64,000 nt of DNA. It comes from Saccharomycopsis phalli. Its lineage: Eukaryota; Ascomycota; Saccharomycetes; Ascoideales; Saccharomycopsidaceae. This document shows, one piece after another, positions 1 to 64,000 of the stretch; within the stretch, counting starts at the first letter, position 1, and the number at the start of each line of letters is the position of its first letter. Below the pieces are notes generated by a model that did not search any database, was not told the origin of the DNA, and saw only the letters and a program-made list of their open reading frames with translations. The position numbers and the translations under genes are program-made. The stretch is from contig CP073218.1 in assembly GCA_020342235.1 (NCBI GenBank), forward strand, positions 1,240,001-1,304,000, read 5' to 3'.

Positions 1-590
1 CCAATGAGGAATCCGTCCAAGCAGCTCTCACTGCATTCAGGTCCCCTGGACTCCTTGACACCACCCCCTGGGATATACGTGTGCTCACTGCTATCCCAAT
101 GTGGGTACCACCAACGCAACTTGCTATTGAGCTCCAATCCATAGCAAATAATCGAGGCTGGGAGGGAAACATCTTAGCCGCTCCACCAAGAGCCCTAATC
201 ACTGACTTTAAGAACTTCCAATGGGACCAAGTCGACCCCGAAACCAGAAACACTTACTGCGCCCGGATCTCTTTTGTTTCCGAACAAGCTGCGGAGCTCA
301 TGTCGAAGACAACGATCCACATTGATGGAATCACCATCAATTCACTCCAAAAACCACGGACGAACCGCCGTATACGGAAAAAGCTTAGATCAGACGAAGA
401 AGACTCATCAATCCCGGTACGCAGTACCCGCAGTCAAGGCCTCCCTGAAGGCCGTCAAATCCTTGTGCCAAAACTCCCAGGACAAACACCAACCTCCACC
501 GCTCCACCACAAACTGCCCCAGCTCAATCGCAGCCAAATGAAACTCCTTCACCACCAAGTCCGCGGGGATCCACGGCCATGGAACAATGA
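1..590 (+). CDS. LINE copy 1 ORF1 protein, C-terminal part
   Basis: The frame is open from the window edge (first full codon at base 3) to the TGA at 588-590, so the start lies outside. The visible part aligns with ORF1 of copy 2: shared S-A/A-P-P-R-A-L-I stretch, a W-D pair shortly after, the Y-C-A-(R/K)-(I/V) segment, then a basic R-R-I-R-K-K patch and a Ser/Pro-rich tail. ORF1 proteins of LINEs bind the element RNA in the ribonucleoprotein. I see no CCHC zinc knuckles here. The last four bases, ATGA, overlap the ORF2 start codon. Confidence 0.85.
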   Translation, partial: NEESVQAALTAFRSPGLLDTTPWDIRVLTAIPMWVPPTQLAIELQSIANNRGWEGNILAAPPRALITDFKNFQWDQVDPETRNTYCARISFVSEQAAELMSKTTIHIDGITINSLQKPRTNRRIRKKLRSDEEDSSIPVRSTRSQGLPEGRQILVPKLPGQTPTSTAPPQTAPAQSQPNETPSPPSPRGSTAMEQ

Positions 591-3500
591 AGATAATTAT
601 CATTTGCATCAACATACAAAAGAAACTAGCAATGTTAGAAGGTACATTGAACCACTACAAGAACACATCGGCAATCATCATGGTACAAGAGCCCCCTTAC
701 CGTTTCGGGGAGTGGGGCCAAACAAACCTACGAGAAGCATATACCATGTTCGATCAAACAAACACACCTATCACTTCCCACTCCCCCAGAGACGACCAAG
801 ACGGAGACGATGTGAATCCGGCACCCACTCGCTCAAGAGTCGTCACCTACGTGAGTAACCACATCATTCAATCCACCTCACCAAAGTTCCACGTTCATCA
901 AATTCTTTCGCTATCCAATAGGGACATATTGGGCCTCAGAATATCATCACGAAAACTCACCTTTGAACTCATCAACATCTACAATGCACCCGTGGGCTCA
1001 GCACCCCACCTAAGATCAACGTCCCTCGAGACACTCCAATCCTATATCATATCTCTTGAAGGCCGGTTCAAAGGTATAATCATGGGTGATCTTAACGCAT
1101 GCCATCCCTCTTTTACCTCGCGTAGCGCTAGCACACGAGAGTCAAAAGCACACTCAGCAACAATAGAAGGTATTATCACAGCAGGAGGGCTCTCTTGCCT
1201 AAACGAATTCGATAAACCAACACACCAAGGAGGCAACACTCTTGATGTAGTGTTTGCTAGCGACTGTCTTTACAGGTATGTTTCGCCGCTGAAAAAGCTT
1301 CGCAAGTTCGGTTCAGATCATTTTGGAATACGTGTTAACGTGAGACAATCAGGTATCAAAACAAAGGGACCAGTAAGGTTAGTACCAGACTTTTCTAAGA
1401 CAGATTGGCCAGAGCTATGCGAAGAGCTCAACCACCATCGCCTTAGGCTCCTGATTAAATCGCCACAAAAGCTCAATAAGGTCACGAGCAGCTACACAAG
1501 AAGAATAGCATCCCTCCTTCTTAAGCACACTCCAGAGAAAAAAGTGTGTTACCGCTCTAAGAAATGGTTTACCCCCGAAGTCAGGGCCTCATTTGACAGG
1601 ATGCGTCACATGAATGCGGAGGACCCGTTAAGACATGAAGCTCAACAATCATTTATCAGGACAGTAAAGAAGGCGAAAGCGACCTGTTGGAACAGGTTCC
1701 TTGAGCAACTAGACCAGGCATCCATCTGGAAGGCCCTCAAGTACTCCGTACCTAGTGTCAACCACAAGATGGCATTACCGCATGACGACCAGGTGAAATT
1801 ATTCGGCGATACCTTTTACCCACAGATTTCTGTGGGTGAAAGCCTTTCCTCGAACACCTTCACCCCGCACAAAGTTGATAGCAACTCTATAAGCCCAATA
1901 ACCAAAGAGGAGATATATAACACTCTACGCTACTTGAAATTAAAGAAGGCCCCAGGGCCGGACAAAGTAACAGTGGGGCAAATCAGAGAACTATGGAAAG
2001 GATCCAATTTCCCGGACCAACTTGAAGCCATCTACAATGCATGCCTCTCCTTAGGCACGTGCCCGAACCAATGGAAGGAAAGTATCACAGTAGTGATCCC
2101 CAAACCGGGTAAACCTGATTACAACAAAGCCAAGGCTTATCGACCGATAAGTCTCTTGAATATCATGGGGAAAATCTTTGAATCAATCATGACGCAGCGT
2201 TTGGCAGCTACGATTAGACTACCGAACCAACAGTACGGAGGCCGGGCAGGATACTGTGCGACTGATGCTGTTATGAAACTCATCAACGATGCTGATATGC
2301 ACAGAAATAGACAAAAAAAGCGTGAACTACAACAGTACCAGAAGGGCATCAGCACCCCTCCATCACAGCACAAGCACATGGGTGCAGTGCTAGTCGATAT
2401 CAAAGGAGCTTTCAACAACATGAACCACCCCATCCTCTTGTCGAAGATGAAAGAAGTTGGGGCCCCGGGCGAGATAATCAATTGGACCAGCAGTTTCCTA
2501 ACCAATAGGAAAACAAAACTCCGGATCAACAACAAGCTCTCAGAGAAGTGGATACCAGTGACTTTCGGAGTGCCCCAGGGCTCACCGATCTCGCCTATCC
2601 TTTTCATGATCTATACTCACGACCTCTATAAGCGACTACGAGCCCATAGGGTCAAAGTAATCGGCTTCATCGATGACATAACCATATACAAGACAAGCGG
2701 ACAGCGGACAATCCAGAGGGCGCTCTCACAGAGCCTCAGCATATGCCACCAGTGGGCCCAAGAAAACCACACAGGCTTTGACTACGGGGAAAAATTACAA
2801 TACATCAGATTCTTTGCAAAATCACGCGGCTCAATTCTCCACCTTCCGGATGGAACAATAAAGGAAGAGTCCACAGAGGTGAAACTACTAGGGATATCCT
2901 TAGACTCAAAACTCAGTTTCAGACAGCACATTGGGAACACGACACTTCGTTTGAAGAGAACCACTGGACGGATACAGGCCATTAGTCGCATCACCAAGGG
3001 AACCCGAGGGAAGACCACGCTAATCTTATTTAAGACATGCGCGCTACCCCTCATCACATATGGACTAGAGATTTTCTACCATAAGTTAACCAAGACCCAG
3101 ATCGAAGCCATCAGAGTATGTTACAACATCTCATTGCGTAATGCACTTGGCATGTTGAAACCGACCCTGACCGGAATCCTCAATATCGAAGCAGGGATGC
3201 TTCCGATCCAACTTCTCCTAAAACGAGCCGCAATAGAAAAGTGTGTGAGATGGTTCACTAACACTAACCTGAAAAACCCCATACAAGAAAGCATCAATAA
3301 GCAAATAGTACTCGGGGCCACAAACCGGGACGCCTACTCATACCCTCTCATACGAGAATCCTTTGAAAGCCTTGGCATAAGTGCGCCATACCAAAGATCA
3401 TTTAAAGAAGCTGCATCAAATATAGATCATCATGCAGAAGTGTTAGTCCAAACCCATTCGGAACTGCCAGACAGTCAGAGTTCAGCCCTGCAGGGACGAA

Positions 3501-3961
3501 AGAAATGGGCCCTTAAAGACCAAATAAACACAAAGATGACCCAGGAATGGCAAAAACTAGTGGACACTGGCGAGATTACTCTCCCAGCCCACTATAGAAC
3601 TCTACGCGGAACGGATTCACCGGTGGTTACCACCGCTAAAGATAAACTCCTACTAGCCGAGGCCTTAGCTGGCCCAAAGAATATTTTGAGCCTGATAAGC
3701 CAACTTCTAAGTGGAAAAAGTTTGGTATCATGTACCATCAAGAAACAATTCAATCCTGAGTGTGATCCGAAGTGCCCTAGGTGCGACAATCCCTCCCCAA
3801 CAATATTCCATGACCTATCATGCCCATGTTTAGAGGTATTCAGAACTCAGGAAACAATCGGCGAAGGCCTCACAACCCGAGCGCAGATTCGCCGCCTCTT
3901 TACTGACGCAAAATCAATTCATTCTCTTATAGGTTTCTACACGTTAGTGCTGGATGGGTAG
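587..3961 (+). CDS. LINE copy 1 ORF2: APE endonuclease-reverse transcriptase
   Basis: The 1124-residue protein nicks target DNA and copies the element RNA onto it. Residues ~1-240 are an exonuclease-endonuclease-phosphatase domain: I-N-I-Q-K-K near the start, V-Q-E-P-P, N-I-Y-N-A-P, G-D-L-N-A-C-H-P and G-S-D-H-F-G. Residues ~450-750 are the reverse transcriptase: K-K-A-P-G-P-D, V-V-I-P-K-P-G-K, D-I-K-G-A-F-N-N-M, F-G-V-P-Q-G-S-P-I-S-P and G-F-I-D-D-I (the catalytic Asp pair). The C-terminus has a C-x2-C-x8-H-x3-C knuckle. No RNase H domain is visible between RT and knuckle. The RT motifs look like the Tad/I/R1/Jockey group, not L1. The start overlaps the ORF1 stop (ATGA), suggesting coupled translation. 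The frame is complete. Confidence 0.93.
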   Translation: MKIIIICINIQKKLAMLEGTLNHYKNTSAIIMVQEPPYRFGEWGQTNLREAYTMFDQTNTPITSHSPRDDQDGDDVNPAPTRSRVVTYVSNHIIQSTSPKFHVHQILSLSNRDILGLRISSRKLTFELINIYNAPVGSAPHLRSTSLETLQSYIISLEGRFKGIIMGDLNACHPSFTSRSASTRESKAHSATIEGIITAGGLSCLNEFDKPTHQGGNTLDVVFASDCLYRYVSPLKKLRKFGSDHFGIRVNVRQSGIKTKGPVRLVPDFSKTDWPELCEELNHHRLRLLIKSPQKLNKVTSSYTRRIASLLLKHTPEKKVCYRSKKWFTPEVRASFDRMRHMNAEDPLRHEAQQSFIRTVKKAKATCWNRFLEQLDQASIWKALKYSVPSVNHKMALPHDDQVKLFGDTFYPQISVGESLSSNTFTPHKVDSNSISPITKEEIYNTLRYLKLKKAPGPDKVTVGQIRELWKGSNFPDQLEAIYNACLSLGTCPNQWKESITVVIPKPGKPDYNKAKAYRPISLLNIMGKIFESIMTQRLAATIRLPNQQYGGRAGYCATDAVMKLINDADMHRNRQKKRELQQYQKGISTPPSQHKHMGAVLVDIKGAFNNMNHPILLSKMKEVGAPGEIINWTSSFLTNRKTKLRINNKLSEKWIPVTFGVPQGSPISPILFMIYTHDLYKRLRAHRVKVIGFIDDITIYKTSGQRTIQRALSQSLSICHQWAQENHTGFDYGEKLQYIRFFAKSRGSILHLPDGTIKEESTEVKLLGISLDSKLSFRQHIGNTTLRLKRTTGRIQAISRITKGTRGKTTLILFKTCALPLITYGLEIFYHKLTKTQIEAIRVCYNISLRNALGMLKPTLTGILNIEAGMLPIQLLLKRAAIEKCVRWFTNTNLKNPIQESINKQIVLGATNRDAYSYPLIRESFESLGISAPYQRSFKEAASNIDHHAEVLVQTHSELPDSQSSALQGRKKWALKDQINTKMTQEWQKLVDTGEITLPAHYRTLRGTDSPVVTTAKDKLLLAEALAGPKNILSLISQLLSGKSLVSCTIKKQFNPECDPKCPRCDNPSPTIFHDLSCPCLEVFRTQETIGEGLTTRAQIRRLFTDAKSIHSLIGFYTLVLDG

Positions 3962-4135
3962 ATTCCTTTTTCTTTTTACAGCACCACAAGAAGGGCGGCC
4001 GGGCAGGTAGTCCCCCCCGGGGGGCGAGACTCCATAGCTCTTTCTGAGTCATCTCTCTTCAACAGTTCCTTAAAGATCAAGTCGAAAGTTTTTATCCCCA
4101 TTCAAAGGGTTTTCTCTCGACTCCAAAATTAGCGG

Positions 4136-4161
4136 CGCCGTCCTTAGTTTTTTAGACGGTG
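4136..4161 (+). other. 3' UTR stem-loop of LINE copy 1
   Basis: CGCCGTC at 4136-4142 pairs with GACGGTG at 4155-4161 (seven pairs, one G-U) around a T-rich loop, 62 bp before the (ATT)n tail. The same stem recurs in the SINEs with matched base changes. It is a candidate recognition structure for the reverse transcriptase. Confidence 0.7.
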
Positions 4162-4223
4162 AAATATCAATCTCACCCTCCGGGGGAGCCTAGTATAGCT
4201 ATAGAAGTAAATAAACATTATTA

Positions 4224-4504
4224 TTATTATTATTCTATATGGTGGTGATGTTCCATTGTCTTGCGTCTGGTGGAGACATCAGGGTCCTTTTTAGGACGGT
4301 CTAGACCTTCTTTATCCTTAATGGGGAAAAGTATGTCTGAATCTTGATGTACGTAACTCAAAGACGTATCTTCACAAGGCCTAGACCTTGTTCCAGAGAG
4401 AACGGTCTTCTTCATGTTGTTCATTGCATGTTGTACGAATTCACGTGCCATTCACGTGTACCTTCTATGCTCCAAAGGAGGGGTACCAGGGATTGCCCGT
4501 TACA
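4224..4504. other. spacer without recognised feature
   Basis: This stretch lies between the LINE copy 1 tail and a SINE copy. I recognise no gene or repeat family in it. It contains a short near-repeat of 'ggtctagacctt' / 'ggcctagacctt' and a TATG run near 4505. Confidence 0.4.
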
Positions 4505-4767
4505 TGTATGTATGTATTATTTTATTGTATTGTATTATTTTATTCAAGGCTATAGCTATACTTCAGCTCCAGAGAGATTGATACTTCACCATCCAAGACT
4601 ATGGATGGCGCTGCTATATATGTTGCTCAGAGAAAAACCCTTCAAAATGGGTAGAGAAACTCCAAGCGGGATTTTTTAGTAGTTGTGCTGATAATTTGTA
4701 GGTGGGGCAGGCTGTGAGCTTTCGCCTCAGGTTCTAGCACGGAACCTGCCGTAGGGTTGTCACTAAG
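4505..4767 (-). mobile_element. SINE copy, 5'-truncated (head missing)
   Basis: Read on the minus strand, the body matches the SINE at 20771-21075 through the LINE-derived part. It includes the stem CGCCATCC/GGATGGTG (plus-strand 4587-4594 and 4603-4610) and the terminal AGTATAGCTATAGCC segment followed by an A/T tail. The similarity stops at about 4767, just where the tRNA-like head should begin, and an LTR relic starts there. The copy has therefore lost its Pol III promoter, by 5' truncation or by the later LTR insertion. Confidence 0.8.
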
Positions 4768-4774
4768 TGTCGAT

Positions 4775-5098
4775 GTCTATATCCTCGTTCATTGAGTGTG
4801 ACATCGTTACAAACTTATACTCAGATATTTAGTTAATTATAGATGAGTTTTTGTTCCTTTATAAGTGAATAATCGGAACGGTAGTGATGATTGGATTGAT
4901 TTAGTTGTTTCCTTGAACTACGGAAATATCCTCTCTTTGTAGGAGATAATATTCCCTTATAAGATCCTATTGTTATGAGTTTCACTGGTTATTACAACAG
5001 CATAACCGCTTAGTTGTCTTACTCAGTGAGTACATTACAACGTAGAATTGCTTCTCCGTTATAGGTGTCTTACTTGTGGTTCTCAACCTCAACAGAAT
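4775..5098 (-). mobile_element. LTR relic, family A (inverted copy)
   Basis: On the minus strand this begins TGTTGAGGTTGA at 5098 and runs about 320 bp. It is nearly identical to the plus-strand copy at 17814-18140. The parts recognised are an LTR-like segment and a leader region reaching the start of a gag-like frame. The element is broken, and high similarity to the other copy suggests a recent common origin. It is a fossil of an LTR retrotransposon. Confidence 0.65.
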
Positions 5099-5249
5099 AT
5101 CTACAATAGTAATATATTGATGCCATTGAGAGAAACGCCATATTACGACAGTCGGACAAAAAAGAATCAGCAAAGTGCCAAGATTGGCATAATCGCCGAG
5201 ATGAGTGGAAAGGGTGCGTTGCCAAGAAACTTGAGACGGACTAAATATA

Positions 5250-5480
5250 TTAGCGTAGCTTTAAAAAAAAAGGTAAAACCCCTTTTTTATTACAAGATGC
5301 ATCTAATTATACTATTGGTACATTTTTTGAAAAAATGGACAAGGGAACAGATAGTGTCGTAGTTTATATTTCCGACTGAATTAGACATAGTATTAGAATG
5401 AACTATAAACTACTTAATTATTTGTTTTGTTCCTTTAGGATCTGGATAGCCCGATTAGGTTGTGCTAGGTACTGGGATCT
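5250..5480 (-). mobile_element. LTR-element leader/gag-start relic, family A
   Basis: The minus strand matches the leader region seen at 17695-17812 and 61675-61745 (shared core AAGGAACAAAACAAATA and following bases). It includes the start of a gag-like region. It is a broken fragment of the same LTR family as its neighbours. From 5480 to about 5600 the sequence is AT-rich and probably more of the same relic. Confidence 0.5.
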
Positions 5481-5654
5481 AGTTGAGTAGTCTTATGTTC
5501 GTCTTATAACGGAAAGTGGACCTTATAAGTAATCTCAAGTCTCTCGCAATACTATTGTCCACTATGACAATTAGGCATAGTCTGAATCACCGAAAACTTT
5601 GCACATTAAAGATGGTCTCTACCCAGCTTCTTCAAGCAAGTACCTCAAAGTAGA

Positions 5655-6167
5655 TTAATCATGTTTGCGAGAACGATCTACGTGTTCAATAGTAATAATT
5701 CCAGCGACAATGCTACTATAAACCAACTCCTGAGTAACTGAATCAACTAGACACCCCCTGAGCAAATTACTATAACCCTCAACTTTAGTCACTCCGCCAT
5801 ATTCTTTACCAGTTTTACTTTTAAAGAACGTCCTGAGATCCTTCAGATCTTTCCGATCCATCATTTTCATTTTCATATTTTGCTTATTGTTTAAATATGT
5901 GATAATGGTCTCCATTTGCTCATTGGGGATGTCTGAATTAAACTGAACTTGAATTAAAGATATCCGATTTTGATTGATACCAGCCATTTCCGTTTTCAAG
6001 TTTATTTGAGCTTTGGTTAGTAGTGATGGTGGCAGTTGTGATTCTTTGTAGGGGAGAAGCGGACTGACCATCACCTCCTCCTCATTCTTCTCCTTCTTAT
6101 TCAAGAATGGAATATTAATTGCTTGGATTCCAAAAATAAAGAGTGCAAAAAGGAATAAAAATCTCAT
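5655..6167 (-). CDS. small secreted protein, paralogue 1 (possible I9-inhibitor-like fold)
   Basis: This 170-residue protein has a clear signal peptide (M-R-F-L-F-L-F-A-L-F-I-F-G-I-Q-A, cleavage likely after residue 16), so it should enter the secretory pathway. A lysine/glutamate-rich stretch (residues ~23-32) follows. The C-terminal ~90 residues contain a beta-rich segment ending G-G-V-T-K-V-E-G-Y-S-N-L-L-R-G, which recalls the protease inhibitor I9/propeptide fold (yeast Pbi2, subtilisin prodomains). That resemblance is by eye and weak. A paralogue of 171 residues lies at 18320-18835. I do not recognise a named gene. The start ATG (6167) is the only one giving the signal peptide, and the upstream sequence is conserved between the paralogues. 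Confidence 0.7.
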   Translation of the reverse strand: MRFLFLFALFIFGIQAINIPFLNKKEKNEEEVMVSPLLPYKESQLPPSLLTKAQINLKTEMAGINQNRISLIQVQFNSDIPNEQMETIITYLNNKQNMKMKMMDRKDLKDLRTFFKSKTGKEYGGVTKVEGYSNLLRGCLVDSVTQELVYSSIVAGIITIEHVDRSRKHD

Positions 6168-6407
6168 GGTGAATTTATGATTTTAGAACAAAATTCGCTC
6201 ATTTATATACCTCTAACAGATGCCTTGTCATGATGTGGAACTGATGAGGCATCCAAATTTTAAGGAGCTCAAAATAAAAACCTTGCAGTATAATGTGCAT
6301 TATGATGAATCAAAAGGAAGTAGATCGGAGGTAGCGTCAAAAAAACAACGTATGGCACGACGGATTTTGAACGGTGACATCTCATGCTTTTATGCATTGA
6401 TGTCATA

Positions 6408-6421
6408 TCATAATTATATTA
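6408..6421 (+). repeat. target-site duplication of LINE copy 2 (3' side)
   Basis: TCATAATTATATTA is present here and again at 11829-11842. The uninterrupted single copy is at 19001-19014 in the paralogous arm, which proves the boundaries of the insertion. Confidence 0.95.
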
Positions 6422-6702
6422 TTATTATTAATATTTATTTAAGGCTATAGCTATACTAGGCTCCCAGGGGAGATTTATACTTCGCCGTCTATGACTAAGG
6501 ACGGTGCTGCTATATAGTCGTCGAAAGAAAACTCTGCGACAGAGATAAAAAACTTTCGACCAGAGCTTGTAAATATGTAAGGTAATGAGCATTGGAGGGG
6601 CAATGAGTTTTTCGCCTAGATCTTTGGAGGTAACTTTAGCCACCCCCTCCCCAAGGTACTAATTCGGTAGCCCTCCTAACGTGCTGTAACAAAAAGAGAA
6701 AG

Positions 6703-9700
6703 CTACCGGTCCAGCACCGACGAGTAGAATTCTATAAGATTTTTAAGCTTCGCCTTATCTGAGAAGAGGATGCGAGCTTGAGTAGCGTTGGTAATTCCTT
6801 CAGGAATCTGTGCTTGGGCACGAGAGTCCAATAGTATCGGGCATGAGAAATCGTGAAAAATAGATGGTGCAGCATCCTCACATCGGCTGCATGATGGGCT
6901 CGCTTCGGCATTGAATAAAGTCTTAGTTTTATGTGAGACTAGGCTTTGGCCGCTAAGGAGTTGACTGATTTTGCTTAGTGCTCGTTTGGGCCCAACTAGT
7001 GCTTCTGAAAGTAGTAATGTTGACTTTTCAGTAGTAACTTGAATTGGACCTCGGCGTAGCGTTGTGTAATGAGTCGGTAGTCGGATTTCATTGGAGTCAA
7101 TGAGTTCTTGCCATTCCTTGGTTACTTTTTTCCTAGTAGCTTCTTTTAAAACAGAAATTTTTCTTTGTTTCAGCGGGGCCATTTGTTGTGTGGCAGTTTC
7201 CAGTTCAGTCTGATCTTGAATTAGTTGCTCCGCCCTCTGATTGATTCTTGAGGAGACGTCTTCAAAGGATCGCTGGTAGGGAATGCTGATGTTGAGGGCC
7301 GCGAGTGTCTCTTTGATGAGGGGATACGCGTGGAGTTCATTGTTTGCGACGCCTGATTTAATCTGCGTGTCTATGCTCTTTTGTATGGGGTTGCTGGGAT
7401 TGGTATTAGTGAACCATCTGGTGCACTTGTCAATAGCAATTCGTTTGAGTAGAAGTGATAGTGGAAGAGAGCCTGACTCAATGTTGAGGATGCCAATTGC
7501 AGTTGGTCTTAGCATGCCCAAGGCCAGTCGTAGAGCAGTGTTGTGACATACCTGTATCTTGTTCCTCTGACTCTTGTTGAGCTTGAAGTAGAAGATCTCT
7601 AGTCCGTAGGATATTATCGGGAGCGTGCATGTTTTGAACAAAGTGAGCGTAGTAGTTCCTCTTGTGCCATGTGTAACGCGACTGAGTGTTTTAATATGCT
7701 CTGTCACTTTTTTGGCGCGGGTAATCGTAGACTTGATGTGTTCTGTGAATCGTAGTCGTTTGTCTAGAGTGATTCCCAATAGTTTGACCACCTCCGATTC
7801 GTCTTTCGTCTGTCCATTTGGAAGGCGTAGGACCGAGCCGGTGGTGTTGGGGTGGAAGCGAATGTATTGTAGCTTTTTGCCATAGTCGAAACTAGTGTGG
7901 TTTTCTCGTGCCCATTGGTGGCAGATCCGTAGGCTCTCCGAGAGGGCCTTCTGGATCGTCTTCTGTTTGCCATGCTTGAAGATAGTAATGTCATCAATGA
8001 ATCCTATTACTTGTACTCCATTGTCCGTGAGTCGCTTGTAGAGGTCGTGTGTGTAGATCATGAAAAGGATGGGCGAGATGGGCGAGCCTTGCGGCACTCC
8101 GAACGTTACTGGAATCCACGATTCCGTGAGTTCATTATTGATTCGGAGCTTAGTCTTCCGGTTAGTTAGGAAGCTGCTGGTCCAGTTGATTATTTCAGGA
8201 GGAGCTCCTACCTGTTTCATTTTGGCTAGGAGTATGGGGTGATTCATGTTGTTGAAGGCACCTTCGATGTCTACCAATACTGCCCCAGAGTGGCGGTGTT
8301 GGGATGGTAAGGTGCGGATTCCTGCTGTTAACCCACGATGTTCTCTGACTTTTTGAACTTGTTTGTACCGTGACACTTCGTTGACTAGTGACATGACCGC
8401 GTCTGTAGCGCAGTACCCTGCTCTGCCCCCAAATTGTCCGTTTGGTAGCTTAATTGTTGCTGCAAGGCGCTGAGTCATGATTGATTCGTAGATTTTTCCC
8501 ATTATGTTCAAGAGACTGATTGGCCTGTACGCCTTTGCCACGTTATAGTCTGGTTTTCCCGGCTTGGGGATCACCACTGTGATGCTTTCCTTCCACTGGT
8601 CTGGGCAGATGCCTAGCATTAGGCACGCATTGAAAATAGCTTCCATTTGGTTCGGAAATGTGTTTCCTTTCCATAGTTCCCGAATCTGTCCCACTGATAT
8701 TTGGTCGGGCCCAGGGGCCTTTTTTAGCTTTAAGTAACGAAAGGAATTGTATATCTCCTCTTTTGTAATCAGGTTGATAGTGTCAGGCGGGACTTCGTGT
8801 AGTGTGAACGTGTTCCGTGAGAGTTCTTCCCCTACAGAGATCTGTGGGTAGAAGGTTTCACTAAAGAGCTGAGTTTGTTCGTTATGCAGCTTGGACATCT
8901 TGTGGGTGATGCGGGGGGTGGAGTATTTGAACGCGGTCCAAATGGTAGAGGAGTCTAAGGATTCAAGAAACGAGTTCCAGCAATCCGCCTTTGCTCTCGC
9001 AAGAATCTTTGTGAATTCCTCTAAGGCGTTCCGTCTCTGCGGGTCATTCATTGTCATTTTCCTCATTCTGTCAAATGCGCCTTTTACCTCTGGGGTGAAC
9101 CATCTCTTTGACAGATAACTAACTTTTTTCCTTGGCGTGTGGTCAGCTATAAGCTTCTGGATTCGTTTTGTGAACGAGTTGGTGACCTTGTTGAGAGCCT
9201 GGGGGGACCGGAGTTGAAGCTTCGGCCCTTTGCGGTCTAGCTCTTCGAGTACTTTCAGCCAGTCAGTTTTGGAGTAATTAGGAAGCAGTAGGAAGGGGCC
9301 TGGACCCCTAGTGCCCGAAGTTTTTATATTGACCCTAAGGCCGTAATGATCGGATCCAAACTGCATAAGTTTCGTCAGGGAACTTACCTTCCGAGATAGT
9401 GAGGGACTTGCAAGAATGACGTCTAACGTGTTGCCTCTTTGATGTGTAGGTTTATCATATTCATTAAGGCAGGAGAGATCTCCGAGCTCAATGATGGCGT
9501 CAATAGCAGCAGTGTCAGAAGTAGCACGTTGGCCCGGTATGATCCGGGAGGTAAAAGATGGGTGTGAAGCATTTAGGTCGCCCATGATGACCCCTTTAAA
9601 GCGGCCGCCGCAGGAGACGAGATGATGCTGGAGAGTCTCAAGGGACTCTGATAGGAGGTGTGCCGCGGATGTTGCCGGGGCGTTGTAGATGTTGATGAGA

Positions 9701-10080
9701 TCGATGGAGAGTCGTCTGGATGTGATCTTGATACCTATTATATCTCCTCCCCGTAGTGTATCGATGTGGTCAATCCGGAACTTTGGTGATGTTGATTTTA
9801 TGATGTGGTTGCTGACATAGGTTACAACTCTGGGACGGACAGGGGGTGCTCCATTTGGAGCCGACTCCGTAAGCGCCTCATTTGCTGTGGATGATGATTG
9901 AGATTCGGGGACGTCGAACATAGTGAAGGCTTGTCCTAGATTTGTGAGGCCCCATGCACCGTGACGGTATGGAGGCTCTTGAACCATGATAATAGCCTTT
10001 GAATTTTTGTAGTGATTAAGTGTTGCTTCGAGAATTGATAGTTTCTTTTGTATGTTAATGGAGATGACTAATATCTTCAT
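6703..10080 (-). CDS. LINE copy 2 ORF2: APE endonuclease-reverse transcriptase
   Basis: The 1125-residue protein aligns end to end with ORF2 of copy 1 and is its nearest relative here. Endonuclease motifs: V-Q-E-P-P-Y-R, N-I-Y-N-A-P, G-D-L-N-A-S-H-P-S-F-T-S and G-S-D-H-Y-G-L-R. RT motifs: K-K-A-P-G-P-D, I-P-K-P-G-K, D-I-E-G-A-F-N-N-M, F-G-V-P-Q-G-S-P-I-S-P and G-F-I-D-D-I. The C-terminal knuckle is C-x2-C-x8-H-x3-C. It acts as the nicking and target-primed copying enzyme. No RNase H is seen. Translation probably depends on re-initiation at the ATGA shared with the ORF1 stop (10077-10080). All catalytic-looking residues of both domains appear present. Confidence 0.95.
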   Translation of the reverse strand: MKILVISINIQKKLSILEATLNHYKNSKAIIMVQEPPYRHGAWGLTNLGQAFTMFDVPESQSSSTANEALTESAPNGAPPVRPRVVTYVSNHIIKSTSPKFRIDHIDTLRGGDIIGIKITSRRLSIDLINIYNAPATSAAHLLSESLETLQHHLVSCGGRFKGVIMGDLNASHPSFTSRIIPGQRATSDTAAIDAIIELGDLSCLNEYDKPTHQRGNTLDVILASPSLSRKVSSLTKLMQFGSDHYGLRVNIKTSGTRGPGPFLLLPNYSKTDWLKVLEELDRKGPKLQLRSPQALNKVTNSFTKRIQKLIADHTPRKKVSYLSKRWFTPEVKGAFDRMRKMTMNDPQRRNALEEFTKILARAKADCWNSFLESLDSSTIWTAFKYSTPRITHKMSKLHNEQTQLFSETFYPQISVGEELSRNTFTLHEVPPDTINLITKEEIYNSFRYLKLKKAPGPDQISVGQIRELWKGNTFPNQMEAIFNACLMLGICPDQWKESITVVIPKPGKPDYNVAKAYRPISLLNIMGKIYESIMTQRLAATIKLPNGQFGGRAGYCATDAVMSLVNEVSRYKQVQKVREHRGLTAGIRTLPSQHRHSGAVLVDIEGAFNNMNHPILLAKMKQVGAPPEIINWTSSFLTNRKTKLRINNELTESWIPVTFGVPQGSPISPILFMIYTHDLYKRLTDNGVQVIGFIDDITIFKHGKQKTIQKALSESLRICHQWARENHTSFDYGKKLQYIRFHPNTTGSVLRLPNGQTKDESEVVKLLGITLDKRLRFTEHIKSTITRAKKVTEHIKTLSRVTHGTRGTTTLTLFKTCTLPIISYGLEIFYFKLNKSQRNKIQVCHNTALRLALGMLRPTAIGILNIESGSLPLSLLLKRIAIDKCTRWFTNTNPSNPIQKSIDTQIKSGVANNELHAYPLIKETLAALNISIPYQRSFEDVSSRINQRAEQLIQDQTELETATQQMAPLKQRKISVLKEATRKKVTKEWQELIDSNEIRLPTHYTTLRRGPIQVTTEKSTLLLSEALVGPKRALSKISQLLSGQSLVSHKTKTLFNAEASPSCSRCEDAAPSIFHDFSCPILLDSRAQAQIPEGITNATQARILFSDKAKLKNLIEFYSSVLDR

Positions 10081-11825
10081 TTTAATTGCCGGCGACCAGA
10101 CTTGGAGGCTCCACTCTGGTAGGTTTTGGCTAGACTTATTCTGGGACGGAGTTTCCGGGCTTTACTCTCAATCTCTTTTGCAATTCTTTCTGCCTTGATT
10201 GCTTTCCGGCTGGCAGTGGCTTCGTTTGTTGATGGAGTCGAGTCTTTGTCATTTTCCTGAGAGAGCTCCTCTTCCTGCTCCTCTTCTGGGCCTGACTGGA
10301 GCTCTGATTCTTCATCCATGTTGTCGTCCAGGTATGTATCGTCTTCCTCCTGATCATCTTGTGGGACATAGTCCGGGTCCATGTCCTCGGATTCGTCGTC
10401 GTCGTTGTCTTGGTGGGCCAAGGTGTCGTCCTCAGGGGTGTTGTCCTTGGCTTGGGTTTCAGGTACCTTCTCGCTACCTGGAGTAGCTGATGGTGGGGTG
10501 GTGGCTCGAGGCTGGGCCTCCAGTGGTGGACTTTTCATTTGAGATTGACTGCGTGTGACTCTCCCGCTATGTTGGCTTGTGATTGGCTCATTTGGCGGGC
10601 TCATGTGTTGCCGTTTTCTTGGATTAGACCGCTCTCTCGTGGCGTACACTGGGATGGGTGTAAATCCGTTAAGGTAGAAACTTTGCTTGGTGAAGAAGGT
10701 TGCAGTGTCTTCATTTGGAAAGAAGACCTTGGCACAGTAAGCTTTTTCGTTATCTTCTGAGATATTGTCCCAGTCAATGTGGACATCTCGTTTGATGAGA
10801 GCTCGTGGAGGGGCGGAGAAGAGTGGGTCATCCCATTCTAGTTTTTTGACTTCCTTTATGAAGAAAGCTTCAAGGGCGGCTGGTGAGACTTTGAGGGGGA
10901 TGTTCCCCACGACGCGCGTGGCCCAAGGGCTCGGGTCGAAAAATCCCGGTGATTCAAAGATGGAGAGAACAGTATTCTTTGCCTCCATGCTCAATGGCTC
11001 GGAGACGTGAATTCTGATCTGTTTGGAGCGTGTGAGAGTGACGCGGGTAGCCTGTGGAATCTGTTCGCGAAAGGTGTTGACTTGCTTGACTTGTTGGTCC
11101 CTTTCAGCTTGACAAGATGGGTTTGGATTCGGGTTCTGAATGTAGAAGAGTTTCCCTTGAGCGTACAACTCCCTTCCGTCAATACGGTAAGGTGAATTAG
11201 GGCGCCCCCTATGGGTTGGACGAGTTGACGGTGGATTGCTTCTCATGCCCCGGGCGGCTGCTTGAGAGTAGCTAGTGCTTTTGGTGGATCTGAATTCAGC
11301 CTTTAGCTCCCGGATCTCATTCATTAGAGTGCTGTAGGCCTGTTTGTTTTCTTGTGCATCTTTGTCAAGGCGATCGATGCGCTCTGTGGTTGATTTTTGC
11401 CAAGGTAGTGTTGGTTGTTTAGAGCAGAGCTCCTCCATAATGCTGTTGGTGGTAGTAATCCAAGTGCGGATGAATTCTGGGATGTCTTCGGTAAGTGGAG
11501 GAAGAGGGATTCTCCGTGCGAGCGCTTTCTCAAACGGCAGCGGTAAATGGGATGTCGGCCAGACGGAATTGGATGTCGGTGAGGGGTACTCTGTCCCGTG
11601 TTGGGCAGCGGAGCTGCTCTCAGGGGCAAAGTTAGGGGATTGGTGCGATGCAGTTGCATCTGACCATGGTTCCTGGATTGGCCGCCGCGGCGAGCCTGGG
11701 CTTTTTTCAATCATCCTGGGCGGATCTCCTGGGAAATCTGCTGATGATTGATGAACCGAGGGGGCCAAAGGCCCCTCGGATACTTCGCTTTCAGAAACGT
11801 GATTCCTGTATGCAAAATTTTCCAT
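10077..11825 (-). CDS. LINE copy 2 ORF1 protein (RNA-binding, probable)
   Basis: The protein has 582 residues. The N-terminal ~100 are Ser/Pro-rich and disordered-looking. A coiled-coil-like stretch (residues ~130-195) carries S-T-L-M-N-E-I-R-E-L-K-A-E-F. A globular core (~residues 215-395) may hold an RRM-like fold (W-A-T-R-V-V-G-N-I-P, then the A-P-P-R-A-L-I segment). The tail is very acidic (runs of Asp/Glu, ~residues 455-535) and ends basic. LINE ORF1 proteins coat the element RNA; this role is inferred from position and layout. There are no CCHC knuckles, unlike ORF1 of many Tad or Jockey elements. The ATG lies 3 nt from the element's 5' end. Confidence 0.88.
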   Translation of the reverse strand: MENFAYRNHVSESEVSEGPLAPSVHQSSADFPGDPPRMIEKSPGSPRRPIQEPWSDATASHQSPNFAPESSSAAQHGTEYPSPTSNSVWPTSHLPLPFEKALARRIPLPPLTEDIPEFIRTWITTTNSIMEELCSKQPTLPWQKSTTERIDRLDKDAQENKQAYSTLMNEIRELKAEFRSTKSTSYSQAAARGMRSNPPSTRPTHRGRPNSPYRIDGRELYAQGKLFYIQNPNPNPSCQAERDQQVKQVNTFREQIPQATRVTLTRSKQIRIHVSEPLSMEAKNTVLSIFESPGFFDPSPWATRVVGNIPLKVSPAALEAFFIKEVKKLEWDDPLFSAPPRALIKRDVHIDWDNISEDNEKAYCAKVFFPNEDTATFFTKQSFYLNGFTPIPVYATRERSNPRKRQHMSPPNEPITSQHSGRVTRSQSQMKSPPLEAQPRATTPPSATPGSEKVPETQAKDNTPEDDTLAHQDNDDDESEDMDPDYVPQDDQEEDDTYLDDNMDEESELQSGPEEEQEEELSQENDKDSTPSTNEATASRKAIKAERIAKEIESKARKLRPRISLAKTYQSGASKSGRRQLK

Positions 11826-11828
11826 TTT

Positions 11829-12088
11829 TCATAATTATATTACTACATGGGAAGTAACCATAGCCTATCAGATCTTTCAATGACCATTGGAGACTATACA
11901 GTGTTTTGTTGTTTGTTTGTATGATACAATGAATCCTTTGTACTTAATACTGCGAAATATCAAGACATTTCAATGGACCAAATATGAAATGCAGTGCCTA
12001 GTAAATATTTGCCTATTAATAAAATTGACAGCCTTTTACAGGAGCCATCTACATCATGCATCCATGGAAAGAATTAGTGCCGTACTAA
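11829..12088 (+). repeat. duplicated segment, arm 1, middle part; starts and ends with LINE target duplications
   Basis: These 260 bp lie between LINE copies 2 and 3 and are identical by eye to 19001-19260. Bases 11829-11842 are the 5'-side target duplication of LINE copy 2. Bases 12076-12088 (AGTGCCGTACTAA) are the 3'-side target duplication of LINE copy 3. No gene is seen. Confidence 0.92.
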
Positions 12089-12163
12089 TAATAATAATAT
12101 TTATTTTTGTATTTAGCTATATATTGTCTCCGGCAATACGGTGATTCGACAGATATATTTTCA

Positions 12164-12180
12164 CTCAGGAACATCCTGAG
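12164..12180 (-). other. 3' UTR hairpin of LINE copy 3
   Basis: CTCAGGA pairs with TCCTGAG over a 3-nt loop. The hairpin is kept unchanged in the broken relative at 61352-61368, where the surrounding sequence has drifted. It may be the counterpart of the stem-loop in copies 1 and 2. Confidence 0.6.
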
Positions 12181-12339
12181 GCAGCATTGCTGTTGAAGAA
12201 AACCCTTTGTCAACCCTCATTTGGTTGCTTGGGATTAAAAACTTCAGTGGGGGCAGTTATATTGTTGGTGCTTGGTGCTTGTATGGATTGTGTAAGAAGC
12301 CTGGTCACTCTTGTTGTCGAATGTGACCGCTGAATCTCA

Positions 12340-15300
12340 TCATGTGTTGGAGGAATCATATTCCAACACGTTCTGGTAGAACTCAAGGAGTTTGTGGACT
12401 GATTTTTGGTCGGCAAACACTTTTCCAAGCGTATTGCGTATGCCATGAGTGGAATCTAGTATGTCATCAATGCGCGATAGAATTCGAGCTTCTAGGAGCT
12501 CTGGGCATCGTAGGTCATGTATGATGGAGGGGGAGTGAGTCCCACATCGTTTGCACTTTGGGTCATCATTGCCAAATAATTTGAGCAACGATCCGTCTGT
12601 GAGGCTCTTTCCGCTGAGTAGTTGTGATGCCAAACTGAGGATTGCCTTGGGGCCTGCAAGTGCTTCCGTGAGGAGGAGCTTGGTTTTGTCTCGGTGCACT
12701 TTGAAAGGAGTGGTGCTGATTTTGCGTGCGTTCCTATAGTGGTTTGGGAATGATTCGCTGGTTGAGGTGATCATTGCTTGCCACTCTTTGGTTGCTGCGT
12801 CTGAGGCTATTTTCTTGAGCATCTGGATGCGGGTCCGTCTTGGATCTTGCATCGGTGGCGGGTCGTCCTCGAGTCGTTGTTCCTCTAGTGCATAATCCGC
12901 GCGTTGTTCAAGTAATCGAGCGGCTGCGTCAAACGTTCTGATATCTGGATTGTGAGGGGCTGTTGCCTGTAACATGTCCTGGATAAGAGGGCGCTTTGGA
13001 ATTATGATTCTCGTGCTTCCATTGATCGTGGCAGTTTGGAACAAACTTGAGCGGACTGGGTTTTGGCGTGATGTATTCATGAACCATCTCATAGATTTCA
13101 TTATTGCCAAGGACTTGAGTAGGATCGTTGGTGGTGGAATACCACTTTCGATATAGATGATCGGGGTGGACGTGGGTCTGAGGAGGCCTAGCGCCAGTCG
13201 TAGGATTGAGTTGAATATCACACTGACCTGACCCCATTGGGTTTTTGTCATGCTGTTATAGAACACCTCGAGTCCATACGATATGATGGGGACTGCGCAC
13301 GTTTTGAACAATATTATCGTGGTACGTCCCGTGGTTCCTCGTGTCATTCGGCTTAAGTACCTTATTTGTTCAGCAGTACGGCGCATCTTGGACAATGTTT
13401 GTTTTAGATGGCTCCTGAAGCTGAGTCTTGAATCAAGGGTAATGCCTAATAACTTGACCTCGTTTGTTTCCTCCTTTCGTCCTCCGTTCGGAAGTTGGAG
13501 GCTAGATTCACAGTTCGGTAACCGTCTTCGATTCGGGAAGAATCGTATGTATTGTAGTTTCGGGCCATAGTCAAAGCTTGTGAAATTCTCTTGACCCCAT
13601 TGATGGCATTCCTGTAAGCATCGTTGAAGTGTATGCTCAATGTCGCCTCGGGATCCCGTTTTGACAATTGTAATGTCATCAATGAATCCTAAAGCCACAG
13701 CCCCTTTCCGCTCAAGCCGGTTGTAGAGGTCGTGGGTGTAGATCATGAAGAGGATTGGAGAGATTGGAGAGCCTTGTGGGACACCGAACGTAACGGGGAG
13801 GTGCTGGTCTGATAACTGTCCATCAATTTTTAGCTGAGTGCTTCGGTTCTGGAGGAAGTTATTAGTCCAATTAATTATCTCGGGTGGAGCGCCGACGGCC
13901 TGCATCTTTTGTAGTAGGATCGGGTGGCTCATGTTGTTGAAGGCACCTTCAATGTCGACTAGGACTGCTCCGGAGTGGCTGGAGTTGTCTAGTGGCATTT
14001 TCTGGTTGTCCTTGAGGTGAGTCTGGGCGTGGACCTTGAGGTTATTTACTAAGGTTGTAACCGCATCCGTTGCGCAGTACCCTTTGCGCCCCCCAAATTG
14101 GTAAGATGGAAGTTGGATTTTGGCAACCAATCTTTGGGTCATGATTGACTCGAAGATTTTCCCAAGTATATTGAGTAAGCTAATTGGTCGAAATGATTTT
14201 GGTGTCTCGTAATTGGCCTTTCCCGGTTTCGGGATTACTACCGTGATGCTGGTTTTCCACTGTTTGGGGAATGCTCCAAGTTTGAGGCACGCGTTGTAGA
14301 TCAATTCCAACTGGTCAGGGAAGGTTTTCCCATGCCAAAGCTCCCTGATTTGACCAACGGTGAGCTGGTCAGGACCTGGAGCTTTTTTGAGCTTTAGGTA
14401 TCTGATGGTGTTGAATATTTCCTCCTTCGTTATTGGTTCGATGTCGTCCCAATGAGTGTTGTGCGGTTGGAACGAAGCTGGCGTGAGGCTCTCACCTACA
14501 GTGATCTGTGGGTAAAAGGTTTTGCCAAAGGCTTCGTGTTGTTCCTCGTACAGTTTCATCATTCTATGGCGCTTTGCTGGGTTTGTGTATCTGTAAGCAG
14601 TCCAGATGGTGGTGTGGTCCAACTTGAGTAAGAAATCATTCCAGCACTTGGATTTGGCTTTTTGAACAGTTTCCTGAAAGGCCTTCTGAGCATTGCTTCG
14701 TTCTGGATTGTCCATTGCGAGGCTTGTGACAGTTCTATACGCGTCTTTGACTTCTTGAGTGAACCACCTTTTTGAGCGGCTATTTACTAGTTTCATCGGG
14801 GTGTTTCTGTCAATTAGTTGCCTTAGACTCTGGGTTAACTTGGCGGATGCCTTGTTTAGTTCATCCTCTGTGTGGATGGCGCTTGCGAACCGACGTTTAT
14901 CTAGTGTTGCACGTACCTTTGACCAGTCCGTTTTAGAGTAGTTATGCACCGTTTTTGGCTTGATCTTGTTCGACATGTCGGGAGGGCGGAGTGATACGCG
15001 AAGACCGAAGTGGTCGGAGCCGAATTGCCGAAGCTTTGGCTGTGGTGTCACTTGCCCTTCCAACTTATCGCTGATTAGTATAACATCAAGAGTGTTACCG
15101 TCACGGTGTGTGGGCTGGTCGATGATGTTAAGGCATTGGAGTTTCCCCATTTCCATGATGTCATCGATCCTCAGTGTGGCCTTCCGTGCTTCCACCCCTG
15201 CTATGTTGCGAGAGGTAAAGGCTGGGTGGGCTGCATTGAGGTCGCCCATGATAATTCCATTGAAAATTCCTTGTTTGTCTATAATGTAGTTTCTTACTAG

Positions 15301-15693
15301 TTTTAGCGACCGGGACTTGAGGTGGGCCTTGGAATCGTGCGGCGCATTGTAGATGTTGATGATGTCTACAACTTGCTTTCGTGATTCTAAGGTGATTCCC
15401 ACACAGTCTCTATCTTTTAATTCATTGATATACCTTGTGCGGTAGCCATATTGTTGATCTTTAATTTTCTTGTTAACATATGTCGTGGCCCTAGGTCGGG
15501 CTGACTGGTCGTTTACCTCAGGGAGGTAATCATATTTGTCATAGGCGGCGTGGTTGCAAGTCTCATCGGGGTTGCACTGACGTGCAGTCTCCTGGACTAA
15601 TAGTATTACTGCCGAATTCTTGTAATGGTCAAGGACCGCTTCTAGATGCGGCCTTCGTTTCTGGATGTTGATCGAGATGATTGTTATCTTCAT
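12340..15693 (-). CDS. LINE copy 3 ORF2: APE endonuclease-reverse transcriptase
   Basis: The 1117-residue protein has the same domain order as ORF2 of copies 1 and 2 but is clearly more distant. Endonuclease motifs: I-I-S-I-N-I-Q-K-R, L-V-Q-E, N-I-Y-N-A-P, G-D-L-N-A-A-H-P-A-F-T-S-R and G-S-D-H-F-G-L-R. RT motifs: K-K-A-P-G-P-D, I-P-K-P-G-K, S-F-R-P-I-S-L-L-N, D-I-E-G-A-F-N-N-M, F-G-V-P-Q-G-S-P-I-S-P and G-F-I-D-D-I. The C-terminal knuckle is C-K-R-C then H-D-L-R-C. No RNase H domain is visible. The ATG (15693-15691) overlaps the ORF1 TGA (15692-15690). Confidence 0.95.
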   Translation of the reverse strand: MKITIISINIQKRRPHLEAVLDHYKNSAVILLVQETARQCNPDETCNHAAYDKYDYLPEVNDQSARPRATTYVNKKIKDQQYGYRTRYINELKDRDCVGITLESRKQVVDIINIYNAPHDSKAHLKSRSLKLVRNYIIDKQGIFNGIIMGDLNAAHPAFTSRNIAGVEARKATLRIDDIMEMGKLQCLNIIDQPTHRDGNTLDVILISDKLEGQVTPQPKLRQFGSDHFGLRVSLRPPDMSNKIKPKTVHNYSKTDWSKVRATLDKRRFASAIHTEDELNKASAKLTQSLRQLIDRNTPMKLVNSRSKRWFTQEVKDAYRTVTSLAMDNPERSNAQKAFQETVQKAKSKCWNDFLLKLDHTTIWTAYRYTNPAKRHRMMKLYEEQHEAFGKTFYPQITVGESLTPASFQPHNTHWDDIEPITKEEIFNTIRYLKLKKAPGPDQLTVGQIRELWHGKTFPDQLELIYNACLKLGAFPKQWKTSITVVIPKPGKANYETPKSFRPISLLNILGKIFESIMTQRLVAKIQLPSYQFGGRKGYCATDAVTTLVNNLKVHAQTHLKDNQKMPLDNSSHSGAVLVDIEGAFNNMSHPILLQKMQAVGAPPEIINWTNNFLQNRSTQLKIDGQLSDQHLPVTFGVPQGSPISPILFMIYTHDLYNRLERKGAVALGFIDDITIVKTGSRGDIEHTLQRCLQECHQWGQENFTSFDYGPKLQYIRFFPNRRRLPNCESSLQLPNGGRKEETNEVKLLGITLDSRLSFRSHLKQTLSKMRRTAEQIRYLSRMTRGTTGRTTIILFKTCAVPIISYGLEVFYNSMTKTQWGQVSVIFNSILRLALGLLRPTSTPIIYIESGIPPPTILLKSLAIMKSMRWFMNTSRQNPVRSSLFQTATINGSTRIIIPKRPLIQDMLQATAPHNPDIRTFDAAARLLEQRADYALEEQRLEDDPPPMQDPRRTRIQMLKKIASDAATKEWQAMITSTSESFPNHYRNARKISTTPFKVHRDKTKLLLTEALAGPKAILSLASQLLSGKSLTDGSLLKLFGNDDPKCKRCGTHSPSIIHDLRCPELLEARILSRIDDILDSTHGIRNTLGKVFADQKSVHKLLEFYQNVLEYDSSNT

Positions 15694-17147
15694 TGTGATC
15701 CAACTTGGCTTGAGTCACTGTGGGAAACCATCTGAGTTCGACTTGACCGTAGATTATATCTTGATGTCGAGTTCTCATCAGGAGCTGGGTAAGTCTCCGT
15801 CGTATTGATCACTAGATCTTTTGGGATCTTGGGTTGACTGGAGGGGTTACTCGTGGCGTTTGGGTTTCCCGGTGTGCCGCTTTGTGCGGTGGAAGCAGGA
15901 GGGATGGAAGATGGTTGGCTCGTTTTTGACTTGGAGCCGCGGCTTCGGCGTGGCCGTCGCGGTGACTCTTTGAGGAGGTCAAGGTGAGTCCGTTTCCGGA
16001 TGTTGCGCTTTCCCTTGTACTCGGTTAGTCTGTGGATTTCTCCTTCGATGCAGTAGCGTTGTTCTGACGCGAATTGCGCTGTTGCCTCGTCCGGGAAGAA
16101 TAACCGAGCTGAGTAGCGTTTTGTGCATTCGATAGGGATTGTGGACCAATCCGGCATGTTTTCTGGGCTAATGAGTGGTCTTGGTGCGGAACACAAGGCT
16201 TCTCCTTCCCACTGCGCATTTCTTAAGGTTCTCGAAATTTCGAGTGCGACGTTGTCGGGGGAGAAGGTTGCTGGGACGTTTTGGATTACCCGTGAGACCC
16301 ATGGTTTTGTGTTGAGTGGTCCTGGTGATCCGAGCGCAGATTGGAGTGTCAACTTGTTTTCGTCGGTGAAGGGTTCGTTTAGGTGGACCCGGAAGTGGTG
16401 CGCCGCGGTGAGGCTGATCATGCTGATCTTGCATGCCGACTGGTCAATAATGGCTTTGGACTCAACTTCGAATTGGATGCGTTTTGCAGCACTCCATGTT
16501 CGACTTTGAGGATTAACGTAATACGCTAATCTGCCAGCTGTTTCAAGGTCTTTGCCAGTTGGTCTTTGCTCCCTGGTTTTGGTTCTGGTTGCAGTGTGGC
16601 CACGTTTTGATGAGGTGGCCGGGGGTGCGAGGAATGCATGTTGGGTTTGTAGAAATTGAATGGCTTCCTCCTGTCCAGCTTGGCGGAGGAAGGTGGTTGA
16701 ATCAAGTTTGTAAAACCGGGCGGCCCCAGAGATTGCGTTAGTGAGTACTCCGTAGGCCTGTATAGCGTCACGAGCCCTGTCCTCAAATGTGTAATTTGAG
16801 TTCCCGCTTTGGGAGGGGTGGTTAGTTTCATAAGGTTGGATAAGCTTTTCTTCGACGTTTTGTCGGTTCCAAGTTTGTGGGGGTGGCGAGATGGCACCCG
16901 GTGGGGTGTTGTATCCGCTTGTTTCGTGTTCTGAGGGGTCGGTTTCGTCCTCCTCGGTGAGGCCATAGGATTTTTTAATTTGGCCGTTGGTGTGTGTTGC
17001 TGGTGCCCTGGCGGCACTTGGGTCAATTTGAAGTTGGTTAATAGATTCGCCGTGGGAATCCATGCGGTTTGCTGTTGTTTGGGGCCCTAATGGGTCGCCC
17101 GGGGGTTCAAACTCATTTTGTGTTTCACCAATTTGGGAAGAACTCAT
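15690..17147 (-). CDS. LINE copy 3 ORF1 protein (RNA-binding, probable)
   Basis: The protein has 485 residues. Its N-terminus is polar and Pro-rich. The globular middle (~residues 190-380) aligns loosely with ORF1 of copies 1 and 2: W-V-S-R-V-I-Q-N-V-P, then C-S-A-P-R-P-L-I, then Y-S-A-R-L-F-F-P. A basic R-R-P-R-R-S-R-G patch and Ser/Thr/Pro tail follow. It lacks the long acidic tail of the copy 2 protein and has no CCHC knuckle. The role in coating element RNA is inferred. The ATG lies 6 nt from the element end, so almost no 5' UTR exists. Confidence 0.87.
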   Translation of the reverse strand: MSSSQIGETQNEFEPPGDPLGPQTTANRMDSHGESINQLQIDPSAARAPATHTNGQIKKSYGLTEEDETDPSEHETSGYNTPPGAISPPPQTWNRQNVEEKLIQPYETNHPSQSGNSNYTFEDRARDAIQAYGVLTNAISGAARFYKLDSTTFLRQAGQEEAIQFLQTQHAFLAPPATSSKRGHTATRTKTREQRPTGKDLETAGRLAYYVNPQSRTWSAAKRIQFEVESKAIIDQSACKISMISLTAAHHFRVHLNEPFTDENKLTLQSALGSPGPLNTKPWVSRVIQNVPATFSPDNVALEISRTLRNAQWEGEALCSAPRPLISPENMPDWSTIPIECTKRYSARLFFPDEATAQFASEQRYCIEGEIHRLTEYKGKRNIRKRTHLDLLKESPRRPRRSRGSKSKTSQPSSIPPASTAQSGTPGNPNATSNPSSQPKIPKDLVINTTETYPAPDENSTSRYNLRSSRTQMVSHSDSSQVGSQ

Positions 17148-17153
17148 TTTTCC

Positions 17154-17217
17154 AGTGCCGTACTAAAGACATCAGTTTAACTTTTATTAGCTGTAATGAC
17201 CAGAATCAAACTATGGA
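17154..17217 (+). repeat. duplicated segment, arm 1, last part (5'-side target duplication of LINE copy 3 at 17154-17166)
   Basis: The stretch after the duplication, 17167-17217, is identical by eye to 19261-19311. After that the arms differ. Confidence 0.88.
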
Positions 17218-17261
17218 AATTACAAAGAGTTACTGTCTTGCCCCATGGTGCTAGACTTAAA

Positions 17262-17812
17262 GTTGAGGTTGAACACCACAAGTAAGTCACCGGTAATGGG
17301 GTGTCACTCTACGTTAGAAATGTACTCACGGTACGGTACAACATGCAGATAATGCAGTTGTATCGGAATGTGAAAATCATGGCTGTGTGAACTTATGAGG
17401 CATATCTCTACTATGAAAGGGAATATATTTCCGTGGTTAAAGACATTAATAAGAACATTAATTCTATCGTGGTTCACAACCACTGCAGAATAGTTCACTA
17501 ATGCGAGGTTGGCGTTGGTGATGTCTCACCAACCTCCACCCTTGATTAGACGGTGGATGTGGTCCTCCAATAGGATTGAGTACAACTTCATTGGAAGATT
17601 AATCCCCCGGAGGACTTACAAACGTCTATATAAGGAGGACTTCCTTCGTATAGAAAACACAACTTGATCTGAACAATTCAAGCTAGACATTATATCTAGC
17701 AGAGCCCAATCAGGTTATCGATATCCTAAAGGAACAAAACAAATAATCAAGTAGTTTATATTTCATCATAATACTATGTCTAATCAGACCGAAATAAAAA
17801 TTATGACAAATT
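17262..17812 (+). mobile_element. LTR-retrotransposon relic, family A (LTR plus leader)
   Basis: An LTR-like segment starts GTTGAGGTTGAAC at 17262 and contains a TATATAAGG promoter-like motif (17623-17631). It gives way near 17700 to a leader with AGCAGAGCCC, resembling half-tRNA primer sites of Ty1/Copia elements, and then the start of a gag-like region. An inverted relative lies at 61610-61945. It is broken. Confidence 0.6.
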
Positions 17813-17813
17813 C

Positions 17814-18290
17814 TGTTGAGGTTGAAAGCCACAGGCAAGACACCTATAACGGAGAAGCAATTCTACATTGTAATGTACTCACTGAGAAAGACAACTAAGC
17901 GGTTATGCTGTTGTAATAACCAGTGAAACTCATAACAATAGGATCTTATAAGGGAATATTATCTCCTATAAAGAGAGGATATTTCCGTAGCTCAAGGGAA
18001 CAACTAAGTAAATTCCAATCATCACTACCGTTCCGATTATTCAAGTATAAAGAAACAAAACTCATCTATAATTAACTAAATATCTGAGTATAAGTTTGTA
18101 ACGATGTCAAACTCAAAAGACGAGGAAATAGACATCGACAAATTCAATCATCACTACCGTTCCGATTATTCAATTACAAAGGAACGAAACACATCTATAA
18201 TTAAGTAAATATCTGAGCATAAATTCGTAACGATGCCAAACTCTATGGAAGAGGAATTTGACATCGACAAAAAAAAGTCTCCACCAAGTC
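17814..18290 (+). mobile_element. LTR-retrotransposon relic, family A, second copy with repeated leader
   Basis: A second LTR-like unit starts TGTTGAGGTTGAAAG at 17814, directly after the previous relic. It is nearly identical to the inverted copy at 4775-5098. The leader core (AATCATCACTACCGTTCCG) occurs twice in tandem, at 18017 and 18147, and once more at 38874. The relic ends against the secreted-protein gene at 18320. It is broken. Confidence 0.6.
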
Positions 18291-19311
18291 TTTTCCAGCA
18301 AGTACCTCGGAGAAGATTTTTAATTGTCTTGATGACGTGGAACGGATTGAATACTAGTAACATCGGTGACAAGGCTACTGTATATCAACTTCAAGGTAAC
18401 TGAATCATCGAGACACCCCCTGAGCACAATGCCATCGGGAGTCACAATTTTAGTCACTCCGCCATATTCGTTACCAGTTTTACTTTGAAAGAACTCCTTG
18501 AGGTACTTCAGAGTTTTCCGATTCATCTTTTTCATTATCATACTTTGCTGATCGTTCAAATAGTTGGCAATTGTCTCCATCCGCTCATTGGTGACGTCTG
18601 GATCAAACTTGACTTCAATTACCGACATTTGATTTTGTGTGATACCAGACGAGCGTGTTTTCTTAATTATGGCCATTTTGACTGGATCTGATGTTAGTTG
18701 TAGTTCGTTGTAGGGAAGAAAAATACTGGCCTCCTTCTTCTCCTCCTCCTCCTCCTTCTTCTTCTTATTCAAGAATGGAATATTAATTGCTTGGATTCCA
18801 AAAATAAAGAGCGCAAAAAGGAATAAAAATTTCATAGTGGGTTTATGATTTTAGAATACAATTCAGTCATTTATATACCTTTAACAGATGCCTTGTCGTG
18901 ATGTAGAATTGATGCGGCATCCAAATTGTAAGGAGCTCAAAATAAAAACCTTGCAGTCTAATAATAGTGAAATCTCATGCTTTGATGCATTGATGTCATA
19001 TCATAATTATATTACTACATGGGAAGTAACCATAGCCTATCAGATCTTTCAATGACCATTGGAGACTATACAGTGTTTTGTTGTTTGTTTGTATGATACA
19101 ATGAATCCTTTGTACTTAATACTGCGAAATATCAAGACATTTCAATGGACCAAATATGAAATGCAGTGCCTAGTAAATATTTGCCTATTAATAAAATTGA
19201 CAGCCTTTTACAGGAGCCATCTACATCATGCATCCATGGAAAGAATTAGTGCCGTACTAAAGACATCAGTTTAACTTTTATTAGCTGTAATGACCAGAAT
19301 CAAACTATGGA
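18275..19311 (+). repeat. duplicated segment, arm 2 (uninterrupted; holds both LINE empty sites)
   Basis: It is collinear with arm 1 (5610-6421, 11843-12088, 17167-17217). The LINE copy 2 target is intact at 19001-19014 and the LINE copy 3 target at 19248-19260. The right ~310 bp are identical to arm 1 by eye, while the gene half is clearly diverged. Confidence 0.92.
18320..18835 (-). CDS. small secreted protein, paralogue 2
   Basis: This 171-residue protein is the paralogue of 5655-6167. The signal peptide is almost identical (M-K-F-L-F-L-F-A-L-F-I-F-G-I-Q-A), followed by I-N-I-P-F-L-N-K-K-K and a Lys/Glu run. The shared C-terminal block has F-(F)-Q-S-K-T-G-N-E-Y-G-G-V-T-K and L-R-G-C-L-D-D-S-V-T. 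The mature parts differ at many positions, yet both frames stay open, which suggests that both are kept by selection. Function is unknown; the I9-type inhibitor resemblance noted for paralogue 1 applies here with the same low certainty. Confidence 0.7.
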   Translation of the reverse strand: MKFLFLFALFIFGIQAINIPFLNKKKKEEEEEKKEASIFLPYNELQLTSDPVKMAIIKKTRSSGITQNQMSVIEVKFDPDVTNERMETIANYLNDQQSMIMKKMNRKTLKYLKEFFQSKTGNEYGGVTKIVTPDGIVLRGCLDDSVTLKLIYSSLVTDVTSIQSVPRHQDN

Positions 19312-19631
19312 GATGACGGGGATCTGATGCCTTACTCCATGTCTGATGAGGGCTGATGCCGCGTTATAAAGACGAGCCTTTGCTTTTGAAGATCCAGAGA
19401 CAGTTATTGATGAAACCTCTTTATCAGCGCTCCTATTGTCTGGAATTGAAAATTTGCATGGGATTTCTATTTCTGATTCATGGTGTAAAAAGTCCGTGCC
19501 TATCTTAATTCTTAATTCTTCTGATACAATACCCGAGCCCCTACGATTACTATTAGATATTCTCCCAATACACATTCCTTCAACCCTTGACACCACACTA
19601 AGACAAACACGCTATATGTCATAGTCCCACA
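19312..19631. other. spacer without recognised feature
   Basis: No gene or repeat is recognised. An open frame on the minus strand (19300-19596) has no ATG start and no family resemblance I can name. Confidence 0.4.
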
Positions 19632-20712
19632 TTTGCTTCCACCCAAATAACACCGGATTGGTCCTCTGCCTTCCAAATGGACAGACGAAAGACGAATCGG
19701 AGGTGGTCAAACTATTGGGAATTACTCTAGACAAACGACTACCATTCACAAAACACATTAGGTCGATACTTTTGCGCGCCAAAAGATTGTTTGAGCAAAT
19801 CCATTCAGTCGCGTTACATGGCACAAGAGGAACCACTACGCTCACCTTGTTCAAAACATGCACGCTCCCAATAATATCCTACGGACTAGAGATCTTCTAC
19901 TTCAAGCTCAACAAGAGTCAGAGGAACAAGATACAGGTATGCCACAACATCGCTCTACGACTGGCCTTGGGCATGCTAAGACCTGTTGAAGATGTCGAAG
20001 ATCTGAGAGATTAAGGAGATCGTCCTGTTGAAGATCTGAGAGACTTGTTGAAGAAGTTAACTGACCTAATATTATTATGAGGCCGTACGGATAACAGTAT
20101 TATGAGACCGTACGGACAATGATCTCAGAAGCAGAAGGTAACTGAAGGCATCTCGGAAAAGAATATAAATAGGATAAGAAATAGCTAGTATAGTAACAAG
20201 AAGATGAATTATCTATAACAGTAGATATATATGCCATAAGGATCTGCTAGATTACGACAAGACCAACTGCGATTGGCATCCTCAACATTGAGTCAGGCTC
20301 TCTCCCACAATCACTTCTACTCAAACAGATTGCCATTGACAAGTGCATCAGATGGTTAACTAATATAAATCCCAATCCATTCAAAGGAGCATAGACACGT
20401 AGATTAAATCAGGAGTCGCAAGCAATGAACTTCATGCGTATCCCTCAACACCAGCATTCCCTACTAAAGATTATTTAAAGACGTTTTCTCAAAATTCAGC
20501 CAGCAAGCGAAATAGTTAATTTAAAATCAGTCTGAACCTGACACGCTACAAACGTCCCCGCTGAAACAACGGAAAATATATGTCCTAAGCTACACAGAAA
20601 AAGATAACCAATAATGGCAAGAGCTCATTGACTCCAATGAGATCCGGCTCCGTCACATTACACACGACACAAGGCTCAATTCGAGTGACTTCTGAAAAGT
20701 CAATTACTACTG
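19632..20712 (+). pseudogene. broken LINE ORF2 fragment (copy 2 type), split by an LTR
   Basis: Translated plus-strand pieces match copy 2 ORF2: K-D-E-S-E-V-V-K-L-L-G-I-T-L-D-K-R-L, then T-C-T-L-P-I-I-S-Y-G-L-E-I-F-Y, up to L-G-M-L-R-P at 19983. After the LTR (19984-20259) the match resumes at 20265 with the next codons of the same protein and fades at about 20712, before the end of ORF2. Frameshifts and stops are frequent in the second half, so it is a dead copy, older than copies 1-3. It has no endonuclease part and no 3' UTR. Confidence 0.88.
19984..20259 (+). mobile_element. solo LTR, family B, inside the LINE fragment
   Basis: This 276-bp insertion has TGTTGA...ACGACA ends and a perfect 5-bp target duplication, AGACC (19979-19983 and 20260-20264). 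The intact LINE sequence reads straight across that site. It contains ATATAAATAGG, a TATA-like motif. It is a solo LTR of a Ty-type element, younger than the LINE fragment it splits. A relative of its 3' half lies at 29623-29722. Confidence 0.85.
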
Positions 20713-20759
20713 ACATCATACGAAGTATGATACAGGAAGATGGTCACGTGATAAGTGGA

Positions 20760-20770
20760 ATGGGCAACAT
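20760..20770 (+). repeat. target-site duplication of SINE copy 1 (partner 21076-21086)
   Basis: ATGGGCAACAT occurs immediately on both sides of the SINE (20760-20770 and 21076-21086). Confidence 0.85.
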
Positions 20771-21075
20771 TTGTATTATTTTATTTAAGGCTATAGCTAT
20801 ACTTCGGCTCCAGAGAGATTGATATTTCACCGTCTAAGACTAGGGACGGCGCCGCTATATATGTTGCTCAGAGAAAACCCTTCAAGTGGGTAGAAAAACT
20901 CCAAGCGGGATTTTAGTAGTTGTGCTGGTAATTTGTGTATGGGGCAGGCTGTGAGTTTTCGCCGCGGGTACTAGCACAGTAGCCTGCTGTAGGGTTGTCA
21001 CTAAGCATCGAATTGAACCCATGACGGTGCCTTCCTATCAGGCGGGATGAACAACTGCGCCAAACGTGACAACCC
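20771..21075 (-). mobile_element. SINE copy 1: tRNA-like head fused to LINE 3' UTR
   Basis: The element is 305 bp on the minus strand with an 11-bp target duplication. The first ~75 bp (plus-strand 21000-21075) start GGGTTGTCACG and carry Pol III A and B boxes at tRNA spacing. GTTGTCA near the start can pair with TGACAAC further on, like an acceptor stem. The remaining ~230 bp match LINE 3' UTRs: GGCGAAAACTCA recalls copy 2, the stem-loop (20828-20834/20845-20851) and AGTATAGCTATAG recall copies 1 and 2. It ends in an A/T-rich tail. It has no protein-coding capacity and presumably moves with the LINE enzyme. Confidence 0.88.
21009..21062 (-). promoter_or_regulatory. Pol III A box and B box of SINE copy 1
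   Basis: The A box TGGCGCAGTTG is the minus strand of 21052-21062. The B box GGTTCAATTCG is the minus strand of 21009-21019. Consensus matches are good and the 32-nt spacing is that of a tRNA without a long variable arm. Confidence 0.8.
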
Positions 21076-21299
21076 ATGGGCAACATGGGAAGCATGGACG
21101 CCCATCCATGATGATGCATAGTATGACACCGCCATCATCTAGTGGACACGTATATGTGAGAGATGTAGGTATAAAGATGGTAGTTTAGACTTGAGGATCT
21201 TTAGTTCAAAATATATATAATTTACGTTTGTAAGATAGCCTGGCACTTCCGCTACTACGACGTATCTTATTGAGCTCGCTACTACTATTACTTATTATT

Positions 21300-21590
21300 T
21301 ATTTATTATTACTAGTGCGGAGTCCCCATCAGAGAAGAGACTACACTAAGTACGTCAATTGACAATATCTTCATTGCTCTACTTGAAACTTCGTGTTCTT
21401 TGTTATTTTTCTTTTTACTTGCTCTTTGACCCAATTTCCTAATCAAAGGCGATGGTCTAGCCAAGTCCATTCGCTTCGACTAAAGAATGTGCCTTACTTT
21501 CTCCAGATATAAATAGCCAGACTATTTGAATAGTTGAGCGAATATATTTTAGCTATTGACGTACATACTACGTATGTGCCGAATAATCTT
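21300..21590 (-). mobile_element. LTR relic, family C (inverted copy)
   Basis: The minus strand matches 30620-30850: AATATATTCGCT, then CTGGCTATTTATATCTGGA (TATA-like), then ACATTCTTTAGTC and GGGTCAAAGAGCAAG. It is a broken fragment of an LTR family also seen at 34395 and at the right window edge. Confidence 0.55.
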
Positions 21591-21667
21591 GATTGATCAG
21601 AGAGCAACCATAACAAATAACTAGGATACAAGATGAGGGGAAGAACAATAGGAACAATAAGCAATCA

Positions 21668-21872
21668 ACATTTAGTATTTAAGGGACAGGAGGTCCACTA
21701 AATCAGGGAGCAAATTTTTATATATTATTATACATATATTACGGCTGTAATTCGTGCATTGTGACTGACACAACACTGTTACCCACTGATACTTTTGCCA
21801 ACAAACCACCAACAACCCACCAACAACCCACTAACAACCTAAAGTGGCCCCGTAAATTCGAGGTCCGTCAGC
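21668..21872 (+). repeat. dispersed repeat family D, copy 1
   Basis: The core is ACTGTTACCCACTGATACTT...TTGCCAA...AAAGTGG..CCGTAAATTC..GGTCCGTC. A preceding block (21668-21760, AAGGGACAGGAGGTCCACTAAATC) also recurs at 22753-22860. The inner CAACAACCCAC units are short tandem repeats. There is no coding potential. Confidence 0.6.
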
Positions 21873-21916
21873 TATTTTACCAACTCGTATCTCAGTTACT
21901 ATATTACATCTCTAAT

Positions 21917-22004
21917 CTGACACGTCTGCACTATTGCCCACTGATACTTTTGCCAAACCTACCACCAACACTTTAAAATGGTCCGTAAATTCAAGATCCG
22001 TCGC
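21917..22004 (+). repeat. dispersed repeat family D, copy 2
   Basis: It has the same core as copy 1 (TTGCCCACTGATACTTTTGC, then AAAATGGTCCGTAAATTCAA), arranged in tandem 50 bp after it. Confidence 0.6.
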
Positions 22005-22088
22005 AACATTTAAACGCTTTTCAGCTACTTCATGGATCTCACAGAGTATAAATTTTTGCTGGTTTAGTGCAGCAAAAATAATTGTTCA

Positions 22089-22356
22089 TTATTCGTAAGG
22101 TTCTATAGCTATACTAGGCTCATTTGTTCTGAGATTGATATTTCACCGTTGATTTGTAAACGGCGCCGCTATGTGTGTGTGGTCTGCCGCAAGAAAACCC
22201 TTAAATGGGTAGAAAAACTCCCGGCGGGGGTGCTTGGTAAATGGGTCAGAGTGCATGCCCTAATAGTGGGCATTGGGCTGCCACGCGGCCGGATTGAACC
22301 CGTAGCGAAGGGGTCTCCGTTCAAAGTTACCAACTGGGCCATACATGACAACCCCG
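22089..22356 (-). mobile_element. SINE copy 2 with tRNA-like head
   Basis: The minus-strand element is about 268 bp. The head (plus-strand ~22275-22356) starts GGGGTTGTCATG and has an A box (TGGCCCAGTTG, 22331-22341) and a B box (GGTTCAATCCG, 22290-22300). GTTGTCA can pair with TGGCAGC as a 7-bp acceptor-like stem. The body shares the LINE-derived tail: stem CGCCGTT/AACGGTG (plus-strand 22144-22150 and 22159-22165) and the CTATAGAACC terminus. It is well diverged from copy 1, so it is older or another subfamily. I found no clear target duplication. Confidence 0.82.
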
Positions 22357-23183
22357 ATTCGGTGTTGGAAATTGCCGCTCATATGTAGTTGAATCATATG
22401 ACGTCACATGATCATATATTAAATATCTTTGTTAAAGAGTATACCAATGAAAGGTTGGCGACTTACGCAACCCCATTCCAAGGTTGGGATAAAAAAGCAG
22501 TATAGATCTGCTCTAAATATGTTGTGATTGAATAGAAAAGAAACCCATCTGGGAATAATACCCAAGCTAGCTCTTGCTACTAATTCTACCTGTCTAAGCT
22601 ATCACCAAAACCTTGGAATAGTTATTATATCATATATCACAGTGGGGTAATATTGCGATATAAATACCATGTAATAAACAATATCTGCTGAGCCGAACGC
22701 AAAAACAGTATCATGAGATTCGGAATGAAATGCTGTCACATGTACAAAATATATGGTTAGTATTCAAGGGACAAGAAGCCCACTAAATCGGGGACCAAAT
22801 ATATATATATATATATATATATACATATTGCGACTGTAACTAATGAACTGACGTACATTAGTGAAATGTACTTATCCTATCAGAGTTCTTGGTCTCGTAA
22901 CCACGATTATTGATGATGTGGTTGCAACCGGATGAAGCAGTATTACCCTACCTATAATGCCTTATAAGAGGGATTTACTGCGCCAAAATATTTAGTTCAG
23001 AATTTTATATACAGAATATATATTACGGTATCTATTGGAACAATGTATAATTGTTATAGTAGCTACTGATAGTTCTGTGCTCCGAACCTACATTATTATT
23101 TATTTAATATTGTGGGCCGTATTTACGTATTAAGTTTTTCCTTATGATTGATCACAGTCTAAGGTTTTTTGTTAGTACATCAT
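22357..23183. other. repeat-rich spacer
   Basis: No gene is seen. It contains the block 22753-22860 shared with 21668-21760 and an (AT)n run at 22799-22823. The sequence is AT-rich and probably made of old relics. Confidence 0.45.
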
Positions 23184-23281
23184 GAACTGTAACCAATACA
23201 ACGCTGTTGCACGCTGATATGTTTGTCAAAAATGACCATCACTATTTTAAAGTGACTTTGCAAATTCAAAGTCCGTCATAT
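23184..23281 (+). repeat. dispersed repeat family D, copy 3
   Basis: It has the core seen at 21764 and 21917: ACGCTGTTGCACGCTGATAT, then TTTTAAAGTGACTTTGCAAA and GTCCGTC. Confidence 0.5.
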
Positions 23282-23407
23282 TGTAGTGGAGCAACATTGA
23301 ATTTCATAGTCCATGCAAATGGCAAGGTATAAATGGACGTCGACCCAGGCCTCTGGTCTTGTGCCTTTGAATATCCTACAAAAGATATACCATTTATTAA
23401 TACTCGT

Positions 23408-24367
23408 CTACAACTTCAAGCACGGCCGGTCCGCAGGGTCTTTCCCATAGCAAATTTTCCACTTGGAGTATTTTGCATTAATCACCGAGCCACAATGCTC
23501 CTGTTCGTCTTTGGCAAAAATGGCCGATCGGATATCAAAGAAATGAATCGAGACACAGAGCTTGCGGGAAATGGACGGGGTGATTTCTGCAATTTGTCCA
23601 AATTGCGAAAAGTCATTATAAAGCTCTCGAATATCCAAAGTGCACAACTCCGGCCGGCTCTGCTTCCGGCTCGACACTATGGATGATTTTTTCAAAATCA
23701 AGCACCGGCTGGCTCCCTTTTCCACTTCTTCTAGAATAACTCCACTCACTGGGCTATGTAGATAGCTCTGGTTGAGCCACTGTGCTTTGATTGGATTCTG
23801 GCAGACAATAAACAAACCCGTCTGGGAGTATTGGTAAAACTCCTGTGCGTCCTTGGAGTTTAAAAAGCAAATGTAAACACTAGTTATGATGGTATCCTTG
23901 CCTTGGTAGACGATTTCAGGATACACTGTTTCTAGAGGCCCTCCTGCAATATTGGCTAGGATCATGTTGATGCCGACATTTTTGGGAAACCCAGTCAGAA
24001 TAAAATCCTTGGAAGCTACAGGCGAAAGTGGTGATTCTAGTCCGTCCAAGAGTTGGTTCTTGTGAATATCCATGGATTTCAAATCGTCAGTCAAGTTTGT
24101 CATTTTGGCCACTCTTTTGGCAGTAGTTAATTTATTAACAACATCAGTGTTAACTGTCAATGGGTTTCTTTTAATCGTTGATTTAATTGTATCGTCTTTC
24201 CAAGAGCCTTCCCAGGTATCCTCTTTTGCCCATGTCTCTTGCACTGGAACTTCTTTTTCGTACCTTCCCCATCCAACAAAATTCTTGGTACAAGCCTTGG
24301 CAAATCTACGAAGTCCCAAGTGCTGAGACTCCGCCTCATAGCTAGAGAGTTGTTGAGTATTAAACAT
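23408..24367 (-). CDS. RRM-like protein of unknown function
   Basis: The protein has 319 residues from the ATG at 24367, reading M-F-N-T-Q-Q-L. The in-frame sequence upstream of this ATG is a hydrophobic extension I consider non-coding. After a polar N-terminus (~100 residues) two regions look like degenerate RNA-recognition motifs. The first (~residues 120-200) begins F-I-L-T-G-F-P. The second (~residues 205-295) has A-S-R-C-L-I-L-K-K, then L-Y-N-D-F-S-Q-F-G-Q-I-A-E-I and a V-S-I-H-F-F-D-I-R-S-A-I block. That pattern fits RRM beta strands and helix 1. I cannot name an orthologue. An RNA-binding role is inference. Confidence 0.75.
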   Translation of the reverse strand: MFNTQQLSSYEAESQHLGLRRFAKACTKNFVGWGRYEKEVPVQETWAKEDTWEGSWKDDTIKSTIKRNPLTVNTDVVNKLTTAKRVAKMTNLTDDLKSMDIHKNQLLDGLESPLSPVASKDFILTGFPKNVGINMILANIAGGPLETVYPEIVYQGKDTIITSVYICFLNSKDAQEFYQYSQTGLFIVCQNPIKAQWLNQSYLHSPVSGVILEEVEKGASRCLILKKSSIVSSRKQSRPELCTLDIRELYNDFSQFGQIAEITPSISRKLCVSIHFFDIRSAIFAKDEQEHCGSVINAKYSKWKICYGKDPADRPCLKL

Positions 24368-25104
24368 GATTGTGAAAAAGATTGGAATGACACAGTTAAG
24401 TATGACACGAAGGTACACAAAAACGAGTATCAAACAAGATTAAACAAGTATCAAAGTGGTTTAAAAACATGTAACAAAGAAATTGGACAAGAAAATTGAA
24501 CAAGATATGGACAAGAGTTTAAGTTTACATGGTAGACAAGCAACGTCTGGAGTTGAAGATTTGACAGGCTAACTGCTGTCACATGATATTCATCACATGA
24601 TATAATACACACCTCTTAAATGCTAATAGCACGCAATAGTATACATCCACACATATAATGTATGTTGGGATGTCAATAATTGAGGGCACCTCCAAAATAT
24701 TTTGCGGCCTCCTAATACTATGCGCACTATACATATATCACGTGATGCCATTATATTAGGACACCAGAAGTGTTTAACATTGACTTTGAAACAGTTTGCA
24801 AAATAATTCAGCTACAATGATTATCATCTCTTTGCAATTATTTTCTAAACTAAATACTACAAGAGACAAGTCAAATGTGATGAAACATGTAAATCAATAT
24901 GCATTTTAATCAATTGAAACCGCCTGATTATTCATTCTATACAAGGGGGATATTCTCGTTGAATATTGGCCCACAATACATCCACAAAGCCAATTGAATG
25001 ACGTGGAAAAAAAAGACACCTGGATTAGTTCACAAAATATCCATCATAACAAAAAGGCCAGGTACCAAAAGGTTCTAAATCGCACAACACATAAAAAAAA
25101 CCCG
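24368..25104. other. intergenic region upstream of the RRM-like gene
   Basis: It holds no gene. It contains TCACATGATATTCATCACATGA (24578 onward, two CACATGA boxes) and a perfect palindrome ATCACGTGAT at 24737-24746, a likely bHLH (Cbf1-type) site. Confidence 0.5.
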
Positions 25105-26265
25105 TTATACCTCTCCCCAAACCTTGATACTCTTATCACCTTCTCCAGTAATCAACCGCATCCCCGTTTGGTCAAATGTGCTACAAAACACCCCACCTTC
25201 ACCTTCTTTACTTCCTGGAACCTTGGTAGTTTCCTCTTGCTGAAATGCGACTCCAGTATCATAATCGTAAAATCCCATCTGCCCATTGTCGCTTCCCGAA
25301 AAGCAAACCCCATCCTGATTCACACTCAATGTGTTTACAATTCCCCCCACCGAGTTGAAATCTTCGATATAAACTCCGCCGGGAAACCCCCACTTTTTCA
25401 CTTCGCCTGTGCTTCCAGTCACAAAGCTGTTTTCCACGTGACTAAATGCCATGGCTCGCACTCCTTTTGTATGGTTGGTAAGCGTGGCTAGTGACTTGCC
25501 AGCCACAATGTCCCATAGGCGAACTGTCCCATCAGACAGGGTACTTGCAACCTGTGGGTCTACTGGGCGCGTTTTCACGCACAAGACGTTTGAGTCATGA
25601 CCTGTCATGACCTGCACTGCTACTCGCGTCCGCATGTCCCACACACGCACCGAACTGTCTCGCCCGCCGCTCACCAAGACGTCCAACCGAGGGTGTACCG
25701 CAACACTGTACACCCCGGAAAGGTGCCCGTAATACTCGCGCACCACCTGGTTTTTCTCCAAGTCCCAACATTTGATGGTCTTGTCCTCGGAACACGAAAA
25801 CATGTACGGGTGCCGGTCACTGACATCGAGACCCCGAACCGCCATCACATGCCCGGTGAGCGTGGTTTTGAGCTCCAGCAGAGCCAAGTCCCATACTTTG
25901 ATGGTGCTGTCGACGCTTCCCGACGCGAACCACCGGTTCTCCGGTTCGACACAAAGCGCCCGGACCCACCCTCGGTGCAGACCAGCAATCACTCGAAGAA
26001 GTTTCCAGCGCCGCCGGTTGCTGGCGGAAGTCGTCGGTTTGTGCTTTAGATTGTATCGTGCAAGGACTCGCGCCTGGAGCTGTTCCGAATTGATTATTCC
26101 GTCGTCTTCGATGGCATCGACAATTTGCTGTTCGGAAGGCAACAACTCCTGGTTGGAATCTCCGGTTTTGCTGAACTTGTATATCTCGCTGTAACCAAGA
26201 GCCCCGTCTTGATTTTTTGGAAAAACTGCGCGGCGTCTTTCAATCAAGCGGGTCACAATGTCCAT
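25105..26265 (-). CDS. PRP46: Prp46/PLRG1-type splicing factor, WD40 protein
   Basis: The 386-residue protein belongs to the Prp19-associated (NTC) part of the spliceosome, which stabilises the active site during both splicing steps. A helical N-terminus (~residues 1-85) is followed by seven WD repeats. Clear blocks are [40 protein letters not shown] and [15 protein letters not shown] codons at 25876-25881 fall where the family has Ser/Gly after D-L-A. The CTG at 25537-25539 falls at the Ser of a G-S-x-D motif. Both support CUG as serine. The gene diverges from the tRNA-Ser/KIP2 pair. Confidence 0.95.
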
Positions 26266-26309
26266 GATGAGGAAAGTGGGTGTGGGTGTGGATTGATTTT
26301 GGTTTTGCA

Positions 26310-26361
26310 GTCACGTGCGTTGAATATATCGACCGGGTAGTGAATATCGACTACACGTGAC
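26310..26361 (+). promoter_or_regulatory. two Cbf1-type sites upstream of PRP46
   Basis: GTCACGTG at 26310-26317 and CACGTGAC at 26354-26361 match the RTCACGTG consensus of yeast Cbf1. They lie 45-96 bp upstream of the PRP46 ATG and before the tRNA gene. The factor is inferred from the motif alone. Confidence 0.55.
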
Positions 26362-26415
26362 TCATAGAATAGAGTCACCTTGACAGACGACTGTCAATTT
26401 CAGTCAAACAGCTTG

Positions 26416-26518
26416 GTTACAGTGGCCGAGTGGTTAAGGCGATGCCCTGCTAATAGTTTGAGCTTTAGTTGATAGGCATTGGGTTTTACCTGCGCAGGTT
26501 CGAATCCTGTCTGTGACG
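26416..26518 (+). tRNA. tRNA-Ser(GCU) with a 21-nt intron
   Basis: The acceptor stem GTTACAG (26416-26422) pairs with CTGTGAC (26511-26517) and G26518 is the discriminator. The A-box region TGGCCGAGTGG and B box GGTTCGAATCC are canonical. The anticodon stem ATGCC/GGCAT encloses a loop with GCT at 26449-26451. The intron is 26453-26473, one base 3' of the anticodon, the standard place. A long variable arm (TGGGTTTTACC) fits serine. It decodes AGC/AGU, so it is not the tRNA that reads CUG. Confidence 0.94.
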
Positions 26519-26548
26519 TCATTTTTTGCCAGCCGCATCATTGGCATA

Positions 26549-26646
26549 CACGTGACCCATTGATTTTTTGAGGACCACGTCAACTGCATGGTTTCTGGAA
26601 GGCACGCACCGCCGGGTAACTCCCAGCGAGATCTCTGTGTCACGTG
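26549..26646 (+). promoter_or_regulatory. two Cbf1-type sites upstream of KIP2
   Basis: CACGTGAC at 26549-26556 and GTCACGTG at 26639-26646 lie between the tRNA gene and the KIP2 ATG. Confidence 0.5.
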
Positions 26647-26678
26647 CGAATATTTACACACGATTTATTCCACACCAA

Positions 26679-28487
26679 ATGACAGTGCCGAGACTTTCAC
26701 CCAACAAAAGACAGGTTAATCGGACTACAACGGTCCAGGGGCTCCGGCGGCCGTCTTCGACGATGTCGCTCCGCACTGTGTCGTCGACTTTCAAGCGTCC
26801 GACCACGCCAAACGCGTATATTCGCAGCACTTCGACGTCGGCGTCGTCGCGGAACACATCGCCGTCAAGGCCGTCGTCGCTGCTTGGAAACAATCGGCCA
26901 GGCAGTAGAACGGTCAGCCGGCCTGGGAGCCGGCTTGCTGGGGCATCTGGGGAGAGTTACAAGGGCACAATCTCCGTGTCGGTGCGGCCCAAACCTGGAG
27001 AATTGCACCACAAGTGGGAGCTTGATCCCGAGGAAAACCGGATCTTTGCGAGCGATTTGGGCGACTTTACGTTTGACAAGGTGTTTGCGCTTGATTCGAG
27101 CAACCTGGACGTGTATTCCGGGGCAATTGAGTCGGTGGTCGACAAGACCTTGGAGGGGTACAATGGCACGGTTTTCGCCTATGGAATGACGGGGTCCGGC
27201 AAGACGCACTCGATGCAGGGCGGCGAGGACGATCCAGGGGTAATTCCACGGGCAGCTCTTCGAGTTTTCGAGCATATCGAGGCTCTGGGGCTGGAATACC
27301 GTATCCAGGTGAGCTACTTGGAGATTTACAACGAGAAGATATACGATCTTCTCAACGACCCGGTGAAGCTGCCGCAGCTAGGTAGCCAGACGGACTTGAA
27401 GATCCGCGACGATTCTGTGACGGGAGTGAAGGTGATTGGACTTACAGAACTTCCCGTCAGCAGCGTCGACGAGCTTCTTTCCATGATCCACCGGGGCGAC
27501 TTGCTCCGGAAAACCGGGGCCACCGACTACAACAAACGGTCGTCGCGATCCCATGCCGTGGTGCTTATCCGGATCACCAGCCAAAGTTCCGTGTCGACAC
27601 TTTCGCTCTGCGACTTGGCTGGAAGCGAACGGGCCACCAACCAGACCGAGCGGCGGCAAGAAGGCTCGTTTATCAACAAATCGCTTCTTGCATTGTCGTC
27701 GGTGGTGTCGAAACTCAGCAGCAGAACCCAAGGCCATATTCCGTATCGGGACAGCAAGCTCACGCGACTTCTCCAACCAGCTCTCTCTGGCAGCGCAGTA
27801 ATTGCGATTTTGTGCACGGTTCATTTGGCAGATTACACCGAAACCGTCAACACCTTGCGGTTTGCAGCCCGGGCGCGCAACATCCAGCTCAATGTCGTCA
27901 AGGTAGATGGGCTGGATCGAACGATTGAGCGGCTCCAGGCGCAGATCCAGAAGCAGAAGGTTGAGATTGATCTTCTCAAGGCCTCAAACGGGCTCAGCAA
28001 GCTAACTTTTGGCGATGTGCCCAACGACGTCGCGCAAATGAAGGCGGAAAACCGGCTATTGACCGAGCGAATCGAGCATCTCACGCGGCTTTGTGACGAG
28101 CGGGCCGCCGAGCATGTCATTGTGAAGAACGAGATGATCAACGAGTTGATGCGCGAGCTAGGAAATCCGTCGGCAGTGCGTAGTTTGGAGGAGTTGTTTC
28201 GGCAGAAGCACCAGGAAATCGAGGAGTATAACAGCTATATCACGCATCTTGAGAATGAGTTGGGCAAGTATGAGATGAAGAAGTATTCGGGCTCGCTTAC
28301 GGGGCTTGTTAGTCCCAGCAAGGTGCGGCAGAATGTGTATAATAGTGGGGACGAGACGGAGTTGAAGAATTTGATTGAGAGCCAGCAGGAGGAGTTGGAG
28401 GAGTTGAAGGAGAATATTAAGGACAAGGATCGGATCATCAAGGCGTTGCGGACGAGTAATCGGTTTAAGCTGTCGTTGCGGCAATGA
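26679..28487 (+). CDS. KIP2: kinesin of the Kip2 family
   Basis: The protein has 602 residues from the ATG at 26679, the first in the frame. Kip2 is a plus-end-directed motor that stabilises cytoplasmic microtubules and carries dynein to their tips, for spindle positioning. A basic Ser/Arg/Thr-rich N-terminus (~90 residues) precedes the motor, as in S. cerevisiae. The motor begins I-S-V-S-V-R-P-K-P. The P-loop G-M-T-G-S-G-K-T is residues 169-176. Switch I is N-K-R-S-S-R-S-H, switch II D-L-A-G-S-E, and the microtubule loop follows at H-I-P-Y-R-D-S-K-L-T-R-L-L. The last ~170 residues are coiled coil. It is slightly shorter than the S. cerevisiae protein (~700). Confidence 0.93.
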   Translation: MTVPRLSPNKRQVNRTTTVQGLRRPSSTMSLRTVSSTFKRPTTPNAYIRSTSTSASSRNTSPSRPSSLLGNNRPGSRTVSRPGSRLAGASGESYKGTISVSVRPKPGELHHKWELDPEENRIFASDLGDFTFDKVFALDSSNLDVYSGAIESVVDKTLEGYNGTVFAYGMTGSGKTHSMQGGEDDPGVIPRAALRVFEHIEALGLEYRIQVSYLEIYNEKIYDLLNDPVKLPQLGSQTDLKIRDDSVTGVKVIGLTELPVSSVDELLSMIHRGDLLRKTGATDYNKRSSRSHAVVLIRITSQSSVSTLSLCDLAGSERATNQTERRQEGSFINKSLLALSSVVSKLSSRTQGHIPYRDSKLTRLLQPALSGSAVIAILCTVHLADYTETVNTLRFAARARNIQLNVVKVDGLDRTIERLQAQIQKQKVEIDLLKASNGLSKLTFGDVPNDVAQMKAENRLLTERIEHLTRLCDERAAEHVIVKNEMINELMRELGNPSAVRSLEELFRQKHQEIEEYNSYITHLENELGKYEMKKYSGSLTGLVSPSKVRQNVYNSGDETELKNLIESQQEELEELKENIKDKDRIIKALRTSNRFKLSLRQ

Positions 28488-28740
28488 TTGATGATTGATG
28501 ATCAGTGATTGATTATTAATTATCAATATCAATAATAAATTATCAATGATTAATTGACAATGATTAATTGACAATGATTAATTGACAATGATTAATTATC
28601 AATATCAATAATAAATTTTCAATGATCAATTATCAATGATGCAGTGATAAAATGTGTGGCAATGTGTGGCAATTTGAATGGCAATATGCAAAGGAATGGC
28701 AATATGCAAAGGAATGGCAATATGCAATAAATGTCACAAC
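28488..28740 (+). repeat. AT-rich tandem repeats after KIP2
   Basis: Units of the type AATGATTAATTGAC (14 bp) repeat at about 28547-28600 among TCAATATCAATAATAAATT blocks. An 18-bp unit (AATGGCAATATGCAAAGG) repeats about three times at 28676-28730. Confidence 0.75.
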
Positions 28741-29622
28741 TGCTTGTTGAATGAACCTCAATACAAAAACAATAGTCTCGCTGAATATCATTTCACAACC
28801 CAAGTCAGGACAATTGCCTCATTTTCCATTCCATTTTCGCATTCAACTCTATGCCCATGCTTCACAACCTGAATCTACAATATACCCACACATTGAATTG
28901 TCCACAGTTGCACACTTCAATTGTCCAATATTGTCCACAATTGCACACTTCATTGTGAGCAATGCCACTATTATCCACTATTATCCACAATTGCTCACTA
29001 CTGCCCACTTCATTGTCATCGTATCAAATCATCAATATTCATCTCATTCTAGTTCAACTACCTTATACCCTGCTAGTCAATCACCACCTCAAAACTCTAA
29101 TACCAAACTCCAACAATGATTCGTGCAATAAATACCCAAGCAAGCCAGTTTAACAAAAACTGTTCAAAAGTCATTCTCATCATTGATACCCTCTTCAATT
29201 AACCAAGCCATCCAAGTCTGTTTCACCAAATAAATGTCATCTCAAACACTACTCATCCCCAGTAGGCAAAATACGGGTCTTGATGGTACCTTCTGATTCA
29301 TTGTCTATATCTGATGCAGATATATACAATATATTATAGTATTCTGCAAGACACGGCAAAAACTGGTTTTGGAAATACTGACTGAATCACACATCTGGAA
29401 TAACAGATTTATTCGAGAGGACATTTTTGACAAAGTTTACGTGTCATTCAATAATGTATCATATGATAATCCCAATTATAAGATTGAACATCTCAGACCA
29501 AGGAGATATTTCAGACCAAGGATATTGTCTGTCCAAAATTACCTGGATTATGAGATCGTCAGAGATCTGTACACAAGGGAGATCATCGGTACAGACATTT
29601 GAAGCTAAAGACAACTGAGATC
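28741..29622. other. long spacer without recognised gene
   Basis: The sequence is AT-rich. It holds loose repeats of TTGTCCACAATTGC/CACTTCATTGT at 28890-29010. Open frames here have no ATG or family resemblance. Confidence 0.5.
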
Positions 29623-29722
29623 ATCTCAGATAGAAATATAAATAGGGGAGAAAATAGCTAGAATAGTAAAGATGTATTATTAAAACAGTAGATATGGAAA
29701 CCACAACTGCTAGATTACGACA
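29623..29722 (+). mobile_element. LTR relic, family B (3' end)
   Basis: GAAATATAAATAGG..AGAAAATAGCTAG...AACAGTAGATAT...CTGCTAGATTACGACA matches the 3' half of the solo LTR at 19984-20259 and ends at the same terminal ACGACA. The 5' part is too diverged to delimit. It is broken. Confidence 0.6.
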
Positions 29723-30076
29723 TAAAATACAGCTCCATACGATAATCCCAATCATACACAGTGACAAGCCATACATCAAGGCTTTGACAATATACAATAA
29801 CCACCACATGATGACTTGCCAAGGCGTTACTTTTGAATGGTTCTTACCAAACACTGGCGAAACATTCTAACCCAAAGGAAGCTATTGAAGCGGTTATAAT
29901 TTGTGGATTTTTGATATTCAGCTCAGCTACTTTAGCTTATACATGTGTCTGTCCCTTGTAGAATATGTAATGCAACTATACTTTTTCATGTCAACAATTC
30001 CAGGAAGCATCTGTTAATCATAATTCTGTGAGAGGAATCATCTGACTAGTATAGCCACCATTGCAAGTCCATCTTT

Positions 30077-30165
30077 TACAGTTGAATCCATCAAATTCGT
30101 AGTTTACAGTTGAATCCATCAAATTCGTAGTTTACAGTTGAATCCATCAAATCTTTATTTGACAG
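30077..30165 (+). repeat. 28-bp tandem repeat, about three copies
   Basis: The unit contains ACAGTTGAATCCATCAAAT. The first two units are identical and the third is partial. Confidence 0.75.
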
Positions 30166-30587
30166 TTCAACACCATTGCAAATCCATATTTCACTTAAAC
30201 ACCATTGATCAACATCATGGCAGAGTGAAAGAAACAAAACATTCAGGCAAGTGTATTGAAATGAGAAATTTACTTCTCAACTTCATTGTCTTCTCACAAC
30301 TTCTTTATCCTTTTTAGAACATCTCCTTGTCCTTTCTTCTAACTTGCTTTCTGGCCTATCTCCTGTACAAAGTATGACATTCCCCAGCTTGTAAGTTCAT
30401 CTGTCTCAACAATTTAATTGATTATTTTAATGTCATATGGGCAACTATTGATGTACCCAGTGTTGCTTATTCTCTGATGGGGACGCACTACCTTTTTTAA
30501 TATATAAGTAATAACAATGAGCTCAAAGGTGTACGTAGATAAAAGTGGTGTACCAGGCTATGTTACAAACATAATATATATATTTGC

Positions 30588-30870
30588 ACTAATGTAATAT
30601 AGTAACTAAGATACGTGTTGATAAGATAGTTAAAATATATTCGCTTGACTATTCAGGGAATAGTCTGACTATTTATATCTGGAAAAGGTGAGACACATTC
30701 TTTGGTCTAAGGGAATGGGCTTTGGCGAGACCGTTCCCTTTGACTGAGAGACTGGGTCAAAAAGCATAGCAGAAATGGAAGAACAAAGAAAACAACGTTT
30801 CAAAGAAAGGAATGAATGTCTTGGAAAGGGTGTAGTATTGTCGTGTAGAGGAATTGGATCTGGCTAGACC
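30588..30870 (+). mobile_element. LTR relic, family C
   Basis: It starts with TAATATAGTAACTAAGATAC and contains ACTATTTATATCTGG (TATA-like). It is the plus-strand counterpart of 21300-21590. Similar starts are at 34397 and 63968. It is broken, and lies downstream of the open-frame relic 31203-33857 in the opposite orientation. Confidence 0.55.
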
Positions 30871-31202
30871 ATTTCCTAGGAACCAAACAGACGGTAGATA
30901 AAGTTTTTTAAGGTAACCCTTTCATCCTCTTTATTACAACTAAAGATCATTATAGCTAAATTATTACCTTTTATACCCGTATCATTCACATATACGTCTC
31001 CGTAAGGTCGAAGTGGAACCAAACTATTCATAGACATGGATTTACATCCTTGCTTCCTGTGTTGCCTGCTCTACATACCACGTGTCCTATTTTTAATATC
31101 ATACCGTTTATAATGTCATTCCGTTTATAATGTCAAGTACATCTTATCAATGTTTTTAAATATACAAAGAATCCATTATCAAATATCAAAAGTTTCTTGC
31201 TT

Positions 31203-33857
31203 CTAATAGCCATGATTGGCCTTGTATTTTATTGGTATAATTTCTCCTTTAGCCTTCGAGTTTTCAATATGGCTACTAAACAAGCTTTCATGAGTAATGA
31301 GCCTTCCCATACTTGCCAATCCATCCTCTGTCATATAATATTTCACCATAAAAACAGCTGGATTATTTATCCCTTTAATGTGAAAGATATGCACGTCAGG
31401 TTCATGGATAAACTTTCGCATATGCTTGAGTTCCAAATCGGTATGAATCGACGACCTTCGTTTATTGATGGTGACAGTATGTATGACAGTCATGTTGTCT
31501 TCATAGATGTTAACACTCACCTTCTTGATGCCAAAACTCTTTAACATCTCACGGATATCAATAACTCTGGATATACCTTCATCAAAAGCTAGCATTTTCG
31601 ACTTGAAAGTGTCGTACCGATATCCTTCATGATCATCTGTTCTCCAATCTATTAATTTCCCATTCAAGTAGATCAAAAATCCCGTGACGCATTTTAAATC
31701 CGCTATATTGCCACAAGACGCATCAACAAACAAGTCTAATACGTAATTAGTGACCTCTGACTCTGAATAATCTTGTAAATATTCTAATTTTGAATACATG
31801 ATACTTTCCCGCATAAATTGTTGCATGCCTTTAGTTCTCGGGTCGTGTGCCACTGAACTATCGGCATCAAAAATTCTTGTTTGAAATGAGTACATTGGTC
31901 CAACTGGATTTGATTCCCATACTAAATTTCCATTTCCTGTTTTAACGTGCTTTTTGCCTTGTATGAAGTTTTCCAAGCCCTCATACATGACTCTGTTGCT
32001 GATTAAATATATTCTATTGTCAAAATTAATAGTGATCCCTAGGAAATTGAGATCAAAATCAAGATCCTCCAGTGCGGCCATAAAATCCAATTCCATATGC
32101 CCTTCTAGCTTTCGTGAAAACGTTGCAATCGTCGCACCGTCCATCGCAATACACAAAAGGTGATCGTGATGGACTATGACCACTAGGTAGTTTTCATTGC
32201 CGATTTTTCCCTTTATAAAGACGCCAGGAAATCCTTGAACTGGGCGCATGTCTGCTAGAGCCATATACCTCCGAAGAGTCGCATTCCAGTGTATTTTTTC
32301 CTGCATTTTCCTGTTTAATTGCCAGCATTTGTTTTGCGGAATCAGTGCTTCATTTGGTGGCTTAATATAAACCTTTGGAATACCTAGCAAGGCTTTTTTG
32401 CGGGCGTCTTTAACACCGAAATGTACCAACTCTATTGAATATTGAGATGCTATTGCCACTAACGATCTGAAAACCACGGGATCAAGCACTTCCATTCCGT
32501 TTTCGTTTAGATTATAATCTGTGATTGGTAATTCCATACCTTTAGCAATCAATGTTGCCTTTAATTGTTCGTCGACTATCTCTGTAGGATTCATGGTGTA
32601 CAAAAACATTGAATTTATTAGCTTTTGGTTGGGTGTTTCAACCAACTTGAATACTTTCAAGTCTTTGAATCGTTTCAATTCCTTCTTGATGGCATAACGC
32701 TGAAGATCTACTTCCATGGGGGTCATTTCGCCTTCCAAAGGCGACGAAGGCGCTTGATCTCCACAGATTACAGCGTAGCCATCCATAAGAAGTACGATGT
32801 TATCAATTTCATCGGTAGATTCGGCTTCAATGCTAGCTTTTTTGTCAATGGTATTGGCGGATTTGCTTCCAATGCTTGCTTTTTTGCCATTGTCAGCTTT
32901 ATTTCTAGTCGTTTTAGGCTTGGATCCATTTGCTTTAATTGACCGGGTACCGGTTTCAGACTTCTCATTCACCTTGGATACAATTCTTTTAAAGCCCGGG
33001 CTGCTGTGTGCTTCTTTAAAAAGCGATTCAACGACAATTTTCTTGTCTCTAGCAAGACATTCCAGAATGATACTTCCGAGAATCATACAGTTTGTTGAGT
33101 TGTGCAAAGTAGCATCAAGAACCGACTGGGTTTCTGCAAAACTAAACTTGTCCATCATTTTTTTCATATTTGGACATTCAGTACTATAAATGTGATGGTT
33201 GTCTTCTGGAAAGAAGTAACCGTCTTCCTTTGACTGTTGTTTTTGACGTTCGCCAACTAATTCAATTAATCTTTCAAACTCCTTGGCAAAATCCAATTGT
33301 CTAGTATCTGACAAGCGTCGATAGAGTGATTTTAGGGTAAGTCCATCATTTCCCACGGCAGTGTCACGTAAACATTCCTGATCGATGATACGCAACCAGA
33401 TATCATTAGCTTCCCCAGTAAAGTCTTCCTTTCCTGATGTGAGCAGAATCATTCCTTCGAGATGCTCTTTTAACCCGCTTTTTACTCTCTTGTCCCGTAA
33501 AAGCTCCTTGATTTTGTGTCTCCATCGGTTGCGATTTTGATACGTGTCAGCGCTTGGCATATTCTTCCATCGCTTGGAGTATGTTCCGCAGATTTGTTTC
33601 GCTCTTTTACGCGCCAAAGCCTCTTGTTCACTTTTTTCTTGACTGATCTCCTCCTTAACATCGCGTATATGTTGATTAATATTCACATACTCTCCTGTAA
33701 CTTGAGGTAATGACATCATCATCTTTTCCAAGATTCTTGGAAAATCTTTTCCTGAAATACCATCTGATCCGTCCGAATCAAAATAGAATGACATGTCTTT
33801 GATTGAATTGTTTGATTCAAGATTCAACAGTACATTTGGTAAATGTGTACCTTGCAT
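31203..33857 (-). mobile_element. Ty1/Copia-kin fossil with one long open frame (gag-like, RT, RNase H parts)
   Basis: An 884-codon frame runs from an ATG at 33857. The N-terminal ~330 residues are gag-like and helical. The middle has a Lys/Ser/Thr-rich linker. From ~residue 385 onward the RVT_2 (Copia) reverse transcriptase is recognisable. The last ~180 residues match the Ty1/Copia RNase H domain (L-F-V-D-A-S, then H-T-D-L-E-L-K-H-M-R-K-F). I recognise no protease or integrase part. LTRs in the matching orientation are not clear at its sides. The frame is whole, but the element is not a complete retrotransposon and looks old. The open frame and the host-like promoter site upstream leave room for co-option by the host. 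Confidence 0.75.
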
Positions 33858-33862
33858 AGCTT

Positions 33863-33872
33863 GTCACGTGAC
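33863..33872. promoter_or_regulatory. GTCACGTGAC palindrome upstream of the Copia-kin frame
   Basis: This perfect 10-bp Cbf1-type palindrome lies 6 bp upstream of the ATG at 33857. The same motif occurs before the host genes PRP46, KIP2 and RPO41. Confidence 0.5.
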
Positions 33873-34394
33873 TTTCATTATGTGTGAGTTTCTTGGGGAT
33901 TGGTTTTTGAGGAGATTTATTTAGCATCAAGTGTAATAAAAAGGTGTTTTAGTTTTCCTTTTGGTAGCTACAGAAATGACTTGAATTTGAAATCCTTGTC
34001 TTGCATTTTCCGTATATTTTGGCAGTTGTGCATCTCTTTTTATTCATTGTGCTTTATTCTTGCTGAAACACTCTTTGGAAGATAAGAGATGTACCTTGAT
34101 TGGGTTATCTCTTGTCTTTGGAGGTTAGATTATTTTATAGATTGTAGGAGTCTTTTTTGAATAGCCAAGTGAATATTTAGTCATTTACCACCCGTATCCT
34201 ATTTACTATTTTACACATGGTATGGGGATGTACCAATGAGGTTTTTAGTTTAGGATCTGGCACATGCTTTAGTGATGGGAATGATTCAAGTTGATGAATT
34301 GTGTAGTGTTTTTAGGTATAACCAATATATCGTAAATCTACAATATTATAGATCTAATGTATCACTATATCTAGCGTATTATAGATCACAAAGC
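33873..34394. other. spacer without recognised feature
   Basis: T-rich on the plus strand. No gene or repeat is recognised before the LTR fragment at 34395. Confidence 0.4.
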
Positions 34395-34520
34395 TACATG
34401 TAATATAGTAACTAAGATGCCTGTTGATAGGATAATTGGAATGTATTCGCTTTTTAGGAGCTAGGCTAACTATATATAGTGGCGAAGCAGACGAGAAAGA
34501 AGAGACCAAGACAGGCAACT
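34395..34520 (+). mobile_element. LTR fragment, family C
   Basis: TGTAATATAGTAACTAAGAT and following bases match 30590-30680, ending in ACTATATATAGTGG. It is broken. Confidence 0.5.
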
Positions 34521-34697
34521 AGGTACTACAATAGAGTCCGAGCCTTGTATCAAAATTAGGTCGTGAATTTTACACTAAAGTACTCCTATATAACAAATTA
34601 AGTCTAAATAAAAGGAAAATACACCTATTCACCCAATCAGAACATGCACAGTCCAATTGCATGATTATTGCCAACATCACCTCAAGAGCATTCAACA

Positions 34698-36443
34698 TTA
34701 CCAAAGCCACCCACGAGACGAGTTCCCTTTGTAGTAAACCACTCCTGTATCAATGCCTGCGCCAATAACCTGTTGGTATGCCTTTTCACGTCTCAATTGT
34801 AACCGGTTGTTGACTCTTTTCATATACTTTGTCATGTTCACTTTGCCGTCTTCCACGTCCTCTGGCTCAATTAATTGCAACATATGTTGTGGTGTGCTGC
34901 TGTTTATCATCTTCCCGCTGTCCAACTGCCCGTATTTGTTGTTTCCAAATGCCATGACGTCGCCATTTTCCCAGGTCACGTAGGTATGGTTCTTTCCTAT
35001 TGCCAAATCGTCCACTTGCAAGCTTTTCATTTTGCGGGAGGACTCATCATACTCCGACAAGTCCAAACCCGCTACTTTTTTCGGCGATCCGTTGGAATGA
35101 ACATAATACCCGAGTCCTAGCTGGCCATACAACCCCTTTCCAAAGGCAAAATACACGCCTGTGGTGTTTTCTTCTTGCTTCTCGCCGCCCCTGGACTTTA
35201 AAAACACACTGCGAATACTCTGGGGCACGATCTCAACAAAAGAACTGTTTCCTCCGGCCCAGATGCGCCGACAGACGGAAAACTGGTCCAACCGGTTGAA
35301 ATAGCTCTGGAAAAACAGCACACTTTTCGGCACAGGCACACTCTCACTGCTGTAGGTCACCTTGAAGCCACATTGTCCATATGTGTTACGTCCAAAGGAG
35401 TATATATTGCCAATGGTGTCGACCGCAAGACTATGGAAGCTTCCAGAAGCAATCAGAACAATGTTCCGCGGAATAACTTTGGGCGACACCTCGTTATTCA
35501 AGAGGTACACCTCCTCGAGCTTGTTAGCCGTGCTTTCGGCATCGATTTGTCCCGTTTGGCCGTAATCTTGTGTCTTGCCCGTTGTCGTGGAAAACACCTT
35601 TCCTTGGTCATTCAACACCAAAAGATGCCCTGCGCCCGTCTGGAAGTCCACGATCTTCTCCAGAGTGCGCAATTGCGTCACTTTCAGGGCTCCTTTGCCC
35701 TCCACTGGCATGTAGTACAATCGGTTCTTCCGGTCAGACAAGTACACCATACTGTTGGAAAACTCGGCCCGAACAAAGTCTTTGCCTTTGACGGTGTACT
35801 GCGGAGCAGGATCTTCCTTATTGTACCCGTTTCCCCACTGGATGACGTCGCCACGCAGGTCGATTGCAATCCCCGAGGAAGCAGTGTCACAGTTTGCCCC
35901 AGAAGTCCGAAGATAGATGTTGATGCCGTCCTTTTCGTCGGGGATTTTTGTGTTCAATTTCAAGTCGCGCAACACCTTGTTGTCAAAGAAGCCCAATCTT
36001 TCAGGGAACCTGACCGAGCCAGCATTTGTACCAGGCTTGACCACTCCGTCCCGGTTCAGCCCCCACAAATACACGCCAGGAACGGCCAGGGATTTCGGGA
36101 CTTGGATATCGATCATCTCCGGGCCCTTGGGTGCCCGTTGGGGCTCGGAAACCGGCTCTTTTCCGTGCCAAAAGTCGAGAAACTTGGTCTTGTACTGGTC
36201 ATAGTCGCTGTAAACTTCAAACGAGACAAACAACAACACAAGAAATGAAGTCCCCTGGATCAATCCCTTGGCGACTTCAATCCGCTGCATTGCCTTGATT
36301 TCTTCGGGGCTTGCCGGTTTGAGCGAGGCATGGCGTTTTATTTGCCTGATCCATAGATTTGGTCGAATCATGTGGTGAAAATTTCCAGATGCCCTTATAC
36401 CAAGGCGTGCCGGGCTCCTAAGCGTTACCCTGCTGGTATACAT
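34698..36443 (-). CDS. FMP25: Fmp25, mitochondrial RCC1-like protein
   Basis: This 581-residue protein matches the usual length of yeast Fmp25 (583), an inner-membrane protein needed for assembly of respiratory complex III. The N-terminus is a mitochondrial presequence (Arg/Ser-rich, ending R-Q-I-K-R-H-A-S). One membrane segment (L-I-Q-G-T-S-F-L-V-L-L-F-V-S-F, residues ~64-80) follows. RCC1-type repeats are visible: V-Y-L-W-G-L-N-R-D-G, G-N-I-Y-S-F-G-R-N-T-Y-G-Q-C-G, Y-F-A-F-G-K-G-L-Y-G-Q-L-G-L-G and V-M-A-F-G-N-N-K-Y-G-Q-L. Upstream is a 14-bp minisatellite. The identification rests on the presequence, membrane segment and RCC1 combination. Confidence 0.88.
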   Translation of the reverse strand: MYTSRVTLRSPARLGIRASGNFHHMIRPNLWIRQIKRHASLKPASPEEIKAMQRIEVAKGLIQGTSFLVLLFVSFEVYSDYDQYKTKFLDFWHGKEPVSEPQRAPKGPEMIDIQVPKSLAVPGVYLWGLNRDGVVKPGTNAGSVRFPERLGFFDNKVLRDLKLNTKIPDEKDGINIYLRTSGANCDTASSGIAIDLRGDVIQWGNGYNKEDPAPQYTVKGKDFVRAEFSNSMVYLSDRKNRLYYMPVEGKGALKVTQLRTLEKIVDFQTGAGHLLVLNDQGKVFSTTTGKTQDYGQTGQIDAESTANKLEEVYLLNNEVSPKVIPRNIVLIASGSFHSLAVDTIGNIYSFGRNTYGQCGFKVTYSSESVPVPKSVLFFQSYFNRLDQFSVCRRIWAGGNSSFVEIVPQSIRSVFLKSRGGEKQEENTTGVYFAFGKGLYGQLGLGYYVHSNGSPKKVAGLDLSEYDESSRKMKSLQVDDLAIGKNHTYVTWENGDVMAFGNNKYGQLDSGKMINSSTPQHMLQLIEPEDVEDGKVNMTKYMKRVNNRLQLRREKAYQQVIGAGIDTGVVYYKGNSSRGWLW

Positions 36444-36451
36444 GGTAGACT

Positions 36452-36602
36452 TGCTCTTTAATACTTGCTCTTTAATACTTACACTTTAATACTTACACTT
36501 TAATACTTACACTTTAATACTTACACTTTAATACTCGTTACTCATTAATACTCGTTACTCATTAATACTCATTACTCATTAATACACATTACTCATTAAT
36601 AC
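36452..36602 (+). repeat. 14-bp minisatellite in the FMP25 5' region
   Basis: ACTTTAATACTTAC repeats about five times. It then changes to a related unit (TTACTCATTAATACTCG / ACATTACTCATTAATAC), repeated about four times. It starts 9 bp upstream of the FMP25 ATG, so it must lie in its 5' UTR or core promoter. Confidence 0.85.
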
Positions 36603-37114
36603 CATGATACTAGTCCATATGCAACTATAACCACCGTTACTCCAACAGAAAACCATATTCCATATTCCATTAGACACTCCATTGTTTAATAATAGACATA
36701 CAACTACTCCTGATCCACCTCAATCAAATCTAATGAGAAAATACCGTTGAATTTTCAATTTGATGCACATTTGTTTTGTTGAATCCACACTGACATCTGT
36801 CTAGTACATTTTCAACTTCAATCATACAACCAAGGTAGCGTTTTCATGCGAAATCATAATTGGTCTTTAATAACACTATCCACCAATAGCTCGGATTACA
36901 TTCAAGAAAGGAATTACAATATACAAGGAAAGAAGGTCACACCAATAATTTGGCAACTAGTCTTTCTCTTTAATACCAATTGCCTGCATATGCACGCTCC
37001 TTTTCTACCATCTCCTTACCCTCGCAATCCGCCATCGCCCGCAACCCGCCATCGCCCGCAACCAGGACGCCCGACAGAATGCCTGACAGATATTTTCTGA
37101 TTTCAATACAAGAC
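36603..37114. other. shared upstream region of FMP25 and the MNN10-type gene
   Basis: No gene is seen. A short CGCAA(T/C)CCGCCATCGCC direct repeat lies at 37025-37062, just before the MNN10-type ATG. Confidence 0.45.
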
Positions 37115-38125
37115 ATGAGTGAAAAAGACTTCCAAGTGATTTCGCCGTACAATTCTCTCCAGCCAAAACGGAGGCAGCTGGCGACGGTGGGGAACGTGAA
37201 ACGAGCTCTTATTGCCCTTGTAACTCTTGTGGCGTTGTATGTTGTGTCACAAACCTCGCCAATCAACAAGTTGAAGCACCAGTATCTCAAAAAGGACCCC
37301 GAGATTGTGATTATTCTTGCGGCAAATGAAGGCGGCGGTGTTCTCAAGTGGAAAGGCGCCCAGGAATGGTCAGTGGAACGCAGCAGTATCAACAACAAAA
37401 AGTATTTTGCCAACCGCCATGGGTATGGGTTGACCATCAAGGACATGACTATTAAGCGCCGGTACTCACATGAATGGCGTGAGTCGTGGGAAAAGGTTGA
37501 TATTTTGAAGCAGACGATGCGCCAGTTTCCAAATAGCCAGTGGTTCTGGTGGTTGGACTTGCACACATATATCATTGAGCCACAGTTTTCGTTGAAACAT
37601 CACATCTTTGACAAGTTGAACAACTTGACGTACCGGATAGCCAGCGGGGACGACTTCAATCCGCTAGGCCTTGAGTACAACATTCCATATGCCGATTTGA
37701 AAAACAGCCCGGTGGAGATGTTGATCACCCAGGACTGCGGAGGGTTCAACCTCGGGTCGTTTTTCATCAAGAAGAGCGAGTGGAGTGAGCTCTTGCTCGA
37801 TATCTGGTGGGACCCGGCTTTTTACGAGCAGATGCACATGGTTTGGGAGCACAAGGAGCAGGATGCTCTTGAGACGTTGTTCAGCACCCAGCCGTGGATC
37901 AGAGAACGCATTGGGTTTCTTCCATTGAAGTCGTGCAACTCGTTTCCTCCAGGGGCCTGTTCCGACAAGGCAGACGACCCGCAGTTTTTTTACAATGAGC
38001 AGGACCACGATTTTGTGGTGAATATGGCAGGTTGTGAGTGGGGAAGAGACTGCTGGGCAGAGATGGAGTATTACAAGAGTGTGGATAGACGGTTGCACAA
38101 GAAGTCGTGGTATAAGTTTTGGTAG
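37115..38125 (+). CDS. MNN10: alpha-1,6-mannosyltransferase, Mnn10/Mnn11 family (GT34)
   Basis: The protein has 336 residues from the ATG at 37115. The in-frame sequence upstream is a repetitive low-complexity stretch and unlikely to be coding. It is a type II Golgi membrane protein that extends the alpha-1,6-mannan backbone of N-glycans within the M-Pol II complex. One membrane anchor (A-L-I-A-L-V-T-L-V-A-L-Y-V-V, residues ~30-45) follows a short basic tail. GT34 blocks include H-G-Y-G-L-T-I-K-D, R-R-Y-S-H-E-W-R-E-S-W-E-K, W-F-W-W-L-D-L-H-T, Q-D-C-G-G-F-N-L-G-S-F-F and H-M-V-W-E-H-K-E-Q-D-A-L-E. Mnn11 is the close alternative; I prefer Mnn10 with moderate certainty. Confidence 0.82.
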   Translation: MSEKDFQVISPYNSLQPKRRQLATVGNVKRALIALVTLVALYVVSQTSPINKLKHQYLKKDPEIVIILAANEGGGVLKWKGAQEWSVERSSINNKKYFANRHGYGLTIKDMTIKRRYSHEWRESWEKVDILKQTMRQFPNSQWFWWLDLHTYIIEPQFSLKHHIFDKLNNLTYRIASGDDFNPLGLEYNIPYADLKNSPVEMLITQDCGGFNLGSFFIKKSEWSELLLDIWWDPAFYEQMHMVWEHKEQDALETLFSTQPWIRERIGFLPLKSCNSFPPGACSDKADDPQFFYNEQDHDFVVNMAGCEWGRDCWAEMEYYKSVDRRLHKKSWYKFW

Positions 38126-38149
38126 AGTTGAATGGATTCAATGATTGGT

Positions 38150-38310
38150 GTGGTGTAGTGTTGTATTGTGTTGTGTTGTAGGTGTTGTGTTATTTTGTAT
38201 TTTGTTGTATTGTATTATGTTGTATTATGTTATTGTATTGTATTGTATTATGTTGTATTATGTTATTATATTATGTTGTATTATGTTATTGTATTATGCT
38301 ATATAGAACC
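38150..38310 (+). repeat. TTG/TTA-rich simple repeat after the MNN10-type gene
   Basis: Units such as TGTATTATGT and TATTGTATTGTATTATGTTG repeat irregularly. It probably lies in the 3' UTR. Confidence 0.7.
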
Positions 38311-38617
38311 TGTTGACTGGAGCTATTTGAATAAAGCTTGACAATTGGATATAGCTACAATTGTGCAAAACAGTTTCCGCCAGTTAATTTAAGCAGGGCC
38401 TATTTTTAGTAAAAGAAACAGGGTCTTGATCTAAACATGAGTACTGCCATCTATTGGAGCTAGTATGCCCAAGGTCATGTGACACATTACATGGATAGTT
38501 CATGGTTTGGGTATACGCTAAACATGTAAATCTATTCCAACTCAGCCAAGGAATTTGATTTACAGATTTTTGCAAATTAAACATCCATATATAGGCATTG
38601 CCACTACTTGAATTGTA

Positions 38618-38697
38618 AATGAATAGATCATGGTAAAAATGAATAGATCATGGTAAAAATGAATAGATCATGGTAAAAATGAATAGATCATGATAAC
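38618..38697 (+). repeat. 20-bp tandem repeat, four copies
   Basis: Nearly perfect units of AATGAATAGATCATGGTAAA. Confidence 0.8.
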
Positions 38698-38873
38698 AAT
38701 TCTCGACTTTTCAACTTGACTGTTGAATCTCTTTGCCTTGGACTAGGTGTAGTATTTTCTCCATAGCTCTTGTGTGCTTTAAATTGGCCCCTAGTCATTG
38801 ATTTTTGACGTTTCTTGTAATTCATTCACCAAGAGTCTCCCAGTATAGGCAAATATACCCTGGCTAAATGTTT

Positions 38874-38955
38874 TAATCATCACTACCGTTTTGATTATTC
38901 AATTGCAAAAAAATCGACTATAATTACGTAAATATTTGGATAAGTTTGTAACGAT
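38874..38955 (+). mobile_element. LTR-element leader fragment, family A
   Basis: AATCATCACTACCGTTTTG...AAATATTTGGATAAGTTTGTAACGATG matches the leader at 18017-18105. No LTR part is recognised next to it. It is a broken fragment. Confidence 0.5.
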
Positions 38956-38997
38956 GAGCTTTCTAGACCTGAGATGGGCATATGCAACTAGTATACC

Positions 38998-39240
38998 ACT
39001 CCATCAGTATACTCCATTAGACTACTCCATTAGACTACTCCATTAGACTACTCCATTATTATATATTCCATCAGTCTACACTCCTCATCTATACTCCATC
39101 AGTTTACACTCCCATCTATACTCCATAATTCTACACCCATCTACACTCCTCATCAATACTCCATTATTATATATTCCATCAGTCTATATTCCATCATTCT
39201 ACATTCCCATCTATACTCCTCATCTATGTTTCATCTACAC
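38998..39240 (+). repeat. degenerate tandem repeat after GRC3
   Basis: Units of the type TACTCCATTAGAC and TATACTCC(A)TCAGTCTACA repeat irregularly up to the GRC3 stop. Confidence 0.65.
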
Positions 39241-39246
39241 CCCTCA

Positions 39247-40995
39247 TTACACATTGACCCTCCGCTTAATGTTCCGCCGCACCTTATTCACCACCCCTCC
39301 CTTGCCAAACTTGTCGTTAAAATTAATATACGGAACCGTGCCCTTGAAAAGCCGCGGCGGAGCAACCTCCCAAACCGGAACAGCAGTCTTCCCCCGCACA
39401 AACACAAGCTCGTGTCCATCACAATGGCTCGTGACATTGTCCATGACTTGGTTGGTGATGTAAACGTTAAAGTACCCATCGGTGAAATCAACACTGTGGA
39501 TAATCGCAAGACCAAGGAATTTTGCAGATGCCATTTCCTGGAACCCGGCAAAACCCATTATAGGAATCGCACTGTGTTGGATGGAGACCGTTTGAAACTC
39601 GTCGGGATCCAACGCATACAATGCCACCACAGAACAGCTCAACACAATGTCCAAGTTCTTTTGGTCCAACGGACAGGTGTCCATAAAGACTACTGCGGAA
39701 ACACCGCTGGGAAACGATATGCGTCTGGCTGGTTGTTCCAATAGCGGAGTGTAGTCAAAGGTGTTGTTTTGCGCACGGTGGAAATACGTCAACAACTTAA
39801 ACACCGAAAGGTCCTGGGCAGAGTATCGCAAAGTGTTGTAGCTCAACTGGACACCCTTGGCGAATATGACTTTAGACTTGTCGACGACCCTCATTACCTC
39901 GTCATCATCTTTATTACTGAGAAAAACCACGTCGGTAGGGTTGATGATCCGGACAATGCTGCCAATCAACTCGATCCCGTACCCTTTGATCCACCCGGGC
40001 ATGTTCACAATGAGCGGGATCTGGAGATAGTTGTCTGTGTCGTGATACTGTCGGTACAACTTGGCCACTAGCAGAAGGTAGTACTGGGCATTTTCCAGTG
40101 GGTTGTTGTACCCAAAGTACTCGTTATAGAACGATTCATATGTGTGCTGCTGGGTCGCAAGCCCCACGCCCAAAATCGCTTGATTGTGCTTGGAATATGA
40201 CACACTATGAGGCAACGAGTACTCGGTTTGACCAGGGTCAAGATCAAGCACCCCAATGCTGGAATTGAAGCTGTTGCTGGCCAAATACTTGTTGAGAAAC
40301 GTCTTGAGAAACGTCAGTTTCCCCGAGTTCTTGTACCCAATGACAAGTACTCGTTTACACTCTTGCTTGATCAAAGTGTCCATGACAGGAATCCACAGTG
40401 GGCCGGGGGAAAACGCCCCTGAAAGCACCTCAAAGCTCCCCAACGACTCGACGACCTCAAGGTGGCCATATCGCTGTCCAGCTTCCACGATATCGCCATT
40501 GGGCACGTCTTCCAGAAACAAGTTTCGGAGCATCGGACATAACTTGCCAACGGTCTCTAGCCCTGAAAAACACGACTCAACCCAAACAACCACCAAATAC
40601 TGCTCCAACTTTTCCGGAATCTTGCCCACCTTGTCTCGTTTTCCCACTGCAGTGTACTGACAGTACCCATGGGAGTTGGGTACAATTACATTGTACTCGC
40701 GTTTCCCCGCGCGAAATTCAACTCCATCGACGCCCAAAACGCCCTTTAATATCGTCAATTTATACTGGCCTCTGATTTTCACAGATTCGCCCGCGTGGAG
40801 CCCAAGAAAAAGGCCATTGTCTGATTTTTCAGCACGCGATTCATCGTACTGAAACAGGCAAAAAGGCGCGGCTGGCGGAGCCGAGACGCTGACAGACGAC
40901 TCTTCGGCCTCGGTCACATTATTCAGCGGATCCAATTCCTCATCAGAAGACGCCAAATAGTACAAACCGCTCTTTACTGCTGAGTATGCAGACAT
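39247..40995 (-). CDS. GRC3: Grc3 polynucleotide 5'-kinase
   Basis: The protein has 582 residues from the ATG at 40995, which starts M-S-A-Y-S-A-V-K-S-G. A longer frame to 41229 would run into the divergent COX12 gene. Grc3 is a nucleolar kinase that works with the Las1 nuclease in ITS2 removal from pre-rRNA. An acidic N-terminus (D-E-E-L-D-P) is followed by the Clp1-like domain. The Walker A loop starts at residue 220 (G-Y-K-N-S-G-K). The next codon (40315-40317) is CTG: leucine in the standard code, serine here, restoring G-K-S-T. Later blocks: L-D-L-D-P-G-Q-T-E-Y, V-N-M-P-G-W-I-K-G-Y-G. The C-terminus is basic (R-R-N-I-K-R-R-V). About 100 bp separate it from COX12. Confidence 0.93.
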   Translation of the reverse strand: MSAYSAVKSGLYYLASSDEELDPLNNVTEAEESSVSVSAPPAAPFCLFQYDESRAEKSDNGLFLGLHAGESVKIRGQYKLTILKGVLGVDGVEFRAGKREYNVIVPNSHGYCQYTAVGKRDKVGKIPEKLEQYLVVVWVESCFSGLETVGKLCPMLRNLFLEDVPNGDIVEAGQRYGHLEVVESLGSFEVLSGAFSPGPLWIPVMDTLIKQECKRVLVIGYKNSGKLTFLKTFLNKYLASNSFNSSIGVLDLDPGQTEYSLPHSVSYSKHNQAILGVGLATQQHTYESFYNEYFGYNNPLENAQYYLLLVAKLYRQYHDTDNYLQIPLIVNMPGWIKGYGIELIGSIVRIINPTDVVFLSNKDDDEVMRVVDKSKVIFAKGVQLSYNTLRYSAQDLSVFKLLTYFHRAQNNTFDYTPLLEQPARRISFPSGVSAVVFMDTCPLDQKNLDIVLSCSVVALYALDPDEFQTVSIQHSAIPIMGFAGFQEMASAKFLGLAIIHSVDFTDGYFNVYITNQVMDNVTSHCDGHELVFVRGKTAVPVWEVAPPRLFKGTVPYINFNDKFGKGGVVNKVRRNIKRRVNV

Positions 40996-41096
40996 GGGGT
41001 TGCCAAAGACACTCGCCCGGTTGCGTGTGTGTCCGGGTAACGTTTCCCGGGTGGTCCAATTATATCTGGTGATTTTTTCTTGCAAAGTACCATAAC

Positions 41097-41376
41097 ATGT
41101 CTGAATCACCATTACACACTGTTGGATTTGACGCGAGATTTCCAAACCAAAACCAAACCAAGCACTGCTGGCAATCGTATGTGGACTACCACAAATGTAT
41201 TGATGCCAAGGGCGAGGATTTTGCCCCATGCCAGGTGTTTTTCAAGACATATTCTGCCTTGTGCCCAGTTGACTGGATTGAGAAGTGGGATGGCCAAAGA
41301 GGTGAGTATTTTTGGGGTTATTGTGATTTACTAACGTTAAGAATTCGGCAACTTTGCTGTGAGTGCTAAGAAGTAA
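41097..41376 (+). CDS. COX12: cytochrome c oxidase subunit 6b (Cox12), two exons
   Basis: Exon 1 is 41097-41301 and exon 2 is 41342-41376. The product is 79 residues, close to the S. cerevisiae length (83). Cox12 is the intermembrane-space subunit at the dimer face of complex IV. The start reads M-S-E-S-P-L-H-T-V-G-F-D-A-R-F-P, typical of the family. The twin cysteine pairs are C-x9-C (C-W-Q-S-Y-V-D-Y-H-K-C) and C-x10-C (C-Q-V-F-F-K-T-Y-S-A-L-C), substrates of Mia40 import. Splicing turns W-D-G-Q-R into W-D-G-Q-R-E-F-G-N-F-A, matching the known C-terminus. Without splicing the frame reads into unrelated residues. It diverges from GRC3. Confidence 0.94.
41302..41341 (+). other. COX12 intron, 40 nt
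   Basis: The 5' site is GTGAGT. The branch site TACTAAC is at 41329-41335, and the 3' AG is at 41340-41341, only 6 nt after the branch motif. Both exon joins keep the Cox12 frame. Confidence 0.9.
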
Positions 41377-41932
41377 TATATAGCATAATGAATGCACGGT
41401 ATGATTGTAGGGAAGAGAAGAGAAGAGAAGAGAAAAGACAAGACAAGAGACAGGAAGAGAAAAGAAAAGGAGACAAGAAGACGAGAGATTAAAAGAACAT
41501 TTATGTGTGAATTGAAAACTCAATTGAGTTTATAAATAATAATTGGTCCGACCTTTGGCATGGTCTGGCATTTTTCAAGATGCAGCTTATATTCACTGCA
41601 GCTCATTGGATGAGATGCCAATATGCAACAAGAGACATTGCAACTGGCTTTTGTAAGTTAATATTGGTTGTATTGAGATGATTAGTATTTATTCCGACGG
41701 ATATACTTGAATTTTAGTGTATGGAATTTATCCATATCGATTTGTATTTCAACGATACCATGTGTTGAGTAGTATCAATTGATATTCGTCAACATACGCC
41801 TTGTGCCTCACTTTATCTTTTCATCTTTTCCTCTTTTTTCCTCTTTTTCCTCTTTTTCCTCTTTTTTCCTCTTCTCTTTCCTCTTCTCTTTTCTTTTCTT
41901 TCTATTTTCTCTCCTCTCCTCACCTCACCTCC
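41377..41932. other. COX12-JLP2 spacer with purine and pyrimidine tracts
   Basis: It holds a GAAGAGAAGAGAA tract at 41409-41475 and a TTTTCCTC tract at 41815-41925. No gene is seen. Confidence 0.6.
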
Positions 41933-42556
41933 TCACCAAAACTCATCATCATCATCATCCTCATTCTCATCAGCAACCAAATCATCATACATTGTCATCT
42001 TTCTTCTCCTCTCCTCCTCATACTTCTCCTTCTCCATCCTCTCCTTTTCCATCCTCTCCTTGGCCAACTTCTTTTGGATATTAATCTCCTCCCGCTTCCT
42101 TTCCTCTTGCAACGTCTTCAAGGGCTCCTCCCCATTAACCTCCACTCGCGTCTTCATCAACGAATTCACCACCGAATTCACCCGCTTCTCCACTTTGTAG
42201 TACTTCAACAACCGGTCGTCGGTAAACCCCACTTCCCCGGCCACCATACTAGCACTCTTGTAGAGGTTTTTCCACGGGGTATACACAATCAGAAGATTAT
42301 CCTTTTTGTTCCCCTTGATGGAGTTGGCCTTTGTCAACTGGCAACACGCTTCCAAGACGTCTCTAGGGAGACTTTTCCAGTCCTCGCCTGGTTTAAGTCT
42401 AAGGTAAACATGTGCCGAGGACAAGTCACTCACATGGAACCACAAGTCGTCTGGCAATCCGTATTTGATGAGCAACTCGTTTTCATCTTTGTGTCGTCCC
42501 ATGTAGAGGTTCCATTGGGCTCCGTTTTCCGAGGTGAATTTGAAGTAGTACACCAT
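41933..42556 (-). CDS. JLP2: Jlp2/CCDC25-family protein (NFACT-R domain)
   Basis: The 207-residue protein starts M-V-Y-Y-F-K-F and has the NFACT-R (DUF814) fold in residues ~1-130: Y-M-G-R-H-K-D-E-N-E-L-L-I-K-Y-G, D-L-W-F-H-V-S-D-L-S-S-A-H-V-Y-L and V-V-Y-T-P-W-K-N-L-Y-K. A charged helix rich in Glu/Arg/Lys follows (~residues 140-190). It ends in an acidic D-D-D-D-D-E-F-W tail as in yeast Jlp2 and human CCDC25. NFACT-R domains bind nucleic acid or ribosomal partners; the yeast role is poorly known. The length fits the family (~208). The CTTCTCC-type repeats on the plus strand reflect the charged helix. Confidence 0.92.
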   Translation of the reverse strand: MVYYFKFTSENGAQWNLYMGRHKDENELLIKYGLPDDLWFHVSDLSSAHVYLRLKPGEDWKSLPRDVLEACCQLTKANSIKGNKKDNLLIVYTPWKNLYKSASMVAGEVGFTDDRLLKYYKVEKRVNSVVNSLMKTRVEVNGEEPLKTLQEERKREEINIQKKLAKERMEKERMEKEKYEEERRRKMTMYDDLVADENEDDDDDEFW

Positions 42557-43106
42557 GATGATTTTTCACGCACTGCAAAAAAGATGTGCGAGGATTTAGG
42601 AGGGAATGAATAGGTGGATGATTATGGACTGTGGATTATGGACTGTGGATTATGGTCTGCGGATTATGATTATGATTGGTTATGATATGGTCTGTGGATT
42701 ATGGTCTGCGGATTATGATTATGATTGATTGATTGATTCATGGACATAATCATGGTCCTGGTCATGGGATACATCAGCATGCCGCTTTTCCAAAGTACCT
42801 TGCCAAGTGTCTGTTTCAAGGCAATATGGTAAATAAAGTATATATTATATAACATTGGAATAATAAATGTCTGGATTGATCAATTTCATAGTGGATGGAA
42901 AATGTCATTGTGAATGGAAAATATCACTTGGATTGAAAAATGTCACTTGGACTGAAAAATGTGGATTGAAAAATGTGGAGTCTCCATCTCATTAAGTAAA
43001 GTGTCATAGTGGATCATCAGAAAATATCAACTACCATCACCACACACCATCACCATACACCATCACCACACACCATCACCACCTTATCCATCCAACACTC
43101 ACCTAC
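42557..43106. other. JLP2-SLM3 divergent spacer with short repeats
   Basis: GGATTATGGACTGT/GGATTATGGTCTGC repeats fill 42610-42735. AAATGTCACTTGGA(T/C)TG repeats lie at 42895-42975. A 13-bp CACCATCACCACA repeat lies at 43033-43085, just before the SLM3 start. No gene is seen. Confidence 0.6.
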
Positions 43107-44336
43107 ATGACTAATTTTCATCTGGTACATGAAAAATTTATGCTAAGAAACTTCCTCCGCAAACACCCGTTCCGAATCCATCAGCATCGCACAATCACCG
43201 GGAAATCCACCCCACTATACACACAGAAAGTCCCCCAGCCCAATGATACAATCATTGTTGCCATGTCTTCGGGCGTGGATTCCTCAGTATGTGCTGCTCT
43301 CTACAAGTCGCACTTTCCAAATGTCAAAGGCATATACATGGCCAATTGGTCGCAGGAGGCGGAGTGTACCGAAAGGGACTGGAAAGACGTCCAGGACGTT
43401 TGTAAGCAGCTAGAGATGCCCTGCGAGCGAGTGAATTTCGAAAGGGAATACTGGATCGATGTGTTTGAGCCAATGATCCGCGAGTACCAACACGGCATGA
43501 CGCCGAATCCGGACGTCAACTGTAATAAATATATAAAGTTTGGTAAAATGATCGAGCATCTTGAACAACAGGCAGCAAAGATCGCCTCAGACTCGCGCTG
43601 GTGGTTGGTTACCGGCCACTATGCCCGAGTGTTGCAGCACCAGCAGTCTCTGGAGTATCACCTACTACGAGGAACGTATCCGCTAAAAGACCAGAGCTAC
43701 TATCTTTCGTCGGTGTCCAGCCGTGTGTTTCCTCGGTTGTTGTTGCCTCTTGGTCACTATACAAAGCCCCAGGTACGTCAGTTGGCCCAGCAGTATGATC
43801 TTCCCACCAAGGACAAGCCAGACAGCCAGGGGCTCTGCTTTGTGTCGCAAAAGGGCCTGTTCCGCCACTTTTTAAGCAACTACCTTGAAGACTGCCCGGG
43901 AAACATTGTCCTAGAAGACCATACCGTGGTTGGCCAGCACCAAGGGATATGGCATGCTACCATTGGCCAACTGGCGGGGATTTCCATGCCACAAGGCAGT
44001 CCCGAGTCCAAGGGACGCTGGTTTGTTAGTGAGAAGCGCTACGACACCAATGAGATTGTCATTGTAAAGGGCAGTGACAATGCCAGCTTGTACCGTAAGG
44101 AAATCGCAGTTTGCGACTGGTCGTGGTGTGGCAAGCCTGAATATGAGCCTGGTGAGGTGACGGTTCAGTTTAGGTCGCTCCAGGAGCCGTTGGGGGTCGA
44201 GAGTTTTCATATAGACGAGCATGGGGCGAAGTTTGTGCTTGAGAAACGGGCCAAGGCTATAGCTCCAGGGCAGCAGTTGGTGATGTATAATGGGGAGAGA
44301 GTTTTGGGGACGGGGATGATAGTGCTGTGTAGATAG
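43107..44336 (+). CDS. SLM3: mitochondrial tRNA 2-thiouridylase (MnmA/TrmU family)
   Basis: The protein has 409 residues from 43107, or 398 from a second ATG at 43140. The second start gives a cleaner mitochondrial presequence (M-L-R-N-F-L-R-K-H-P-F-R). It thiolates U34 of mitochondrial tRNAs for Lys, Glu and Gln. The PP-loop M-S-S-G-V-D-S-S-V sits near residue 54. The first catalytic Cys is in T-P-N-P-D-V-N-C-N, followed by T-G-H-Y-A-R and K-D-Q-S-Y-Y-L-S. The second catalytic Cys is in S-Q-G-L-C-F-V. The length fits yeast Slm3 (417). Confidence 0.94.
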   Translation: MTNFHLVHEKFMLRNFLRKHPFRIHQHRTITGKSTPLYTQKVPQPNDTIIVAMSSGVDSSVCAALYKSHFPNVKGIYMANWSQEAECTERDWKDVQDVCKQLEMPCERVNFEREYWIDVFEPMIREYQHGMTPNPDVNCNKYIKFGKMIEHLEQQAAKIASDSRWWLVTGHYARVLQHQQSLEYHLLRGTYPLKDQSYYLSSVSSRVFPRLLLPLGHYTKPQVRQLAQQYDLPTKDKPDSQGLCFVSQKGLFRHFLSNYLEDCPGNIVLEDHTVVGQHQGIWHATIGQLAGISMPQGSPESKGRWFVSEKRYDTNEIVIVKGSDNASLYRKEIAVCDWSWCGKPEYEPGEVTVQFRSLQEPLGVESFHIDEHGAKFVLEKRAKAIAPGQQLVMYNGERVLGTGMIVLCR

Positions 44337-45346
44337 ATTAGGGGCTTTGTAGATAGATTAAGAGTGAACGTAAATAGTGTGTGTAATGTGAATGTAATGT
44401 GATACTACATAATAGTAAACAAATTAACTTAATAGTAAACAAATTAACTTGTATTTTTTTAACACACAGTGTTGTGAAGGCAAGTTTAGTATATTTAAAC
44501 ATCAATACTAACCCAATCTAACCCAAAGTCGCAAGAATACCCACTCAAACACGTTTGCCTACCTTACAAAGCTAGCTGACCATGATCTTCTAGAAACATT
44601 TCACAGTACAATGTACTATTTTATATTTACCTAGTCATTGGAAGCACTGCAATTTGACAATCTACATTCACTTGGAAATTCCAAGTCAAGTTTGCTGCAT
44701 CGTATGTCCACCATCATGTTCTGTAAACTCAGTGTTTTGACAACCAATCACTCTTTTGAGCGTGTTGCTTCGTTAAAACATTTGATTATTTATTATTTGC
44801 AAAGATTTGTCTAGCAAATCTGTAGAAATGTGCATTGAGAAAATGGTGCAAATATAATTAGTCTAGGCTTTACTTATCACTATGGACAAGGGCAGACTAC
44901 ATGGTAGTACCGAGGTAAAAGCTCAGTCTGTCCTACACAAATATCAGTACATTAAAAATTCCTCCTGAAGATTTTCTATTCATCCAAGGACTTTCTCTGA
45001 GCAATAAATATAGCGGTGTCAAAGTTTTAATAGCAGGCAGATGTGCGTACTGACAAGTCTTGCCAACTGTTTTGAGATTTTAGCAAATTATCATTCTTGA
45101 CAAATTATCATTCTTGACATGGAAATAAATGGCTGCAATCCCAAGTGTTTCACCCCATTCTTTGCCCTATATTGCTTTTATTAACTCATGAAGCTGGTAT
45201 TCATGACCACACAGTGATAATTCCTATATACAGTGCCAAACAATTACAATACCCAGACCAGAGTGGTTGTCATTATCGTGTGGAACACATTGTATATTAA
45301 ATAAAAATCAATTGTATAGACCTAGCCAGTCATTTCGAGGAACAGG
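44337..45346. other. long spacer without recognised gene
   Basis: The stretch is AT-rich. A 19-bp direct repeat (AATAGTAAACAAATTAACT) occurs twice near 44409-44448. No family resemblance is found in any short frame. Confidence 0.5.
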
Positions 45347-45602
45347 CTATCAAATCTTTGATTCAATAAAGAAGCTACCATATTCCATTTCAATGAAACT
45401 ACCAAATCTTTGATTCAATAAAGAGCTACCATATTTCCAGTTCGATGAAACTACCAAATCTTTGATTCAATAAAGAGCTACCATATTTCCAGTTCGATGA
45501 AACTACCAAATCTTTGATTCAATAAAGAGCTACCATATTTCCAGTTCGATGAAACTACCAAATCTTTGATTCAATAAAGAGCTACCATATTTCCATCTCA
45601 AT
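45347..45602 (+). repeat. 52-bp minisatellite, nearly five copies
   Basis: Units start at 45347, 45399, 45451, 45503 and 45555 (CTACCAAATCTTTGATTCAA...). The central three are identical. It lies downstream of the SNF7 stop. Confidence 0.92.
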
Positions 45603-45668
45603 ATCACAGCCTCCATCCCATGCACTATACCCCTACAGTCTCATTAGTATATCTATTCAAGCCGTCTA

Positions 45669-46319
45669 TCATAACCCCATTTCTGCCTGCAACGCCTTGA
45701 GAGCCTGCTCGTCCTCGTCTTCTTCTTCCACATTCCCTACGCTTGGCAACTTGCTGACGTCTGGTAAATGAGGCACCTTTTCCGGCTTGCTCTCGACCTT
45801 GTTGGCCGAGGTCTCTTTCAAGTTCATTTGCTCCAACTCCTTCAATTCGTCCTCCAATTCGTCCTCGTCGACCTCGTTTGCCAACGGGCGCGAGATCGCA
45901 TCCAGAATCTCGGCTGCGACATCCAACTGGTCCTTGATATCGTCCATGGTCTCGTCGACTTTGTCGATGTTAAAGTCGCCATGGATCTGCTTCATGGCCT
46001 TGGCGCCGTCCTTCATGGCGTTCATAGTGGCCAAGTTCAAGTTTGCCGATTCGATGGAGTCCAACTGGGTCTCCAACAGCTCGATCTGGGCAAACAACTT
46101 ATCTAGTTGGCCTTGGTAGTTTTTCTTCTTCTTTAATGCGTTTTTCGCGGCGGCTTTGTTTGTAGCAATGTGCTTTCTTGCGAGCTGGTCCTGAGCTTCT
46201 ATCTGAGACTCCAAGTGGCTTTCTTTCTTGTGGAGCATGACAATGTGCTCGCGAAGCTTGATGATGGCCACTTTGGGCTCGTCCTTTTTCTTCTGGCTTC
46301 CAAACATGTACCCCCACAT
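45669..46319 (-). CDS. SNF7: ESCRT-III subunit Snf7/Vps32
   Basis: The 216-residue protein polymerises into spirals on endosomal membranes for intralumenal vesicle formation and membrane repair. The start M-W-G-Y-M-F-G keeps the membrane-inserting N-terminal motif of Snf7 (M-W-x-x-x-F-G). Conserved helical blocks are K-L-R-E-H-I, K-N-A-L-K-K-K-K, S-I-E-S-A-N-L-N-L and D-K-V-D-E-T-M-D. The C-terminal MIM motif A-L-x-x-L-Q-A-E-M-G-L binds Vps4 and Bro1. A CTG codon at 45903-45905 falls exactly at the Ser of E-I-S-D-A-I-S-R-P, evidence for CUG as Ser. It diverges from RPO41 over 216 bp. Confidence 0.97.
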   Translation of the reverse strand: MWGYMFGSQKKKDEPKVAIIKLREHIVMLHKKESHLESQIEAQDQLARKHIATNKAAAKNALKKKKNYQGQLDKLFAQIELLETQLDSIESANLNLATMNAMKDGAKAMKQIHGDFNIDKVDETMDDIKDQLDVAAEILDAISRPLANEVDEDELEDELKELEQMNLKETSANKVESKPEKVPHLPDVSKLPSVGNVEEEDEDEQALKALQAEMGL

Positions 46320-46535
46320 ATTGTCTGGATCAGCTGGTTATAAAAGTGGTATTATAAAAATGGATGTTAATCGGATGAGCAAGAGGCTTGTATAAGTTGC
46401 CGTTGTGAAAAAGGGAGTATACCGCGCCATCGATAAGCACGTGATATAATATATCATGTGATTAGTATCACGCGACCGATGTCCACGTGACCCCATCTAG
46501 ACAGTTTGAAATTTTTTTTCACTGCAAAAATCGCC
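46320..46535. promoter_or_regulatory. SNF7-RPO41 divergent promoter with two Cbf1-type sites
   Basis: CACGTGAT at 46438-46445 and CACGTGAC at 46484-46491 (RTCACGTG on the minus strand) lie 45-98 bp before the RPO41 start. Cbf1 is known to act on respiratory genes in yeasts related to Candida; a role here is inferred from the motif. Confidence 0.6.
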
Positions 46536-49500
46536 ATGCTACAACTACTTAGACTTAAGCGGGTGACAAGGTTGAGTAACGTTTTGCGGCGCAGTTTTTC
46601 AGGCGTCCCCAAGCAGCGTACCGTTGAGGCGGTTACCAGCGATATGGGCCGTGTATTCGACGGGATGGCTCGTCCTCCGGACATGGACAAAATATGGCCG
46701 AGTCCAGGGTATGTGGCCGGAGAGCTGACGACACAGAAGAATGTGATCCAGATATGGGCGATTCTCGAGTCGTGCTTGGTGTACAAGGAGTTTCCGCGGG
46801 CCAAGATCCTCTTGAACAGCTTGTACGAGGCGAGTTACGGAGGCAGCAGCAGCACGTTTATGGAAGGATTGAACCGGTATTTGCAGGCGTGGGCACAGGA
46901 GGACGTGTCGCTCCGTGAGATTGAGCAGTTTGTGTGGCAGATTCCCGAGAGATTTCCGCACATGGCCGGAGATAGCCGCACGGTTGCGATTTTGGTCCGC
47001 ACCAGCATGGACCGGAACGAGCCGGAGCGGTGCCGGAAGTACTTGACGTCGTGGCACGGGTGTGTGAGCGAGGTTTTGCGGCATGTGGATGTGTTGGGCG
47101 TGGGAAATTTGCAGCGGGTCGTTGAGGAACAGTCGATTGATCCGCAGAAGGTGCCGGAAGAGTACCGAGAATTGGTCAGTGGGCAGTATTATAAGCGGGG
47201 AATTCTTGTGAACCAGGTGAAGGACGTATTGGGTGACCGTGGGGAGGCTGAGCTCAGTCCAAAGAGTCTTGAGAAGCTAGGGCTCACTGAGTTGAAAGGC
47301 GTGGACTCGTTTGGATTGAAGGTGATCCGGCACAGTCTTTTGGCGTTGAACATGAAGCTGTCTGTGCCGTTTAAGAAGTTTCTCAGCGAGCTTGAGCTGC
47401 CCGAGCGGTTTGTCGAGGGGAATAGCATCAATTTCTTTGGCATCTACCAGGGACTTTCTGGGCCGGAGCAGGAGCGATTTGACCGGCTCTTGGGGGAGTT
47501 TAACGAGGACAGACAGCAGCAGTTGGAGGCCCGAAGCATTGAGGGAGCCGAGCGGAATTGGAAGCATGAGGCCGAGCAGCAGAAGAAGCGTGGGTCGATG
47601 GTTCTTGGCAAGGAAATGAGCACCCAGATGTGGAAGTGGTACCAGGAGTTGTTGCCGTTGGTCCAACAGGAGGTGGAGTTGGCCAGCGAGCTTGCAAAAT
47701 ACCCAATGGGCGCGCGGAAACTGCAAATGTACACCGAGATCAATCGGCGATGGCCAATGAAACGCGAACGGTTCAACTGTGTGATGGACATTGTGCCGTT
47801 TATTCGGCTTGTGAGCCCCGAGAAAATGACAGTGATTAGCATTATGGAGATTCTCCGCTTGAATAGTACCGGAGGAGTATATGAGGGCATGCGCAGCGCA
47901 CGTGCCGTGCTATCTGTCGGTAAAGCCGTTGAAAACGAATACAAGTCGCAGAAGCTTCTTGCCGAGGAGAAGGCGATGTTTGCTGGAGTCAGCGAAGGAG
48001 CACGGGCCACTCGATTACGACGACATCTTTGGCACGCCGAATCGGTTGAATGGAGCCAAGATGTAAGGGCCAAGCTTGGATCGGCATTGGTGAGTCTTTT
48101 GATCAAGATCGCCAAGGTTCGAGTGCAAGGAACCGACCCACGGACAGGCCGCAAGGTGACGGACCGAGTTCCAGCGATTAGCCACACGTACCAATATGTT
48201 GGAGGCAACCGATTGGGGGTGTTGCGGTTCCACAAGAACTTGATCTCAATGCTCGGTCTGTCGGAGTTGAGTTACACGATTTTCCCACAGTCGTTCCCAA
48301 TGCTCGTTGCACCACGTCCCTGGAGCACATGGAACGATGGCGGATACCAGTTTTCGCAGAATCAGTTGATCCGCACCAAGGACTCTCCCGAGCAATTGGC
48401 GTATCTCAAGGTGGCCACACGTCGCGGGATGATCGACAGCGTGTATGAGGGCCTCAATGTCCTTGGAAAGACGTCCTGGACCATCAATCAGCGAGTTCTA
48501 GCGGTGTTGACCGAGGTCTGGAACCGCGGCGACGCGTTTCTTGACATCCCCAAGAACTTTGATGAGCTCAAGCTTCCTCCACAGCCTCCACGGTCGTGTG
48601 ATCCTAGTGTCAAGCGAAACTGGCAACGAGACTGCCGGCGGATTGCAAACCAATATGCCAAGGATCGGAGCATGCGGTGTGACAACAATTACAAATTGGA
48701 GATTGCTCGGGCCCTAGCTGGTGAGAAGTTCTATCTTCCACACAACTTGGACTTTCGAGGCCGTGCTTATCCGATTCCACCGCATTTCAACCACATTGGC
48801 AATGATCTTAGCCGAGGGTTACTCATGTTCTGGGAGGGCAAGGAACTTGGTCCAAGGGGCTTGTTCTGGCTCAAGGTGCACATTGCCAACTTATTTGGCC
48901 ACTCGAAGCTCTCATTTGATGAGCGAGTCGCGTTTGTCGACGAGCGCGTCGCCGAGTTCCAGCGTGCAGCACAGCATCCACTACAAGAGGAAATATGGCG
49001 CCATGCCGACGATCCCTGGCAAGCATTGGCGGCAATTTACGAACTTACCGACGCGCTCCAGCTTGCTGACCCAACAAAGTACGTGTCGCATCAGCCAGTT
49101 CATACCGATGGCACGTGTAATGGGCTCCAGCACTATGCGGCACTAGGAGGTGATTTAGAAGGAGCCAACCAAGTGAATTTGATGCCAAGCGACCGGCCAA
49201 GAGACGTGTACGCGCACGTGGCACGCTTGACCAAGGACAGAATCACCAAAGACGTTTCCAAGCCGGGAAAAGTCGGCGACATGGCCCGGACTGTGCTTCC
49301 ATTGATCAACCGGAAAGTCGTCAAGCAGACAGTCATGACCAACGTCTATGGAGTGACGTTCATGGGCGCAAAGTTGCAGATTGAAAAGCAGTTGAAGGAC
49401 TCCTACGAAAACCCAGAAGAGGCATATGCCACTGCTCTCTACGTGACCCATCATGTGTTTGACGCAGTACGTTCGCTCTTTGAAGGTGCACACGAGATCC

Positions 49501-50387
49501 AGGATTGGCTCAGCGTGTGTGCCAAGCGCATCACCAAGCTGATCTCATTGGAAGAAGGTTTGTCAGTGAGTCGCACCGGAAGGCTCCAAAGCATGTCCTC
49601 GGTGATTTGGACCACAAAACTCGGCATGCCCGTGGTCCAGCCATACCGCAAGCCAACAAAACGTCAAGTTCTCACCAATTTGCAGACCGTCTTCATCTCA
49701 GACCCGTTCCAAATGAACGACGTCTACTCTGCGCGTCAGGTGACTGCATTCCCGCCAAACTTCATCCATTCTTTGGATGGTACCCACATGATGATGACCG
49801 CTATCGAGTCGTATCGGCGCGGACTTGTGTTTGCGTCTGTCCACGACAGTTATTGGACCCACGCGTCATCATTGGATGAGTTGAACTCCGTGATCCGTGA
49901 CAAGTTTGTCGAGCTCCACCAGGACAATTTGATTGAGAAGTTGCGCCTGGAGTTTGTCAAGCGGTACCACAACACTGTGTTGAACGTTCGTGTCAGTATC
50001 GACCATCCAGTGTACCAAAGAGTCAAGGAATGGCGTGCCGCAAACAACATGTCTTTGGCCGAAGAGGTCGAGTTGGAGCAGAAACGCCGTACCTTGTTGA
50101 CCGGAAGTGCCACCGAGCGTCGTGAGGCCGAGTCAATGTCCACCAGTGTGAGCATCATTTCGCCTAGCGAAGCTGAAGAATTGATTTCTGCAGATCCTGG
50201 CTTTGACATTGGCAAGAGCTCGGGTAGTAAGCGCACAGACGATACTTTGGACGACAAGGAGACCAAGATGACGCGTTCGGCGAAGAAACACGCCATGATA
50301 TTGGTGCCAATGACGTTTCCCGAAATTCCAACCAAGGGCAAGTTTGACGTGAGGGTCGTGAAGGATAGCAAGTATTTCTTTTCATAG
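46536..50387 (+). CDS. RPO41: mitochondrial RNA polymerase Rpo41
   Basis: The protein has 1283 residues from the ATG at 46536, which gives a basic presequence (M-L-Q-L-L-R-L-K-R-V-T-R-L). An in-frame ATG ten codons upstream adds M-K-F-F-F-T-A-K-I-A and is less typical. It transcribes mitochondrial DNA and primes its replication. The T7-like catalytic domain fills the C-terminal half. Marks are N-L-D-F-R-G-R-A-Y-P, D-G-T-C-N-G-L-Q-H-Y-A-A-L-G-G-D (catalytic Asp at residue 858), the fingers-helix R-K-V-V-K-Q-T-V-M-T-N-V-Y-G-V-T and the second Asp in V-H-D-S-Y-W-T-H (residue 1104). The last ~90 residues are a polar extension. The length is close to S. cerevisiae Rpo41 (1351). Confidence 0.97.
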   Translation: MLQLLRLKRVTRLSNVLRRSFSGVPKQRTVEAVTSDMGRVFDGMARPPDMDKIWPSPGYVAGELTTQKNVIQIWAILESCLVYKEFPRAKILLNSLYEASYGGSSSTFMEGLNRYLQAWAQEDVSLREIEQFVWQIPERFPHMAGDSRTVAILVRTSMDRNEPERCRKYLTSWHGCVSEVLRHVDVLGVGNLQRVVEEQSIDPQKVPEEYRELVSGQYYKRGILVNQVKDVLGDRGEAELSPKSLEKLGLTELKGVDSFGLKVIRHSLLALNMKLSVPFKKFLSELELPERFVEGNSINFFGIYQGLSGPEQERFDRLLGEFNEDRQQQLEARSIEGAERNWKHEAEQQKKRGSMVLGKEMSTQMWKWYQELLPLVQQEVELASELAKYPMGARKLQMYTEINRRWPMKRERFNCVMDIVPFIRLVSPEKMTVISIMEILRLNSTGGVYEGMRSARAVLSVGKAVENEYKSQKLLAEEKAMFAGVSEGARATRLRRHLWHAESVEWSQDVRAKLGSALVSLLIKIAKVRVQGTDPRTGRKVTDRVPAISHTYQYVGGNRLGVLRFHKNLISMLGLSELSYTIFPQSFPMLVAPRPWSTWNDGGYQFSQNQLIRTKDSPEQLAYLKVATRRGMIDSVYEGLNVLGKTSWTINQRVLAVLTEVWNRGDAFLDIPKNFDELKLPPQPPRSCDPSVKRNWQRDCRRIANQYAKDRSMRCDNNYKLEIARALAGEKFYLPHNLDFRGRAYPIPPHFNHIGNDLSRGLLMFWEGKELGPRGLFWLKVHIANLFGHSKLSFDERVAFVDERVAEFQRAAQHPLQEEIWRHADDPWQALAAIYELTDALQLADPTKYVSHQPVHTDGTCNGLQHYAALGGDLEGANQVNLMPSDRPRDVYAHVARLTKDRITKDVSKPGKVGDMARTVLPLINRKVVKQTVMTNVYGVTFMGAKLQIEKQLKDSYENPEEAYATALYVTHHVFDAVRSLFEGAHEIQDWLSVCAKRITKLISLEEGLSVSRTGRLQSMSSVIWTTKLGMPVVQPYRKPTKRQVLTNLQTVFISDPFQMNDVYSARQVTAFPPNFIHSLDGTHMMMTAIESYRRGLVFASVHDSYWTHASSLDELNSVIRDKFVELHQDNLIEKLRLEFVKRYHNTVLNVRVSIDHPVYQRVKEWRAANNMSLAEEVELEQKRRTLLTGSATERREAESMSTSVSIISPSEAEELISADPGFDIGKSSGSKRTDDTLDDKETKMTRSAKKHAMILVPMTFPEIPTKGKFDVRVVKDSKYFFS

Positions 50388-52251
50388 CATGTATATAGGA
50401 TAGACTCGGTGGAAAGCCGAGAAGGCATGGGTGGTATATAAACCGTGTACTTGGGTGAGTGTAACGTCGCCTAATGTTTTTATTATAGGACTTGGCATTG
50501 TCACAGGAATGTCGTTTCAAAATAGATTAGCAACATTATTTACCAACATTTACCAACATTTACCAGCATTATTTACCAACCTGTGTCCTAGTTGATATTC
50601 CAAGAGTTGATCGTATGTTATCACATCCTCATGATTTGGTAAACATTTCAGTCGCTCTATACATGCCCATATCCAACATTGCACACATGGGCCATCTCAG
50701 GCAATCTCACTCCATCATGTCATTAATCCCATAAACAACTCCTATCCAAATCTCCTAGGCAATACCAGCTTTTCAGCGGACAATCTCTGACCTCTTATCC
50801 TTAAGCTGTGACAAGGTGACACTAGTGACTGCCAAATAACTAGTCAGTGGAGCCTGCTGAAATCGGTTCATTTGCCAAATCATTATATTTCCGTAGACAC
50901 GTATATCGACTTCAGTCTACTCCTACACTAATCACCAAGGTTGTATCTAGTGAGAACAAATCATGGCAAAACTTGACCTAGCAGGTTGGTCATCCAGTCC
51001 AAAGGAAAAGCACTACATAGTTTTATTCATCTCAATATAATAAATGCGTCTGCAGCTTATATTAATCTTAATACATGGGAGCTTACTGCACCCATGATCA
51101 ACCTCCTAACTCCATACGTGAAAGGAATGACAAAGAGTATTTCAACATCTGGAAAATTGCTTTTATTGCAACAGTTAGACTGAACCACACGAAGATAATT
51201 ACCAACACACTGTTTGATATTCATCTCCATCATGATATTGAGTCAAAAAAGTACAGCGGGCAAAAACAGTGAAACACTGGAAATTTCTGCTTGAGATGCA
51301 CCCTCAAATGAACCAGGACAACTAGGTCTTTATTATAGTACATTTAGTGGAAATTGCGGTTGTATTTTATTGTATGTTCACTGAATGACTAGTTTCGTGT
51401 GGCCACACAAACGTGTTGGTTTTACGTCCATGATAATTTGCAAAAGTGTGGTCATGTCAGGTTAATAGCTCCAAGGCGTGATGAAAATTTGAAGCTTGTT
51501 TAGATGGAGCATTAATTGAGCATTGTTAATGGTGCATTGTCTAGAAGGTGCATTGCTTAGAAGGAGCTATTGTTTAGACAAGCCATTGTTCAAAACACAA
51601 ACATCACCTTGAAAAGTAAATCACAATTCTTGTATAACTCTTCACTAAACCCGCTGTTTCTATCTTCTCAGTACCTAAATATTTTTAGAATCCACCAATG
51701 CTGTCAAATGCCATTTGCAGATCTCTTCAATTTGCCCATACTACAGAAAGACCACCGGATCTTAAGGAATACTTTATTATACCGAAATAGACAACCACAG
51801 GAGTCACTGGAATGGATTCCAAGACACTGGGATTATTGCCGTGATTTAGCCAAAGTGTAACCTAACCTAAAAGACGCAAACATGCAAAGCCTGCACCATT
51901 AAGGTTGCCAAGATTGAAACAAAACTGTTTTATAATCAAGCATTGCTGCATTAGACCCACGTATGAAGTTCCTCAAATATCTACAGCCAACAGCACTGAA
52001 CACGTATTAGAAATTCCGTGAAAATATTATCACATGGTGAGACCGACACACATAGTTGACAAGTCTCAGCCGGAAATGACCACCGCGAATCAACATGGCC
52101 AAACAATGGAGATGCTTTTCCCCCGAGCTAGGCGATTTTATTTGGAAATAAATCTCGCTGGTTTCTACTCTAGTAAATCTGCGGACTAATTGTAGCATAT
52201 ATAATAGCGCAGTCCGCGTGTTCCACAGTTTGGACACCATCTGCCAGAGGG
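50388..52251. other. long spacer without recognised gene
   Basis: A short CATTTACCAA(C) tandem lies at 50535-50580. Frames at 50986-51272 and 51570-51860 are short and resemble nothing I know. The sequence is AT-rich and may hold old relics. Confidence 0.5.
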
Positions 52252-52259
52252 TATATAAA
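52252..52259 (+). promoter_or_regulatory. TATA box of the YIM1-like gene
   Basis: TATATAAA lies 25-32 bp before the ATG at 52284, closer than usual in budding yeasts. This implies a short leader or transcription from a more upstream element. Confidence 0.5.
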
Positions 52260-52283
52260 ACAGACATTTCCGCAGCCTTATCC

Positions 52284-53312
52284 ATGTCTTTTAAAACTTT
52301 ATATTATATTCGGGGCACCTCACCACTTTCTCTTGAATACATCCCCATTCCTATAGTCGGCGAAAACGAGGTGCTTGTCAAGGTAGCTTATTCGGCACTA
52401 GGGCCAATGGACTTGGTGCTCAAGCACTTGGTATATATGAACTTAAGGAACCGTCATATAGGAATTGGCAGAGAATTTGCCGGGGTCGTTGAGTCGGTTG
52501 GAAAGAACGTCACGCAGTTTCAACCTGGTGACAGAGTGGTGGGAGGACTCAAGGAGCAGTATCCTAGCATTGGTTCTGCTTCAGAGTATATCAAGTTCCG
52601 GCCACTGAGCTCCAATGTTTCTGTGATCCAAGTACCCAAAAGCATCAGTCTAAGAGAGGCTACGGCTACAGTAGTGGGTCTTCTGATGGCGTACCAGGGA
52701 ATAAACGACTATTGCAAGGTGGAGAGCAGTAGCAAAGTGCTAGTCCTTGGAGGGGGAACCTTGGTTGGCTTGTTTGCGTTACAGTTGTTGAAAAACCACA
52801 ACCGTGTGGACAATGTGGTGTCGATCCACTCTCTGCGGACAAACCAAGTGTTGAAGTGCCTTGGTTTACAAGGCATTGTGAATGTAAACTATGAGGAATC
52901 AGACCCGGAGACGGCAGTTCTAGAGCTAATTGCCACAAAGTTTAATGGCGAAAAGTTTGATTTGGTCTTGGACACCGTTGGTGACACAGAGTATGCAAAC
53001 TCGCGGTTCATCAAATGCACAGAAACCGCACAGTATGTCACTGTTGCCGAAGACAAAGAACCCGGCCGCAGGCTCTATCAGAATTTGAAATTACGGCCGC
53101 TTCTAAAGTCTTTGTCGACCAATGGGTTTGGGTGCCAAGTTCACAACACCAGGATCACCAGCCTGGAGTTTAGCAATGCAATTGAGTTGCTTGAAACTGG
53201 CAAAGCAAAAGCAGTGATTGACGCGACATTTCCCTTGGAGAGGGTTAATGAGGCTGCTTTTAAAGTGGCTACCGGGTATGTTCAAGGCAAGGTTTTGATA
53301 GAGTTTAAGTGA
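52284..53312 (+). CDS. Yim1-like medium-chain reductase (quinone oxidoreductase-like)
   Basis: The protein has 342 residues from the ATG at 52284 (M-S-F-K-T-L-Y-Y). The upstream in-frame extension covers the TATA box and is not coding. It is a zinc-free medium-chain dehydrogenase/reductase. The N-terminal GroES-like half has N-E-V-L-V-K-V-A-Y-S-A-L-G-P-M-D and G-R-E-F-A-G-V-V-E-S-V-G. The Rossmann half has V-L-V-L-G-G-G-T-L-V-G, a NAD(P)-binding loop. There is no catalytic-zinc Cys-His set, as in quinone oxidoreductases. S. cerevisiae Yim1 and its Candida relatives are the closest match I can recall. The substrate is unknown. Confidence 0.83.
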   Translation: MSFKTLYYIRGTSPLSLEYIPIPIVGENEVLVKVAYSALGPMDLVLKHLVYMNLRNRHIGIGREFAGVVESVGKNVTQFQPGDRVVGGLKEQYPSIGSASEYIKFRPLSSNVSVIQVPKSISLREATATVVGLLMAYQGINDYCKVESSSKVLVLGGGTLVGLFALQLLKNHNRVDNVVSIHSLRTNQVLKCLGLQGIVNVNYEESDPETAVLELIATKFNGEKFDLVLDTVGDTEYANSRFIKCTETAQYVTVAEDKEPGRRLYQNLKLRPLLKSLSTNGFGCQVHNTRITSLEFSNAIELLETGKAKAVIDATFPLERVNEAAFKVATGYVQGKVLIEFK

Positions 53313-54017
53313 CTAGCAGTTTTCAGCCTTGGATTGGTGATTTTCCATAGAGGTTGAAATGGGGAAAAGTCCTAGTGTAGTGTGAATCATAGGGTAGTGT
53401 GAATCACAGGGTAGTGTGTGAATGATACAATGTCCCAGTATAGTTGTACTCTATAATGTTATAATGCAGTGTCCAAACTCGATGCTCACTTTATTGAAAA
53501 TGTTGAGTAAAGTAGAAGCTACTCTCTGTGCTAATTTGCATCATGCCTAGGTCAAATATGCAATGACACTGCACAACAGTATTGACTTGGTATTCGGAAC
53601 ACATGTTTAATTTCCTTTGGCTATATCAATCTCCTTGGTCTTTAATGCATCAATAGAACGTTAAATGGACTAATCAAGCAATCTGTGAAGCGCACTCAAC
53701 TGCTGTATCTTAGGCCCATATTCTGCTAAAATGCTTGGAGAATTCTCGATTATGTTATCAACAATGGATATTTTCACGCTATTCTATAAGTAGAGGATAA
53801 TTATTATATCGTACACTATAGTGATTTTTTTTTGCTATGCTCCTATATGCTGATTTCCTATGTGTTGACAGTGATAAAGAGTAGGGCCTAATCATGTACA
53901 ATTTCTTACAAGAATCGACTCAAGCGGTTCGTTAAAAAGTGAAGTCACATATAGCCATGAGCCCGCCCATTTGACATAGTATTTTTATTCGCCATTTAGC
54001 ATCTAATGTTTTTATTA
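53313..54017. other. spacer without recognised gene
   Basis: It holds a short GGGTAGTGTGAATCA direct repeat near 53380-53420 and is otherwise unremarkable and AT-rich. Confidence 0.5.
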
Positions 54018-54190
54018 CCATTAACCACTGTTATCTTACCACTAACCACTGTCATCCTACCATTAAAAACTGTCATCTTACCATTAAAAACTGTCATCTC
54101 ACCACTAACCACTACCATCTCACCACTAACCACTATCATCTCACCACTAACCACTGCTATCTCACCACTAACCACTGTTATCTCACCATT
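54018..54190 (+). repeat. 21-bp minisatellite next to the CHL1 stop
   Basis: About eight units of CCACTAACCACTGTCATCTCA and variants (CCATTAAAAACTGTCATCTTA). Because 21 is a multiple of three, frames on both strands stay open; they are artefacts. It ends 16 bp before the CHL1 stop codon. Confidence 0.92.
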
Positions 54191-54205
54191 CAAATCTAAT
54201 ATCGA

Positions 54206-56629
54206 TTACCTATTTTGAAAAAATTGCCGCACTAATAGATCCACATCGGTCCGCTGCTCCACTATCTCGTTTCGAATCCACTTGCTCAACTTCTTCTGGA
54301 TTCTCTCATTGAGAAAACGCTTATCCACCAAAAAAATCATAGCATAGTCCTGCTTGTTTCGAATAGACCGACCCACACTTTGGTTTACCGCCTTCATACA
54401 GAGATTCTCATAAAAGTCTGCACTCTTCTTCTTGGCCTGCTCAACCGTTCCTCCTCGCTCCACTACAACCAGCTCCAAGTACTTCCGCCGGTTGATTATT
54501 TCACCACTAAACACATTTGGATACGGCAATCCAATCATTACAACTGCCCGAGCCAAGTCCCCGGTGAAATTTATTCCCTCAGACACTTTCCCGCCAACCA
54601 CAGAAAGAAGAATCGCGCCTTTTTCATTCACCTTGTCGGCATAATCACCCAACACCTTATCTACCAACTTGCTGTCCTTGGGTTCAGAAAAAACGTGCTT
54701 CACACGCCGCAACTCGGCCAAAACACTCTTCAGCCACACCTGCAAAACTTGATCCAAGTATTTGTAACTAGGGAAGAATATCACCACGCCCTTTGGGACT
54801 TGACGACATAGTTTCACGATATAGGTCCCCAACTGTAGTATCATGTGCCGATTATTTCTCCCAGCAAACGAAAAATCAAACTCGGTTTGCGCAAAACTCG
54901 GCACAGGAACCACGCTCAAGTTCTCATGGGGTATGATATGGTCACAGCTGAATGTGTAGAACTGGTCCTTGGCCAAATATGGGAACAAGAACTCTGTGAA
55001 ATCGTCCATGGGCTCCATGGTTCCTCCACAAAGAATCACACACTTGCACTCTTGGACAATTTGCTTGAACGTTTCCACAGGGTCTAGAAGCATGTAGTTG
55101 AGCGAGACTCCGCCATCGACATCAAAGAAAAGCCTGCCCTCTTTTGACGGGTTGCTAATGAGCTTGAGAAACTTGATGAGCTTGAACAACAACGGAGGAC
55201 CTTTCAGCAGAGTGAGTTTTTGCGAGTAGCTTTCAATCTTGAATGCGACCTTGGATTCCTTCAAATACTTTTCCAACAGATGTATGTTGATCAAGTCGCC
55301 TCCTTTTGCAGTGTCAAAGATATCTGCCATGGTGATTGGGGTGCCGTTTGTGATTTTTCCAGGGTACTTTTCAACAAAGTCTACCAAGTGCTTTACAAGC
55401 CGATGAAGCTTCAAAAGATTGACCCGGTTTCCGCCATTCAATCGCGCCATAAACTTCTTCAAGTAGACCCCCAAACTATTTGCAATTGTGCCTAGTTCTT
55501 CGACAGTAATGCTGACAGAATTGATGGCAATTATGCTGTCGACCAAATTATGAGCCTCGTCAATGATTATAACACTGTCCTTGATATCGATCCGCAACGC
55601 ATCTCTAATTTCACTGTCGATTATCATCTGATATGGCACAGAAACCACCTCGGCCGTCTTGAAGACGTCACGTGACCCATAGTACGGGCAGAGTTTCAAT
55701 GATTTGCCAATCTGTGCCAAGTCCTCGATATCATGGATCGCTGTGAATATCAAGTCGCGGAATTTCTTTTGGGTTGCTCCGTCAGAAGCCCGAACATCTT
55801 TCTGATAATTGTCATAATATTCGCACTTTGCTGAGTCGCTCTTCTGCAAGTCCATGCATGCCTCGGAGATCAAGTTGGTACTTGCCAATTTTCGCACCTT
55901 GTCGTTGATACAAAGCTGTTTTCGAGATCCCAATGGATAGTAGCGGATCAGTTCTCCTGTGGACATGTCTTTGAACAGACTGGGAAACTTGGTGAGCCGC
56001 AATTGGTCGGCAAACTGCGTGAGCTGCAGATGGGTTCTGGAGGTGAAAAATACCGTTGTCTGATCACCCAAAAGCAGATCAATGTCCACAGAGGCATCTG
56101 CCAGCAGCAGGGCTCTCAAACCTTGTAGCATATTCTGGATTTCCGTGCCTAGTTGCTGGTTACGAGCTGCCAACGTCTCCTGCTGGGACCCGTAGTCACG
56201 TGGCAAAAACTCCAGGTCCAGATCGATTTCCACGTCCAAACGGCGGAATTTGCGTGGTTTCTCGCCAACTTTGGTGGTCTTGCCTTCATTGGTAGAGTCT
56301 CGTAGGCTTTGCAAGTGCGTTTCGTACTCCTCTAGCACCACTTTGGTGTCTTGGAGATATTTGTTTTCAAACGACTCGCGGACCCATTCTGGCTCGTCGT
56401 CGTCAGTGACAGACCCACCCAGCTGGAAATTGTCTTGTCTGTTTTCTCTTAGCCAGCGCATGGAAGAGCAGATGATGGAAAGGGTCTTTCCGGTTCCCGT
56501 GGGCGACTCAAAGACCCCTACTTTGTAATTTCCAAGGAGAGTGGCGTAAATTGCACGCATCAATTGCAATTGGATCTCATAGGGGTCATATGGGTGGTAG
56601 AATTTGTCTTTGGATGAGGAGGGATCCAT
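54206..56629 (-). CDS. CHL1: Chl1 DNA helicase (FANCJ/DDX11 family)
   Basis: The protein has 807 residues from the ATG at 56629 (M-D-P-S-S-S-K-D). The in-frame extension upstream is the (GGAAAA)n tract read as Phe-Ser repeats and should not be used. Chl1 is an XPD-like iron-sulphur 5'-3' helicase that helps establish sister-chromatid cohesion at forks. The Q-like motif (F-Y-H-P-Y-D-P-Y-E-I-Q-L-Q-L-M) precedes Walker A, S-P-T-G-T-G-K-T (to residue 49). Four cysteines of the Fe-S domain are visible (L-C-I-N, E-A-C-M-D-L, A-K-C-E-Y-Y, L-C-P-Y-Y). The DEAH box is I-I-D-E-A-H-N. The C-terminal block is Q-S-V-G-R-S-I-R-N. The length fits the family (861 in S. cerevisiae). Confidence 0.96.
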   Translation of the reverse strand: MDPSSSKDKFYHPYDPYEIQLQLMRAIYATLLGNYKVGVFESPTGTGKTLSIICSSMRWLRENRQDNFQLGGSVTDDDEPEWVRESFENKYLQDTKVVLEEYETHLQSLRDSTNEGKTTKVGEKPRKFRRLDVEIDLDLEFLPRDYGSQQETLAARNQQLGTEIQNMLQGLRALLLADASVDIDLLLGDQTTVFFTSRTHLQLTQFADQLRLTKFPSLFKDMSTGELIRYYPLGSRKQLCINDKVRKLASTNLISEACMDLQKSDSAKCEYYDNYQKDVRASDGATQKKFRDLIFTAIHDIEDLAQIGKSLKLCPYYGSRDVFKTAEVVSVPYQMIIDSEIRDALRIDIKDSVIIIDEAHNLVDSIIAINSVSITVEELGTIANSLGVYLKKFMARLNGGNRVNLLKLHRLVKHLVDFVEKYPGKITNGTPITMADIFDTAKGGDLINIHLLEKYLKESKVAFKIESYSQKLTLLKGPPLLFKLIKFLKLISNPSKEGRLFFDVDGGVSLNYMLLDPVETFKQIVQECKCVILCGGTMEPMDDFTEFLFPYLAKDQFYTFSCDHIIPHENLSVVPVPSFAQTEFDFSFAGRNNRHMILQLGTYIVKLCRQVPKGVVIFFPSYKYLDQVLQVWLKSVLAELRRVKHVFSEPKDSKLVDKVLGDYADKVNEKGAILLSVVGGKVSEGINFTGDLARAVVMIGLPYPNVFSGEIINRRKYLELVVVERGGTVEQAKKKSADFYENLCMKAVNQSVGRSIRNKQDYAMIFLVDKRFLNERIQKKLSKWIRNEIVEQRTDVDLLVRQFFQNR

Positions 56630-56714
56630 GCTGTGGGATGATGCTAGAATATGCAATGGGAATGGAGTATAGAGAGGTGAGAAAAGAAGGAAAAAGGGAA
56701 ACAAGAAATAGAAG

Positions 56715-56803
56715 AGGGAAAAAAGGGAAAAGGAAAAAGAAAAGGAAAAGGAAAAGGAAAAGGAAAAGGAAAAGGAAAAGGAAAAGGAAAAGGAAAAGGA
56801 AAA
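56715..56803 (+). repeat. (GGAAAA)n homopurine tract in the CHL1-MOB2 spacer
   Basis: Around fourteen hexamer units make an uninterrupted purine strand of ~90 bp between two divergent genes. Confidence 0.93.
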
Positions 56804-56980
56804 TCTGCGCAAAGCTCCAAAAAAAATCAGCCAATGACCAGAGTCCGGCAAGAGTCAAATTGAGTAGTTGAAGAATGCAGACTGGAAATGAGCGCAACAC
56901 CCCAAATGCTCTCCGGGTAACACACTCCGCCTTACCCGCCCCTGGCCATTTGTCATTTTCAGGCGCTTTGCCAACATGGC

Positions 56981-57856
56981 ATGTCGTTCTTCTCATCCAT
57001 CAGGGGTTTGAGGCCCAAGAAGGCGAAAAATGGGCAAGCGCGGCTCGAATCGAACCTGGTGTCGCCGGTTTTGGCAGAGCCCAACGGCAGTCCCAATATG
57101 TCTTCGGCAATGAGCACTGGGAATTTGTCGACGTCATCAAAAATGTCCGAAGATCCTCGATCACTGCCTTCACAAGCGCTAAGCGACCAGGCTCAGGCGG
57201 CTACGCAGCAGCAATCGTTTCCTGCTGCGGAGGAATCGTCACATGAGCCGCAAGGCGAGCCGCCGCTTTTCTTGTGCCAGCCGTTTGTACGAACTGCGCT
57301 TGTCAAGGGCAGTTTCAAGACGATTGTGCAACTACCAAAGTACGTTGATTATAATGAGTGGTTGGCGCTCAATGTGTTTGAGATCGTCACGAACTTGAAC
57401 CAGTTTTACAATATCATCAAGGAGTTTATTCCTCCGGAATCCACCATGAACGCTGGTCCTGGGGTCACGTTCTCGTATTACGACCCGCAGAGCAACAAGT
57501 CGTACAACCTACCGGCGTCGCAATACCTTGATTTAACCTTGACGGGCATCAACAACAAACTCAATGACCAGTCGTCGTTTCCGACGAAAAACGGGAACCC
57601 GTTCCCGCCAAACTTCATTCGCGACGTCAAGAACTTGTGCGTGCAGTTGTTTCGGATATTTGCGTACATATATTATAACCAGTTTGACAAGATCATCCAC
57701 CTTAGCTTGGAGGCGCACTGGAACAGTTTCTTTGCGCACTACGCCAGTTTTGTGAAGGAGTACTCTTTGGTGGAGGAGCTGGACTTGGCGCCGTTGCTGC
57801 CATTGATTGTTTTGTTTGAGGAGCAGGGGAAGATCATTACTCTGCATTCGGGATAG
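56981..57856 (+). CDS. MOB2: Mob2, activator of the Cbk1 (NDR) kinase
   Basis: The 291-residue protein starts M-S-F-F-S-S-I like S. cerevisiae Mob2. Mob2 binds the NDR kinase Cbk1 in the RAM network, which drives daughter-specific transcription and polarised cell-wall growth. A disordered Ser/Pro/Gln-rich N-terminus (~85 residues) precedes the Mob domain: P-F-V-R-T-A-L-V-K-G-S-F-K-T-I-V, L-P-K-Y-V-D, N-E-W-L-A-L-N-V-F-E, L-N-Q-F-Y, T-M-N-A-G-P, F-P-T-K-N-G and H-L-S-L-E-A-H-W-N-S-F-F. These blocks are Mob2-specific and separate it from Mob1. No intron is seen, although S. cerevisiae MOB2 has one. Confidence 0.96.
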   Translation: MSFFSSIRGLRPKKAKNGQARLESNLVSPVLAEPNGSPNMSSAMSTGNLSTSSKMSEDPRSLPSQALSDQAQAATQQQSFPAAEESSHEPQGEPPLFLCQPFVRTALVKGSFKTIVQLPKYVDYNEWLALNVFEIVTNLNQFYNIIKEFIPPESTMNAGPGVTFSYYDPQSNKSYNLPASQYLDLTLTGINNKLNDQSSFPTKNGNPFPPNFIRDVKNLCVQLFRIFAYIYYNQFDKIIHLSLEAHWNSFFAHYASFVKEYSLVEELDLAPLLPLIVLFEEQGKIITLHSG

Positions 57857-58672
57857 GTGTCTTGGTTGTATATTATTTTTTTTGCCAGATTCCGTATTGC
57901 AATATATGAACCTTTTATGACTCGGTAGCAGTAGTAAGACAAGTTTTAGGTATGGAGTATTGTTCAGTGGTGGTTGTGATGTTGAAGAGATGAGATGTTG
58001 GTGGATTGGATGATTGGATGGAATATTGATAGATTTGAACAAGGAGATGGTTATAGTTGAATGGAATTGGATATATTTGAATGAAATATTGGATAAATTT
58101 AAAGGAGATGGATAAATTTAAAGGAAATGGATAAATTTAAATAAATGACTATAGTTGAATAGAAAATTGGCTATATTTAATGAATATTGGATAATTTAAT
58201 AGGAATTATCATTCACCATCCTTGAAAGTGATGCTAACTGTGCCACAAGGTAGCCAGAGTATGCAATTGATTCATCAACTCATGAAAGGTTGTCCAATAA
58301 TTCACGAATCATTTCAAGTGACTCAACTGCAAACTATTGCCAGTGTGGATTAGCAGAAATATTTGATTCAGTCTTGATGCAACCCTAAATTCTGTTTATT
58401 CAGCCACATGCCCAGCAAGCTATTAGACAAGATGTTATAGACGTTAACCAAAACTTGTAGAAACTAGCACCAAGGAAATACACCAGTCATATTTGATAGT
58501 ACAGAATTACAACACCTCAAGGCTGGTTTGTGTAAAGTTTGCCATGAGATTTCTACGACATGATCAATGGCACGATATTCAGTTTTGCTAACACAGTCTG
58601 AAGACAATTTTAAAACTATTGGACCATCACTGATTTTCCATTGACCAGGAATGGGTCGAATCAGAGACGCTC
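57857..58672. other. MOB2-NTA1 convergent spacer
   Basis: No gene is seen. Short tandem units GATGGATAAATTTAAAGGA(G/A)AT repeat near 58085-58140. Confidence 0.5.
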
Positions 58673-58775
58673 AATCTTCCAGGGAAAACATATCTATATC
58701 CATCTCCCGTATCAACATGCCTTCTCTTCCAGGGAAAACGTATCTATATCCAACTCCCGTATCAACACGCCTTCT
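58673..58775 (+). repeat. 50-bp tandem duplication across the NTA1 3' end
   Basis: AGGGAAAAC(A/G)TATCTATATCCA... starts at 58681 and again at 58731 (period 50). The NTA1 stop codon (58712-58714) lies at the junction between the two copies. Confidence 0.85.
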
Positions 58776-59854
58776 CTTCCCGCAGGTAAACTCCCCAACA
58801 CATTGACACTGGGATTAGTCAGGTCCAACCGAAACCGGGCCATATCCTCTGGCTTTTCAGGCGTACACGTACCAAAACGAACAATGGACGTGCTTCCGCC
58901 ATACAAGACGTTTGTTTCCAAGCCGATTCTGTTGTTAAACACAATATGGCGCACCCGGTTGTTTACCGGGAGCTGGTTCATGGCCTTGTAGACGTTATTA
59001 TAAAGCGGCACGCAACGGAGAATCCAGTAGTTCAAGTTGGAATTGTCGCGATAATTGATGCTAAACCCCTCTGGCAGGTCCATGGAGAGCCCCATGACGG
59101 TGTGGTTTGGTTCCAGGCTGATAATCGGCGGTTTTTGCTCGAACGCGGTTTCCAAATCGCTGACAAACAGGGGATAGTGGTCCTGTTTGATGTTTGGCGA
59201 GCAAGGCAGGAGCCAGGCCATGGGAAACAAGATCAAGTCGACGTTGTTGTCGTAGCAAAACGAGGCGTACTCAAACTTCTCAAACGGGGCCTCGAACTTG
59301 TAGTTGCTGAGATCCATGCAGATTCCAATGGAGCACGTCACAAACGAGCGGCCTGACTTGCTGCTGGTGCCATTGTAGTATTCCTTGTCCAAGCTGAAGC
59401 GGAACTTTTCAAACCCATTTGGGTTCTCAGACGCGCCCCACGCGTAGTCTGTCTCGTACAAAAACGACTTGCGGTAGTTGTGGATGACTCCGCCATATGG
59501 TGAGATCAAGCAGCTTGAATTGTAGATGGTCTCCTTGTCCTTTTGGGTGTCGATCTCGGGGTAGCCGACTAGCATGAAACACCGGTATTTCTGGGCAATA
59601 TCCACGGCCCAGTGGATCGAGGGACATTCCTTGAAGCCCGTGAGTTTTCCGGTATGGAAGTTTTCCAAGTACGGGGCAATGTGCTTCCTGCTGGTGAAGT
59701 TGTACCCCGTCAAAGACAACTCGGGAAGCATCACCAAGTCGGGACGAATATCCTGTTGGAACGCACTGGCGATGATCTGGGATGCTCTGGTGCGATTCTG
59801 GGCAAACTGGCCGATCCGGGGGCCCAATTGGACCGCAGCTATGCTGAATTTCAT
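58712..59854 (-). CDS. NTA1: N-terminal amidase Nta1
   Basis: The protein has 380 residues from the ATG at 59854 (M-K-F-S-I-A-A-V-Q). A non-ATG extension of four codons is not needed. Nta1 deamidates N-terminal Asn and Gln, making them Arg/N-degron substrates. It is a nitrilase-fold enzyme with a Glu-Lys-Cys triad. The residues are Glu45 in M-L-P-E-L-S-L-T-G-Y-N, Lys129 in N-Y-R-K-S-F-L-Y, and Cys179 in I-G-I-C-M-D-L-S-N-Y. The length is shorter than S. cerevisiae Nta1 (457) but all blocks are present. The final residues are shaped by the 50-bp tandem duplication at 58673-58775. Confidence 0.94.
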   Translation of the reverse strand: MKFSIAAVQLGPRIGQFAQNRTRASQIIASAFQQDIRPDLVMLPELSLTGYNFTSRKHIAPYLENFHTGKLTGFKECPSIHWAVDIAQKYRCFMLVGYPEIDTQKDKETIYNSSCLISPYGGVIHNYRKSFLYETDYAWGASENPNGFEKFRFSLDKEYYNGTSSKSGRSFVTCSIGICMDLSNYKFEAPFEKFEYASFCYDNNVDLILFPMAWLLPCSPNIKQDHYPLFVSDLETAFEQKPPIISLEPNHTVMGLSMDLPEGFSINYRDNSNLNYWILRCVPLYNNVYKAMNQLPVNNRVRHIVFNNRIGLETNVLYGGSTSIVRFGTCTPEKPEDMARFRLDLTNPSVNVLGSLPAGREGVLIRELDIDTFSLEEKAC

Positions 59855-60088
59855 GGGTGGTGACAAGGAAGATGAAACGTGGAGTGGTGAGTGTCGAGCG
59901 AAATAATGGACGAATTGGGGATGATTTGGGGGATGATGGGTGGTGGTTTGGGTGATGATTGGGTGGTGATTGGGTGATGATTGGGTGATGATGGGTTATG
60001 CTTTGGGTGATATGATTTATGTATGATTATGATTTATGTATGATTATGATTTATGCATGATTATGATTTATGCATGATTATGATTTAT
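59855..60088 (+). repeat. GGGTGATGATT- and ATTATGATTTATG-type repeats upstream of NTA1
   Basis: TGGGTGATGATTGGG units fill 59928-60010. An 18-bp ATTATGATTTATG(T/C)ATG unit repeats about four times at 60015-60085. Both lie in the NTA1 promoter region. Confidence 0.75.
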
Positions 60089-60111
60089 GTTTACTGGTAT
60101 AGGATATATTT

Positions 60112-60275
60112 GTAGATGTATTTATATTTATCTATCTATATTTATCTATCTATATTTATCTATCTATATTTATCTATCTATATTTATCTATTTATATTTA
60201 TCTATTTATATTTATTTATACTTATTTATTTATACTTATTTATTTATAATTATTTATTTATACCTATTTATATTC
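60112..60275 (+). repeat. TATC/TATT microsatellite
   Basis: TATTTATCTATCTA units change gradually to TTATTTATAC units. Open frames rich in Ile/Tyr/Leu here are artefacts of the repeat. Confidence 0.9.
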
Positions 60276-61340
60276 ACTGGTATATTTATTACATTCACAC
60301 TTGTATATTCATATTTATATGACATCTACCTTGAATATTTATTATTTGCACTCCCATAATTTTACAGATTTCCATGTCAAGTCAACAGAAAAGATCCGTG
60401 CTAAACACTGCTCTACGTTAGACATGTACACCAACGTATTCTCAACACAGTCAGATTCACTCCTTGCCGCTCAAATGAATACCCAAGTGCACGAATACCC
60501 AAGTGCACCTGATGGTTGTCAAATCTACCAATCCATTCTACCCTTGTCATTAGCATACCTGTTCAAAGGTGCACCATCTTCCAGAGCAAACAGATGATTC
60601 CTGCAGACTAATTCCATGCTAATAGCCCAACACCCAAATCCACAACCAGCTGCAACAGTCAATTCGCAACCCATTACGACACGCCAAGCAATTCCAGTTA
60701 TTAACAGTCAGCCACTCAGAATCCCAGTTGTCAACACTCAAAAAATCAGCCAATTCACCCACCAACACAAATCAAAACTTATCCAAGCCAAACCAATGAA
60801 ATGGACCAATCCATAAACGTGATACGACTCAACTGTCCTGCCCTCCGAGCTCAATATCAGACTTGCAAGGTGCAACTTCAAACAAGTTATGCTCCTTGGA
60901 CAAGACAGTCACTCTAAGTTCAGTTATACTCATTGAATTATACTCGTGTGCTAGACTGTAGATTTCTTTTTGCCACAGCACATTAATCGGCCACCAGTGA
61001 CAACCAATGCCACTGCAAAGCCATTATTCCTTACACTTGTCAGTTTGGTCTAGTTTTCTTTCACAACTTGTAACTGTGTGTAGACTAGTTGACCATTGAC
61101 ACACTCCGTGCCTTGTCTTGGACGTATCAATCTTCAAGTCCAATATAGCTTATAGCCTTGTTCATTATTTCTATTCGAGTCATTTATCGACTAGAGTCTG
61201 CAAGTTGATACTCCGCCTACGCTATCTCAGTGAGCTACGTCTGTACTTGGCAGGTTGAAACCGGCTGGAATCCTCAAATTGCCTGACCAATTGCTCTTGC
61301 AACTATGAACATTGTCTTTAAAAACACGGCTATTTGACAA
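60276..61340. other. long spacer without recognised gene
   Basis: Only short frames without family resemblance occur. It marks the change from single-copy genes to relic-rich DNA. Confidence 0.5.
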
Positions 61341-61344
61341 GTAT

Positions 61345-61575
61345 ATTTTCACTCAGGAACATCCTGAGGCAACTGTTGAAAATGCATGGCATCTGTCAAG
61401 AAACACTTGTCAGCACTTGTTAACATTTGACCGCTGAGTCTCATCATGAGTTGGAGGAATCATATCCCAGCACGTTTTAATTGAATTATATAGGTTCGTG
61501 GACTGATTTGCAAAGGTTTTCAGTGTTGCGTATTCCACTGGTACAGTCTAATATTTCAGCAATGCGGGATGGATG
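61345..61575 (-). pseudogene. LINE copy 3-type fragment: 3' UTR and end of ORF2
   Basis: It matches plus-strand 12158-12480, including the hairpin (61352-61368), the GACCGCTGAGTCTCATCATG segment and the end of ORF2. It contains deletions and substitutions. The matching ORF2 portion continues at 61985-62165 beyond an LTR relic. Confidence 0.8.
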
Positions 61576-61609
61576 GGCAAGAGCTATGGACAATGGTGAT
61601 TAGTTTAAT

Positions 61610-61945
61610 GGAGATTAGTTTCACGGTGTCGCAGTTTATAGGTCTAGCCTTATTATTCATAGTATTATGATGATCTATTAACTACTTAACTATTTGTTTT
61701 GTTCTTTTCTGGATCTGGATAACCGGACTGGGCTCTGCTAGATATGTCTAGCTGGATTGTTCAGTAAAGTTATGTTTACTATAAGGAAGCTACCCAAGGG
61801 AATTATTTTCCAATGATATTGTACTCAATTCCATTGGAGGACAACATCCACCGTCTGATCAAGGGTGGAGGTTGGTGAGACATCACTAACACCAACCTTG
61901 CATAAGCGAGCTATTCTGCAGTGATTGTGAACCACGACAAATGAA
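61610..61945 (-). mobile_element. LTR-retrotransposon relic, family A, inserted in the LINE fragment
   Basis: The minus strand matches 17465-17800: GTGGTTCACAATCACTGCAG, the GATGTCTCACCAACCTCCAC segment, AGCAGAGCCC and the AAACAAATA leader. The LINE copy 3-type sequence continues on both sides, so the LTR element landed in an existing LINE fragment. It is broken. Confidence 0.7.
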
Positions 61946-61984
61946 GGTCAGTTTAAAAGAATTATACTCAATGGAAATTATAAA

Positions 61985-62165
61985 GGAAATTTATTCTACA
62001 TCTTTTGCATCTTGGGTCCTCATTGCCAAGTAGTTTGAGCAACGATCGTCCACAAGGCTTGTTCCATTGAGTAATTGAGATGTAATCAGAAAACTGCTTT
62101 GGAGTCTGAGAGCACCTCTGTGAGGAGACAACTGCTCTTGACGTCTTGTCATGGATGACCAACAG
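61985..62165 (-). pseudogene. LINE copy 3-type ORF2 fragment
   Basis: It matches plus-strand 12545-12720, coding for the end of ORF2 around the zinc-knuckle region (TTGGGTC-TCATTGCCAA, TTTGAGCAACGAT). Frameshifts and stops are present, and it is dead. Confidence 0.75.
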
Positions 62166-62690
62166 CACAGTCGCCAGTAAACAATCACTCCAGAGAACAA
62201 CCACTCCAGAGAACAACTCCAGTGTACAATTGATGATCCTATAAACCAGAATGGCTACTCATATACTCATTCGAGAGACCTTACTCTTGAAATGCCATTT
62301 AGCTCAGGCACAAACCACTAACCTTTAAATAAGATATATAAAACTGTTAAATGACAAATGCCGAGACCAGACTTGTTAGACCACTACAAGACTATGAATC
62401 GACAAAACTGCTCAAATTGGAGTTTCAATCCAGACAATTGCATCGGTATTGATGACGGCTTTTCAACGGCGCTCATGATGTTTCTGCGTGAATATATATT
62501 CATTGAATAACCGTGATTCCGGAGAAGTTTTATAGATGAATACAAAAATAAATATTATCATCAAGTATCACCTAGATACAATTTGATTCAAATTACAAGG
62601 CCATGTCCAATTGCAAGGCTCTTGACGATGGCAGCGGTATACATTGGTTATTTGCACGATTATTCCTTGATGGAGGCTGTCAGCAAGTAA
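62166..62690. other. spacer without recognised feature
   Basis: No gene or clear repeat is seen. The adjoining stretch 62700-62790 has weak likeness to the LINE copy 3 3' UTR (GAAACCCTTT, GGGAGCAGT-TGTT). Confidence 0.35.
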
Positions 62691-62817
62691 GTAAGTATAT
62701 TTATTTCTGCTGAAGGAAACCCTTTATAATCCTAAACGGTTACATGGGCTGAAAAGCTTCAATGGGAGCAGTGTTGTTAGTGGTTTGACATGACTGACTA
62801 TTGGATATGTGAGATGC

Positions 62818-63750
62818 CGCTAATTGACTCCAATGAGATCCGGCTCCCGACTCATTACACGATGCTACTACAAGGTTCAATTCAAGTGACTACTGATGAG
62901 TCAAAACAACTACTTTCAGAAACCCTAGTTGGACCCAAGCGAACGCTCAGCAAGATCAGCCAACTACCTAGCGGCCAAAGCTTAGTTTCACATATACAAA
63001 GACTTTATTCAATGCAGAGGCTAGGCCATGATGCAACTGATGCGAGGATGCCGAGCCATCTACTTTCCGCGACTTTAGCTGCCCAGCACTATTGGCCTTT
63101 TGAGCCCAAGAACAGATACACAAACGAATTACCAACGCTACTCAGGTCTGCGTCTATTTCTCAGATATGGCAAAGCTTGAAAATATTATAGGATTCTACT
63201 CGTCTGTGCTGGACTGGTGGCTTCCTTTTTGCTACAACATGTTAGGAGAGGTGGCTCAAGTCACCTACGACCTAGGAAACTTGTCAGAGTTTATAAATAT
63301 AGGGGTAGTTAATGACTATGAAGCTCTTATTATAAACTCTATATATTTTGTCGTTCCTTTAAAGTTGAATGATTGAATCTAAACCAAGGGTCCTTAAAAC
63401 GATAGATGTTCTAGGTAGTTTTCTACCTAGCCTTTTATAGTCGTTTCAGTGATCATCCTATGCTGTACAGACATGGCAAATCCCTTGTATTTGATCTACC
63501 AGTGTACACTACTTGTGTGCTACTATGTGATCAGCTGGTGATCAACTGGTGATCACGACAGAAACTCTCGCTGCCCTACGATGTCAATTACTCTGTATAT
63601 TCACCAACGGGCTGAAAGTTATCCCCATTCAAAGGATTTCTCTCGACTTTAAAATTAGCGGCGCCGTCCTAAGTTTTTTAGATGGTGAAATATCAGTCTC
63701 ACCCTCTGAGGGAGCCTAGTATAGCTATAGAAGTAAATAAACATATTATT
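62818..63750 (+). pseudogene. 5'-truncated broken LINE, copy 1/2 type
   Basis: It starts in ORF2 with L-I-D-S-N-E-I-R-L-P-T-H-Y-T and runs through L-V-G-P-K-R-T-L-S-K-I-S-Q-L to the ORF2 end. Frame changes occur after ~63000. A 3' UTR follows and ends with the SINE/LINE tail (AGCGGCGCCGTCCTAAG... AGTATAGCTATAG) and (ATT)n near 63750. The stem is CCGTC at 63664-63668 with GATGG at 63681-63685, kept with a G-U pair. It lacks ORF1, the endonuclease and the RT, as expected from 5' truncation during insertion. About 220 bp (63380-63600) do not match the other LINE 3' UTRs. Confidence 0.8.
63397..63446 (+). other. perfect short hairpin within the LINE fragment's 3' UTR
   Basis: CTAGGTAG (63411-63418), a TTTT loop, then CTACCTAG (63423-63430). 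An outer AAACGA/TCGTTT pair lies at 63397-63402 and 63441-63446. Function is unknown. Confidence 0.6.
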
Positions 63751-63967
63751 ATTATGGATTAGGTTTTGGGCTGATAGGGATATTTCAATAGTGCCTAGGG
63801 ATTTCTCAATGCTGTCGGATTTTCCTGGGTAAATATATATTCGTGAGATGACTGTGCTTCCGAAGACAATATAGCTAATACAAAATAAAAATTATTGTCT
63901 TGTATGAGACGGCGGTTCAAGCTTGGACGATTCGCTTGACGTAGCATAGGTGAATATATTATGAGCT
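63751..63967. other. spacer without recognised feature
   Basis: Short AT-rich stretch between the LINE tail and the LTR start at the right edge. Confidence 0.4.
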
Positions 63968-64000
63968 GGTAATGTAGTAACTAGGATACGATTGTAAATA
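63968..64000 (+). mobile_element. start of an LTR, family C, running off the right edge
   Basis: GGTAATGTAGTAACTAGGATACG matches the family C starts at 30590 and 34397. The rest lies outside the window. Confidence 0.45.

Follow-up and report, generated by a model that had tools for sequence, protein, structure and literature searches.

Whether a budding yeast genome can sustain a SINE that spreads at the expense of a LINE is the question raised by a 305-bp element in Saccharomycopsis phalli. SINEs, the textbook example of one parasite exploiting another, have been investigated chiefly in the genomes of animals, plants, and filamentous fungi. To our knowledge, LINE-tailed SINEs are not known from budding yeasts. 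The element lies in a 64,000-nt stretch of DNA, the whole of which was analyzed and is called the window here. We consider it very probable that the element and its relatives, termed family A, are SINEs: noncoding retroposons with a Pol III type-2 promoter in the head and a 3′ end of ∼155 bp that imitates the ends of resident two-ORF LINEs.

The borders of the element are unambiguous. The same 11-bp word, ATGGGCAACAT, is present at both of them with exactly 305 bp in between, and the element ends in an A/T-rich tail, as a sequence-only reading of the window had described. That reading had also placed the two Pol III boxes, A and B, within the element at the spacing usual in tRNAs, and both were found in full agreement with the consensus, with starts 43 nt apart (table 1). 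On the minus strand, the element consists of a head (positions 1–84), ∼60 bp of unrelated sequence, the LINE-type 3′ end of ∼155 bp, and the A/T-rich tail. The body had been described as matching the 3′ UTR of LINEs. This holds for the last ∼155 bp but not for positions ∼85–140, for which no LINE match was found among the loci examined.

Table 1. Coordinates of features in the window
Feature	Position	Strand	Remarks
LINE_A, ORF2 and 3′ end	542..4232	+	3′ 160 bp 89% identical to family C tail
5′-truncated family A copy with long A/T tail	4505..4773	-	starts at element position 65
LINE_B, two open ORFs	6422..11828	-	14-bp duplication, 6408-6421 / 11829-11842
LINE_C, two open ORFs	12089..17153	-	13-bp duplication, 12076-12088 / 17154-17166
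Repeat read as solo LTR, ∼333 bp, split by SINE	20711..21359	.	joined flanks align as one block to other copies
Target-site duplication, 3′ side of element	20760..20770		ATGGGCAACAT on + strand
Family A SINE, full-length, 305 bp	20771..21075	-	5′ end at 21075
LINE-type 3′ end, ∼155 bp, including A/T tail	20771..20925	-	by alignment to LINE ends
Pol III B box, GGTTCAATTC	21010..21019	-	starts 43 nt past A-box start; consensus match
Pol III A box, TGGCGCAGTTG	21052..21062	-	element position 14-24; consensus match
Target-site duplication, 5′ side of element	21076..21086		ATGGGCAACAT
Family B element	22074..22355	-	ends in ATTATTTTT; boxes A and B at 22331-22341 and 22291-22300
Old family A-like fragment	44892..45016	+	element positions 89-224, 73.5% identity
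LINE 3′ tail, shared type	63656..63741	+	

Across both strands of the 64 kb, a full A box followed by a full B box at a spacing of 35–65 nt occurs in two places (20771–21075 and 22074–22355), against an expectation of 0.075 (mean of 40 dinucleotide shuffles). When the element itself was shuffled, a box pair was present in 4 of 20,000 sequences. The window also has a tRNA-Ser(GCT) gene with an intron at 26416–26518 on the plus strand, which the scan at 35–65 nt misses because its boxes are further apart. Five ORFs of at least 40 aa are listed at the element. One (46 aa) is wholly internal and four run across the borders, indicating that the element has no coding capacity. A T5 run is located at positions 178–182, and similar runs are present in the two other families described below. 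Such an internal run could end Pol III transcription early.

The surroundings of the element record its arrival. It interrupts a repeat for which scoring 40 of 83 candidates yielded at least 42 genomic matches, and the joined flanks of the window copy align as a single block of 334–337 columns to the copies at loci L015, L030, L088, and L018. We infer that this repeat is an LTR because three same-strand pairs of it are 5.5–5.6 kb apart. Removal of the SINE and one 11-bp duplication restores an LTR that is seen uninterrupted elsewhere. The corresponding empty site was recovered in 14 alignment rows that represent 11 distinct places, with 83–91% identity across the junction, and locus L015 retains the target word once. 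The window element is an insertion, a dispersed retroposon in a solo LTR.

Empty sites were found for 3 of the 19 insertions tested. In addition to the window copy, these are family A copy L006 (10 rows) and the 5′-truncated family C copy L101 (13 rows, six of which are 100% identical over 113–117 bp); one of the rows for L101 is within the window (23070–23182, 98%). For the other 16 insertions, none was found among the loci examined. Rows for L007 and for L103/L072 are self-overlaps.

Family A is dispersed throughout the genome. The whole element has at least 46 matches in 14.15 Mb, on seven of the eight contigs (40 of 266 candidates scored), and seven full-length copies (A01–A07) are 94.3–98.7% identical in pairwise comparisons. 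The head alone has 13 matches, every one of which falls within a match to the whole element. The sequence-only reading had staked its case on recurrence of the junction between head and body, and in nine of the 13 head matches the head is followed by the LINE-type tail; the search with head and element likewise returned many copies with variable duplications. The remaining four stop at positions 146–201. Three of these (C3:2133, C2:2180672, and C5:5347) have a subtelomeric flank in common and probably go back to a single insertion that was duplicated; the fourth is at C3:1678873. One family A copy (L007:1501–1836) has a head with internal duplications that amount to ∼30 bp. Within the window, a headless copy had been reported at 4505–4767. 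It is real, though it extends to 4773, is truncated at position 65, and is 89% identical to family A over 4530–4773. A flanking duplication was sought for this copy and none was found.

The comparison of flanking repeats covered 39 copies whose 3′ end is intact; 30 came from the search with family A, and nine belong to family C. Two of the 30, L053 and L057, proved to be ends of LINEs. Matches that end before position 290 or are weaker than E = 1e-30 were excluded from this set, as were L001, which is the window copy, and loci with other tails (L062, L065, and L069–L072). Exact repeats of at least 11 bp flank 16 of 39 copies, compared with 0 of 1,482 mismatched pairs of flanks; at a threshold of at least 8 bp, the counts are 21 of 39 and 48 of 1,482. 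No flanking repeat of 8 bp was found in 18 of the 39 copies. Duplications vary in length, from about 7 to 17 bp. Copies L043, L044, L046, L051, L058, and L101 are truncated at the 5′ end, have an intact 3′ end, and are flanked by a duplication, a combination that is the hallmark of target-primed reverse transcription. The A/T tail, the 5′ truncations, the empty sites, and duplications of variable length all point to target-primed insertion.

These features bear on whether the element might instead move as DNA. The 84-nt head is bounded by complementary ends of 10 bp, GGGTTGTCAC...GTGACAACCC, which could be taken for the inverted repeats of a DNA transposon or MITE. However, they delimit the head rather than the element, duplications are not of one length (7–17 bp), and 5′-truncated copies keep their 3′ ends and A/T tails. 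We regard a DNA transposon as so improbable that it can be set aside. The window element is a real LINE-tailed SINE, and LINE-type insertion is evidenced by the scars it has left.

Candidate partners are at hand. In each of the three LINEs of the window, ORF2 encodes an endonuclease and an RT domain. In LINE_B and LINE_C, ORF1 begins almost at the first base, leaving hardly any 5′ UTR. The 3′ 606 bp of LINE_C is found at 100% identity in 11 listed places, including the window, which indicates that the LINE machinery was recently active. The element had been said to ride on the LINEs resident in the window. Its tail is indeed of LINE type, but the closest partner is a decayed LINE, termed LINE_D, outside the window. 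Over 155 bp, the tail of family A is 90% identical to LINE_D copy L053 and 86% identical to LINE_D copy L057, versus 69–71% to LINE_B and LINE_A of the window, and we therefore rejected the window LINEs as closest partners. The LINE_D copies retain remnants of ORF2 (62 and 41 residues) that are ∼65% identical to LINE_C. No intact LINE_D was found in a search that covered part of the tails in the genome and in which only the two decayed copies were seen. The 3′ ends of both family A and family C are homologous to those of resident LINEs, the former to LINE_D and the latter to LINE_A-type ends (88–92%). Elsewhere in the window, a long ORF at 31203–33863 on the minus strand resembles, by eye and in its motifs, a remnant of a Ty1/copia pol gene.

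Two loci have a higher match to the tail of family A (94% over ∼110 bp) but were not accepted as its partner because they are chimeras. In L062 (C1:1262351–1262459) and L065 (C1:1176938–1177044), the ORF2 of LINE_B is broken at about residue 971 and fused directly to a SINE-A-like tail. Template switching is perhaps how they arose. Chimeras of this kind, a 3′ half that is LINE-like, and the absence of the tail from four of the 13 head matches would each be compatible with an internally deleted LINE that retains the 5′ and 3′ ends of its parent, is transcribed by Pol II, and has boxes by chance. Yet the two full-length LINEs in the window start near ORF1 and their beginnings are unlike the head, families B and C also possess full boxes, on heads that differ, and no head match lies outside a match to the whole element. 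Such a half-LINE is very unlikely, and we retain the reading of family A as a SINE.

On this SINE reading, TFIIIC and Pol III would transcribe family A from its exact 5′ end. The endonuclease and RT of a LINE would then recognize the 3′ region common to SINE and LINE, and target-primed reverse transcription would start in the A/T tail, leaving duplications of about 9–17 bp and frequent 5′ truncations. The boxes suggest that Pol III transcribes family A, and the shared 3′ end suggests that the family may use a LINE enzyme.

The second box pair in the window belongs to a different family. The sequence at 22089–22356 had been interpreted as a diverged copy of the same element. Instead, it is part of a separate family, B, which resembles family A in just two stretches, 24 nt within the head (87.5% identity) and 144 nt within the tail (73.6%). 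Three full relatives (L106, L107, and L108) are 77–90% identical, for a total of four copies, and both boxes are full in three of them. All four terminate in the same ATTATTTTT, a run of T5–T6 that is a possible Pol III terminator. The longest flanking repeats are 5, 5, 9, and 6 bp, within the 4–9 bp seen for mismatched flanks. Either an old SINE or a gene for a Pol III RNA may underlie family B. LTR elements that target family B as a Pol III gene were considered and dropped, as the repeats beside two of its copies match the 3′ ends of LINEs.

Family B is also where a host gene is most plausible as the explanation for these elements, namely, a family of Pol III noncoding RNA genes duplicated by recombination. 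Its small number of copies (four), common T5–T6 run at the 3′ end, full boxes in three of four copies, and flanking repeats at the level of mismatched pairs speak for such genes. Families A and C, on the other hand, show duplications, empty sites, and 5′ truncations, and family B itself has the same LINE-type tail. We judge duplicated host genes to be a highly unlikely source and continue to treat family A as a SINE.

Family C is a third SINE family, located outside the window, which is very young and has the tail of LINE_A. It was discovered from near-identical matches to the tail that have upstream sequence in common. The element is 333 bp in length and has at least 10 copies plus one that is older (40 of 295 candidates scored). 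Four full-length copies are 99–100% identical to the query and a fifth is truncated at position 62. Young copies at 99–100% identity are at L100:6114–6446 (G000:C7:1229613–1229945), C5:1111572, C2:325864, C7:924099, and C6:1540384. Flanking repeats of at least 9 bp were found for seven of the nine copies examined. An A box, TGGCCGAATTG, is at position 14 and a B box, AGTTCGACTC, follows 50 nt later. The last 160 bp is 88–92% identical to 29 places that have the tail only (among the candidates scored), and ORF2 of LINE_A is upstream in all four of those examined (the window, L007/L101, L102, and L018/L094). The head of family C is unlike those of families A and B; therefore, heads of at least two kinds have become attached to LINE tails in this yeast.

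The origin of the heads is less clear than that of the tails. Family A had been called tRNA-headed, and this is unproven. ARAGORN predicts no tRNA within the elements, and none of the three heads matches the Rfam models of tRNA, 5S rRNA, or SRP RNA up to E = 5; the last two results speak against a 5S- or 7SL-derived SINE. We compared the heads to 45 distinct tRNA sequences drawn from 87 ARAGORN predictions in overlapping loci, a partial set (63 of 806 candidates scored, with 20 stretches of the remainder added) in which several isotypes are missing. The head of family A scores best with tRNA-Ala, and 4 of 500 full shuffles reach that score against the 45 sequences, compared with 128 and 89 of 500 for the best scores of families B and C, respectively. 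Shuffles that keep the boxes reach the best score far more often (134, 374, and 245 of 500 for families A, B, and C, respectively), which suggests that the likeness of the heads to tRNAs is that of the boxes only. No parent tRNA was identified among the 45 sequences.

Position 14 is where the A box begins in families A and C, and in family B as well if the first G is left uncounted. In a pre-tRNA with a 6-nt leader, the A box is at about position 14. The location of the A box is compatible with elements copied from complete Pol III RNAs by reverse transcription. Folding of the heads is slightly better than that of shuffled sequences, with z values of −2.4 and −2.6 for family A, −1.8 for family C, and −1.6 and −2.6 for family B, but the terminal stem has no covariation above the control. 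The folds of LINE and SINE tails are not clearly better than those of shuffles (z of 0.54 to −1.30). It is conceivable, though we think it rather unlikely, that the three heads, rather than being worn tRNAs, form a class of Pol III RNA of their own: a rod of ∼84 nt with an extended closing stem and an A box ∼13 nt from the 5′ end, joined at least twice (once for families A and B, and once for family C) to different local LINE 3′ ends. Family B, which ends in its own T run and has no convincing duplications, would then be the source or a descendant, in the form of a Pol III RNA gene of the host that gives birth to SINEs. If true, SINEs would have been born repeatedly within one 14-Mb yeast genome.

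The host is a CUG-Ser yeast, as had been claimed; reading CUG as serine is supported by the CTG positions of the CHL1 gene in the window. In the 15 alignment columns at these positions, leucine is never the most frequent residue (at most 18 of 120 homologs), and two of the columns have serine in 115 and 105 of the homologs. The nearest named relative of CHL1 is from Saccharomycopsis crataegensis (50% identity), with other named matches up to 48% among the 120 listed. The mitochondrial RNA polymerase is 49% identical to that of S. crataegensis over 95% of its length, 39–40% to those of Candida species, and 41–42% to those of basidiomycetes over approximately two thirds. These matches make placement of the host in the Ascoideales likely.

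Known systems resemble this one in part. Zorro elements are LINEs of Candida albicans, also a CUG-Ser yeast, and the LINEs reported here are alike in that respect. We know of no SINE partner of Zorro. UnaSINE1 and UnaL2 are a vertebrate SINE/LINE pair of the stringent type. In vertebrate stringent pairs, as in the yeast families, SINE and LINE have a common 3′ end, which is thought to be recognized by the RT, whereas such recognition is predicted here from sequence alone. Stringent LINEs in zebrafish are treated in the accessible part of PMC4176376. AfuSINE2-1a of Aspergillus fumigatus, a tRNA-related SINE of a filamentous fungus, is similar in structure: the available text of PMC5063351 reports a Pol III head, an end similar to the 3′ UTR of I-1_AF, a LINE of the same genome, and short target duplications. 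AfuSINE2 heads are assigned to tRNAs (PMC5063351), whereas none could be assigned here, and both the LINE and the subphylum differ.

Among budding yeasts, Yarrowia lipolytica is comparable in having LINEs (Ylli) and Pol III genes, some dimeric, in one genome. In the sections of PMC5014426 that were accessible, the authors speculate that LINEs could mobilize tDNAs, and Pol III RNAs becoming SINEs is raised solely as speculation. No SINE family is described there (PMC5014426), in contrast to the families found here, with their LINE tails, flanking duplications, and empty sites. A search for SINE families in Saccharomycotina, judged by titles and the openings of abstracts, found none in the open literature, a weak negative since that literature includes few of the subscription papers. 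A word search of the review PMC5499181 for SINE or retrotransposon returns only a species name, and the consulted portion of PMC6416283 names SINEs as a class only. The accessible text on the Saccharomycopsis schoenii genome (PMC13148404) treats LTR elements and leaves SINEs unmentioned. LINE, SINE, and LTR repeats are stated to be of generally low prevalence in lncRNAs of Candida, in the portion of PMC8677757 available, so repeat programs may have labeled some Candida sequence as SINE.

A compact CUG-Ser genome in which SINE families occur alongside LINEs that amplified recently, and in which paralogous empty sites are available, would offer a small setting for study. It could serve to ask what leads a LINE enzyme to select its RNA, by what route new SINEs arise, and whether transcription by Pol III drives their spread. 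The SINEs of this yeast may fill a taxonomic gap in the Saccharomycotina.
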